A DNA stretch of 64,000 nucleotides. It comes from Haliotis asinina (taxonomy: Eukaryota; Mollusca; Gastropoda; Lepetellida; Haliotidae). The notes beneath the pieces are model-generated. The model had not been told where the DNA came from, searched no databases, and worked only from the letters and a program-made list of their open reading frames with translations. The position numbers and the translations under genes were made by a program. Shown piece by piece: positions 1 through 64,000 of the stretch. Position 1 is the stretch's first letter. Each line of letters begins with the position of its first letter. The stretch is taken from the NCBI RefSeq assembly GCF_037392515.1, contig NC_090291.1:14517001-14581000 (forward strand). Reading direction: 5' to 3'.

Positions 1-1737
1 ATGGATATACAGCTCCTCTATTATTCACACCCTGACGTTCCTGGGCTATTCTGTGACCCTTCACCAGGAGAAAGACAGAACATTATTTACAAGCGAAATA
101 TATACTACGTACAGGAGATGGAATTAAAGAGTGAGGTACACAGAGAACAAGGAAATTAAGTGATATGTTTGTATTGAGATGTGCAGCGTTTAAAGAGATT
201 AAGTGGTATGTTTATGCAATAGATTGGTGTGAGTGTATATCGCTTTTGTTGTAGAAATATTCTGCAGTATATGCCGTTGTTATGCTTGAAGCCAGGTTGT
301 ATCACGTCACTCTGATTAATCGCCCATTAATCTGTAGTTCTTGTATGTTTCGAATGTCAAGTGGATTTCACACAGAAGAAAGTATTATAAACAAAGCAGT
401 CGAACAGAAACAGTGAGTGGGTTCAGTTTTACGCCGCACTCAGCAATATTGCAGTTATATGGCGGTGGCCAGTAAATAATCGAGACTAGACCAGATCTGC
501 ACGAACTGCACAATTGGGAACCGATTACATGAGTCAACCACGTCAGCGAGCCTGACCACCCGGTCCCGACAAAACAGTGAGGTAAATAAGGCAGATCGAT
601 TTTAAAACAAAGCAGGCAAACAAAGTGAGTGAATTAAATGTTTACGTCACACCGGCAATATTTCAGACGACAAATCCTTACATATTAAGAATAAATGTAG
701 TTATACCTTTTTAAAAACCCGTCAGCAAAGGACAATCTAAAGACTAGATTATCACAAATTAATTACAAGAAGTTTGAGTTCAGAGTAAAATGCTAAATCA
801 TTTGAAAATAATACAAAATGAATATGAAATCGGGATATAGATCGCCAGCAAAGGAATTCAGGACACCATGCTAGGGGCGATGGGGACTTACATTACTTTT
901 GCTACATACATGGGTCCTACTTTGATTTACAAGATCACTTCAGCTGTTGAAGAATTTTCAGCAATTTAGCCCTTTCTTAAAACTACAATAACTCTGCAAT
1001 TACAATTCTGGCAATAACTGACATTGAATCGTGCGTTCTTATATACCGGTAAACAAAGTATTATCCAGTCCATTTTGTGAAGTGTTGCAATCATGCAAAT
1101 GATGTGCTACAGCATAGCGTGAAGTTTCGGTGTAAAGTCTCTCACTTGGTTAAATCTTCCAAGGCTGACGTCTATGTAATATTCATGATCTCTGTTGATC
1201 TGAGGTTTGTGACGTTGTCAATCAACTATTCAACTACATGCATCTTCCAATCAGCTTTTTGTAAATAAACATTGTGACATCTTATTTTTTGTTCTCTGTG
1301 TGGCATCTTCTAGTCATGTGTTACTTATTATCAATTACCCGTTGTTATCAATGATGATCTGCTGCTTGTTTTGACAAATAACGGTGTCAGATTTCACACT
1401 GAAATGTCACTATTTTCCATGGACAAGAAATAGTTATCTCCGTTTTTTTAAATTTTCCCATTCCTAGAGTTCCGATAAAACATATTTTGAGATGACTGAC
1501 AAAAATCGCTCTTCCTATCACGCAGGGGTCAAGTTCTGTGAGACATGGTGACATATAATATCCACATGACGATCGCGATCTCTCACACTAAAGCACACAC
1601 AAAAGCAGTCAATAAAAGCCCAACAAAGCGAACAAAATTGGCCGTAATAGCGGCCTTCCATCACAAGTGACACACAAAATGATATGTTTAATTCCAGCAG
1701 GTGCAGACAAATGTTTCAGAACCTTACTATGGTGCTA
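1..1737. other. Left flank of gene A, no exon recognised
   Basis: No exon of the GH16 family or of any other recognisable gene is seen here on either strand. The stretch is AT-rich and contains a truncated abalone-type SINE near 413-570 and a smaller, more diverged fragment of the same repeat near 625-670. If gene A has a 5' half like gene B, its upstream exons must lie to the left of this window, because none of the N-terminal cassette can be read here. Confidence 0.6.
413..570 (+). repeat. Abalone-type SINE, truncated
   Basis: It starts with the GTGAGTGRGTT head followed by a close match to TACGCCGCACTCAGCAATAT, then the GGCGG/AAATAATCGAG block, and ends in the CAGCGAGCCTGACCACCC block. 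Part of the middle is missing relative to the full copy at 28,791-29,061. A shorter relic follows at about 625-670. Confidence 0.75.
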
Positions 1738-2165
1738 TCATATTTAGGGTATCATAACGAAAACCTGGATTCATGTTATCTGAAAGACGTTTAAGATAAT
1801 GATATCCTGATTCTGCCATGTCTTCAAATTTAACGCACTCCATGAAGAAGATATGATTAAGGATATCCTGACTGTTCCATGTCTTCACGTTTGACGTAGT
1901 TCTTGAGAAAGTTCGGTACAAGATATCCTGTTTGTTCCAAGCCCTGATGTTTGCCATAATTAATGAGAAAGATAGGGTACTGGCTATCCTGTTTGTTCCA
2001 AGCCCTGATGTTTGCCATAATTCTTGGGAAAGATAGGGTACTGGATATCCTGTTTGTTCCAAGCCTTCATGTTTGCCACAATTCTTGAGGATAGTAAGCT
2101 ACTGGATATTCTGTTTGTTCAAAGCGTTCATGTATGACGTAATCATGAGGAAGGTACGGTAGTAG
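1738..2165. repeat. Minisatellite, about 61-bp unit, six to seven copies
   Basis: The core GATATCCTGTTTGTTCC recurs at about 1,800, 1,861, 1,921, 1,983, 2,043 and 2,104, a spacing of 60-62 bases, with a degenerate first unit upstream. The central units are nearly identical and the outer ones diverge. It ends about 60 bases before the first exon of gene A. A minus-strand open frame across it is a by-product of the repeat and not a gene. Confidence 0.85.
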
Positions 2166-2222
2166 AGTATCAAGTTTTCCCGTATAGCACAAATCTTGAG
2201 GATGACATCGTGTCTTTTCCAG

Positions 2223-5200
2223 AGCAGTGGGGAACGTGTACGTATATCAGCGACAACGGATGCTACCGTACTGGAGCCAACAATGGAATTGCACCTATCA
2301 TGTCGGCAAAACTCTATTCAAAAGCTTCCATCACCTACGGGAGGGTAGAAGTCGTTGCAAAATTGCCTAAAGGGGATTGGTTAAAACCAGGTGAGTAAGA
2401 TTTTAAGTTTGATGCAACCACCGTTTAACATTAGTTGTTCCTTTGAAAATAGCCATTAATTTTTTTTAATAGCATCGTGTTTGAAGGTTGAGGTTTCGTG
2501 TCGCTAATTTCATAATTTTGAACAGCTGTAATTGTAATGGTTAATTAACTAAAGATTGGTTTATAAATTGGGCGTATATTTTATGCAGTCACATAATACA
2601 ACTCCGCATTTCATGGTTACCATAGCAATATGGATGCTTCCTCCCACGAGACCTTGGAAATATGGCGGATGGCCAAACTCTGGTGAAATAGACATCATGG
2701 AAGCAAGAGGTAAGTGATGTCTGAATCAGAGATGGAAGAAAATGATGCTTCAACTTTCAAACGCCATCGACACTGGAATTGGATTTGACAACTGTGTTTA
2801 GATGTTGCAGTATATATATGTATTTTAACTTGGATTCGTAAGTTGAAGTGACGTTGAAACGTTGCAGACCCCGTATCATGACAGGCTGTAATGTTGCATT
2901 CGGGATGAATTTAATGTAATTCTTGGTCGGTGAGATACGTACGAATGGTTTTCTATTTTGTGAACCGCTACGAATATTTTCAAATATAACAGACAAGCAT
3001 TTGTCTGATGAATTGGCACTTAGTTTGATACGGATTGGAAAGATTATATATTATTATCCTGTGTCAACCTCAAGCATAACAGTCCTTCAAAATGAATCTG
3101 CATTCTAAGTCACAGTCTTTATAAGGAAAAGATCTGTTAGCACCATTATAAAAGACCTTTGAAACGCTTTGTGCATAGCTCTAAATATGCCCAAACATTG
3201 CCCTACAGATTCTGTTAGTTACCTCTTGTTGGTGGGTTGAAGAAGTCCAAGATCTATGAGGAGCTATAAATACGTAAACCAGTGGATGTTAGAATCACTT
3301 TTTAGACACCACTGTCATGTTGTTGGAAAGTTGCTGAGGACAGCGTTAAACAACGTGCAAACCAACTGTGATTAAGAACCAAATCCGAAGAACAATAGAA
3401 CAATTCCATTGTGAAAAATGGCAAGGAAGTTGACATGACAACGATATGAACGAATCAATGAAATACTGTATGAGGAACAGTTATGCGTGAAAAGAGCCTT
3501 AACATATTCTCTCGTTTTTGCTCCAAGGAAACATCAACTTGAAGGATAGTAATGGCAATGATCATGGTGCACAGTTTTTCCGCTCTACACTTCACTGGGG
3601 AGTTTCCGATCAGCACCGAAGCAAGGGATATGGAAGGTAGCCCTTCAATCTCTGTCGTTAAATAATTCTTCATTGACTGAGTGATAGAACTTCACAATTA
3701 CATACACAATCACAACGGCCTGTCCAAAAGAAGCCGGGTTCAATATGAGCAGTTGTTGCACCTCGACTTCACATTGGCATATCCAGCTGTCTAGGAATTG
3801 AGTATACTGATTAACGTTTTGGAGCATGTTGAGTTTTGAATTTGGTTTGACGCCATAGTCGGCTTCTTGTTACGAATATGTGCACAGCGGACCTATCAGT
3901 GTACTGGTCTACTGTACTGTAGTCATAACTGAAACATACGACCACCATTCCATGCTTATTGTACAGAGCGACGTTTCAGTCTAATTAACCTTTAGCTTGG
4001 AAACAGTGAAAGTATCTATACAGAGACGTTGCTGTAAAAGGAAGCTGACATGTTGTCCATACCTTGGTCCTGAATAAAGATTGCGGATACACCACTATCA
4101 AGTTCTGATTTCAGAGGTTTCCATTTGGTATATTAACTATAGTAATAAATATAATTACAAAGAAAAAGGTCTGTTTTCTCTTTAATAGGAAAAGTGCACC
4201 TGGGACAGTGTGGGCTGACGATTACCACACTTATTCCGTTGACTGGACATCAGATCACATAAGGTGGGAACACATTGTAAAAAGGAACAGGAAGATCACA
4301 TCACGTAATGTGTGTGCTAACTATTTACTGTTTACAGCTTCAAGCAAGGAACTTTTGAAATCATGCACTTTTATCATAATATCGGTTTACCGTAAATGCC
4401 CCAACAAAATGGAAGACATGGCGGAAAGCTATTAGCCTGCAGCCATTGCTGTGTGGTATCCCAAAACACATATACCAATATCTCGACATGAATTTTCTTT
4501 TGTGCCAGACTGTCTGTAGATGACCATCCTGTCTTGGCCTGGTCAACACCTTCCCAAGGCGTATGGTCATACAGTCACCTGACCGGACACAACATCTGGG
4601 CAAGCGGTGGTAAAGATGCTCCCTTTGACGGACCGGTAATTTGAACTTACAAAAACTAAATCTTTTTGCGCGAAGGTAAAAGAAACGAGATGTTTCTCGT
4701 TCTCGTTTGAAGACAGTGAGTTTGGTTTACGCCGCACTCAGCACTGTTCCAGCTGTAAGACGACGATCTATAAATAATTAAGTCTAGACCAGACAATCCA
4801 GTGATCAACAACAATTGGAATATCAATTTTAATTTTCAACATGGGTAACACATATGGAAACTGGATGAATGTGGGTTCCCATTTCAAAAATGGATTATAT
4901 TATACACAAAAGATGGATACTATGGGAATGATGGTTTGTGGATATTGATCCTGGTAGCAACTGTTTTCCTCTTGGTATTTATTTTCTTTACGAGACACTC
5001 ATTTGACGTCTCCCTAAAGTGTTGAGTGATAGTAATATCGACATGGATTATATACTGCACAGCCAAAACTTATGCCATAACAAGCGAACCGCTGAGTTCG
5101 TTATACAATACAATATGCACAATAAGTGTACACGTTATAATCAGCCATATAGATAGCTGCACTCTCCTCGTATTGCAGTCCTTATCAATTGGACAAACAG

Positions 5201-5434
5201 TGTGTAACTATTGGGAACACATACCACTTCCAGATGGGTCTTATCCTCAACGTCGCTGTTGGCGATGATGTCTACTTTCCCGATTCATGGCACAATGCTA
5301 ATGGAAAACCGTGGAAGAATGGGTCACCTACCGCCATGGCAGACTTTTGGAAGAACAGGCACCAATGGCAGCCAACTTGGCATGGTGAAGACGCTGCCAT
5401 GAAGATCAGGTCCGTCAAGATGATACAATACTAG
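2223..5434 (+). CDS. Gene A: GH16 beta-1,3-glucanase / glucan-binding protein, 3' half
   Basis: Six exons can be joined with consistent phases: 2223-2390, 2626-2709, 3528-3636, 4189-4263, 4509-4635 and 5234-5434 (TAG stop). All introns are GT-AG. The first exon enters in phase 1 and encodes KQWGTCTYISDNGCYRTG and then YGRVEVVAKLPKGDW, a GH16 hallmark. The second encodes GEIDIME, the E-x-D-x-x-E catalytic motif (nucleophile and acid/base glutamates), inside WKYGGWPNSGEIDIMEARG. Later exons give HWGVSDQHR, YHTYSVDWTSDHIR, APFDGP and the C-terminal MGLILNVAVG block. Exon sizes match gene B (168, 84, -, -, 127, about 200 nt). The family acts outside the cell on beta-1,3-glucans such as laminarin. 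The exons for signal peptide, N-terminal domain and GH16 start are not within the 2.2 kb upstream, so the gene is either cut by the window edge or is a catalytic half without its own 5' end. Nothing is recognised in the 818-bp intron 2710-3527. The last intron holds a SINE fragment. Confidence 0.8.
4713..4811 (+). repeat. SINE fragment in last intron of gene A
   Basis: The 5' half of the abalone-type SINE (GTGAGTTTGGTTTACGCCGC, then CCAGACAATCCAGTGATCAA). The same insertion sits at the same place in gene C (37,761-37,861), so it predates the split of A and C. Confidence 0.7.
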
Positions 5435-5510
5435 ATTGCATCTGCGGGACCTTGGATGACATCCTGAAGTCCAAACAATCCAAACACTTGGAATGATCTT
5501 TATATGTGGA

Positions 5511-5516
5511 ATTAAA
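5511..5516 (+). promoter_or_regulatory. Probable polyadenylation signal of gene A (ATTAAA)
   Basis: ATTAAA lies 77 bases after the stop codon of gene A. It is the common variant signal and is conserved at 38,559-38,564 in gene C. Confidence 0.5.
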
Positions 5517-5746
5517 CATGTTCACGGTTGTTTTATGTGTTTGCTTGTTTGTACAACGGGCCACTCAGCAGCATCCCAACTATGTGGTGGCCGTCTGTAA
5601 ACCTGTCTGGATCAACAACACGAACACTTATTTGTGCAGTTAGGATTTATTGTCCGACGTCGATAAGTTCTTTTGACAATGGGTCCTGACGTAACTGGTT
5701 TGTTCAAAATGACTTACACGCATCGTAATGTTTACGTTGCATGATT

Positions 5747-5870
5747 ACTTACATTTGCTTGATCGTTTACAGGTGCTTGATCGTTTATAGTTGCTTGACA
5801 GTTTCCATTTACATGACCGTTTACAGTTGCATGACAATTAGTAGTTGCTTGACAGTTTGCGTGCATCATG
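5747..5870. repeat. Minisatellite, 18-bp unit, about seven copies
   Basis: Degenerate units of the form TTGCTTGATCGTTTACAG follow each other. The repeat explains the open frame that crosses it. Confidence 0.75.
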
Positions 5871-5932
5871 CTAATACGCATGTGGAATACGGTGACATGT
5901 GTCTATCAGATCATGAGCCTGATCTCGCGTTT

Positions 5933-6097
5933 GCCGTTGGACTTCTCTTATGACAAGCATCTGCCTCAGAAGAACAGTTCTAACAAACGAAACAACATTT
6001 AGTGTGTTGCTCTTGCCGTTGGACTTCCCTTGTGACAAGCATATTCTGCATAAGACCAGTCCTAACTACTGAAACAACATTTAGTGTGTTGCTCTTG
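5933..6097. repeat. Direct duplication of an 82-bp segment
   Basis: Both halves start GCCGTTGGACTTC and contain AACATTTAGTGTGTTGCTCT; they differ at several positions. No function is apparent. The copy in unit 2 is at 38,981-39,145. Confidence 0.7.
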
Positions 6098-6418
6098 ACT
6101 GGCGCAGTGGACTTCTTGACGCGGTCATCCAACTAACAGGAGGTTCGTTCGGTCACGGATGGTGAGGTTTTCAACGGATGAAAGCATGTGATTGTACAGG
6201 ACTTCCAAGGATAAAATTACGATTCAGAACTGTTGTAGAAAGTACATACATAAAGACGGGTGTTAATTATGGTAGCCTTTATTACATCATAACTACCCTC
6301 CCTTTGACAGATCTGGTTCATGAACCAGATGACCTAAAGCTTAAACATCATGGAAGAGACGGGTTAAAGAATATTCTTCTGATATTTAGATGTCCCAACG
6401 TCCGGTATTTAATGTCCT

Positions 6419-6541
6419 GGGTCCTGGGCCGTCTTGCACAAAGCGATCTTAGTGCTACAGCTATCTTAAGCCTATGTTGGTGAATGGGAGTTCCAATCAT
6501 TGTAGCGCTAAGATTGCTTTGTGCAAGTGGGCCCAGATCCC
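6419..6541. repeat. Hairpin-forming repeat, about 40-bp stem
   Basis: The left side GCACAAAGCGATCTTAGTGC pairs with GCGCTAAGATTGCTTTGTGC on the right, extended outward by GGGTCCTGGGCC against GGGCCCAGATCC, around a loop of about 40 bases. Such hairpin families are common in mollusc genomes and behave like non-autonomous elements. No flanking duplication is obvious. Confidence 0.65.
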
Positions 6542-7322
6542 GAAAACGTTTGTAACGTTTGTAACCTGTCGTAACTCTACAGTTTATCGTAGCTTACGAA
6601 TATCGTGGAGCCGCAAATGAAGCATTACGATAAGAAGGTCGAGTATTGAGTGGCCCTTGATGAACAAGTCGCTGATAATGAGGCTTGAACTTGTGTATAC
6701 TGAACAACAGAGGACACTACAAGCAACACTTCAACATAATTTAAATGTCAAATGTATGTACATTATCACCACCTGTTGTTAAGCTACACAATTGTCGGGG
6801 GTTATCTTATACTGTAAATTCTGTCCCCGACTCTTGTCTGAAGTGTAAAGTGGTGATATTTTCCACTTTGCAGTTCCAAGGCCACAATGACATTACCTTC
6901 TTCTTAACTCTCTAAAGGTGTATTTTAACATAAAAAATGAACATCACTAGTGGACATTTTAAAGCAATTCCTGTAGTTTTAAACCAGTATGATAAATTTC
7001 GTATTAGGTGAAAGGGTTTTGAATTATTTATATGGTACTTTAATTTCTATTTTAGTTAAACTTAAATTCCATGACGGTTTTTGAGTTTAAACTCAAAGTG
7101 ACGAGAAACTTTTGATGCAACGTGTCTGTGTTAAATATGAAAGGATCTTTGTGAGTTCTAAGATAAGTTTCCTAAACTAATCCAATTTCAAAAAAGATGG
7201 GGTCAACATGAGCGAGGTTCCTTATCTCGTTGAGATCACAGGTATATGTATACCTGAGCTGTAACAGAAAACAGACACTCTGTTCGTTGTGGCTGGCATC
7301 GGTTGCCTCAACACTGACGATA

Positions 7323-10300
7323 ATGACCATCAAAATATTCTTCGCAACTCTCCTTGTAGGTCTGTGTTATACATCTCTACAGCCAACTATCAAACAAAAC
7401 GCAGAGAAGAATGGGCTGACATTGTCTTTCCCAAGTAAGTGTAAATGTATATGAAAACAGCATGGATATTTAGCAATCGAAATATTAGGTAAGTACAAGA
7501 CAAAGTCATAACTGTTCTTCTGACATTGTGTTTGCAGAGGTTGATCCGTTTCCAGTGCACAGGCGTATGTCCATTCTATGACTTTGAATTTTGTTGTCCC
7601 TTCCTTCTTTTTGACATTGACCTCTAATGTTTTTACGCCCTTCAACAACAAGTGTTTATATTCTGAATTTATTGATCTTTGATACATAAATTGTTTCCGT
7701 GACGACATGGCTGAAGAATGACGATATGAGAACTCACTCGCTCAACTTTTGACATTAGATGCAATGTTCGTCAGAAGCCTTAAAGCAAATCAATATGATG
7801 TTAATAGGTGGTTCACTAACGATATGACAATATTTGGTGTGAATGTTTTCCTTCTAATACTTTCACAGGAACCAACCATGAACTCAAAATGAACTTAGCT
7901 ATATACAATACATGCATGCTTGCACTCACGCACGCACAGTGTGGAAATAAATTAAAGCTACGTCAACATTTAAAATACTTTTCACACAAAATCGTGCCAA
8001 TACATATATCAGTAGAAGTATGGCCTACATATTAGTGTGGTCAAAGATAGTGATAACGCGCCGAATATTTTCAGCATCGGACCAATAGCAGATGATCTCG
8101 CAGCAGTGGACAAGCAGGTGGTGACAGCGAGTTGTTTCAATTGATTCTCTTTCCAAATGTGTACCTAATGTAACGTAACTCCCTTCATCCACAATGTGGC
8201 CAAAGGGAGACAAGTGAGGGAATCGCGAACACCAGGGTACACATTAACATTGCTCTGATGAAGATACCGCACGAGGAAAATGTGGTATGGCAAAAGTGTT
8301 GAAACGTCACACTGCTCAACCAATGCCGCAATAAGACTTCGTCTTGACGTCTCACTTCATTCAGGTTCCCGTCAGTCACATTGCCGTTAGACTTACCTAG
8401 ATCGAACATAATTTTCCAAATACGCCATTCATCCTTTCGTGCGAACCGAACAACAACCAGTTGTGTGTGTGGTTTCTGGATCAGTCTACAAATTCTACGG
8501 ATAACTTTGTCTTCTGAGTATAGTCTTTCAACCGAGTTAGCGACGGATAAGAAGACTATTTCAATTCTGCCAGTTTAGGTAAAACACACTTTTCCCGAAA
8601 ATTAAAAAGTTTAGCCCATTTAGCTGTTATCTTTATATGAAAGTCGTCTACGTACACGCCCTTGCACGAATGAGGTCATCTACGTTTTCCATTTTGAGAG
8701 AAGATCTTTGTTACTAAATCGCAAATCTCAGCATTTGTGTCTCGGATTCTCCAACAACACTGCCATGCTTTTCGTGAATACGTCGTCGAATTGGTACACC
8801 AAACATTAAAATTATTATTAGGATGTATATCAGACAGGCAGACAGTCAGACATTATATTACAATAATAGGGTATTGGCCAATAATACATACGAATGCGAA
8901 TACAAATAACACACTACATGCTGACTGTAAGGTGAAGATTGAAAAGTCCAAATAAATTATGTTATAACGGCCGACTACTTCTTAATTTAAATGCAGTGGA
9001 GAGTAATGTACTTGTTGTTTTGGTGGTCTTTTTTACATAATTAATCTTGTTACGGGCAATTAATGTTGTTATAGGTAATTAAATACACAGTTTCAGTTAC
9101 TGCAGGCTGAGTCTGATGAGCTGACACAATTAGTCTCCAATAGCTCGCCCTCAACATAGGTTCGGCCAACTGAGTGGCAGTAAAGACAAAGACATTGGTC
9201 ATAGGGTGTATTTGTGTGGCAGCGGTTTTTCACTGCTGGTCTAAAGTTGTTATAGCGGAACATGGTTATAACCTTCCGTTGATATTGCAGGAAGTGATAG
9301 GACGAGTAGTTATCAACGTTAAGATTTAAATTGTAAATATTTACATTTAGGTGAAGCGTCAAGTCAGGGGCGTCAGTGTTGAAGACACTTTGGTCCATGA
9401 CAGTTTAGGTGTGATCCCAAGATATCTGTGCATTATTACAACATCTATTTGTTCACTCTCTTTTAAAAGAATGAAGTTCTAAACAGTGTCAGATACAGCT
9501 CATACACCATCAACGGTTAATAGTGAGTGAGTGAGTGAGTTTAGTTTTACGCCGCACTCAGCAATATTACAGCTATATGGCGGCGGTCTGTAAATAATCG
9601 AGTCTGGACCAGACAATCCAGTGATCAACAACATGAGCATCGATCTGCGCAATTGGGAACCGATGACACGCGTCAACCAAGTCAGCGATCCTGACCACCC
9701 GATCCCGTTAGTCACCTCTTACGACAAGCTGAGTCGCCTGGTTAATAGAGAAAATAATCCTGTTGAATGAATCCTAGTAAACACCTCTTCCACCGTCTTC
9801 CTCCAACATTTGAGCTTGTTTAGTTATGATTATAATGATAGTCTGCGGACTCAGAGTGCATCCTTGGCGGATACCTATATTATATTTGAAATAAGGTTTT
9901 ATGTCTGGCACAAATACACAGTGTATAATACATGTTGATAATAAATTTAAGATATATACCATATTTCAAAATGGTAGATATATGTCCAACGGAAATGGGA
10001 AAAGGGCAAATCATCCGTCATAGACTTTTTCACAGAAACTGTGTGCAACGGTTATGGTGAATGAGTGAATTTAGCTTTGCGCCCTAATCAGCAATATTCC
10101 GGCTTTTTAGGCGGTCAGTAAATACTCGGATCTAGACCAGGCATTCCAGGGATCAACAGCATGAGCGTCGATCTACGCAATCGATGATATGTGTCAACCC
10201 AGTCAACGAACTTGACCACCTGTTTCCGGAAATCGCCTTTTACGAGAAGCATAGGTTGTTGCAGATCAGTTCTATGACGGATCTTCACGGGTTTAACAGT

Positions 10301-13300
10301 CATGCAAAGCAAACTCGAAGTGTATGTTACATGCTATTCTTTCTTTTGACAGAGATCCCTGGTGTTGATACAATTGAAATGACCTACTCTCTCCATGATC
10401 AAGATGTCAGCTTACCTCATGTCTCCAACTCTGTGAGGTTGTATAAAAATGGTAAGTGATAAGGGGTAGTGATAAGAATCAAAGAATATCTGGAATTTAT
10501 ATCAGGTGAATTCCTGCCGAATAAACGATCAAAGAGGCAACCCCCCTATAACGTATATATTTAGTTTTTGAAACTGTATTTGCTCCTAGATCATTCAAAG
10601 ATCTTGGTATATATCATGTGAGTTATAAACACACAACTTCACATTGTAAGGTCTGTATTCATAAGAACAAAGATTGATTAATGTAAATCTATTTGTGTCA
10701 AGTTGTTGTAAATGGCCAAGATATTTTAACGATTAAACTTCTATATTCTTTCCTCACAACGTTTTGGAACCATTGCAGATCATTGCAGATCCCTTCATCA
10801 GCTGAACTGACATTATCAAAAGGTATTTGGCATAGTAGAGGTAGAGGTGGACACGCCCAAACGTCCACTGATCCGGAGATCCTTCACTGACTGTTTCCAA
10901 CAGATGGTGTTTCAAAGGCTGTCACCAGTCGCTACGTGTTTGCTCCATGAAATCATTTAGTGGCTGTTTCCCCGAGGGCGCCGTTCAGGGATCACTTTAA
11001 GTAAAGCACCATAGCGTGCTTGTTCCGTAGACATCTAATAATAGTTTGACCCTGTAGATCATTCGACAATGTCTTGCTCCAGTAGATCATTCAGTGACTT
11101 CTTGATGATCTAAAATGTAGAGTGTGAGATGATCCATTCACCTTTCTTCAGAAAATCATTACATTTGCCAAGGGGGCTAGGAATTCTAGAAGAATTGCCG
11201 GTTTACAGTTATACAAAATGATGTCATGACTGTTTGGAGGTCATCTAAAGATCGTCCGCTGATTATCAGTAGATCACCCAGTGACTGCTTGCTCCAATAG
11301 GCATTCATGTACTGCTCTTGACAATCCAAAATGCAGCGTCTGTACCTGGAGATCATCCACTGACTGTCCCTAAAAGGTTATGTCAGGGCTGTTTGGAGAT
11401 CATATAGGAGATCATCTGTTGACTGTTTGAGTCAGTAGATTATTCTCTAACTGCTCTTCGTGACTCACACCGTACATTGAGTGCAGAATGGCATGGCCGT
11501 TTGGAGGTCATCTAGGAGATCATCTGTTGATTATTTTCTCCATTGTGTAATTCAGTGACTGTATACTCCAAGAGTCCATTCAAGAAAATATTAGCATGTT
11601 CCCATGACATTATCTTTGCTCCTTGACCTCCGTCATTGGCTTAATTCTCTTGAAATCACTGAAGGACAGTATGCTGCAGGAGATCCCTCGGATCAATATT
11701 TTTTACAGAAAATTCTCCTGCGAGTTTTTAATCTTGTTTCAGCTCCTGGATCGTTCACTTACACTGTTCCAACTGAGAGTGCATTTACTGAGAAGAAAGT
11801 GCTTGAGTATGCAGTAAAATATCTGTCTGCAAATGGCCACGTTGTGTTTCACCTTGTGGACAAGTATACAATTCCCGGTAAGTAGTTCGGTAGGACATAC
11901 ATAAAATTTGAAAAACAAAATGCAATGACTGTGAAAATGTCGGTAACCATTTTCAACCTTCTCGATAAACCGTTTTGAGTTGAGTAACTTTTCAACTATA
12001 CTTCATAAAACCACAGAATTGGTCTTCATCAACCCATGCTTGTCTTATGAGGCGACTAACAGATCGGAAGGTCAGGTTCGCTGACTGGGTTAATGACTGG
12101 ATTATTTATAGATCTCCGCCATGTAGCTGACATATTGTTTAATTGCGTTTTAGGAGAAAATAGTTGACAAACCAAATGATAATATTGGATGTTTATCATC
12201 TGCCAGCTGCCTCATCTCTTAGTCCACGACTCTACAGGCGTAGCCATACCGTGATGTTTGACGATTTCCATTCAAGCCATCTAGACAGCAGCAAATGGAG
12301 GCACGAAATCACGTGCTGGGGAGGAGGGGTGAGAGTAACATTTTCATTCAGTTTGGTAAGAATGTATCCACGTGCGAGACAAATAACTATATCACACAAT
12401 TGTATGTGTATAGCCTATGGTCCGAAAGTCGATTACGTTTACATGAGGGCCTGATTACTAGTCTCGGTTCAAACATAAAGCGACTTTCAAAGTGATCTAT
12501 AAACACATGTCCTCTCATAGAGTCACACGGTGACGATCAAAGGAATGTCTGGTCATCACTCGGTTCGTTTACAAACAACATCATACAGCTGTAAACATAT
12601 GCTCATTATATGATCACAATTGTACAATGAACTTTTCATTTAGCGAGATTTCGTATAAGTTTCGAAAGAGCTTTGTCGGGACTCAGAGAGTAGTCCGCAT
12701 TGTGGAGACCACCTGATTGCGCAGACCCTGGATTTGACAGATTGACATGGTCCGTTAATACAGTCTTTAAATCTTGATGCAAATTCCATTCATATAACGG
12801 CCAAACGTAATGTCCACCCGAATCTACCCGTACAGGGTTTGTTTACGCGTCACGAGGTGTCATGAGAGATTGATCCGATGCAAGCATATCCATTCCACGC
12901 CTCTTCCTCAAAAGGAATATACGCCTCATCTTTTCAAGTACGGCCACGCACTATCTTAAAGTATTATGTCATAAACTAGGGGGTATCTGGCAGGACAATC
13001 CTTGGATGTACTCAAACAAATGGAAAGTCAACTTCATCTGGAAGCTAATTGTCGGTCTCTGTTGAATATCCGGGACTATTAGGGTTTTTAGGGGGATAAC
13101 AGATGCATTTTTGTTATCTTACATTCCTTCAGTGGCTGATAAAACCCTTTCGCAATGAGTCAACCATACGTGTTGGAAGACGTTATCTTTACGATTGCGA
13201 AAGGCACATATATGTCCATTCATGTGCAACTAATAAGCAATTAACACGTCACAATTTAATTCTGGACTCACAAAAGTCCAGAAACTCTCAGCACTGTGGC

Positions 13301-16300
13301 CACTCTCTCACAAGGGATTTCGCAAAATTAAACAGGCAGCTGTTATGTATATGTGCTAAGGATGAAAAATTTTTTTTCGAAAACTCAAAATTTAAACTCG
13401 CTCGCCCATGGGCACGCCCATGGGCGAACAGTGGCCAATGGGTAGGCCCATGGGCAGGCCCATGGGCGAAAGTGTTTACTTTCATCCAGAATAAATGTTT
13501 TGGAGGTTGTAAATGAATGAAAAAATGTTAATAAGTATCATGACACAAATTGCAGCTTGTTGTGACTTGACTCTGCTAACTGACAGCGATTTTAAAAAAT
13601 CTCGCCCATGGGTGAAAAACATATTGGCCCATGGACGAGAATAATTAATTTCATTGAAACTACATGTTTTTTTCCAGGCTTTGAGCTTTTCAATGAATGA
13701 ACTTGTATTTATTATTGTCTTGACACGAAATTAAGCTTAGTTTGACTTAATTCGGCTAATTAAGAGTGATGTTTCAAAACGCTTCGCCCATGGGCGAAAA
13801 CCATTTGGCCCATGGGTGAGAATATATACTTTTACTCAAAATACACCTTTTCCCATGTTTTGGAGGTTGTGAATGGATGAAAGTATGTTCGTAAGTATCA
13901 TGTCACAAAATTCAACTCATTTTGAATTAATTCCGTTAATTTAGAGCTATTTAACAAAATCTCACCCATGGGCGAAAAACATTTTGGCCCATGGGCGAGA
14001 ATATTTCCTTTTACCCCAAACACATCTTTTCCAATATTTGGAGGATGTGAATGAATGAAAGTACATTTATGAGTATCAGGACAGACATTTCAACTCATTT
14101 TGACTTAATTCCTCTAAATGAGAGCAATTTTGAAAACTCTCGCCCATGGGAGAAAGACATTTTGGCCCATGGGCGAGAATATTTGCCTTCACTCAAAATA
14201 CATTTTGACTTAATTCCTCTAAATGAGAGCAAGTTTGAAAACTCTCGCCCATGGGAGAAAGACATTTTGGCCCATGGGCGAGAATATTTCCTTTTACCCC
14301 AAACACATCTTTTCCAATATTTGGAGGATGTAAATGAATGAAAGTACATTTATGAGTATCAGGACAGACATTTCAACTCATTTTGACTTAATTCCTCTAA
14401 ATGAGAGCAATTTTGAAAACTCTCGCCCATGGGAGAAAGACATTTTGGCCCATGGGCGAGAATATTTGCCTTCACTGAAAATACATCTTTTCCTGTGGTT
14501 TCGAGGTTGTAAATGAATTAGGATACATTTGTAAGTATCATGGCACAAAATCCAACTCATTATGACTTAATTCTGCTAATTGAGACCGATTTTCAAAAAC
14601 ATCTCGCCCATGGGCGAAAAACATTGGGCCCATGAGCGAGAATATTTCCTTTTCACTTCAAATACATCTTTTCTAATGTTTTGGAGGATGTAAATGAATG
14701 AAAGTGCCATTGTGAGTATCAAGACACAAAATTCAACTCATTTTGACTTAATTTTGCGAGTTCAGGAAGATTTTTAAAAAATATGCCAGAATAATAATTT
14801 TTACTCAAAATACATCTTTTCCTGTGTTTTGGAGGTTGTAAAGGAATGAGGATATATTTGTAAGTATCATGGCACAAAATTCAACTCATTTTGACTTAAT
14901 TCTGCTAATTTGTAACAAGTACAAAAATCTGGACTTCCACTCAAATTTTCATAGTTTTTTTTATTGTCTTGGGGGTTGTAAATTTATAAATGAAAGTGTG
15001 TTTATAAGTATCACGACAAAAAAAATGAAATCATTCCGGTCTTAATTCGACTAATCTCGCTCGTGGACGAAAATATTTTCGTTTGCTCGTTTTCTTTATT
15101 TTGCAAACATGTGGTTTAAAAATAGATGAAATTCTAATGACAATTCAGTTTAATTTCGTGAGTTTAGTTTTATGTCGCACTCAGTAATATCCCAGCAATA
15201 TGGCGGCGGTTTGTAGATAATCGAGTTTGGATCAGACAATCCAGTGATCAACAGCATGAGCATCGACCTGCACAATTGGGAACTGATGACATGTGTCAGC
15301 AAAAGTCAGCGAGCCTGACCACCCCATCCCGTTAGTTACCTCTTACGACAAGCATAGTCGCATTTTATGGCAAGCATGGGTTGTTGAAGCCCTCTTCTAC
15401 TCCAGATCTCCACGGGTCCCGAACACAGAGCTTTACTTCCAGCAACATATACAGTACACTTAGAATACTAAGCCTTGAGATTCTTTTGAATTTAGGTATT
15501 CTATAAATATAAAGTTATGAAGTTATTTGTGAAAGCCCTAATCAAGAGTGACCAAACTCCAGTGACTATGCTGGGACACACTAATAAACGGTGTTGTGAT
15601 ATCTTTAAACTGTATTGAAATATGTCTTGTCAATTCCACTGACATTCGCCAAATGTACCTACCTAGTAGTTTTAAGTGTACCTACCCAGTTTAGCATGTT
15701 TCGTTTTAATAGTGTGGTCTCCATTTTTAGTAATTCCCGTTTGCCCGTCCCGGCTTTTCTTCGTCCGAGGTTTTATGGGGTATTCTCCTATTTGGCAGAC
15801 CAGAAATAATCTACAACAGGGGTAGGTCACTCGCTTGTTTTCTTTACCATTTGTACTAATTAGTATGCGCCTCCTCATGCTACAATGCACACAGTGACCT
15901 GATTCGTCTCCATCGCAACTTAGGCTGCGTTTAACAGTACTTCAGCCAGTTTACTGTATCAGTCGAAATCTTACAATGAATGAATGAATGAATGAATGAA
16001 TGAATGAAGATCAAGAAGTATATGTGAATGAATGAAAGAAATGATAAAAGAAAGAAGTGCATATGTGAATGAATGAGAAAGATATAATAAAAGAAAGAAG
16101 TACATATGTGAATGAATGAAAGAATAAAAACATGCTAAAGAACGCAAAACTATCGTTAGATCACATGTGTTAACATCAGCTTGTTATTGTCTCCCTGGTC
16201 AGACGTAACAATTGTCAGACAGGTTAAAACAACAAACTATCTGGTTGACTGCACAGCTGCCTGTTGACGTAGTATACCCACATCACCTACTTTTCCTGCG

Positions 16301-19300
16301 TAACCTTCATCTACATCACCATCCTTAAAGGTCACATACAACGTAAAACACAACTTTGCAGATTCTGGTACCTTTCGGTATGCACTTGCCGAAACAAATC
16401 ATAAAAAATGCCAATTCAATCTATAAAGTTGAAAAAAACGCGATGAAAAAAAGCCCGCGAAATCGGAGTTCAAACGTTTCAGTAAATTCCCCCCAGCGCT
16501 GGGGAAAAAACTGGTTTCAACAGCTGTGCTGCGCTGCGTCCATAACGCATGCGCAGTGAATAGGTTCGCGGAGCTTGAAACAGTATGTATGCCCAGAGTC
16601 TGAGGTCGTGAGCAGTAGTTTAATCTTGGTTGTGTACACAAACCAGTAAATAACCTACTCTTTACGTAAAACAACTTGTTGATTGTGGTAAGCAGTCTCT
16701 GTCACAGAGAAAGCTCATTGTCTGGTTTATTCACACCTATAAGTCTCTCTGCCTGTCTGCTAAAGACAACATGCAATACACAGCTTCAATCATTGACCAC
16801 GTGCAATTTGAACTTAACACCTATCAGACTATACGACATAAAGAAAATAAGCTGATTTATGACTCGTGCACCCGAGTCCCGTGTCTGCCACATTATGTAA
16901 TTAGGCACGTGTGATACACATGACATGCTTTTATGTCTGTGGGTTGCAAACAAACTACATTCATTTTTTTCGGATGACTGGATTTGACGGAAACTGGTGC
17001 AAACTCTTGTCAGTTTCAAGTCCTGCTTTGTACTTGGACGAATGACAGATTCCAGCCACGCAGTAGTTTACCATCTCTACTGACATGATTTTTGACTGGA
17101 TCGCGCGCAAATTCAGATAACATGTATTTTCAAAACCCAGCATCTCTATATACATTCTTCATGGATAACGACTTCTTTTAGTGTATATGATTTTGTTTGA
17201 CAACAGTATATGAATCCATACTGAAACGACGCATCAAGTACACAAAAACAAGTTGTTATCTATAAAGAATCTTTTCTTGTGACTGGCTATACTTGTAAAA
17301 TGCTCATCAAACAGATCATCTTTCTGAACACACAATGAACCCTCAGCATATCCGCAAATGAAACAGCCAATCGGAAGCCGTCGTTACACTTGAGTGCATA
17401 TCCACCCGCTATGACTGGGTTCGGTCTCCCGAGGGCTTCGTTTCGGGGGAAGTAAGCCCAAGTACAAAATATTGCACTTTTGAATCGCGATTGTACGTTT
17501 ATAATTTTGTTTATTTGGTTTTTTTTTAAAGCAGCAATGTATATCATATGTCATGAATAAGTGATAAATGTGTTTTAATTATGTTTGATTTTTTGGTTGC
17601 ATGTGACCTTTAATATATTGAGCAGAGAGCACAGAAGGCCCTGTAGCTGTAACCACTGAACCGTGGCGTCTCTCTGCTCCCAAGTTCCCAAGTGGGGGTG
17701 TCCTTCTCTACCTATTCCATTAATCTTTAAAACATCTAACAAGCTCAACGCATGCATTTTTTTTACTCAAATGTGATGTTATACATATCATAAGAGTATT
17801 TTTATGTATTATTCAGTTGATAAATTATTATTTCATGATGCATATATGTACAATATTTTGCTTCGATTCTGTAACTACCGACATTATGACATTGAGACCA
17901 TTCTGATTTATCGAGTAAAATACGATTGTATAGTTTTGAGTTTGAATCTTGGCATATTTTACCGGTTTGCCACTTTTGCACTCTGCCCTTTTAAAGGGGG
18001 CGTGCATATTTTGGTGGTTTTTAGTATTCCATCTATTCATTTGGATTTATTAATTTATTTGTTTTTGTTTTGTTTTGTTTTGTTTTTTACTGCTAGTGGG
18101 TCTGTTAGTCTTCTTTGATAACTGTAGATTTATTCTGACGTTTGACGAGCGGAACATGAAGTGTTGTTATCATGTATGTTATGTAATTATATTATTGGTA
18201 TGGAGCGGCAGTGATATGTATGTTTATGCTTGCCAATCCAGTCCCGATTACTTGAGATTAGTTTAAACTATAGATTAACGTATCCATACTATTACTGTGT
18301 AATCATTATATCGGGCTATGAGGAATACGTAATGTAATCAAGATTGACTTTGCGTTTACTTTTCTATTTTTTAAATAGATTTTCACTATTTTTGCTACAC
18401 TCGAAAAGATTTACTTTGCCTTTCGTGATTGTGGTCTCTAAGTATTTTAGAAATTATGTTGTTGAGACAACTAGAACTGTTGATCTGCAGTCTTTCAAAA
18501 TTCATTTTCACGAGATATATTCTCCCTTTTTACCAGTTCTCAAAATGAACATATAACCGTTTACACAAAGGTATCTTCCCGTAAAATAAGTAGGACGAAA
18601 CGTGAAGCATAGCAGCGCATTTGCCATAACTGAAATTGTTAAAATGATCCTGAAAACTGTCATTTTCAACATTCACCTTGCAAGCAATTTTATCAAGAAA
18701 CTAAATAACTATTTTACTAATGGAAGGAGTGAAATGAAAGCCCATTTTATTAACTGAAGTCACTGATTGAACTCGCTAACATCGATTCACTTACATTCTG
18801 GTACACGAGTCTTATTTCGTTTCCTGAGCACACACATTTTACTTTTTTATAGAAAATCCGTGTCTAATCCCATAAAACAACACCATTGTCACTACACCAA
18901 ACGATTTTGACCTCGACCTTAAACAAAGGTTTAACTTACAGGACTACCTGTAAGATATCCCTTTCTTGATAACGAGTTTAACAGCTACGCCGAAATGCTG
19001 CTTACCTAATAAGAAGTTGTATATCCATAGAATTTTCGTGGTTTTTGTCCAAATGATTATGACCTGAACAGATATTACTTTGTCAAAGACTTCATGAGTG
19101 ATTTTCAAGTTCTAATCCACACACAGATTTCCACTTTTTCATCATTTTGACTTTTATCTCAGTTTGTTGAGTATCTCAGCATAACTGGCAAAGACAATGG
19201 AAACTGAGCGGAACGGTGACGCTTTCTGTTTCTTCCGCGTTCACTTACGTAATTTCCGCAAAGCGCCTACGACAATTTGCGCCGAAAAAGTCATGTCTCG

Positions 19301-22300
19301 TCCGCTGGTTTGTTTATTGGAGTAAAATAGCTGCCGCTTTCAAGTGTATTTTACTTGTCATATACAAAATTCATCCATGGATCACATTAGGTCATTAGGG
19401 GACACCAGCTTTGAAATGTACAGGTGTTCGTGAGTGTATATGGATGAAAAAGACAGATTGCGCAAGACGCGCAGCCAAATATCTCACATTCAAAGGAAAT
19501 CTCGAATTGATTGTTTTATAAGGCGTCGAGCTGACCAGTTGGTTTTGGTGTTGTGTATAAACCTCCTTTGCAAGAACTTTGTCAAGCATACCTGCTTTGT
19601 CCTTTTGCAAGACCTGCACATATTAGTGTTTGAAAGACATTCACATTTATGTGCGTGTGCTCTGGAAAACATTGTCCGGCACGATATTCCTTCCAATTTA
19701 GTTATTGTGTGCATGCTGCATTTCAATTTTTGGAAATGTGCTTAAAACATATTTTGATTCTCAAAGAATGTGGTTCGTTTAGCAAGTAAAATATTGCTTT
19801 GATTAACACTTCACCAGTACTATACAATATTACAGAATACACAAAACCGGAAACACAAAAACGACAAATTATAGCATTGTGATTAGGGGTATATGGGGTT
19901 ATAGGAGTCCCTTTTTATCCACCGAGACAAGCCCTACACGCCCTGGTGGGGTGTGGATTCGGGGGAGGGGGTAACGGAGGAGATGACCAAGACACACGTA
20001 CTCCATACGCTATCATGGTCTTCCTTACTGCTTGAAGATCGACCTTTTCTCACTGTGGTCTATGATGACTTCGGTGAACGGAAAAGAACTTATTCACTGT
20101 GAAAACCAGAAAATAGTTGAATCCGTCCACGATTTTATCATAAAACACAAAGCTTGATTTTTAATTTTTTAACAGAAACTAATTAACTTGTCAAAAACCT
20201 TCTCACAAATGTTCAGTGTTTCTACAAAGAGCTAGTCAGACACAACAAACCATAACTCTATTTTTCATGTTTACTTATATGATAGTTGTATTTGATGTAA
20301 TGATATGTATGCATATGTTATTATATGATAGTTCATATGGATGACGACACATGCTTCATTTATATTTTGTATTATATGCTGTATGGGTGAGGTACTGTAA
20401 AGCTTGTTCACCAGTCCCAATCAGAGTTACAAAACACACAAATATACAACAACATGGAGATGTGTGGAGAAAATAGAGACATATGGAGAACAGCAATGTC
20501 ATAACTGAACAGAAATCATTCCCTCTATTGTTGAAGGCCGTGTGGGATTAGTTAAACAAAGAAATCTAGTCGACCATGTCTCCTAATCCTCTTACTCCTT
20601 AAACAAACGACTTTCCTGGGCTGTCTAAACTTGAATTGAAATTTTTGTAAATTCGATGTTTCGGGTATTACGTAAGGAGGTAATCAGGTGTCAACACTAT
20701 GGCGTTCGACGTTCCGGACATGAAGGAAAACCAAATACGTTATAAAGTACAGTAATGTGGTCACTATGAGCGAGGCAGACAGTCTGATGAGCACAGCTCA
20801 TTACGGAAATCTCTTGTCTTTGGAGCTGCTCGTTGAGACGCTGAAGCCTTCTGTCAAGTTCTTCTTTATTCTTTATTGTGGCCACTGTGTCACAATATGC
20901 TGTTTACATTGCTCACAGACCCTCGATTCACGATGACGCCAACTTTCTCGACTACTGTTCGTGCGACGACTATCATTCAGGAATTGGTTCCACAGCTCAT
21001 TCTTTCACCGATGTCTTTGTGTATGTGTTTTAGCTCGTTAATTAGCGTAGAGACGAGTCTTCTGCTATTCTCGGGCACAAGTTCTCCAAGGCAGTCGACG
21101 CTCCGGGTGTCATTAGAACAGTGTTGAGCACTGTCACACTCCACTGCTTTTCGACAGCCCTGTTGTGTATTTGATAAAACAATCGACAATCCGGGTGTGA
21201 ACCAAAAGAGGATACCACCATTCTCATCGCTAGATGAAATGGGATGAAGAAAACCCGCACACTCTTCATCACATTGCTACACCGTATTTACCATAACGAA
21301 TGTTTAAATAGCACTTTATGTAAATAGAGCATCAAAACAAGCTGAAACCATGTATTATATTAACATGGTACTAACTATAGTCGATTCGAACCACTGTTCT
21401 ACAGTTCACTGACTGCCTTGGATGCAGGCTTTTCCCACGTGGCGGGGTAAAACTTAATGATCTATTCTCCCTCGCAAGGCCACGTGAACCAATCAGAAAT
21501 GGACATTCTTAAATGGGGTAGGAGAAATGTGCCCTGTAGGTTCTCGTCAAACGTCAGAATAAATTTACAGGTACCAAAGCAGACTCACTCGCTGGGCGAC
21601 TAGCAATAAAAAAAACCCAAACAAAGCAAAAACAGATAGATCAATTAATTTAAACAAATAGATGGAATACTAAAAACCACCTAAATATTAGCATGCACGC
21701 ATCGTTTAAAAAGATAGAGCGCTAAAGTGGCAAGATTCAAACTCAAAACTATTCAATCAAATTTTACTCGATAAATCAAAATGGTCTCAATGACATAATG
21801 TGGTTAGTTACAGAATCAAAGCAAAATATTTGACATGTTTATGTGCGATTTATTTAGCAAAGCCAGAAGAATCCCCGACAAACACAACCGCTTCTTCTCA
21901 ATATGTGGGTTTGTGAGAGTGAGGGTACTCCCTACAAGGCTCACTCCCATTAGTTAACAAGGCGTCCTCCCATTTGGTAGAGTCGATATACTAAGATCAT
22001 AGGGGATTTAGCAACCATGTTGGATTGAAGGAATGACAAAACTCTGTGATAGATTAATGAGTGTCTTTTTTAAGCATTATGAAAATGGTAATGGTAAATT
22101 AACACAAAATGCCCTAAACCTGTCCAGCGTGTCATATATATAATTTAATTTATAATTTATCAACTGAATAATACATAAAAATACTCTTATGATTATGTAT
22201 AACATCACATTTTAATAAAAAGGTGCATGCGTTGAGCTTGTTCGATGTTTTAAAGATTAATGGAAGAGGTAGAGAAGGACACCCCCACTTGGGAACTTGG

Positions 22301-25300
22301 GAGCAGAGAGACGCCGCGGTTCAGTGGTTACAGCTATAGGGCCTTCTGTGCTCTCTGCTCAATATATTAAGGGTGGTGATGTAGATGAAGGTTACGCAGG
22401 AAAAGTAGGTGATGTGGGTATACTACGTCAACAGGCAGCTGTGCAGTCAACCAGATAGTTGGTTGTTTTAACCTGTCTGACAATTGTTACGTCTGACCAG
22501 GGAGACAATAACAAGCTGATGTTAACACATGTGATCTAACGATAGTTTTGCGTTCTTTTGGAAGGGATGGCCGTGGTGTAGCATTTATTCTTTCATTCAT
22601 TCACATATGTACTTCTTTCTTTTATTATATCTTTCTCATTCATTCACATATGCACTTCTTTCTTTTATCATTTCTTTCATTCATTCACATATACTTCTTG
22701 ATCTTCATTCATTCATTCATTCATTCATTCATTCATTGTAAGATTTCGACTGATACAGTAAACTGGCTGAAGTACTGTTAAACGCAGCCTAAGTTGCGAT
22801 GGAGACGAATCAGGTCACTGTGTGCACTGGAGCATGAGGAGGCGCATACTAATTAGTACAAATGGTAAAGAAAACATGCGAGTGACCTACCCCTGTTGTA
22901 GATTATTTCTGGTCTGCCAAATAGGAGAATACCCCATAAAACCTCGGACGAAGAAAAGCCGGGACGGGCAAACGGGAATTACTAAAATGGAGACCACACT
23001 ATTAAAACGAAACATGCTAAACTGGGTAGGTACACTTAAAACTACTAGGTAGGTACATTTGGCGAATGTCAGTGGAATTGGCAAGACATATTTCAATACA
23101 GTTTAAAGATCTCACAACACCGTTTATTAGTGTGTCCCAGCATAGTCACTGGAGTTTGGTCACTCTTGATTAGGGCTTTCACAAATAACTTCAACTTCAT
23201 AAATATAGGTTGAATACCTAAATTCAAAAGAATCTCAAGGCTTAGTATTCTAAGTGTATTGTATATGTTGCTGGAAGTAAAGAGCTTCAACAACCCATGC
23301 TTGCCATAAAAGGCGACTATGCGTGTCGTAAGAGGCGACTAACGGGATGGGGTGGTCAGGCTCGCTGACTTGGTTGACACATGTCATCAGTTCCCAATTG
23401 TGCAGGTCGATGCTCATGCTGTTGATCACTGGATTGTCTGATCCAAACTCGATTATCTACAAACCTGCCGCCATATTGCTGGGATATTACTGAGTGCGAC
23501 ATAAAACTAAACTCACGAAATTAAACTGAATTGTCATTAGAATTTCATCTATTTTTAAACCACATGTTTGCAAAATAAAGAAAACAAGCAAACGAAAATA
23601 TTTTCGTCCACGAGCGAGATTAGTCGAAATAAGAACGGAATGATTTCATTTTTTTGGTCATGATACCTATAAACACACTTTCATTCATATATTTACAACC
23701 TCCAAGACAATAAAAAAAACTATGAAAATTTGAGTGGAAGTCCAGATTTTTGTACTTGTTACAAATTAGCAGAATTAAGTCAAAATGAGTTGAATTTTGT
23801 GCCATGATACTTACAAATATATCCTCATTCATTTACAACCTCTAAAACACAGGAAAAGATGTATTTTGAGTAAAAGTGATTATTCTGGCATATTTTTAAA
23901 AATCTTCCTGAACTCGCAAAATTAAGTCAAAATGAGTTGAATTTTGTGTCATGATACTCATAATGGCACTTTCATTCATTTACATCCTCAAAACATTAGA
24001 AAAGATGTATTTGGAGTGAAAAGGAAATATTCTCGCTCATGGGCCCAATGTTTTTCGCCCATGGGCGAGATGTTTTTGAAAATCGGTCTCAATTAGCAGA
24101 ATTAAGTCATAATGAGTTGGATTTTGTGCCATGATACTTACAAATATATCCTAATTCATTTACAACCTCCAAACCACAGGAAAAGATGTATTTTGAGTGA
24201 AGGCAAATATTCTCGCCCATGGGCCAAAATGTCTTTCTCCCATGGGCGAGAGTTTTCAAAATTGCTCTCATTTAGAGGAATTAAGTCAAAATGAGTTGAA
24301 ATGTCTGTCCTGATACTCATAAATGTACTTTCATTCATTTACATCCTCCAAATATTGGAAAAGATGTGTTTGGGGTAAAAGGAAATATTCTCGCCCATGG
24401 GCCAAAATGTTTTTCGCCCATGGGTGAGATTTTGTTGAATAGCTCTAAATTAACGGAATTAATTCAAAATGAGTTGAATTTTGTGACATGATACTTACGA
24501 ACATACTTTCATCCATTCACAACCTCCAAAACATGGGAAAAGGTGTATTTTGAGTAAAAGTATATATTCTCACCCATGGGCCAAATGGTTTTCGCCCATG
24601 GGCGAAGCGTTTTGAAAAATCACTCTTAATTAGCCGAATTAAGTCAAACTAAGCTTAATTTCGTGTCAAGACAATAATAAATACAAGTTCATTCATTGAA
24701 AAGCTCAAAGCCTGGAAAAAAACATGTAGTTTCAATGAAATTAATTATTCTCGTCCATGGGCCAATATGTTTTTCACCCATGGGCGAGATTTTTTAAAAT
24801 CGCTGTCAGTTAGCAGAGTCAAGTCACAACAAGCTGCAATTTGTGTCATGATACTTATTAACATTTTTTCATTCATTTACAACCTCCAAAACATTTATTC
24901 TGGATGAAAGTAAACACTTTCGCCCATGGGCCTGCCCATGGGCCTACCCATTGGCCACTGTTCGCCCATGGGCGTGCCCATGGGCGAGCGAGTTTAAATT
25001 TTGAGTTTTCCGAAAAAATTGTTTTCATTTTTTCATCCTTAGCACATATACATAACAGCTGCCTGTTTAATTTTGCGAAATCCCTTGTGAGGGAGTGGCC
25101 ACAGTGCTGAGAGTTTATGGACTTTTGTGAGTCCAGAATTAAATTGTGACGTGTTAATTACTCTTGCAATGTCACTTCCTTTTATACAGGGTGGTCAGTT
25201 CCAGATGTACACACCGGAAGCTGCGAACACCTACATAAAGAATGGCGTCCTCTACCTCAAACCGGTATTGACCTCCTGTATACAGTCATAGTCAAAGCAA

Positions 25301-28300
25301 TGTAGAGTACATTGGTTACATTCTTTTGACACTGTTGCTGTTCATCTGTGTTTGACACAGAGTTGGTGGAGAAATGCCAATAAAGGACATAGTTAAAGTT
25401 TCGCCTGATAAGTCTCCGACATAAAAAGTTCTGCATGCAAAAGACTCCGACTTGTTTCCGTAAATGGGTACAAAATGTGAAAGTTTTTTTTGTAAGATGT
25501 GATCTTAGTGATATTTCTAAAATTCAAGTAAAATATGCTGTTGTATTCAGACGCTTACGGCAGACAAGTTTGGAGAAAACTTTCTTCATCATGGAGACTT
25601 GGATGTCAGAAGTAAGTTTCAGTTGCTTTCACCGAAGAAACAACATATCCTGAAATATAAACTGTGAACATATGTCATGTGATTATGATCTGCATGTGCC
25701 TGCATACTACCAATGTGAATGTCTGGTGAGTTTTTGCAGTGCCGTCGAGCTCACGAAAGTTTAACTTACATTTGACATTTCAAGATACCGTAAGCATAAA
25801 CTGGACTAAAGTTACACTGATAAAACCAGATGTTCACAATAACAGCAGGCAGACATGACCCCAGAGATAGCATTTGACATCATTAGAAAGTGAAGATCTC
25901 TGATAAATAATTAGAAAAACCTTGACCATTAAGAAATGATTTCTGGTGCAACCCGTGAAGGTCCGCGATAGAATAGACCTTCAGCAACCCGTGCTTACCA
26001 TAAAAGAAGACTATGCTTGTCGTAAGGGGCAACTATCAGGGTGGTAATGATAACAGGTGGTGAAAGATAATGATATATATTCTTAAACACTTATTTAAAA
26101 ACCAAAGAAACGTTTTACTTGTTTTCACTGATGTAATTCAGTGCAAAATGTTGTAAAAGCCTGAAATCATAGGAATGATTTTTTTCACAATTTTGCACAC
26201 ACCATAACAGCTGTTTCTTGTTTCAGTATTTGAAAAATGGTGGCATAGTGATTCATAAACACAAGACCTGTTATTGTATTGCATGGTGACAATCACTTGA
26301 CTGTATAGTCCTGACTCAATTTATTTACAAACAACGTTATGCATTTGCAATGCTGCTGAAATGTATATCTGCTCATGATATAGTCACGGTTGTACAGTCG
26401 CCAGTATTTCTTATCGACGTGTATAGGGATTTGTCGCTTCTGTTATATCTACGTATTGACTCCGGTCGTTAACCAATATCACGCCCTCTTGAGGACGTCA
26501 CCTAGTAAAAACTTGATGTCAGCAATACAGTTTTCTTCAATGCCTAACACTATCAAATTTGCTAATTGCATAAAGATTCAGTACATTTTACAGGTGGCTG
26601 TCAAAATTTAAAACAAACGTTGACAGGAGTTGCAGGCTATTGGTCATTGTTATGTCATTCCATGGTTAGATATTTCTGTTTTCCAGAGCAGTGGGAGACG
26701 TGCACATACAGATGCCAGCCTCTGGGATCGAAGAATGAAATCCCAAATGCAAACTTGCAAATTACCTGAAAAAGATTTAGAGCTGACCGTTAATGTTTTG
26801 CAACGTGTAAACAGGCACAGGATGCAGTTGCAATGTGTCATCGCATTTCCCAGAAATATCTGTTTTCCAGAGCAATGGGGAACGTGTACATACTACAGCG
26901 ACAGTGGTTGCCACCGTCTGGGATCGAAGAATGAAATCCCCCCTATCATGTCATCTAAACTCTATTCCAAGGCTTCAATCACCTATGGAAGAATAGAAGT
27001 CGTTGCTCAGTTACCTAAAGGAGATTGGTTGTGGCCAGGTGAATATATCGTGGTCACTACATGTTTAAGTGTTTCCAACCAAGTGGCACAATGGGATGAG
27101 CTCTGAAATGAGCAGCTACAGCTGAATCATGAGTTGAATCCGTACTCTTATCGGTTGCGGTTGTCACCAATAAAACTATTTTTGCGCATTATGTAGAACA
27201 ATGGTTTGTTAATGTCATATATTGTATTTGATCTAATAAGATAACGAGACATCAGTTAACCTTATTTAACTTCTGAATTCCTTTCAAAGCCATCTGGATG
27301 CTTCCACCCACAAGACCTTGGAAATATGGTGGATGGCCAATTTCCGGTGAAATAGACATCATGGAATCGAGAGGTATGAAACATGCTTTCTCTTTATGAC
27401 ACGTAATCGTAGTTCTCCAGCATTACAGGCAGGATTATCAGGATGTTACATAATTCTTAAGTTGTATAACCAAAGTTACCTGATACTGACGGGTACCAAA
27501 GTAGTTTTGAAAGATCCAACTGCACTGAAACGCTCAAACACACGCACAACATACACTCACCTACATGCCTATATAACTACTCACTCACTCATCCACTCAC
27601 CCCCTCACTCACTCGTTTCAATTTACAGGAAACGTGAATTTAAAGGACTCAGGAGGACATGACCGCGGTGTTCACGTTGCTTTCTCCACTATCCACTGGG
27701 GCACTTCAAGTCAACATCGGCAACAGTCTCATTCAGCGTCAGTTGCACTGAGTCTTATCACCAATCCTTATGTTGTACCTGACAATGTTTTTTGTCTTTA
27801 GGTCACCGCACGAACCATGTAACCAACTTACTTAAACTTGTTATCGTAAACAGGACGTGATACACGTCACAAAATAACGGCCATGCAGACACGTACTAAT
27901 TTCTAACTGCAATGCAACAGCGAATTCAGTAAACTACCTTTTATAACGAAGTGATCTATACTACAATAAGGATTTCTAGCCCGGATCATTTCCTGCATAT
28001 TATCGTCGAAATGCTTATAACGAGCGATGCTTTTGTTAACTATATTGTCTGGTCCAGACTCGATTATTTCCGCCATATAACGGAACATTGTTGAATGAGG
28101 CGTAAAACTCATTCACACACTCACTGGTGGAAAATACTAAGATCCGCGAAATTTAGAGCCTCCTTTTCATATGGAACTCTCCAAAGTACCGTGAAAGAAT
28201 ATAACTTCCTTCACGAAACTACGAATAGTTGAAATTGTGTCCCTCAGTTGCTATGACTGTGAAGTTTGATCTGCTGCAGGACAGGTTCTTGGGGTGATGG

Positions 28301-29321
28301 CTTCCATACTTACGCCATTGACTGGACCGCTGACCACATAAGGTGCGTTGGAAGAAATATTACGTTGATCCTCCAGAGGGAAAAGACAAGGAACGTTTAT
28401 ATCTCAGTGCATATTTGTGAAACATTTTGTAAACTCTTACCAACATTGTACAGTTGACACCGATCAATATGTAAACAAAGCAGTTAATAGATGTGTACAC
28501 TGGGGGTGAAGTCATGTCCATTCAAGCAAGAATTCTGTTTTCTCATCAATCAGGACTGAAATAGATCATCATCCACTTCAAGTCATGCCGACCCCTTCCA
28601 ACGGATTCTTTTCATACAGTCACCTCTCTGGCACCAATCCCTGGGCAAAGGGTGGCAAAAACGCGCCCTTTGATGGACCTGTAAGTTTTCATTTGAGAGC
28701 GAAAAGGTCCTTGGGTTATGGACATTATACTGAGTTTTAGTCTAACTGAAAGTCTTCTAACAATCAATCAATAAAACTCCTCCCGTTTCGTGACCCGTGA
28801 AGGTCCCGGGGTAGAATAGGCCTTCAGCAACCCATGCTTGCCATAAAAGGCGACTATGCTTGTCGTAAGAGGCGACTAACGGGATCGGGTGGTCAGGCTC
28901 GCTGACTTGGTTGACGCGTGTCATCGGTTCCCAATTGCACAGATCGATGCTCATGTTGTTGATCACTGGATTGTCTGGTCCAGACTCGATTATTTACAGA
29001 CCGCCGCCATATAGCTGGAATATTGCTGAGTACGGCGTAAAACTAAACTCACTCACTCACTCCTCCCGTTTCGGAAATCAAAATCATTGGACTTTGAATG
29101 TTATTTACGTTTTTCAGATGGGTCTTATTTTGAACGTTGCTGTGGGTGCCACGGATGGCTATTTCTCTGATTCGTATCATAATGGTAACGGTAAACCATG
29201 GAGAGACGGCTCTCAGACGGCCATGATGGACTTCTGGAAGAACAGGCACCAATGGCAATCTACCTGGCATGGCGAAGACGTCGCTATGAAGATCAAGTCC
29301 GTCAAAATGATCCAATATTAG
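7323..29321 (+). CDS. Gene B: secreted GH16 beta-1,3-glucanase / glucan-binding protein
   Basis: Twelve exons: 7323-7434, 10353-10451, 11743-11877, 12207-12328, 25190-25264, 25551-25611, 26871-27038, 27290-27373, 27629-27725, 28280-28342, 28554-28680, 29118-29321. They sum to 1,347 nt (448 codons plus TAG) with phases 1,1,1,0,0,1,1,1,2,2,0, all consistent. Residues 1-20 (MTIKIFFATLLVGLCYTS) look like a signal peptide; this is the first in-frame ATG, with A at -3. Residues about 38-116 form an N-terminal domain resembling the carbohydrate-binding region (CBM39 type) of glucan-recognition proteins, a weak assignment. GH16 begins near VMFDDFHSSHLDSSKWRHEI and has TLTADKFGENFL, YGRIEVVAQLPKGDW, then E278-I-D280-I-M-E283, so both catalytic glutamates are kept, unlike many insect binding-only homologues. 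Expected role: extracellular cleavage or recognition of beta-1,3-glucan. Exon 9 has a weak donor (see its entry). Intron 4 is 12.9 kb because of a giant mobile inverted repeat. AATAAA follows at 29,358. Confidence 0.85.
8397..8566 (-). other. Exon-like open stretch, unidentified
   Basis: On the minus strand an open frame of about 56 codons (IEIVFLSVANSVERLYSEDK..., RFARKDEWRIWKIMFDL) is bounded by a CTGGCAG acceptor-like site and a perfect GTAAGT donor-like site. The frame continues open past the donor. I do not recognise the protein. It lies inside intron 1 of gene B and could be a LINE ORF1-like relic, an exon of a nested gene, or chance. The unit-2 copy at 41,445-41,614 has one replacement (D to G). 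Confidence 0.2.
9093..9398 (-). mobile_element. LINE fragment, 3' end of the reverse-transcriptase ORF
   Basis: The open frame ends with a CLYCH...VEGELLETNC pattern preceded by FRPAVKNRC. This resembles the Cys-rich tail that closes many non-LTR retrotransposon polyproteins (C-x2-C, then VE-x-E, then C). It is downstream, on the same strand, of the reverse-transcriptase piece at 9,774-9,962, and a SINE sits between them. Assignment of the tail alone is tentative. Confidence 0.4.
9522..9740 (+). repeat. Abalone-type SINE, nearly full length
   Basis: (GTGA)n head, TACGCCGCACTCAGCAATAT, GGCGGCGGTCTGTAAATAAT, CCAGACAATCCAGTGATCAA, and TGACCACCCGATCCCGTTAG in order. The 3' tail is shortened. It sits between the two LINE fragments. 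Confidence 0.85.
9774..9962 (-). mobile_element. LINE reverse-transcriptase fragment
   Basis: The minus-strand frame contains PYFKYNIGIRQGCTLSPQ at about 9,843-9,897, a clear match to the G-[VI]-R-Q-G-C-x-L-S-P motif of non-LTR reverse transcriptases. The frame then runs into unrelated sequence, so it is a dead fragment, located in intron 1 of gene B. Confidence 0.65.
10058..10292 (+). repeat. Abalone-type SINE, old diverged copy
   Basis: All main blocks are present in order but with many changes (for example GCGCCCTAATCAGCAATATT). It ends about 60 bases before exon 2 of gene B. Confidence 0.65.
10890..11590. repeat. Degenerate tandem repeat in intron 2 of gene B
   Basis: Phrases such as TAGATCATTCAGTGACT, TGTTTGGAGGTCATCTA and AGGAGATCATCTGTTGA recur irregularly about every 50-70 bases, rich in GATC. 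No coding content is seen. The unit-2 copy lies at about 43,938-44,640 and has one 2-base indel. Confidence 0.6.
12024..12140 (-). repeat. SINE fragment in intron 3 of gene B
   Basis: Reverse-strand blocks CAACCCATGCTTG, GGCGACTAAC, TCGCTGACT and GGATTATTTATAGATC are seen with deletions between them. The unit-2 copy is at about 45,075-45,191. Confidence 0.6.
12329..13244. other. First part of intron 4 of gene B
   Basis: About 0.9 kb before the giant inverted-repeat element. I see no repeat, exon or RNA gene in it. The unit-2 counterpart is 45,380-46,295. Confidence 0.5.
13395..15080. repeat. CCCATGGG tandem array, left arm
   Basis: About ten units of 178-185 bp; one is shortened to about 100 bp near 14,144-14,244. 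Each unit has two copies of CGCCCATGGGCGA-like palindromes some 20 bases apart, then AATACATCTTTTCC, TTTTGGAGGTTGTAAATGAA, TAAGTATCATGACACAAA and CAACTCATTTTGACTTAATT. The palindromes become degenerate in the inner units. Open frames across it on both strands are by-products. The unit-2 copy is at about 46,446-48,131. Confidence 0.85.
15157..15420 (+). repeat. SINE inside the left arm
   Basis: Full block order of the abalone-type SINE. The same insertion is present in the right arm (23,285-23,518, minus strand) and in the single arm (31,804-32,091), so it entered the element before the arms were copied. Unit-2 copy at 48,208-48,471. Confidence 0.85.
16329..17609 (-). mobile_element. Kolobok-like DNA transposon relic with THAP domain, 1,281 bp
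   Basis: The ends are AGGTCACAT and ATGTGACCT (9 bp perfect, extending imperfectly to about 20 bp) and both sides have TTAA (16,325-16,328; 17,610-17,613). The right arm of the host element and the single arm at about 33,032 have an uninterrupted TTAATATATTG at this point, so the insertion and its TTAA duplication are shown directly. On the minus strand, from 17,074 downward, MVNYCVAGICHSSK then LHQFPSNPVIRKK matches the start of a THAP zinc finger (C-x-x-C type, FP before a basic run); the rest of the finger is disrupted. TTAA plus THAP is the combination known for Kolobok elements. It is too short to be autonomous. Confidence 0.75.
18153..21545. other. Loop of the giant inverted repeat, unclassified
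   Basis: About 3.4 kb present once per element, AT-rich, without recognisable transposase. The only coding-like stretches are on the minus strand: 20,977-21,276 and 20,697-20,885 (see the separate entry). Unit-2 copy at about 51,196-54,588 is almost identical. Confidence 0.5.
20977..21276 (-). other. Unidentified open frame in the loop, Cys-rich
   Basis: Ninety-nine codons are open without a stop on the minus strand. The frame reads GGILFWFTPGLSIVL, then a stretch with five cysteines (GCRKAVECDSAQHC, SVDCLGEL) and an amphipathic segment LVSTLINELKHIHKDIG. Just downstream on the same strand a second frame (20,697-20,885) starts with a coiled-coil-like ELDRRLQRLNEQLQRQ. Together they could be remains of exons or of an element-encoded gene, but I recognise neither. 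The unit-2 copy is at 54,020-54,319. Confidence 0.2.
23285..23518 (-). repeat. SINE inside the right arm
   Basis: Reverse-strand counterpart of the SINE at 15,157-15,420, including the arm-specific variants such as TTATGTCGCACTCAGTAATA. Unit-2 copy at 56,324-56,557. Confidence 0.85.
23590..25010. repeat. CCCATGGG tandem array, right arm (inverted)
   Basis: Reverse-complement counterpart of the array in the left arm, lacking the extra short unit. The outermost block has five CCCATGGG-type sites close together, as in the left arm. The unit-2 copy is at about 56,629-58,049. Confidence 0.85.
25951..26043 (-). repeat. SINE 3'-end fragment
   Basis: CCCGTGAAGGTCC, CAGCAACCCGTGCTTACCAT and GACTATGCTTGTCGTAAG in order, minus strand. 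Unit-2 copy at 58,989-59,081. Confidence 0.65.
26687..26744 (+). pseudogene. Partial duplicate of exon 7 of gene B (pseudoexon)
   Basis: The sequence TCTGTTTTCCAG|AGCAGTGG with GACGTGCACATACAG and CTGGGATCGAAGAATGAAAT repeats the acceptor and the first part of the true exon at 26,871, about 184 bases downstream. It lacks about 16 bases in the middle, stops matching after about 60 bases and has no matching donor, so it should not give a functional exon. The intact acceptor could still attract splicing. The unit-2 copy is at about 59,725-59,782. Confidence 0.75.
27629..27735 (+). promoter_or_regulatory. Weak 5' splice site of exon 9 of gene B
   Basis: Genes A and C end this exon with GGATATGGAAG|GTAGCC or GTATAT. 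In gene B the corresponding end has changed to CAACATCGGCAACAGTCTC. The only GT that keeps the phase needed by exon 10 is at 27,726-27,727 (CAACA|GTCTCA), a poor donor. The resulting protein would lack about eight residues compared with A and C. Unit-2 copy: GT at 60,764-60,765. Confidence 0.45.
28036..28126 (-). repeat. SINE 5'-end fragment
   Basis: TTGTCTGGTCCAGACTCGAT, TTCCGCCATATAAC and GCGTAAAACTCATTC on the minus strand. Unit-2 copy at 61,074-61,164. Confidence 0.65.
28791..29061 (-). repeat. Abalone-type SINE, full length
   Basis: The most complete copy in the window, about 270 bp: ACCCGTGAAGGTCCCGGGGT at its 3' end, all internal blocks, and a (GTGA)n head read as CACTCACTCACTC. It sits in the last intron of gene B, about 57 bases before the last exon. 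Unit-2 copy at 61,829-62,099. Confidence 0.9.
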
Positions 29322-29357
29322 AGTTCTTCCCAGATGATCGTACAAATGTCACATCAC

Positions 29358-29363
29358 AATAAA
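29358..29363 (+). promoter_or_regulatory. Probable polyadenylation signal of gene B (AATAAA)
   Basis: Canonical AATAAA 37 bases after the stop codon. Confidence 0.6.
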
Positions 29364-29574
29364 TATTATTTGGCAGTCAAAAAGAGCTTGTTTTGTTTTA
29401 GACGCATAATTTCTGTACCAGTTGTTACTCTGTTTTCTGTGTTGATGTCGACCTTTGCTTTGTTTGGTTGTTTTAGGTTTTCTTTATTTCCATATATGTG
29501 GGGTTTTATATTATTTCTTTTTATTATTCGTTTTGATTTATTCAGTCAATTAACTATTTTTTTTTTTTTTTTTT

Positions 29575-29618
29575 GGGGGGGGGGTGGTGTGTTGGGGGAG
29601 GGGGTGTTGGGGGAGGGG
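29575..29618 (+). repeat. G-rich tract with quadruplex potential
   Basis: After a run of about 20 T, the sequence has runs of ten, five, five, five and four G separated by short spacers. The unit-2 copy (62,612-62,652) has a shorter first G run and a T run of different length. Confidence 0.6.
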
Positions 29619-29973
29619 TTTGATATGTCTACACCGTCACATGGCAGATGACTTACTTCTTCAAAGACGTGATTTTCACTGTTTTTCATGCCGCAGATGT
29701 GCTTCCCGGAAATGCTGCAATGATCAACCACATAGCCCAGATAAACCCTCAATAGGGTTGGACTCACAATGTGTGCTTCTTGTTGTAGTAAGACATCGTG
29801 CATATGGAGTGTGGCAAGGACATCTCCCTTCTACTTCACATTTGTCTATTTTTCTCAAAGGATAGAACCTTTGTTCCAGATGGTCTGAAGCCGACTTTGT
29901 AAGATGTGAGATATTTCTGTAAGATCGCCTCAGAATGCTTATGTTTTACGTGACAACATCTGGGCATAGATTT

Positions 29974-30058
29974 TCGATGCTCTCTTAGGGCTGAGATAGT
30001 CGTAAGTCAATGTTAATGTATGGCACTCACGACTATCTTAAGAGAGTTCCGAAAAGCT
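29974..30058. repeat. Hairpin-forming repeat
   Basis: GAGATAGTCGTAAGT on the left pairs with ACTCACGACTATCTT on the right, flanked by TCTCTTA and AAGAGAG, around a loop of about 15 bases. Unit-2 copy at about 63,008-63,092. Confidence 0.6.
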
Positions 30059-30177
30059 AGGCTCGGGTTCCCAAACATTATGATAACTGGCGTTTTCTAC
30101 AACGATTCCATAACATGACAAACTACCCCTGAAGATCCAGGTTCGATTTGATTTTCAGCAGGTTCGATTTGATCTTC

Positions 30178-30360
30178 AGCAGCGCTTGCTTATGGTATGA
30201 AGCGACTAACGACACATGTCATCGCATCCCAACTGAACATTAGCGTAATGCACATCGGAGCAGCTGTAAACTATCAAACAACTTGACTGACAATTGCAAA
30301 TCAATTTCGTAGATCTCCATGATGTCCAGACTCGAGTATTTATACACCATATCAATCATT
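30178..30360 (-). repeat. Diverged SINE fragment
   Basis: Blocks GCGCTTGCTTATGGTATGAA, GCGACTAACGACACATGTCA and, after a gap, TCCAGACTCGAGTATTTA on the minus strand. Unit-2 copy at about 63,212-63,394. Confidence 0.45.
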
Positions 30361-30404
30361 TTTCCCAAGATCAAAACAATTACAATATTTTCAGTTTATA
30401 ATAA

Positions 30405-33400
30405 CATGTCACAATTTAATTCTGGACTCACAAAAGTCCAGAAACTCTCAGCACTGTGGCCACTCTCTCACAAGGGATTTGGCAAAATTAAACATGCAGC
30501 TGTTATGTATATGTGCTAAGGATGAAAAAATGAAAACAATTTTTTTTCGAAAACTCGAAATTTAAACACGCTCGCCCATGGGCGAAAGTGTTTAATTTCG
30601 TCCAGAATAAATGTTTTGGAGGTTGTAAATGAATGCAAAAATGTTTATAAGTATCATGACACAAATTTCAGCTTGTTGTGACTTGAATCTGCTAACTGAC
30701 AGCGATTTTTAAAAATCTCGCCCATGGGTGAAAAACATATTGGCCCATGGACGAGAATAATTACTTTCACTGAAAATACATGTTTTTCCATGCTTTGCAG
30801 TTTTTAAATAAATGAACGTGTATTTATTAGTGTCTTGACACGAAATTAAGCTTATTTTGACTTAATTCGGCTAATTTAGAGTGAATGTTTAAAAAGTCTC
30901 GCCCATGGGCGAAAAACATATGGCCCATGGGTGAGAATATTTACTTTTACTCAAAATACATCTTTTCCCATGTTTTGGAGGTTGTAAATGAATGAGGATA
31001 TATTTATAAGTATCATGCCACAACTCATTTTGACTTAATTCCATTAATTTAGAGCGATTTAACAAAATCTCACCCATGGGCGAAAAACATTTAGGCCCGT
31101 GGGCGACAATATTTCCTTTTACCCCAAATACATCTTTTCCAATGTTTTGGAGGATGTAAATGAATGAAAGTACATTTATGAGTATCATGACAGAAATTTC
31201 AACTCATTTTGACTTAATTCCTCTAAATGAGAGCGATTTTCAAAAACTCTCGCCCATGGGGGAAGAACATTTTGGCCCATGAGCGAGAATATTTCCTTTT
31301 CACTCCAAATACATCTTTTCTAATGTTTTGGAGGATGTAAATGAATGAAAGTGCCATTATGAGTATCATGACACAAAATTCAACTCATTTTGACTAAATT
31401 TTGCGAATTCCGGGCGATTTTTAAAAAATATGCCAGAATAATTACTTTTACTCAAAATACATCATTTCCTGTGTTTTGGTGGTTGTAAATGAGTGAGGAT
31501 ATATTTATAAGTATCATGGCACACAATTCAACTCATTTTGACTTAATTCCGCTAATTTGTAACAAGTACAAGAATATAGACTTCCACTTAAATTTTCATA
31601 GTTTTCTTTTAATGTCTTGGAGGTTGTAAATTTATGAATGAATGTGTGTTGATAAGTATCATGACAAAAAAATCATTCCGGTCTTAATTCGACTAATCTC
31701 GCTCGTGCACGAAAATATTTTCGTTTGCTTGTTTTCTTTATTTTGCAAACATAATATTATGATTTAAAAATAGATGAAATTCTAATGACAATTCAGTTTA
31801 ATTTAGTGAGTTAGGTTTTATGTCGCACTCAGTAATATCCCAGCAATATGACGGCGGTTTGTAGATAATCGAGTTTGGACCAGACAATCCAGTGATCAAC
31901 AGCATGAGCATCGACCTGCACAATTAGGAACTGATGACATGTGTCAACCAAGTCAGCGTGCCTGACCACCCTATCCCGTTAGTCGCCTTTTACGACAAGC
32001 ATAGTCGCCTTTTATGGCAAGCATGGGTTACTATTCTACCTCGGACATGTGTTGCTGAAGTCCTCTTCTACTTCTGATCTTCACGGGTCCCGAACACAGA
32101 GCTTTACTTCCAGCAACATATACAGTACACTTAGAATACTAAGCCTTGAGATTCTTTTGAATTTAGGTATTCTATAAATAAAACAAAATTCAAGCTATAT
32201 CTATGAAGTTGAAGTTATTTGTGAAAGCCCTTATCAAGAGTGACCGAATTCCAGTGACAATGCTGGGACACATTAATAAACAGTGTTGTGAGATCTTTAA
32301 ACTGTATTGAAATATGTCTTGTCAATCCCACTGACATTCGCCAAATGTACCTACCTAGTAGTTTTAAGTGTACCTACCCAGTTTAGCATGTTTCGTTTTA
32401 ATAGTTTGGTCTCCATTTTTAGTAATTCCCGTTTGCCCGTCCCGGTTTTTCTTCGTCCGAGGTTTTATGGGGTATTCTCCTATTTGTCAGACCAGAAATA
32501 ATCTACAACAGGGATATGTCACTACAACAGGGATATGTTTTCCTTACCATTTGTACTAATTAGTATGCGCCTCGTCATGCTCCAGTGCACACAGTGACCC
32601 GGTTCGTTTCCATCGCAACTTCGGCTGCGTTTAACAGTTCTTCAGCCAGTTTACTGCATCAGTCGAAATCTTATAATGAATGAATGAATGAAGAGCAAGA
32701 AATATATGTGAATGAGTGAAAGAAATAATAAAAGAAAGAAGTGCATATGTGAATGAATGAGAAAGAAATAATAAAAGAAAGAAGTGCATATGTGAATGAA
32801 TGAAAGGAAATATGATACACCACGGCCATCCCTTCCAAAACATGCTAAAAAACGGAAAACTATCGTTAGATCACATGTGTTAACATCAGCTTGTTATTGT
32901 CTCCCTGGTCAGACGTAACAATTGTCAGACAGGTTAAAACAACCAACTATCTGGTTGACTGCACAGCTGCCTGTTGACGTAGTATACCCACATCCCCTAC
33001 TTTTCCTGCGTAACCTTCATCTACATCACCTTCATTAATATATTGAGCAGAGAGCTCAGAAGGTCGTATAGCTGTAACCACTGAACCGTGGCGTCTCTCT
33101 GCTCCCAAGTTCCCAAGTGGGGGTGTCCTTCTCTACCTCTACAATCTCAACGCATGCATCTTTTCACTAAAATGTGATGTTATACATAATCATAAGAGTA
33201 TTTTATGTATTATTCAGTTGATAAATTATTATTTTATGATACATATATGTATGACATGCTGGACATGTATAAGGCAATTTGTGTTAATTTACCAGTCCCA
33301 TTCTTATTTTCATAAAGCATAAAAAGACATTAATCTATCACAGAGTTTTGTGATTCTTTCACTCCAACATGGTTGCTAAATCCCCTCTGATCATCGTATT

Positions 33401-33407
33401 TTGACTC
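30405..33407 (+). mobile_element. Single arm of the giant-element family (arm 3)
   Basis: Colinear with the left arm of the 11.9-kb element: an end CATGTCACAATTTAATTC, the CCCATGGG array (about 30,565-31,700), the arm SINE (31,804-32,091), a TGAA run (about 32,675), the uninterrupted TTAATATATTG site near 33,032 where the left arm has the 1,281-bp insertion, and an inner part that matches the right arm rather than the left from about 33,250 to 33,407. It differs from the other arms by roughly 4% in a sample. There is no inverted partner nearby. Confidence 0.8.
31804..32091 (+). repeat. SINE inside the single arm
   Basis: Same insertion as in the two arms of the large element (TTATGTCGCACTCAGTAATA variant), with a fuller 3' tail ending GATCTTCACGGGTCCC. 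Confidence 0.85.
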
Positions 33408-33416
33408 TCTCATACC

Positions 33417-33668
33417 ATGCCCCGTACAGGCAGACCTCGAGTTACCACTGCAGCCCAAGATCGTACGTCTGGGTACAACAGTTTCCTGATCGTACTGCCA
33501 CGGGTGAGGGCACAGCAGACAGGGTGCCTGGACCTCAGAGGATATCCGGTCAAATTGTACGCAACAGGTTGAAAGACATTGGTCTCAGAACCAGGAAGCC
33601 TGATATTGGGGTCGTGCTACGTCGTCCCCATCGCACCCAACGTGTCCGTTATCAAAATGCATCCACTT
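33417..33668 (+). mobile_element. Tc1/mariner transposase fragment
   Basis: Pieces in different frames resemble the DNA-binding half of Tc1-like transposases: TGRPRVTTAAQDR first, then RISGQIVRNRLKDIGLRTRK and RRPHRTQRVRYQNA. It starts just where arm 3 stops matching its relatives and ends about 260 bases before gene C. No inverted terminal repeats are seen. Confidence 0.6.
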
Positions 33669-34726
33669 GATTGTAAAGACATTGCCTACTCTTGCGTTAC
33701 AAAATCATACACAAAAGTCTCTTTGTGGACGAGCTCTATAAGTTTGTATCGACACTACCTTCTTCTAAATGGTGTACAATTTCATGCACTAAAGTGTACT
33801 TGTGGATGAGTCATGCAACAGATTTCTCGTCTATGCGTTTCTTTTTAAGGATAGTATATTATTTACAGGCGTTAAGCAACACACGAATAAAGGCATAAAT
33901 CCATGGCATTTCATGTTTGTCTACAGAGCAATGGGGAACGTGTACATACTACAGTGACAGTGGTTGCCACCGTCTGGGATCGAAGAATGAAATCCCCCCT
34001 ATCATCTAAACTCTATTCTAAGACTTCAATCACCTATGGAAGAATAGAGGTCGTTGCACAGTTACCTAAAGGAGACTGGTTATGGCCTGGTGAATATTTC
34101 CAATTTTTCATGACATTATTGTTTCCTGAAAAGCTTTCGATATTCAGATGAAATACTCCCTGAATAGGTTTCTTTGTTGTCCGTAATAGCTGAAGTATAA
34201 ATACAAAACGATTCATGTGTCAGCACGTGGTTTAAAGTTTCGAAATGAGACCAGTGAGTGTTTGACGCAACAAGCTACTCCTAACAACACATCATAGTGT
34301 GATCAATATATACGTTGTGTTTTAAGTTGTAAGTGTGTGTGTTAGTTAATCTCTCACTCCTCGTTTAATGGTTACCATAGCAATATGGATGCTTCCTCCC
34401 AAAAGACCATGGAAATATGGTGGATGGCCAGCTTCCGGCGAGACAGATATCATGGAGGCAAGGGGTAAGTCTCACCTTTCCAGTGTTGTGACTCCAGTCT
34501 ATTACCGTTACTGCATTTATAGATGTATGAAAGACTAAGTCTATGGTCAACCTGCCTCTGGGTATACATGTTGTTCCTCTATACTTCTGCTGTATCATTT
34601 TATTTTGATGACTTATACATTATTAATTGTGTACTGTGAGTAAGCCACAAAATGCTAAAATCAATCCAAGGCTTCTACTCAAGTGTTAAAGCGTGTGCCA
34701 AATTTGAAATAATGTATCAACATATA

Positions 34727-36065
34727 CTACCGACAAGAAATAAGGGAACTAATGAAATAATAGCGAATTTGAAATTGCTTTAAATATCCACTAAATCAAT
34801 TTTTGGCGTCAAGTTCAATATCTGGTGTGTCCACCATGTTGGGCAACACATTCACGGCACCTTGATGGCATGCTGTTAATCAATTTCCGGATGGTTGCCC
34901 GTGGTATTGCCCGCCATTCCTCTTGGAGAGCTGCACCAAGCTGGGCCAGGTTGGCGGGTCCTTGGTCCCTGGCGTACACCCGTCCACCAAGAACGTCCCA
35001 AAGATGTTCAGTTGGGGACAGGTCTGGGGACTTAGAGGGCCAGTCCAATGTCTGGATACCTTCTTGTCGGAGATAAGCGGAGACAATTCGGGCCCGATGT
35101 GGTCTGGCATTATCATCTTGGAATACAAAATTTCGGCCGATAACTCTAGCTAATGGAGCCACAACAGGACGCAATATTTGGTCAACGTATCGCTGATCAG
35201 TCATGGCTCCGTTAATGATGACCAAATCTGATCGTCCCCACACCATGACAGTACCACCTCCATATCGATCATGGTCAAGAATTGCTGCTCTGGCATATCG
35301 CTCCCCGCTCCGACGCCAACAACGTTTTCTGTCATCTGTGAATCGTAGGCAAAACCTCGACTCATTAGAGAACATGGTGTAGCGCCAGTGGCGCATAGCC
35401 CGTCCCTGATGCTGCCTAGCCCATGCCAATCTTTGGCGCTTATGGTGAGCTGAAAGGGTGACACCTTTAAAAGGCCGTCTTGCTTTCAGACGAGCTTGAT
35501 AGAGTCGGTTGTTAACGGTTGAGGTTGAAATGCGTCTTCGAGTGAGTGTGCGGAATTCTGTATTGATGGCAGGGGCCGATTTAAACCTATCGCGTAGAGC
35601 AATTAACGTAATGAGACGATCCTGTCGTGGTGTCGTTGATTTTGGTCTACCACGCCCAGGTCTTGTTGCAACCCCACCCGTTTGACGGTACTTATCTCAC
35701 AGGCGTTAAATTACACTTTTTGATTTACCAATCTGCCGGGCAACTTCATACAATGATGCCCCCCCCCCCCCCAGACCCCCCCCCCCCCTCTATCATCCCC
35801 ACAATTCTCTATTTTGTTGTTTCACCGAGATACTGCCTCGGAGGCATTTCTGTCAGTAAGTGTCAATCATTAGTGATTGCGACTTCTCCAGTACATTTAC
35901 AGGAGTTAACTTCTATATGCACGTGTAGCACGTGCTGGGCATGCATTATGCGAAATTCCATTGTCATTGGATGTTGCGTTTGGGAGATACGAAAGGATAC
36001 CGGACCCTGTCACAGTCAAAGTCATCTACATTCAATTTCTTGGTTCCCTTATTTTCTGTCGGTAG
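34727..36065 (-). mobile_element. Tc1/mariner element, decayed, about 1.34 kb
   Basis: The ends CTACCGACA...AAGGGAAC (34,727) and GTTCCCTTATTTTCTGTCGG (ending 36,065) form inverted repeats of about 27 bp and are bordered by TA. The minus strand is open for 293 codons from 35,696 to 34,815: helix-turn-helix region (GRGRPKSTTPRQDR, RRRISTSTVNNRLYQARLKA), then FSNESRF, FQDDNARPH and, 34 residues after the second D, SPTEHLWDVL, that is DD34E with the first catalytic D replaced by N. Upstream of 35,696 the N-terminus is broken by two in-frame stops (SKSVI-stop-RL-stop-DKYRQT) and by two long G runs. It is therefore inactive. It lies in the second intron of gene C. Confidence 0.85.
35761..35790. 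repeat. Two long C runs
   Basis: Runs of about 12-14 C separated by AGA, inside the Tc1/mariner element. Such runs are error-prone in sequencing and may be of uncertain length. Confidence 0.7.
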
Positions 36066-36082
36066 TATATTTTGATTGGACT

Positions 36083-36106
36083 TTTTGGCCTCTAGAATTA
36101 AATTGT
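36083..36106 (-). repeat. Short relic of the giant element's terminus
   Basis: GGACTTTT then TCTAGAATTAAATTGTGACG matches the end of the 11.9-kb element (GTCCAGAATTAAATTGTGAC). It directly follows the Tc1/mariner element in an intron of gene C; only this terminal piece is visible. Confidence 0.5.
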
Positions 36107-37334
36107 GACGTATTTTCACCCGATCTATGGGGCTACGGGCGCATCGTTTGGCCACAATTTCTTTGAAGTTTGTTTATTGCCTCAGATAGTAATTACAGCG
36201 TCAAGATAACTTATATCTGTTACCAAAAGGTAAAAATATCCATGACGGTGGCTTTGCTGGCATACAACATTCGGAGTACCAGTTTCTAACCCCACACAAT
36301 GGTATAATTTCGTTTTAACCCCTGACTGTTCACAGGCAATCTCAACTTGAAGGATAGCAGTGGTTATAACCATGGCGCCCAGAACATAAGGTCCGGCATT
36401 CACTGGGGTGTTTCCGGTCAACTTCACAGTAAGGGATATGGAAGGTATATTTGCAGGATCTTCTTCCGTTTTCTTTTTCTCTTTATTTAATCCTTCACAT
36501 GTCAGTAACTGTGTCGTATAAGCTGAACACAAACGTTACACACCGAAGCAAACATATCACCTATAGGGCGTTCTGACACAGCATTATCTTTTCTCGCCGA
36601 GGGTCCAGGTTCAATTCTACACATATGTACAATGTGCAAAACCCATTTCTGGTGATATTGCTGTTCGTTGCTAAAGGGTCAGGACTACCGAATAATCTCC
36701 TACAGCATTGGTGTTGGCACTGCCTTGGTAAAACAACTGAAGTTAAATAGTTTGTTTCAACTAATTTGTACGTACATTTTCACAACGGATCCGCAAATGC
36801 AGCCGTATTGCAGTTCATTTATCAAGCTGTCATAAATTATGATTGTTCTGATTCAGCCGTGATGCATCTTCCTGGCCTCATCAAGCACCAACATACAAAT
36901 GAGCACGTAATGTTCAGTTGCCCTCATATTAACGACATGTATGAGTCCCTTTGCTAAATGTTATTTTCGACGTTATTCTAATGATGGTAATGTCATGTAT
37001 AATCCTATTTTAATAACTTCCGTTGACTTTTGAAATCGTCACGGTGCTTTATTAAAGCGAACTTAGGGATGGGTAATGAAAACAAACAAATAAATTGGTT
37101 TACATGCAATACTACCTAGTGTGTTCTGATTCCATTTTGCAGTACCAGTTTTCGTCTAAAGTAAATCAAATGTCAAGCAAACTGTTGTTGTTTTTTCTAG
37201 TGTTATGTTTGTGTACTGTTTAACAGGGCAAGTGCACCTGGGACAGTATGGGCTGACGACTTCCACACGTACTCCATTGACTGGACATCAGACCACATAA
37301 GGTATGGTGATATATGACAAAAGGATGTTATTGT

Positions 37335-37485
37335 TGTTTTTTAACGCCGCGCTCAGCAATATGCCAAACATATATGACGTCGGTCTTTAGTGATCTAAAG
37401 CATACGCATCGATCTACGAAATTGGGATATGGTGACATGTGTCAACCAAGTCAGGTTGCCTGGACACCCGATCCCGGAAACAGGC
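37335..37485 (+). repeat. SINE, diverged, in an intron of gene C
   Basis: TTAACGCCGCGCTCAGCAAT, GCATCGATCTACGAAATTGG, GTGACATGTGTCAACCAAGT and ACACCCGATCCCG in order. Gene A lacks it in the corresponding intron. Confidence 0.65.
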
Positions 37486-37760
37486 CCAACACCCGGCTTG
37501 CTGAAAACCCGGAAACAGCACCTACAGTTTCGTTCTTGACTAAAACGGCAGATAACAGACTGTCAGTAGATGACCATCCAGTCTTGGCCTGGTCAACACC
37601 CCCTCAAGGCTTATGGTCATACAGTCACATGACTGGGCACAACATCTGGGCAAGCGGTGGTAAAGATGCGCCCTTTGACGGACCGGTAATTTGAACTTAC
37701 AAATACTAAATCTTTTTGCGCGAAGGTAAAAGAAAGGAGATGTTTCTCGTTCTCGTTTAA

Positions 37761-37861
37761 AGAGAGTGATTTTGGTTTACGCCGCACTCAGCACTATTCC
37801 AGCTGTAAGACGGCGATCTATAAATAACTAAATCTGGACCAGACAATCCAGTGATCAACAA
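37761..37861 (+). repeat. SINE fragment in last intron of gene C
   Basis: Same insertion as at 4,713-4,811 in gene A, differing by several substitutions. Confidence 0.7.
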
Positions 37862-38558
37862 CAATTTGAATATTAATTTTAATTTTCAACATGGGTAACA
37901 CGTATGGAAACTGAATGAATGTGGGTTCCCATTTGAAAAATGGATAATAGTATACACAAATAAAGACACTATGGGAATGATTTTTGTGCTTATTGATCTT
38001 GGGAGCAACTGTTTTCCTCTTGGTATTTATCTACTTTACGAGACATTCATTTGATGTCTCCCTAAAGTGTTGAGTGATAGTGATATCGACATGGATTATA
38101 TATTGCATAGTCAACACTTATGCCATAACAAGCGAACCGCTGAGTTCGTTATACAATACAATATGCACAATAAGTGTACACGTTATAATCAGCCATATAG
38201 ATAGCTGCACTCTCCTCGTATTGCAGTCCTTATCAATTGGACAAGCAGTGTGTAACTATTGGGAACACATACCACTTCCAGATGGGTCTCATCCTCAACG
38301 TCGCTGTTGGAGATGATGTCTACTTTCCCGATTTATGGCACAATGCTAATGGAAAACCGTGGAAGAATGGGTCACCTACCGCCATGGCAGACTTTTGGAA
38401 GAACAGGCACCAATGGCAGCCAACTTGGCATGGTGAAGACGCTGCCATGAAGATCAGGTCCGTCAAGATGATACAATACTAGATTGCATCTGCGGGACCT
38501 TGGATGACATCCTGAAGTCCAAAAAGTCAAAACATTTGGAATGATCTTTATATGTGGA

Positions 38559-38564
38559 ATTAAA
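38559..38564 (+). promoter_or_regulatory. Polyadenylation signal after gene C (ATTAAA)
   Basis: Identical in sequence and context to the signal after gene A at 5,511-5,516. Confidence 0.45.
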
Positions 38565-38794
38565 CATGTTCACGGTTGTTTTATGTGTTTGCTTGTTTGT
38601 ACAACGGGCCACTCAGCAGCATCCCAACTATGTGGTGGCCGTCTGTAAACCTGTCTGGATCAACAACACGAACACTTATTTGTGCAGTTAGGATTTATTG
38701 TCCGACGTCGATAAGTTCTTTTGACAATGGGTCCTGACGTAACTGGTTTGTTCAAAATGACTTACACGCATCGTAATGTTTACGTTGCATGATT

Positions 38795-38918
38795 ACTTAC
38801 ATTTGCTTGATCGTTTACAGGTGCTTGATCGTTTATAGTTGCTTGACAGTTTACATTTACATGACCGTTTACAGTTGCATGACAATTAGTAGTTGCTTGA
38901 CAGTTTGCGTGCATCATG
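38795..38918. repeat. Minisatellite, 18-bp unit, second copy
   Basis: Same array as at 5,747-5,870, in unit 2 of the segmental duplication, with one substitution seen. Confidence 0.75.
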
Positions 38919-39466
38919 CTAATACGCATATGGAATACGGTGACATGTGTCTATCAGATCATGAGCCTGATCTCGCGTTTGCCGTTGGACTTCTCTTATG
39001 ACAAGCATCTGCTTCAGAAGAACAGTTCTAACAAACGAAACAACATTTAGTGTGTTGCTCTTGCCGTTGGACTTCCCTTGTGACAAGCATATTCTGCATA
39101 AGACCAGTCCTAACTACTGAAACAGCATTTAGTGTGTTGCTCTTGACTGGCGCAGTGGACTTCTTGACGCGGTCATCCAACTAACAGGTGGTTCGTTCGG
39201 TCACGGATGGTGAGGTTTTCAACGGATGAAAGCATGTGATTGTACAGGACTTCCAAGGATAAAATTACGATTCAGAACTGTTGTAGAAAGTACATACATA
39301 AAGACGGGTGTTAATTATGGTAGCCTTCATTACATCATAACTACCCTCCCTTTGACAGATCTGGTTCATGAACCAGATGACCTAAAGCTTAAACATCATG
39401 GAAGAGACGGGTTAAAGAATATTCTTCTGATATTTAGATGTCCCAACGTCCGGTATTTAATGTCCT

Positions 39467-39589
39467 GGGTCCTGGGCCGTCTTGCACAAAGCGATCTTAG
39501 TGCTACAGCTATCTTAAGCCTATGTTGGTGAATGGGAGTTACAATCATTGTAGCGCTAAGATTGCTTTGTGCAAGTGGGCCCAGATCCC
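39467..39589. repeat. Hairpin-forming repeat, second copy
   Basis: Unit-2 copy of the hairpin at 6,419-6,541, with one substitution in the loop. Confidence 0.65.
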
Positions 39590-40370
39590 GAAAACGTTTG
39601 TAACGTTTGTAACCTGTCGTAACTCTACAGTTTATCGTAGCTTACGAATATCGTGGAGCCGCAAATGAAGCATTACGATAAGAAGGTCGAGTATTGAGTG
39701 GCCCTTGATGAACAAGTCGCTGATAATGAGGCTTGAACTTGTGTATACTGAACAACAGAGGACACTACAAGCAACACTTCAACATAATTTAAATGTCAAA
39801 TGTATGTACATTATCACCACCTGTTGTTAAGCTATACAATTGTCGGGAGTTATCTTATACTGTAAATTCTGTCCCCGACTCTTGTCTGAAGTGTAAAGTG
39901 GTGATATTTTCCACTTTGCAGTTCCAAGGCCACAATGACATTACCTTCTTCTTAACTCTCTAAAGGTGTATTTTAACATAAAAAATGAACATCACTAGTG
40001 GACATTTTAAAGCAATTCCTGTAGTTTTAAACCAGTATGATAAATTTCGTATTAGGTGAAAGGGTTTTGAATTATTTATATGGTACTTTAATTTCTATTT
40101 TAGTTAAACTTAAATTCCATGACGGTTTTTGAGTTTAAACTCAAAGTGACAAGAAACTTTTGATGCAACGTGTCTGTGTTAAATATGAAAGGATCTTTGT
40201 GAGTTCTAAGATAAGTTTCCTAAACTAATCCAATTTAAAAAAAGATGGGGTCAACATGAGCGAGGTTCCTTATCTCGTTGAGATCACAGGTATATGTATA
40301 CCTGAGCTGTAACAGAAAACAGACACTCTGTTCGTTGTGGCTGGCATCGGTTGCCTCAACACTGACGATA

Positions 40371-43300
40371 ATGACCATCAAAATATTCTTCGCAACTCTC
40401 CTTGTAGGTCTGTGTTATACATCTCTACAGCCAACTATCAAACAAAACGCAGAGAAGAATGGGCTGACATTGTCTTTCCCAAGTAAGTGTAAATGTATAT
40501 GAAAACAGCATGGATATTTAGCAATCGAAATATTAGGTAAGTACAAGACAAAGTCATAACTGTTCTTCTGACATTGTGTTTGCAGAGGTTGATCCGTTTC
40601 CAGTGCACAGGCGTATGTCCATTCTATGACTTTGAATTTTGTTGTCCCTTCCTTCTTTTTGACATTGACCTCTAATGTTTTTACGCCCTTCAACAACAAG
40701 TGTTTATATTCTGAATTTATTGATCTTTGATACATAAATTGTTTCCGTGACGACATGGCTGAAGAATGACGATATGAGAACTCACTCGCTCAACTTTTGA
40801 CATTAGATGCAATGTTCGTCAGAAGCCTTAAAGCAAATCAATATGATGTTAATAGGTGGTTCACTAACGATATGACAATATTTGGTGTGAATGTTTTCCT
40901 TCTAATACTTTCACAGGAACCAACCATGAAATCAAAATGAACTTAGCTATATACAATACATGCATGCTTGCACTCACGCACGCACAGTGTGGAAATAAAT
41001 TAAAGCTACGTCAACATTTAAAATACTTTTCACACAAAATCGTGCCAATACATATATCAGTAGAAGTATGGCCTACATATTAGTGTGGTCAAAGATAGTG
41101 ATAACGCGCCGAATATTTTCAGCATCGGACCAATAGCAGATGATCTCGCAGCAGTGGACAAGCAGGTGGTGACAGCGAGTTGTTTCAATTGATTCTCTTT
41201 CCAAATGTGTACCTATTGTAACGTAATTCCCTTCATCCACAATGTGGCCAAAGGGAGACAAGTGAGGGAATCGCGAACACCAGGGTACACATTAACATTG
41301 CTCTGATGAAGATACCGCACGAGGAAAATGTGGTCTGGCAAAAGTGTTGAAACGTCACACTGCTCAACCAATGCCGCAATAAGACTTCGTCTTGACGTCT
41401 CACTTCATTCAGGTTCCCGTCAGTCACATTGCCGTTAGACTTACCTAGATCGAACATAATTTTCCAAATACGCCATTCATCCTTTCGTGCGAACCGAACA
41501 ACAACCAGTTGTGTGTGTGGTTTCTGGATCAGTCTACAAATTCTACGGATAACTTTGCCTTCTGAGTATAGTCTTTCAACCGAGTTAGCGACGGATAAGA
41601 AGACTATTTCAATTCTGCCAGTTTAGGTAAAACACACTTTTCCCGACAATTAAAAAGTTTAGCCCATTTAGCTGTTATCTTTATATGAAAGTCGTCTACG
41701 TACACGCCCTTGCACGAATGAGGTCATCTACGTTTTCCATTTTGAGAGAAGATCTTTGTTACTAAATCGCAAATCTCAGCATTTGTGTCTCGGATTCTCC
41801 AACAACACTGCCATGCTTTTCGTGAATACGTCGTCGAATTGGTACACCAAACATTAAAATTATTATTAGGATGTATATCAGACAGACAGACAGTCAGACA
41901 TTATATTACAATAATAGGGTATTGGCCAATAATACATACGAATGCGAATACAAATAACACACTACATGCTGACTGTAAGGTGAAGATTGAAAAGTCCAAA
42001 TAAATTATGTTATAACGGCCGACTACTTCTTAATTTAAATGCAGTGGAGAGTAATGTACTTGTTGTTTTGGTGGTCTTTTTTACATAATTCATCTTGTTA
42101 CGGGCAATTAATGTTGTTATAGGTAATTAAATACACAGTTTCAGTTACTGCAGGCTGAGTCTGATGAGCTGACACAATTAGTCTCCAATAGCTCGCCCTC
42201 AACATAGGTTCGGCCAACTGAGTGGCAGTAAAGACAAAGACATTGGTCATAGGGTGTATTTGTGTGGCAGCGGTTTTTCACTGCTGGTCTAAAGTTGTTA
42301 TAGCGGAACATGGTTATAACCTTCCGTTGATATTGCAGGAAGTGATAGGACGAGTAGTTATCAACGTTAAGATTTAAATTGTAAATATTTACATTTAGGT
42401 GAAGCGTCAAGTCAGGGGCGTCAGTGTTGAAGACACTTTGGTCCATGACAGTTTAGGTGTGATCCCAAGATATCTGTGCATTATTACAACATCTATTTGT
42501 TCACTCTCTTTTAAAAGAATGAAGCTCTAAACAGTGTCAGATACAGCTCATACACCATCAACGGTTAATAGTGAGTGAGTGAGTGAGTTTAGTTTTACGC
42601 CGCACTCAGCAATATTACAGCTATATGGCGGCGGTCTGTAAATAATCGAGTCTGGACCAGACAATCCAGTGATCAACAACATGAGCATCGATCTGCGCAA
42701 TTGGGAACCGATGACACGCGTCAACCAAGTCAGCGATCCTGACCACCCGATCCCGTTAGTCGCCTCTTACGACAAGCTGAGTCGCCTGGTTAATAGAGAA
42801 AATAATCCTGTTGAATGAATCCTAGTAAACACCTCTTCCACCGTCTTCCTCCAACATTTGAGCTTGTTTAGTTATGATTATAATGATAGTCTGCGGACTC
42901 AGAGTGCATCCTTGGCGGATACCTATATTATATTTGAAATAAGGTTTTATGTCTGGCACAAATACACAGTGTATAATACATGTTGATAATAAATTTAAGA
43001 TATATACCATATTTCAAAATGGTAGATATATGTCCAACGGAAATGGGAAAAGGGCAAATCATCCGTCATAGACTTTTTCACAGAAACTGTGTGCAACGGT
43101 TATGGTGAATGAGTGAATTTAGCTTTGCGCCCTAATCAGCAATATTCCGGCTTTTTAGGCGGTCAGTAAATAATCGGATCTAGACCAGGCATTCCAGGGA
43201 TCAACAGTATGAGCGTCGATCTACGCAATCGATGATATGTGTCAACCCAGTCAACGAACTTGACCACCTGTTTCCGGAAATCGCCTTTTACGAGAAGCAT

Positions 43301-46300
43301 AGGTTGTTGCAGATCAGTTCTATGACGGATCTTCACGGGTTTAACAGTCATGCAAAGCAAACTCGAAGTGTATGTTACATGCTATTCTTTCTTTTGACAG
43401 AGATCCCTGGTGTTGATACAATTGAAATGACCTACTCTCTCCATGATCAAGATGTCAGCTTACCTCATGTCTCCAACTCTGTGAGGTTGTATAAAAATGG
43501 TAAGTGATAAGGGGTAGTGATAAGAATCAAAGAATATCTGGAATTTATATCAGGTGAATTCCTGCCGAAAAAACGATCAAAGAGGCAACCCCCCTATAAC
43601 GTATATATTTATTTTTTGAAACTGTATTTGCTCCTAGATCATTCAAAGATCTTGGTATATATCATGTGAGTTATAAACACACAACTTCACATTGTAAGGT
43701 CTATATTCATAAGAACAAAGATTGATTAATGTAAATCTATTTGTGTCAAGTTGTTGTAAATGGCCAAGATATTTTAACGATTAAACTTCTATATTCTTTC
43801 CTCACAACGTTTTGGAACCATTGCAGATCATTGCAGATCCCTTCATCAGCTGAACTGACATTATCAAAAGGTATTTGGCATAGTAGAGGTAGAGGTGGAC
43901 ACGCCCAAACGCCCACTGATCCGGAGATCCTTCACTGACTGTTTCCAACAGATGGTGTTTCAAAGGCTGTCACCAGTCGCTCCGTGTTTGCTCCATGAAA
44001 TCATTTAGTGGCTGTTTCCCCGAGGGCGCCGTTCAGGGATCACTTTAAGTAAAGCACCATAGCGTGCTTGTTCCGTAGACATCTAATAATAGTTTGACCC
44101 TGTAGATCATTCGACAATGTCTTGCTCCAGTAGATCATTCAGTGACTTCTTGATGATCTAAAATGTAGAGTGTGAGATGATCCATTCACCTTTCTTCAGA
44201 AAATCATTACATTTGCCAAGGGGGCTAGGAATTCTAGAAGATCATTGCCGGTTTACGGTTATACAAAATGATGTCATGGCTGTTTGGAGGTCATCTAAAG
44301 ATCGTCCGCTGATTATCAATAGATCATCAAGTGACTGTTTGCTCCAATAGGCATTCATGTACTGCTCTTGACAATCCAAAATGCAGCGTCTGTACCTGGA
44401 GATCATCCACTGACTGTCCCTAAAAGGTTATGTCAGGGCTGTTTGGAGATCCTATAGGAGATCATCTATTGACTGTTTGAGTCAGTAGATTATTCTCTAA
44501 CTGCTCTTCGTGACTCACACCGTACATTGAGTGCAAAATGGCATGGCCGTTTGGAGGTCATCTAGGAGATCATCTGTTGATTATTTTCTCCATTTTGTAT
44601 TTCAGAGACTGTATACTCCAAGAGTCCATTCAAGAAAATATTAGCATGTTCCCATGACATTATCTTTGCTCCTTGACCTCCGTCATTGGCTGAATTCTCT
44701 TGAAATCGTTGAAGGACAGTATGCTGCAGGAGATCCCTCGGATCAATATTTTTTACAGAAAATCCTCCTGCGAGTTTTCAATCTTGTTTCAGCTCATGGA
44801 TCGTTCACTTACACTGTTCCAACTGAGAGTGCATTTACTGAGAAGAAAGTTCTTGAGTATGCAGTAAAATATCTGTCTGCAAATGGCCACGTTGTGTTTC
44901 ACCTTGTGGACAAGTATACAATTCCCGGTAAGTAGTTCGGTAGGACATACATAAAATATGAAAAACAAAATGCAATGACTGTGAAAATGTCGGTAAACAT
45001 TTTCAACCTTCTCGATAAACCGTTTTGAGTTGAGTAACTTTTCAACTATACTTCATGTAAACCACAGAATTGGTCTTCATCAACCCATGCTTGTCTTATG
45101 AGGCGACTAACAGATCGGAAGGTCAGGTTCGCTGACTGGGTTAATGACTGGATTATTTATAGATCTCCGCCATGTAGCTGACATATTGTTTAATTGCGTT
45201 TTAGGAGAAAATAGTTGACAAACCAAATGATCATATTGGATGTTTATCATCTGCCAGCTGCCTCATCTCTTAGTCCACGACTCTACAGGCGTAGCCATAC
45301 CGTGATGTTTGACGATTTCCATTCAAGCCATCTAGACAGCAGCAAATGGAGGCACGAAATCACGTGCTGGGGAGGAGGGGTGAGAGTAACATTTTCATTC
45401 AGTTTGGTAAGAATGTATCCACGTGCGAGACAAATAACTATATCACACAATTGTATGTGTATAGCCTATGGTCCGAAAGTCGATTACGTTTACATGAGGG
45501 CCTGATTACTAGTCTCGGTTCAAACATAAAGCGACTTTCAAAGTGATTTATAAACACATGTCCTCTCATAGAGTCACACGGTGACGATCAAAGGAATGTC
45601 TGGTCATCACTCGGTTCGTTTACAAACAACATCATACAGCTGTAAACATATGCTCATTATATGATCACAATTGTACAATGAACTTTTCATTTAGCGAGAT
45701 TTCGTATAAGTTTCGAAAGAGCTTTGTCGGGACTCAGAGAGTAGTCCGCATTGTGGAGACCACCTGATTGCGCAGACCCTGGATTTGACAGATTGACATG
45801 GTCCGTTAATACAGTCTTTAAATCTTGATGCAAATTCCATTCATATAACGGCCAAACGTAATGTCCACCCGAATCTACCCGTACAGGGTTTGTTTACGCG
45901 TCACGAGGTGTCATGAGAGATTGATCCGATGCAAGCATATCCATTCCACGCCTCTTCCTCAAAAGGAATATACGCCTCATCTTTTCAAGTACGGCCACGC
46001 ACTATCTTAAAGTATTATGTCATAAACTAGGGGGTATCTGGCAGGACAATCCTTGGATGTACTCAAACAAATGGAAAGTCAACTTCATCTGGAAGCTAAT
46101 TGTCGGTCTCTGTTGAATATCCGGGACTATTAGGGTTTTTAGGGGGATAACAGATGCATTTTTGTTATCTTACATTCCTTCAGTGGCTGATAAAACCCTT
46201 TCGCAATGAGTCAACCATACGTGTTGGAAGACGTTATCTTTACGATTGCGAAAGGCACATATATGTCCATTCATGTGCAACTAATAAGCAATTAACACGT

Positions 46301-49300
46301 CACAATTTAATTCTGGACTCACAAAAGTCCAGAAACTCTCAGCACTGTGGCCACTCTCTCACAAGGGATTTCGCAAAATTAAACAGGCAGCTGTTATGTA
46401 TATGTGCTAAGGATGAAAAATTTTTTTTCGAAAACTCAAAATTTAAACTCGCTCGCCCATGGGCACGCCCATGGGCGAACAGTGGCCAATGGGTAGGCCC
46501 ATGTGCAGGCCCATGGGCGAAAGTGTTTACTTTCATCCAGAATAAATGTTTTGGAGGTTGTAAATGAATGAAAAAATGTTAATAAGTATCATGACACAAA
46601 TTGCAGCTTGTTGTGACTTGACTCTGCTAACTGACAGCGATTTTAAAAAATCTCGCCCATGGGTGAAAAACATATTGGCCCATGGACGAGAATAATTAAT
46701 TTCATTGAAACTACATGTTTTTTTCCAGGCTTTGAGCTTTTCAATGAATGAACTTGTATTTATTATTGTCTTGACACGAAATTAAGCTTAGTTTGACTTA
46801 ATTCGGCTAATTAAGAGTGATGTTTCAAAACGCTTCGCCCATGGGCGAAAACCATTTGGCCCATGGGTGAGAATATATACTTTTACTCAAAATACACCTT
46901 TTCCCATGTTTTGGACGTTGTGAATGGATGAAAGTATGTTCGTAAGTATCATGTCACAAAATTCAACTCATTTTGAATTAATTCCGTTAATTTAGAGCTA
47001 TTTAACAAAATCTCACCCATGGGCGAAAAACATTTTGGCCCATGGGCGAGAATATTTCCTTTTACCCCAAACACATCTTTTCCAATATTTGGAGGATGTA
47101 AATGAATGAAAGTACATTTATGAGTATCAGGACAGACATTTCAACTCATTTTGACTTAATTCCTCTAAATGAGAGCAATTTTGAAAACTCTCGCCCATGG
47201 GAGAAAGACATTTTGGCCCATGGGCGAGAATATTTGCCTTCACTCAAAATACATTTTGACTTAATTCCTCTAAATGAGAGCAAGTTTGAAAACTCTCGCC
47301 CATGGGAGAAAGACATTTTGGCCCATGGGCGAGAATATTTCCTTTTACCCCAAACACATCTTTTCCAATATTTGGAGGATGTAAATGAATGAAAGTACAT
47401 TTATGAGTATCAGGACAGACATTTCAACTCATTTTGACTTAATTCCTCTAAATGAGAGCAATTTTGAAAACTCTCGCCCATGGGAGAAAGACATTTTGGC
47501 CCATGGGCGAGAATATTTGCCTTCACTGAAAATACATCTTTTCCTGTGGTTTCGAGGTTGTAAATGAATTAGGATACATTTGTAAGTATCATGGCACAAA
47601 ATCCAACTCATTATGACTTAATTCTGCTAATTGAGACCGATTTTCAAAAACATCTCGCCCATGGGCGAAAAACATTGGGCCCATGAGCGAGAATATTTCC
47701 TTTTCACTTCAAATACATCTTTTCTAATGTTTTGGAGGATGTAAATGAATGAAAGTGCCATTGTGAGTATCAAGACACAAAATTCAACTCATTTTGACTT
47801 AATTTTGCGAGTTCAGGAAGATTTTTAAAAAATATGCCAGAATAATAATTTTTACTCAAAATACATCTTTTCCTGTGTTTTGGAGGTTGTAAAGGAATGA
47901 GGATATATTTGTAAGTATCATGGCACAAAATTCAACTCATTTTGACTTAATTCTGCTAATTTGTAACAAGTACAAAAATCTGGACTTCCACTCAAATTTT
48001 CATAGTTTTTTTTATTGTCTTGGGGGTTGTAAATTTATAAATGAAAGTGTGTTTATAAGTATCACGACAAAAAAAATGAAATCATTCCGGTCTTAATTCG
48101 ACTAATCTCGCTCGTGGACGAAAATATTTTCGTTTGCTCGTTTTCTTTATTTTGCAAACATGTGGTTTAAAAATAGATGAAATTCTAATGACAATTCAGT
48201 TTAATTTCGTGAGTTTAGTTTTATGTCGCACTCAGTAATATCCCAGCAATATGGCGGCGGTTTGTAGATAATCGAGTTTGGATCAGACAATCCAGTGATC
48301 AACAGCATGAGCATCGATCTGCACAATTGGGAACTGATGACATGTGTCAGCAAAAGTCAGCGAGCCTGACCACCCCATCCCGTTAGTTACCTCTTACGAC
48401 AAGCATAGTCGCATTTTATGGCAAGCATGGGTTGTTGAAGCCCTCTTCTACTCCAGATCTCCACGGGTCCCGAACACAGAGCTTTACTTCCAGCAACATA
48501 TACAGTACACTTAGAATACTAAGCCTTGAGATTCTTTTGAATTTAGGTATTCTATAAATATAAAGTTATGAAGTTATTTGTGAAAGCCCTAATCAAGAGT
48601 GACCAAACTCCAGTGACTATGCTGGGACACACTAATAAACGGTGTTGTGATATCTTTAAACTGTATTGAAATATGTCTTGTCAATTCCACTGACATTCGC
48701 CAAATGTACCTACCTAGTAGTTTTAAGTGTACCTACCCAGTTTAGCATGTTTCGTTTTAATAGTGTGGTCTCCATTTTTAGTAATTCCCGTTTGCCCGTC
48801 CCGGCTTTTCTTCGTCCGAGGTTTTATGGGGTATTCTCCTATTTGGCAGACCAGAAATAATCTACAACAGGGGTAGGTCACTCGCTTGTTTTCTTTACCA
48901 TTTGTACTAATTAGTATGCGCCTCCTCATGCTACAATGCACACAGTGACCTGATTCGTCTCCATCGCAACTTAGGCTGCGTTTAACAGTACTTCAGCCAG
49001 TTTACTGTATCAGTCGAAATCTTACAATGAATGAATGAATGAATGAATGAAGATCAAGAAGTATATGTGAATGAATGAAAGAAATGATAAAAGAAAGAAG
49101 TGCATATGTGAATGAATGAGAAAGATATAATAAAAGAAAGAAGTACATATGTGAATGAATGAAAGAATAAAAACATGCTAAAGAACGCAAAACTATCGTT
49201 AGATCACATGTGTTAACATCAGCTTGTTATTGTCTCCCTGGTCAGACGTAACAATTGTCAGACAGGTTAAAACAACAAACTATCTGGTTGACTGCACAGC

Positions 49301-52300
49301 TGCCTGTTGACGTAGTATACCCACATCACCTACTTTTCCTGCGTAACCTTCATCTACATCACCATCCTTAAAGGTCACATACAACGTAAAACACAACTTT
49401 GCAGATTCTGGTACCTTTCGGTATGCACTTGCCGAAACAAATCATAAAAAATGCCAATTCAATCTATAAAGTTGAAAAAAACGCGATGTAAAAAAGCCCG
49501 CGAAATCGGAGTTCAAACGTTTCAGTAAATTCCCCCCAGCGCTGGGGAAAAAACTGGTTTCAACAGCTGTGCTGCGCTGCGTCCATAACGCATGCGCAGT
49601 GAATAGGTTCGCGGAGCTTGAAACAGTATGTATGCCCAGAGTCTGAGGTCGTGAGCAGTAGTTTAATCTTGGTTGTGTACACAAACCAGTAAATAACCTA
49701 CTCTTTACGTAAAACAACTTGTTGATTGTGGTAAGCAGTCTCTGTCACAGAGAAAGCTCATTGTCTGGTTTATTCACACCTATAAGTCTCTCTGCCTGTC
49801 TGCTAAAGACAACATGCAATACACAGCTTCAATCATTGACCACGTGCAATTTGAACTTAACACCTATCAGACTATACGACATAAAGAAAATAAGCTGATT
49901 TATGACTCGTGCACCCGAGTCCCGTGTCTGCCACATTATGTAATTAGGCACGTGTGATACACATGACATGCTTTTATGTCTGTGGGTTGCAAACAAACTA
50001 CATTCATTTTTTTCGGATGACTGGATTTGACGGAAACTGGTGCAAACTCTTGTCAGTTTCAAGTCCTGCTTTGTACTTGGACGAATGACAGATTCCAGCC
50101 ACGCAGTAGTTTACCATCTCTACTGACATGATTTTTGACTGGATCGCGCGCAAATTCAGATAACATGTATTTTCAAAACCCAGCATCTCTATATACATTC
50201 TTCATGGATAACGACTTCTTTTAGTGTATATGATTTTGTTTGACAACAGTATATGAATCCATACTGAAACGACGCATCAAGTACACAAAAACAAGTTGTT
50301 ATCTATAAAGAATCTTTTCTTGTGACTGGCTATACTTGTAAAATGCTCATCAAACAGATCATCTTTCTGAACACACAATGAACCCTCAGCATATCCGCAA
50401 ATGAAACAGCCAATCGGAAGCCGTCGTTACACTTGAGTGCATATCCACCCGCTATGACTGGGTTCGGTCTCCCGAGGGCTTCGTTTCGGGGGAAGTAAGC
50501 CCAAGTACAAAATATTGCACTTTTGAATCGCGATTGTACGTTTATAATTTTGTTTATTTGTTTTTTTTTTAAAGCAGCAATGTATATCATATGTCATGAA
50601 TAAGTGATAAATGTGTTTTAATTATGTTTGATTTTTTGGTTGCATGTGACCTTTAATATATTGAGCAGAGAGCACAGAAGGCCCTGTAGCTGTAACCACT
50701 GAACCGTGGCGTCTCTCTGCTCCCAAGTTCCCAAGTGGGGGTGTCCTTCTCTACCTATTCCATTAATCTTTAAAACATCGAACAAGCTCAACGCATGCAT
50801 TTTTTTTACTCAAATGTGATGTTATACATATCATAAGAGTATTTTTATGTATTATTCAGTTGATAAATTATTATTTCATGATGCATATATGTACAATATT
50901 TTGCTTCGATTCTGTAACTACCGACATTATGACATTGAGACCATTCTGATTTATCGAGTAAAATACGATTGTATAGTTTTGAGTTTGAATCTTGGCATAT
51001 TTTACCGGTTTGCCACTTTTGCACTCTGCCCTTTTAAAGGGGGCGTGCATATTTTGGTGGTTTTTAGTATTCCATCTATTCATTTGGATTTATTAATTTA
51101 TTTGTTTTTGTTTTGTTTTGTTTTGTTTTTTACTGCTAGTGGGTCTGTTAGTCTTCTTTGATAACTGTAGATTTATTCTGACGTTTGACGAGCGGAACAT
51201 GAAGTGTTGTTATCATGTATGTTATGTAATTATATTATTGGTATGGAGCGGCAGTGATATGTATGTTTATGCTTGCCAATCCAGTCCCGATTACTTGAGA
51301 TTAGTTTAAACTATAGATTAACGTATCCATACTATTACTGTGTAATCATTATATCGGGCTATGAGGAATACGTAATGTAATCAAGATTGACTTTGCGTTT
51401 ACTTTTCTATTTTTTAAATAGATTTTCACTATTTTTGCTACACTCGAAAAGATTTACTTTGCCTTTCGTGATTGTGGTCTCTAAGTATTTTAGAAATTAT
51501 GTTGTTGAGACAACTAGAACTGTTGATCTGCAGTCTTTCAAAATTCATTTTCACGAGATATATTCTCCCTTTTTACCAGTTCTCAAAATGAACATATAAC
51601 CGTTTACACAAAGGTATCTTCCCGTAAAATAAGTAGGACGAAACGTGAAGCATAGCAGCGCATTTGCCATAACTGAAATTGTTAAAATGATCCTGAAAAC
51701 TGTCATTTTCAACATTCACCTTGCAAGCAATTTTATCAAGAAACTAAATAACTATTTTACTAATGGAAGGAGTGAAATGAAAGCCCATTTTATTAACTGA
51801 AGTCACTGATTGAACTCGCTAACATCGATTCACTTACATTCTGGTACACGAGTCTTATTTCGTTTCCTGAGCACACACATTTTACTTTTTTATAGAAAAT
51901 CCGTGTCTAATCCCATAAAACAACACCATTGTCACTACACCAAACGATTTTGACCTCGACCTTAAACAAAGGTTTAACTTACAGGACTACCTGTAAGATA
52001 TCCCTTTCTTGATAACGAGTTTAACAGCTACGCCGAAATGCTGCTTACCTAATAAGAAGTTGTATATCCATAGAATTTTCGTGGTTTTTGTCCAAATGAT
52101 TATGACCTGAACAGATATTACTTTGTCAAAGACTTCATGAGTGATTTTCAAGTTCTAATCCACACACAGATTTCCACTTTTTCATCATTTTGACTTTTAT
52201 CTCAGTTTGTTGAGTATCTCAGCATAACTGGCAAAGACAATGGAAACTGAGCGGAACGGTGACGCTTTCTGTTTCTTCCGCGTTCACTTACGTAATTTCC

Positions 52301-55300
52301 GCAAAGCGCCTACGACAATTTGCGCCGAAAAAGTCATGTCTCGTCCGCTGGTTTGTTTATTGGAGTAAAATAGCTGCCGCTTTCAAGTGTATTTTACTTG
52401 TCATATACAAAATTCATCCATGGATCACATTAGGTCATTAGGGGACACCAGCTTTGAAATGTACAGGTGTTCGTGAGTGTATATGGATGAAAAAGACAGA
52501 TTGCGCAAGACGCGCAGCCAAATATCTCACATTCAAAGGAAATCTCGAATTGATTGTTTTATAAGGCGTCGAGCTGACCAGTTGGTTTTGGTGTTGTGTA
52601 TAAACCTCCTTTGCAAGAACTTTGTCAAGCATACCTGCTTTGTCCTTTTGCAAGACCTGCACATATTAGTGTTTGAAAGACATTCACATTTATGTGCGTG
52701 TGCTCTGGAAAACATTGTCCGGCACGATATTCCTTCCAATTTAGTTATTGTGTGCATGCTGCATTTCAATTTTTGGAAATGTGCTTAAAACATATTTTGA
52801 TTCTCAAAGAATGTGGTTCGTTTAGCAAGTAAAATATTGCTTTGATTAACACTTCACCAGTACTATACAATATTACAGAATACACAAAACCGGAAACACA
52901 AAAACGACAAATTATAGCATTGTGATTAGGGGTATATGGGGTTATAGGAGTCCCTTTTTATCCACCGAGACAAGCCCTACACGCCCTGGTGGGGTGTGGA
53001 TTCGGGGGAGGGGGTAACGGAGGAGATGACCAAGACACACGTACTCCATACGCTATCATGGTCTTCCTTACTGCTTGAAGATCGACCTTTTCTCACTGTG
53101 GTCTATGATGACTTCGGTGAACGGAAAAGAACTTATTCACTGTGAAAACCAGAAAATAGTTGAATCCGTCCACGATTTTATCATAAAACACAAAGCTTGA
53201 TTTTTAATTTTTTAACAGAAACTAATTAACTTGTCAAAAACCTTCTCACAAATGTTCAGTGTTTCTACAAAGAGCTAGTCAGACACAACAAACCATAACT
53301 CTATTTTTCATGTTTACTTATATGATAGTTGTATTTGATGTAATGATATGTATGCATATGTTATTATATGATAGTTCATATGGATGACGACACATGCTTC
53401 ATTTATATTTTGTATTATATGCTGTATGGGTGAGGTACTGTAAAGCTTGTTCACCAGTCCCAATCAGAGTTACAAAACACACAAATATACAACAACATGG
53501 AGATGTGTGGAGAAAATAGAGACATATGGAGAACAGCAATGTCATAACTGAACAGAAATCATTCCCTCTATTGTTGAAGGCCGTGTGGGATTAGTTAAAC
53601 AAAGAAATCTAGTCGACCATGTCTCCTAATCCTCTTACTCCTTAAACAAACGACTTTCCTGGGCTGTCTAAACTTGAATTGAAATTTTTGTAAATTCGAT
53701 GTTTCGGGTATTACGTAAGGAGGTAATCAGGTGTCAACACTATGGCGTTCGACGTTCCGGACATGAAGGAAAACCAAATACGTTATAAAGTACAGTAATG
53801 TGGTCACTATGAGCGAGGCAGACAGTCTGATGAGCACAGCTCATTACGGAAATCTCTTGTCTTTGGAGCTGCTCGTTGAGACGCTGAAGCCTTCTGTCAA
53901 GTTCTTCTTTATTCTTTATTGTGGCCACTGTGTCACAATATGCTGTTTACATTGCTCACAGACCCTCGATTCACGATGACGCCAACTTTCTCGACTACTG
54001 TTCGTGCGACGACTATCATTCAGGAATTGGTTCCACAGCTCATTCTTTCACCGATGTCTTTGTGTATGTGTTTTAGCTCGTTAATTAGCGTAGAGACGAG
54101 TCTTCTGCTATTCTCGGGCACAAGTTCTCCAAGGCAGTCGACGCTCCGGGTGTCATTAGAACAGTGTTGAGCACTGTCACACTCCACTGCTTTTCGACAG
54201 CCCTGTTGTGTATTTGATAAAACAATCGACAATCCGGGTGTGAACCAAAAGAGGATACCACCATTCTCATCGCTAGATGAAATGGGATGAAGAAAACCCG
54301 CACACTCTTCATCACATTGCTACACCGTATTTACCATAACGAATGTTTAAATAGCACTTTATGTAAATAGAGCATCAAAACAAGCTGAAACCATGTATTA
54401 TATTAACATGGTACTAACTATAGTCGATTCGAACCACTGTTCTACAGTTCACTGACTGCCTTGGATGCAGGCTTTTCCCACGTGGCGGGGTAAAACTTAA
54501 TGATCTATTCTCCCTCGCAAGGCCACGTGAACCAATCAGAAATGGACATTCTTAAATGGGGTAGGAGAAATGTGCCCTGTAGGTTCTCGTCAAACGTCAG
54601 AATAAATTTACAGGTACCAAAGCAGACTCACTCGCTGGGCGACTAGCAATAAAAAAAACCCAAACAAAGCAAAAACAGATAGATCAATTAATTTAAACAA
54701 ATAGATGGAATACTAAAAACCACCTAAATATTAGCATGCACGCATCGTTTAAAAAGATAGAGCGCTAAAGTGGCAAGATTCAAACTCAAAACTATTCAAT
54801 CGAATTTTACTCGATAAATCAAAATGGTCTCAATGACATAATGTGGTTAGTTACAGAATCAAAGCAAAATATTTGACATGTTTATGTGCGATTTATTTAG
54901 CAAAGCCAGAAGAATCCCCGACAAACACAGCCGCTTCTTCTCAATATGTGGGTTTGTGAGAGTGAGGGTACTCCCTACAAGGCTCACTCCCATTAGTTAA
55001 CAAGGCGTCCTCCCATTTGGTAGAGTCGATATACTAAGATCATAGGGGATTTAGCAACCATGTTGGATTGAAGGAATGACAAAACTCTGTGATAGATTAA
55101 TGAGTGTCTTTTTTAAGCATTATGAAAATGGTAATGGTAAATTAACACAAAATGCCCTAAACCTGTCCAGCGTGTCATATATATAATTTAATTTATAATT
55201 TATCAACTGAATAATACATAAAAATACTCTTATGATTATGTATAACATCACATTTTAATAAAAAGGTGCATGCGTTGAGCTTGTTCGATGTTTTAAAGAT

Positions 55301-58300
55301 TAATGGAAGAGGTAGAGAAGGACACCCCCACTTGGGAACTTGGGAGCAGAGAGACGCCGCGGTTCAGTGGTTACAGCTATAGGGCCTTCTGTGCTCTCTG
55401 CTCAATATATTAAGGGTGGTGATGTAGATGAAGGTTACGCAGGAAAAGTAGGTGATGTGGGTATACTACGTCAACAGGCAGCTGTGCAGTCAACCAGATA
55501 GTTTGTTGTTTTAACCTGTCTGACAATTGTTACGTCTGACCAGGGAGACAATAACAAGCTGATGTTAACACATGTGATCTAACGATAGTTTTGCGTTCTT
55601 TTGGAAGGGATGGCCGTGGTGTAGCATTTATTCTTTCATTCATTCACATATGTACTTCTTTCTTTTATTATATCTTTCTCATTCATTCACATATGTACTT
55701 CTTTCTTTTATCATTTCTTTCATTCATTCACATATACTTCTTGATCTTCATTCATTCATTCATTCATTCATTCATTGTAAGATTTCGACTGATACAGTAA
55801 ACTGGCTGAAGTACTGTTAAACGCAGCCTAAGTTGCGATGGAGACGAATCAGGTCACTGTGTGCACTGGAGCATGAGGAGGCGCATACTAATTAGTACAA
55901 ATGGTAAAGAAAACATGCGAGTGACCTACCCCTGTTGTAGATTATTTCTGGTCTGCCAAATAGGAGAATACCCCATAAAACCTCGGACGAAGAAAAGCCG
56001 GGACGGGCAAACGGGAATTACTAAAATGGAGACCACACTATTAAAACGAAACATGCTAAACTGGGTAGGTACACTTAAAACTACTAGGTAGGTACATTTG
56101 GCGAATGTCAGTGGAATTGGCAAGACATATTTCAATACAGTTTAAAGATCTCACAACACCGTTTATTAGTGTGTCCCAGCATAGTCACTGGAGTTTGGTC
56201 ACTCTTGATTAGGGCTTTCACAAATAACTTCAACTTCATAAATATAGGTTGAATACCTAAATTCAAAAGAATCTCAAGGCTTAGTATTCTAAGTGTATTG
56301 TATATGTTGCTGGAAGTAAAGAGCTTCAACAACCCATGCTTGCCATAAAAGGCGACTATGCGTGTCGTAAGAGGCGACTAACGGGATGGGGTGGTCAGGC
56401 TCGCTGACTTGGTTGACACATGTCATCAGTTCCCAATTGTGCAGGTCGATGCTCATGCTGTTGATCACTGGATTGTCTGATCCAAACTCGATTATCTACA
56501 AACCTGCCGCCATATTGCTGGGATATTACTGAGTGCGACATAAAACTAAACTCACGAAATTAAACTGAATTGTCATTAGAATTTCATCTATTTTTAAACC
56601 ACATGTTTGCAAAATAAAGAAAACAAGCAAACGAAAATATTTTCGTCCACGAGCGAGATTAGTCGAAATAAGAACGGAATGATTTCATTTTTTTGGTCAT
56701 GATACCTATAAACACACTTTCATTCATATATTTACAACCTCCAAGACAATAAAAAAAACTATGAAAATTTGAGTGGAAGTCCAGATTTTTGTACTTGTCA
56801 CAAATTAGCAGAATTAAGTCAAAATGAGTTGAATTTTGTGCCATGATACTTACAAATATATCCTCATTCATTTACAACCTCTAAAACACAGGAAAAGATG
56901 TATTTTGAGTAAAAGTGATTATTCTGGCATATTTTTAAAAATCTTCCTGAACTCGCAAAATTAAGTCAAAATGAGTTGAATTTTGTGTCATGATACTCAT
57001 AATGGCACTTTCATTCATTTACATCCTCAAAACATTAGAAAAGATGTATTTGGAGTGAAAAGGAAATATTCTCGCTCATGGGCCCAATGTTTTTCGCCCA
57101 TGGGCGAGATGTTTTTGAAAATCGGTCTCAATTAGCAGAATTAAGTCATAATGAGTTGGATTTTGTGCCATGATACTTACAAATATATCCTAATTCATTT
57201 ACAACCTCCAAACCACAGGAAAAGATGTATTTTGAGTGAAGGCAAATATTCTCGCCCATGGGCCAAAATGTCTTTCTCCCATGGGCGAGAGTTTTCAAAA
57301 TTGCTCTCATTTAGAGGAATTAAGTCAAAATGAGTTGAAATGTCTGTCCTGATACTCATAAATGTACTTTCATTCATTTACATCCTCCAAATATTGGAAA
57401 AGATGTGTTTGGGGTAAAAGGAAATATTCTCGCCCATGGGCCAAAATGTTTTTCGCCCATGGGTGAGATTTTGTTGAATAGCTCTAAATTAACGGAATTA
57501 ATTCAAAATGAGTTGAATTTTGTGACATGATACTTACGAACATACTTTCATCCATTCACAACCTCCAAAACATGGGAAAAGGTGTATTTTGAGTAAAAGT
57601 ATATATTCTCACCCATGGGCCAAATGGTTTTCGCCCATGGGCGAAGCGTTTTGAAAAATCACTCTTAATTAGCCGAATTAAGTCAAACTAAGCTTAATTT
57701 CGTGTCAAGACAATAATAAATACAAGTTCATTCATTGAAAAGCTCAAAGCCTGGAAAAAAACATGTAGTTTCAATGAAATTAATTATTCTCGTCCATGGG
57801 CCAATATGTTTTTCACCCATGGGCGAGATTTTTTAAAATCGCTGTCAGTTAGCAGAGTCAAGTCACAACAAGCTGCAATTTGTGTCATGATACTTATTAA
57901 CATTTTTTCATTCATTTACAACCTCCAAAACATTTATTCTGGATGAAAGTAAACACTTTCGCCCATGGGCCTGCCCATGGGCCTACCCATTGGCCACTGT
58001 TCGCCCATGGGCGTGCCCATGGGCGAGCGAGTTTAAATTTTGAGTTTTCGAAAAAATTGTTTTCATTTTTTCATCCTTAGCACATATACATAACAGCTGC
58101 CTGTTTAATTTTGCGAAATCCCTTGTGAGGGAGTGGCCACAGTGCTGAGAGTTTATGGACTTTTGTGAGTCCAGAATTAAATTGTGACGTGTTAATTACT
58201 CTTGCAATGTCACTTCCTTTTATACAGGGTGGTCAGTTCCAGATGTACACACCGGAAGCTGCGAACACCTACATAAAGAATGGCGTCCTCTACCTCAAAC

Positions 58301-61300
58301 CGGTATTGACCTCCTGTATACAGTCATAGTCAAAGCAATGTAGAGTACATTGGTTACATTCTTTTGACACTGTTGCTGTTCATCTGTGTTTGACACAGAG
58401 TTGGTGGAGAAATGCCAATAAAGGACATAGTTAAAGTTTCGCCTGATAAGTCTCCGACATAAAAAGTTCTGCATGCAAAAGACTCCGACTTGTTTCCGTA
58501 AATGGGTACAAAATGTGAAAGTTTTTTTTGTAAGATGTGATCTTAGTGATATTTCTAAAATTCAAGTAAAATATGCTGTTGTATTCAGACGCTTACGGCA
58601 GACAAGTTTGGAGAAAACTTTCTTCATCATGGAGACTTGGATGTCAGAAGTAAGTTTCAGTTGCTTTCACCGAAGAAACAACATATCCTGAAATATAAAC
58701 TGTGAACATATGTCATGTGATTATGATCTGCATGTGCCTGCATACTACCAATGTGAATGTCTGGTGAGTTTTTGCAGTGCCGTCGAGCTCACGAAAGTTT
58801 AACTTACATTTGACATTTCAAGATACCGTAAGCATAAACTGGACTAAAGTTACACTGATAAAACCAGATGTTCACAATAACAGCAGGCAGACATGACCCC
58901 AGAGATAGCATTTGACATCATTAGAAAGTGAAGATCTCTGATAAATAATTAGAAAAACCTTGACCATTAAGAAATGATTTCTGGTGCAACCCGTGAAGGT
59001 CCGCGATAGAATAGACCTTCAGCAACCCGTGCTTACCATAAAAGAAGACTATGCTTGTCGTAAGGGGCAACTATCAGGGTGGTAATGATAACAGGTGGTG
59101 AAAGATAATGATATATATTCTTAAACACTTATTTAAAAACCAAAGAAACGTTTTACTTGTTTTCACTGATGTAATTCAGTGCAAAATGTTGTAAAAGCCT
59201 GAAATCATAGGAATGATTTTTTTCACAATTTTGCACACACCATAACAGCTGTTTCTTGTTTCAGTATTTGAAAAATGGTGGCATAGTGATTCATAAACAC
59301 AAGACCTGTTATTGTATTGCATGGTGACAATCACTTGACTGTATAGTCCTGACTCAATTTATTTACAAACAACGTTATGCATTTGCAATGCTGCTGAAAT
59401 GTATATCTGCTCATGATATAGTCACGGTTGTACAGTCGCCAGTATTTCTTATCGACGTGTATAGGGATTTGTCGCTTCTGTTATATCTACGTATTGACTC
59501 CGGTCGTTAACCAATATCACGCCCTCTTGAGGACGTCACCTAGTAAAAACTTGATGTCAGCAATACAGTTTTCTTCAATGCCTAACACTATCAAATTTGC
59601 TAATTGCATAAAGATTCAGTACATTTTACAGGTGGCTGTCAAAATTTAAAACAAACGTTGACAGGAGTTGCAGGCTATTGGTCATTGTTATGTCATTCCA
59701 TGGTTAGATATTTCTGTTTTCCAGAGCAGTGGGAGACGTGCACATACAGATGCCAGCCTCTGGGATCGAAGAATGAAATCCCAAATGCAAACTTGCAAAT
59801 TACCTGAAAAAGATTTAGAGCTGACCGTTAATGTTTTGCAACGTGTAAACAGGCACAGGATGCAGTTGCAATGTGTCATCGCATTTCCCAGAAATATCTG
59901 TTTTCCAGAGCAATGGGGAACGTGTACATACTACAGCGACAGTGGTTGCCACCGTCTGGGATCGAAGAATGAAATCCCCCCTATCATGTCATCTAAACTC
60001 TATTCCAAGGCTTCAATCACCTATGGAAGAATAGAAGTCGTTGCTCAGTTACCTAAAGGAGATTGGTTGTGGCCAGGTGAATATATCGTGGTCACTACAT
60101 GTTTAAGTGTTTCCAACCAAGTGGCACAATGGGATGAGCTCTGAAATGAGCAGCTACAGCTGAATCATGAGTTGAATCCGTACTCTTATCGGTTGCGGTT
60201 GTCACCAATAAAACTATTTTTGCGCATTATGTAGAACAATGGTTTGTTAATGTCATATATTGTATTTGATCTAATAAGATAACGAGACATCAGTTAACCT
60301 TATTTAACTTCTGAATTCCTTTCAAAGCCATCTGGATGCTTCCACCCACAAGACCTTGGAAATATGGTGGATGGCCAATTTCCGGTGAAATAGACATCAT
60401 GGAATCGAGAGGTATGAAACATGCTTTCTCTTTATGACACGTAATCGTAGTTCTCCAGCATTACAGGCAGGATTATCAGGATGTTACATAATTCTTAAGT
60501 TGTATAACCAAAGTTACCTGATACTGACGGGTACCAAAGTAGTTTTGAAAGATCCAACTGCACTGAAACGCTCAAACACACGCACAACATACACTCACCT
60601 ACATGCCTATATAACTACTCACTCACTCATCCACTCACCCCCTCACTCACTCGTTTCAATTTACAGGAAACGTGAATTTAAAGGACTCAGGAGGACATGA
60701 CCGCGGTGTTCACGTTGCTTTCTCCACTATCCACTGGGGCACTTCAAGTCAACATCGGCAACAGTCTCATTCAGCGTCAGTTGCACTGAGTCTTATCACC
60801 AATCCTTATGTTGTACCTGACAATGTTTTTTGTCTTTAGGTCACCGCACGAACCATGTAACCAACTTACTTAAACTTGTTATCGTAAACAGGACGTGATA
60901 CACGTCACAAAATAACGGCCATGCAGACACGTACTAATTTCTAACTGCAATGCAACAGCGAATTCAGTAAACTACCTTTTATAACGAAGTGATCTATACT
61001 ACAATAAGGATTTCTAGCCCGGATCATTTCCTGCATATTATCGTCGAAATGCTTATAACGAGCGATGCTTTTGTTAACTATATTGTCTGGTCCAGACTCG
61101 ATTATTTCCGCCATATAACGGAACATTGTTGAATGAGGCGTAAAACTCATTCACACACTCACTGGTGGAAAATACTAAGATCCGCGAAATTTAGAGCCTC
61201 CTTTTCATATGGAACTCTCCAAAGTACCGTGAAAGAATATAACTTCCTTCACGAAACTACGAATAGTTGAAATTGTGTCCCTCAGTTGCTATGACTGTGA

Positions 61301-62359
61301 AGTTTGATCTGCTGCAGGACAGGTTCTTGGGGTGATGGCTTCCATACTTACGCCATTGACTGGACCGCTGACCACATAAGGTGCGTTGGAAGAAATATTA
61401 CGTTGATCCTCCAGAGGGAAAAGACAAGGAACGTTTATATCTCAGTGCATATTTGTGAAACATTTTGTAAACTCTTACCAACATTGTACAGTTGACACCG
61501 ATCAATATGTAAACAAAGCAGTTAATAGATGTGTACACTGGGGGTGAAGTCATGTCCATTCAAGCAAGAATTCTGTTTTCTCATCAATCAGGACTGAAAT
61601 AGATCATCATCCACTTCAAGTCATGCCGACCCCTTCCAACGGATTCTTTTCATACAGTCACCTCTCTGGCACCAATCCCTGGGCAAAGGGTGGCAAAAAC
61701 GCGCCCTTTGATGGACCTGTAAGTTTTCATTTGAGAGCGAAAAGGTCCTTGGGTTATGGACATTATACTGAGTTTTAGTCTAACTGAAAGTCTTCTAACA
61801 ATCAATCAATAAAACTCCTCCCGTTTCGTGACCCGTGAAGGTCCCGGGGTAGAATAGGCCTTCAGCAACCCATGCTTGCCATAAAAGGCGACTATGCTTG
61901 TCGTAAGAGGCGACTAACGGGATCGGGTGGTCAGGCTCGCTGACTTGGTTGACGCGTGTCATCGGTTCCCAATTGCACAGATCGATGCTCATGTTGTTGA
62001 TCACTGGATTGTCTGGTCCAGACTCGATTATTTACAGACCGCCGCCATATAGCTGGAATATTGCTGAGTACGGCGTAAAACTAAACTCACTCACTCACTC
62101 CTCCCGTTTCGGAAATCAAAATCATTGGACTTTGAATGTTATTTACGTTTTTCAGATGGGTCTTATTTTGAACGTTGCTGTGGGTGCCACGGATGGCTAT
62201 TTCTCTGATTCGTATCATAATGGTAACGGTAAACCATGGAGAGACGGCTCTCAGACGGCCATGATGGACTTCTGGAAGAACAGGCACCAATGGCAATCTA
62301 CCTGGCATGGCGAAGACGTCGCTATGAAGATCAAGTCCGTCAAAATGATCCAATATTAG
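40371..62359 (+). CDS. Gene B': second copy of the secreted GH16 gene
   Basis: Twelve exons: 40371-40482, 43401-43499, 44793-44927, 45258-45379, 58228-58302, 58589-58649, 59909-60076, 60328-60411, 60667-60763, 61318-61380, 61592-61718, 62156-62359. All splice sites, phases and the 1,347-nt length are the same as in gene B. By my reading the encoded proteins differ at one residue, the start of exon 3 (AHGSFTYTVP here, APGSFTYTVP in B). Signal peptide, N-terminal domain and E278/D280/E283 are conserved, so the copy looks functional. It shares the weak exon-9 donor, the pseudoexon (about 59,725) and the 12.8-kb intron 4 filled by the inverted-repeat element. AATAAA is at 62,396-62,401. It could be a true paralogue or the other allele of gene B placed in tandem by the assembly. 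Confidence 0.85.
42141..42446 (-). mobile_element. LINE fragment, 3' end, second copy
   Basis: Unit-2 copy of 9,093-9,398 with the same translated sequence. Confidence 0.4.
42570..42788 (+). repeat. Abalone-type SINE, second copy
   Basis: Unit-2 copy of the SINE at 9,522-9,740. Confidence 0.85.
42822..43010 (-). mobile_element. LINE reverse-transcriptase fragment, second copy
   Basis: Unit-2 copy of 9,774-9,962, with the GIRQGCTLSP motif unchanged. Confidence 0.65.
43106..43340 (+). repeat. Old diverged SINE, second copy
   Basis: Unit-2 copy of 10,058-10,292, two substitutions noted. Confidence 0.65.
46296..58191. mobile_element. Giant TTAA-flanked inverted-repeat element, second copy
   Basis: Copy of 13,245-25,153 within unit 2, TTAA at 46,292-46,295 and 58,192-58,195. 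It came along with the segmental duplication and is not an independent insertion, because its flanks and its nested elements are the same. Confidence 0.75.
49372..50652 (-). mobile_element. Kolobok-like relic with THAP domain, second copy
   Basis: Unit-2 copy of 16,329-17,609, same length, TTAA at 49,368-49,371 and 50,653-50,656. The THAP-like segment starts at about 50,117 on the minus strand. Confidence 0.75.
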
Positions 62360-62395
62360 AGTTCTTCCCAGATGATCGTACAAATGTCACATCAC

Positions 62396-62401
62396 AATAA
62401 A
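62396..62401 (+). promoter_or_regulatory. Probable polyadenylation signal of gene B' (AATAAA)
   Basis: Same position relative to the stop codon as in gene B. Confidence 0.6.
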
Positions 62402-63438
62402 TATTATTTGGCAGTCAAAAAGAGCTTGTTTTGTTTTAGACGCATAATTTCTGTACCAGTTGTTACTCTGTTTTCTGTGTTGATGTCGACCTTTGCTTTG
62501 TTTGGTTGTTTTAGGTTTTCTTTATTTCCATATATGTGGGGTTTTATATTATTTCTTTTTATTATTCGTTTTAATTTATTCAGTCAATTAACTAATTTTT
62601 TTTTTTTTTTTGGGGGGGTGGTGTGTTGGGGGAGGGGGTGTTGGGGGAGGGGTTTGATATGTCTACACCGTCACATGGCAGATGACTTACTTCTTCAAAG
62701 ACGTGATTTTCACTGTTTTTCATGCCGCAGATGTGCTTCCCGGAAATGCTGCAATGATCAACCACATAGCCCAGATAAACCCTCAATAGGGTTGGACTCA
62801 CAATGTGTGCTTCTTGTTGTAGTAAGACATCGTGCATATGGAGTGTGACAAGGACATCTCCCTTCTACTTCACATTTGTCTATTTTTCTCAAAGGATAGA
62901 ACCTTTGTTCCAGATGGTCTGAAGCCGACTTTGTAAGATGTGAGATATTTCTGTAAGATCGCCTCAGAATGCTTATGTTTTACGTGACAACATCTGGGCA
63001 TAGATTTTCGATGCTCTCTTAGGGCTGAGATAGTCGTAAGTCAATGTTAATGTATGGCACTCACGACTATCTTAAGAGAGTTCCGAAAAGCTAGGCTCGG
63101 GTTCCCAAACATTATGATAACTGGCGTTTTCTACAACGATTCCATAACATGACAAACTACCCCTGAAGATCCAGGTTCGATTTGATTTTCAGCAGGTTCG
63201 ATTTGATCTTCAGCAGCGCTTGCTTATGGTATGAAGCGACTAACGACACATGTCATCGCATCCCAACTGAACATTAGCGTAATGCACATCGGAGCAGCTG
63301 TAAACTATCAAACAACTTGACTGACAATTGCAAATCAATTTCGTAGATCTCCATGATGTCCAGACTCGAGTATTTATACACCATATCAATCATTTTTCCC
63401 AAGATCAAAACAATTACAATATTTTCAGTTTATAATAA
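62402..63438. other. Intergenic region downstream of gene B'
   Basis: Copy of 29,364-30,404: T/G-rich tract (62,612-62,652), hairpin repeat, diverged SINE. No exon is recognised. Confidence 0.55.
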
Positions 63439-64000
63439 CATGTCACAATTTAATTCTGGACTCACAAAAGTCCAGAAACTCTCAGCACTGTGGCCACTCT
63501 CTCACAAGGGATTTGGCAAAATTAAACATGCAGCTGTTATGTATATGTGCTAAGGATGAAAAAATGAAAACAATTTTTTTTCGAAAACTCGAAATTTAAA
63601 CACGCTCGCCCATGGGCGAAAGTGTTTAATTTCGTCCAGAATAAATGTTTTGGAGGTTGTAAATGAATGCAAAAATGTTTATAAGTATCATGACACAAAT
63701 TTCAGCTTGTTGTGACTTGAATCTGCTAACTGACAGCGATTTTTAAAAATCTCGCCCATGGGTGAAAAACATATTGGCCCATGGACGAGAATAATTACTT
63801 TCACTGAAAATACATGTTTTTCCATGCTTTGCAGTTTTTAAATAAATGAACGTGTATTTATTAGTGTCTTGACACGAAATTAAGCTTATTTTGACTTAAT
63901 TCGGCTAATTTAGAGTGAATGTTTAAAAAGTCTCGCCCATGGGCGAAAAACATATGGCCCATGGGTGAGAATATTTACTTTTACTCAAAATACATCTTTT
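63439..64000 (+). mobile_element. Single arm, second copy, cut by the window end
   Basis: First 562 bases of the unit-2 counterpart of the arm at 30,405-33,407, including the first CCCATGGG units. Confidence 0.8.

Follow-up and report, generated by a model that had tools for sequence, protein, structure and literature searches.

The giant inverted repeat in the stretch of Haliotis asinina DNA analysed here (64,000 nucleotides of contig NC_090291.1, hereafter the window) belongs to a large family of hairpin-shaped DNA elements of about 11 kb without recognizable genes. The family is a new, unusually large example of the known foldback kind, not a new kind of element: it combines very long inverted arms containing internal tandem repeats with dispersed copies flanked by target duplications, and most of its copies have little coding capacity or none. 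Overall, the structure probably arose by insertion of a member of a non-autonomous foldback-type family of DNA transposons, the arms of which have been kept alike by arm-templated repair.

Distribution of the family in the genome

The terminal 18-mer had 720 exact copies in the genome, compared to a single one for the reversed control, and the foldback copies were dispersed over many contigs. Among the first 100 ends, 62 formed 31 convergent pairs, 24 of which spanned 8.7-12.6 kb (median of all 31 = 10.8 kb), while three neighbouring end pairs pointed in the same orientation. Extrapolated from these ends, the family would number about 580 copies. The loop of the window element was present in all nine other long copies compared, with 93-100% of its length covered. 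Forty loop matches were scored among 372 candidates, and all showed 95-100% identity, two of them being the window's own. A 1.2-kb copy (L024), counted outside the nine long copies, possessed arm sequence and no loop.

These data bear on whether the repeat arose without transposition, through inverted duplication of intron DNA on the spot, a reading that the initial annotation would have favoured had no other genomic copy shared its ends and loop. The locus has undergone tandem duplication (see below), and nothing specific to this reading was found beyond that. Ends and loop like those of the window element recurred at numerous unlinked sites, flanked by 4-bp target duplications, and as the nine long copies all share both loop and arms with the window element, local duplication is excluded, its probability being close to nil. 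The size of the family, the convergent pairing of its ends and the target duplications all support the mobile foldback element proposed originally.

Termini and target site duplications

The target duplications were read in 32 terminus pairs. Of these, 29 belong to the 31 convergent pairs, one is the window copy and two were drawn from a list of TTAA sites, which biases them to AATT. Two convergent pairs were omitted: that at C1:26.75 Mb, whose right end lay beyond the fetched piece, and one of two 32.8-kb pairs of equal length. In all 32 pairs, which come from the same genome, AA/TT adjoined CACG. An exact 4-bp target duplication of varied sequence (including ATAC, GACT, CACC, TTTG and GTGG) was found in 27 of them and a 5-bp duplication in one, the other four having no exact duplication at the expected offset. 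With shuffled terminus partners, a 4-bp duplication appeared in 4% of cases.

In the window copy, TTAA borders the outer side of CACG at either end. It occurred at 141 of the 720 exact termini, which would agree both with the TTAA flanks described initially and with a TTAA-specific transposon of the piggyBac or classical Kolobok type. The flanks are however not TTAA: the apparent TTAA of the window copy consists of the last two bases of AATT, its actual target duplication, and the terminal AA. Across the 32 pairs AA/TT was constant whereas the duplicated 4 bp varied, and because counting AA as target leaves most pairs without a direct duplication, a TTAA-type element is refuted and should be regarded as extremely unlikely. 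The termini did correspond to the 5'-RR..YY-3' form of classical Kolobok elements (AA..TT in 32/32 pairs), but the family had neither the TTAA-specific duplication of piggyBac nor the TTAA-specific 4-bp duplication of classical Kolobok (PMC9587614). A search for the empty site of the window insertion, allowing up to three mismatches, gave no match.

Anatomy of the window element and its host locus

The giant inverted repeat, its matching ends and its internal arrays of about 180-bp repeats proved real. Since AA/TT belongs to the terminus, as read from the 32 terminus pairs, the full-length element runs from 13243 to 25155 (11,913 bp), so that the previously proposed extent of about 11.9 kb was retained and the limits (13245-25153) were corrected. 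It is flanked by AATT target site duplications at 13239-13242 and 25156-25159 (both + strand). The left terminus (13243-13262, + strand), to which the 720 exact 18-mer copies refer, reads AACACGTCACAATTTAATTC, with a small stem (TGGACT/AGTCCA) behind it; the right terminus (25136-25155, - strand) is AACACGTCACAATTTAATTC inverted. The left-arm array (13494-14928, + strand) is made of the 180-bp repeats with GCCCATGGGC palindromes, and the right-arm array (23769-24894, - strand) contains the same repeats and is shorter by approximately one 283-bp unit. The motif CCCATGGG occurred 28 times in the element and was absent from 28.7 kb of other window DNA.

The arrays are followed by the inner left arm (14929-17828, + strand) and the inner right arm (22152-23768, - strand), then by a pair of more diverged inner segments (17852-18149, + strand, and 21543-21830, - strand) with 78.5% identity to each other. 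The inner left arm harbors a nested 1,281-bp element (16329-17609) with AGGTCACAT ends and a duplicated TTAA (16325-16328 and 17610-17613), for which the right arm represents the empty site. As a result of this nested insertion, the left arm measures 4.9 kb instead of the 3.6 kb reported at first. The arms are indeed near-identical, but the earlier estimate of 98.6% became 98.1% for the outer arms (2,760 aligned columns) and 96.7% of 3,278 columns when the inner 0.3 kb or so was added. The loop (18150-21542), common to the other long copies compared, had the expected size of about 3.4 kb, and its six-frame translation contained no convincing Pfam domain. The window element was also scanned for Rfam families and tRNAs, without a match.

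The element lies inside a 33-kb tandem duplication (4506-30966 and 37556-64000, 99.46% identical), and the window thus contains a second full copy of the same insertion (46294-58193). A damaged relative of the element occupies 30402-36115; read by eye, it appears to contain Tc1-like insertions, and its outer ends have no common target duplication. The proximity to a splice acceptor and the intact downstream exon noted initially were both confirmed: the element ends 34 bp before the acceptor (36 bp from CACG), and the exon-like frame GGQFQMYTPEAANTYIKNGVLYLKP (25190-25264, + strand) is open and the same in both tandem copies. This frame probably belongs to a gene that we take to be of the GH16-type glucanase/glucan-binding family (EIDIME motif at 27349); no Pfam domain was detected in six frames across this gene region, and the 25-residue exon had no match in the PDB. 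Judged by its sequence, the intronic element would allow a long double-stranded RNA to form.

Coding content of the long copies

The full-length relative with a transposase envisaged by the initial annotation was not seen in the copies read. Among the long copies read, no transposase or autonomous relative was detected, the genes present being those of nested LINEs or of a virus-like block, and the frames scanned contained no P-type transposase. The genes in the 18.9-, 22.7-, 26.2-, 32.1- and one of the 32.8-kb pairs encoded reverse transcriptases of nested LINEs.

The long copies at C1:12.59 Mb and C10:48.42 Mb possessed nearly the same virus-like block (96% identity over the 8 kb compared), presumably Polinton-like. 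This block has its own inverted ends and, at C1, a repeated flank of about 5 bp (read by eye). Since it has its own ends and lies in the loop of one copy (C1, element position ~6,465) and in an arm of the other (C10, ~9,270), the block is nested, and its genes were rejected as the autonomous form of the family. Its frame of about 1,240 amino acids matched the Pfam domains Rho_N and endonuclease VII, with a weak match to Capsid_N (E = 0.009), and no polymerase or integrase domain was matched in the block frames scanned with Pfam. Polinton/Maverick elements have target duplications of about 6 bp and a set of virus-like genes, whereas the foldback family duplicates 4 bp, and the virus-like genes of the two copies lie in this nested insertion.

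Termini followed by a different sequence (six plus two matches) were considered as candidate autonomous partners. Seven of the eight possessed the usual subterminal sequence, slightly changed in some cases, and a LINE starts in one.

Concerted evolution of the arms

Within an element, the left and right arms shared a mean identity of 98.97% (eight elements), compared to 93.88% for the same arm between elements (median 95.52%; 73 pairs) and 93.64% for opposite arms between elements (median 95.31%; 70 pairs); two pairs sharing fewer than 250 columns were excluded, as was the second copy in the window. For 15 of the 16 arms the nearest neighbour was the other arm of the same element, and the arm tree pairs them accordingly, the exception (352 bp shared) being closest to another element. 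As arms were closer within than between elements, whichever arms were compared, the arms evolve in concert in this assembly.

The likeness could also reflect merely the youth of the insertions and source elements with identical arms, in which case no exchange after insertion would be needed. Two observations agree with this explanation, which we nevertheless consider doubtful. In the window, 51 left/right differences were retained in both tandem copies and no site was clearly homogenised since, although two of seven new sites might reflect either mutation or conversion limited to one site. Array lengths also differed between arms, by 88-368 bp, in all five different elements measured on both sides (for the remaining elements a value was missing on at least one side). 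The persistence of the 51 differences means that the arms do not exchange continuously, or else that too little time has passed since the duplication (~0.1% arm divergence) to tell. Against youth alone stands the divergence of arms among elements: opposite arms are nonetheless about as close as same arms, so that arms must have been equalised in separate lineages at some stage. A palindrome extended into the loop also argues against it.

This extended palindrome, at C2:3.634-3.646 Mb, includes two inverted loop stretches with 99.75% identity over 1,185 bp. The copied tract did not cross the whole arm, since the arm segment beyond the extension was just 88.5% alike (375 columns, 13 mismatches, 30 gap positions). 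At C1:12.593 Mb, the palindrome runs into the host flank, with inverted flanks 99.3% identical over the 303 bp compared and no target duplication. A 290-bp piece of this flank was found on both sides at 99% while a piece 5 kb out was single, and the flank belongs to a repeat with ten other matches (81-91%). Each type of extension was found at one locus in the assembly and may be an assembly error at a palindrome.

Proposed mechanism and comparison with known elements

Under the preferred explanation of a non-autonomous family with arm-templated repair, a DDE-type transposase encoded elsewhere would recognize the AACACGTCAC ends, excise the element and reinsert it into sites of varied but mostly AT-rich sequence, cut with a 4-bp stagger. 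A broken or resected arm would probably be restored by copying from its partner arm within the element (fold-back or gene-conversion repair). Such tracts may sometimes overrun, either into the loop or, in the other direction, into host DNA, giving a longer palindrome. The concerted arms and the two extended structures point to this route as the probable source of both arm likeness and extensions. A bolder version appears improbable, namely that an unrecognised transposase lineage with AA..TT ends and untargeted 4-bp duplications is combined with self-templated fold-back repair that maintains the giant arms and can turn adjoining host DNA into inverted duplicates, hundreds of dispersed elements acting as palindrome seeds.

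Drosophila FB elements share the foldback architecture and the tandem repeats in the arms, but generate 9-bp duplications instead of 4 bp. Galileo, a foldback-like Drosophila element of the P superfamily, also differs in its target duplications (7-8 bp in Galileo and the P superfamily); the P-type transposase of its complete copies was not seen in the foldback copies read. Galileo has long, internally repetitive TIRs with 98-100% identity between those of one copy, TIRs that grow by recruiting internal sequence, and copies without transposase, and its authors propose tract overrun of the kind outlined above (PMC3573991). The longest D. mojavensis TIRs are however about 1.26 kb, compared to 3.3-3.6 kb in the window copy, and its target sites 7 bp (PMC3573991). 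Tetris, a Drosophila virilis foldback element, is apparently non-autonomous, with a middle lacking apparent coding capacity and arms made of a flanking domain, arrays of ~220-bp tandem repeats and an inner domain; it differs by TIRs of up to 1,735 bp, target duplications of 8-10 bp and three structurally complete copies in its own assembly (PMC4079207). The internal arrays, first thought unusual for a foldback element, are therefore not so, the arms of Tetris and Galileo also being repetitive (PMC4079207, PMC3573991), while the size is indeed unusual when measured against both.

The family could be a derivative of, or a passenger on, a KolobokP-like transposon, moved by the KolobokP transposase. 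KolobokP occurs in molluscs and other animals, two abalone species (Haliotis) among them, and has RR..YY termini and target duplications of 3-5 bp (3-4 or 4-5 bp) without strong target preference (PMC9587614), with which the terminal AA..TT and the varied 4-bp (once 5-bp) duplications of the foldback family agree. The ends of KolobokP are however formed by long direct repeats (~450 or 660 bp), and it has coding capacity (PMC9587614), with a DDD/E transposase and a His-Me nuclease inside, whereas the foldback family has inverted arms and no recognizable genes, the loop of the window copy being without a domain in Pfam, which may lack that transposase. Moreover, 45 His-Me nuclease matches were obtained in the genome at E up to 10 (30 over the cut-off), none of the eight loci fetched had a foldback terminus within about 1.5 kb, and no sequence shared between KolobokP and the family was shown. 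A KolobokP origin is thus unlikely. No account of this family was found among the open-licence titles listed or in PMC3573991, PMC4079207 and PMC9587614.

With its large size, very long arms, common loop and clean target duplications, the family offers a natural data set on the likeness of inverted repeats within an element. The loop- and flank-extended copies, if real, show where copying tracts stopped, and arms that begin alike and diverge with time could be used to date insertions in the way that LTRs are. Finally, intronic copies could give rise to long double-stranded RNA.

Structure of the element

Self-comparison of the window placed the paired outer arms of the inverted repeat, which spans 13243-25155 (11,913 bp), at 13243-17828 on the left and 22152-25155 on the right, around a loop at 18150-21542. 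The left arm is longer because it carries a nested element of 1,281 bp (16329-17609; ends AGGTCACAT, bounded by TTAA duplicates), for whose site the right arm provides the uninterrupted counterpart. This nested element was also present in the foldback locus at C1:12.59 Mb (family copies are named here by contig and position) and absent from the 8 other copies compared. The outer arms were 98.1% identical over 2,760 columns, with an identity of just 78.5% in the next 0.3 kb inward. Each arm contained an array of a ~180-bp repeat with GCCCATGGGC palindromes, and CCCATGGG, found 28 times in the element, was absent from 28.7 kb of other DNA in the window. A short repeat at 15158-15423, 23285-23516 and 28787-29052 resembles an abalone SINE, which makes an abalone (Haliotis) the probable source of the sequence. 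The longest ORF entirely within the element was 113 aa (stop to stop), and six-frame comparison of the loop with Pfam returned no convincing domain, the two matches (E 0.04 and 0.19) lying far below cut-offs.

Family size and target site

The element is one member of a family. Its 18-base terminus had 720 matches in the 1.14-Gb genome, compared to 1 for the reversed control. Among the first 100 ends, 62 made 31 convergent pairs, 38 had no convergent partner, and 3 same-orientation neighbouring pairs occurred. Pair lengths were 8.7-12.6 kb in 24 cases, 18.9-32.8 kb in six and 1.2 kb in one, the last consisting of arm sequence alone. Assuming that ends stay exact independently, the 31 pairs and 38 singles give an estimate, not a count, of ~580 elements with about 62% of ends exact. 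A 400-bp piece of the loop yielded 372 first-look candidates in the genome, and all 40 that were scored matched at 95-100% (two being the window's own copies). In all nine other long copies read whole or in large part, the loop was present, at 93-100% coverage, as were both arms, at 75-100%.

The target site was inspected in 32 pairs (29 of the 31 convergent pairs, two taken from the termini with TTAA, and the window copy). Just outside CACG, the left end had AA and the right end TT in 32/32 pairs, so these two bases are part of the element. Outside them, an exact direct repeat of 4 bp was found in 27 pairs and of 5 bp in one, compared to 4% for shuffled partners; the exact repeat was missing at the expected offset in the other four, two of which had a 4-bp match one base off. 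The duplicated bases varied among pairs (e.g. ATAC, GACT, CACC, TTTG), AATT accounting for 6/32, including the two pairs chosen for their TTAA. TTAA itself stood at 141/720 termini. The element is thus not TTAA-flanked, contrary to the initial annotation, and the TTAA beside it is a coincidence of reading.

Arm identity within and between elements

Measured over an arm segment that is single-copy, the arms belonging to one element were 98.3-99.7% alike in 9 comparisons, whereas identity between elements averaged 93.9% for the same arm (median 95.5%, 73 pairs) and 93.6% for the opposite arm (median 95.3%, 70 pairs). The nearest neighbour was the arm's own partner for 15 of 16 arms, and the tree paired partners. 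In separate lineages of elements, therefore, the arms have become equalised independently of one another. Equalising is incomplete, since the array part differed by 88-368 bp between arms in all five different elements measured on both sides.

Two copies carried palindromes that extend beyond the arms. At C2:3.634-3.646 Mb, the centre opened with a loop stretch and went on with 48 bp from the far end of the loop, about 135 bp of unplaced sequence and then a second, inverted loop stretch; the two loop stretches were 99.75% identical over 1,185 bp. The arm segment compared outside this extension, separated from it by 0.95 kb, was just 88.5% alike, with gaps; the copied tract must therefore have begun further in. 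At C1:12.593 Mb, the only one of 31 pairs tested with a palindromic flank, the host flanks were mutual inverted copies (99.3% over the 303 bp compared) reaching both termini exactly, and no direct repeat was present at the ends. A genome search recovered the flank duplicate at 99%, whereas sequence taken 5 kb out was single. The flank itself is part of a repeat that matched 10 further places at 81-91%. From their sequence, both copies look like cases of copying beyond the arm; an assembly error is possible.

For the Galileo transposon, terminal inverted repeats (TIRs) are reported to be 98-100% identical within one copy, and its authors proposed such repair, with one TIR as template plus tract overrun (PMC3573991). 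Arm-templated repair is thus already known in outline.

Alternatively, the arms could be alike since the insertions are young, with no exchange after insertion needed. The unequal array lengths and the poorly alike arm segment at C2:3.634 Mb favour this explanation and make it slightly less improbable, although we still regard it as unlikely. Regarding exchange between arms, the tandem duplication of the locus served as a timing test: 51 left/right differences were retained in both window copies, 7 sites were new (2 of which could be one-site conversions), and none was clearly equalised within either copy. At least during the short time since the duplication, then, the arms have not been exchanging sequence continuously; exchange may accompany transposition or breaks.

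Search for a mobilising enzyme

Almost no termini had different sequence behind them: searches gave 6 and 2 matches, and just one of these 8 had foreign sequence, a LINE. The reverse transcriptases in the long copies read were those of nested LINEs. Two copies (C1:12.59 Mb and C10:48.42 Mb) harboured a virus-like block, presumably Polinton-like, with 96% identity across the compared 8 kb; it encoded a protein of about 1,240 aa with Rho_N and endonuclease VII matches. At C1 the block measures about 14.4 kb and lies within 12.606-12.621 Mb, with its C10 counterpart within 48.42-48.44 Mb. As a driver of the family it was rejected, because it has inverted ends of its own and lies in the loop of the C1 copy but in an arm of the C10 copy, and is therefore nested.

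Among published elements, KolobokP, which has been reported in two species of abalone (PMC9587614), agrees best in the type of its termini and the length of its duplication; its terminal repeats are direct, whereas those of the foldback family are inverted. The His-Me nuclease family PF05551 had 45 genome matches at E up to 10, and the foldback terminus was found at none of the 8 loci fetched. Most of the loci fetched lay next to arrays of tandem repeats; loci nearly identical to one another occurred on C4 and C17, and also on C11. Given these direct repeats and the 0/8 loci, the family was filed as foldback-type only, without a superfamily.

Genomic surroundings and significance

The element lies within a 33-kb tandem duplication (4506-30966 vs 37556-64000; 99.46% identity) containing a probable GH16-type gene. 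An exon-like frame begins 34 bp past the element's end, identically in both tandem copies; together with a downstream EIDIME motif, it suggests a GH16-type glucanase or glucan-binding protein. Searches for this identity (gene region in six frames against Pfam, exon frame against PDB) gave no match. The damaged third foldback copy presumably contains Tc1-like fragments (33390-36080), recognised by eye. Beyond the window, the tandem unit seems to recur, because C12:14504899 and C12:14585874 share the same rare terminus variant.

Overall, the foldback family is of an ordinary kind, stands out by its size and gives useful evidence on arm dynamics.
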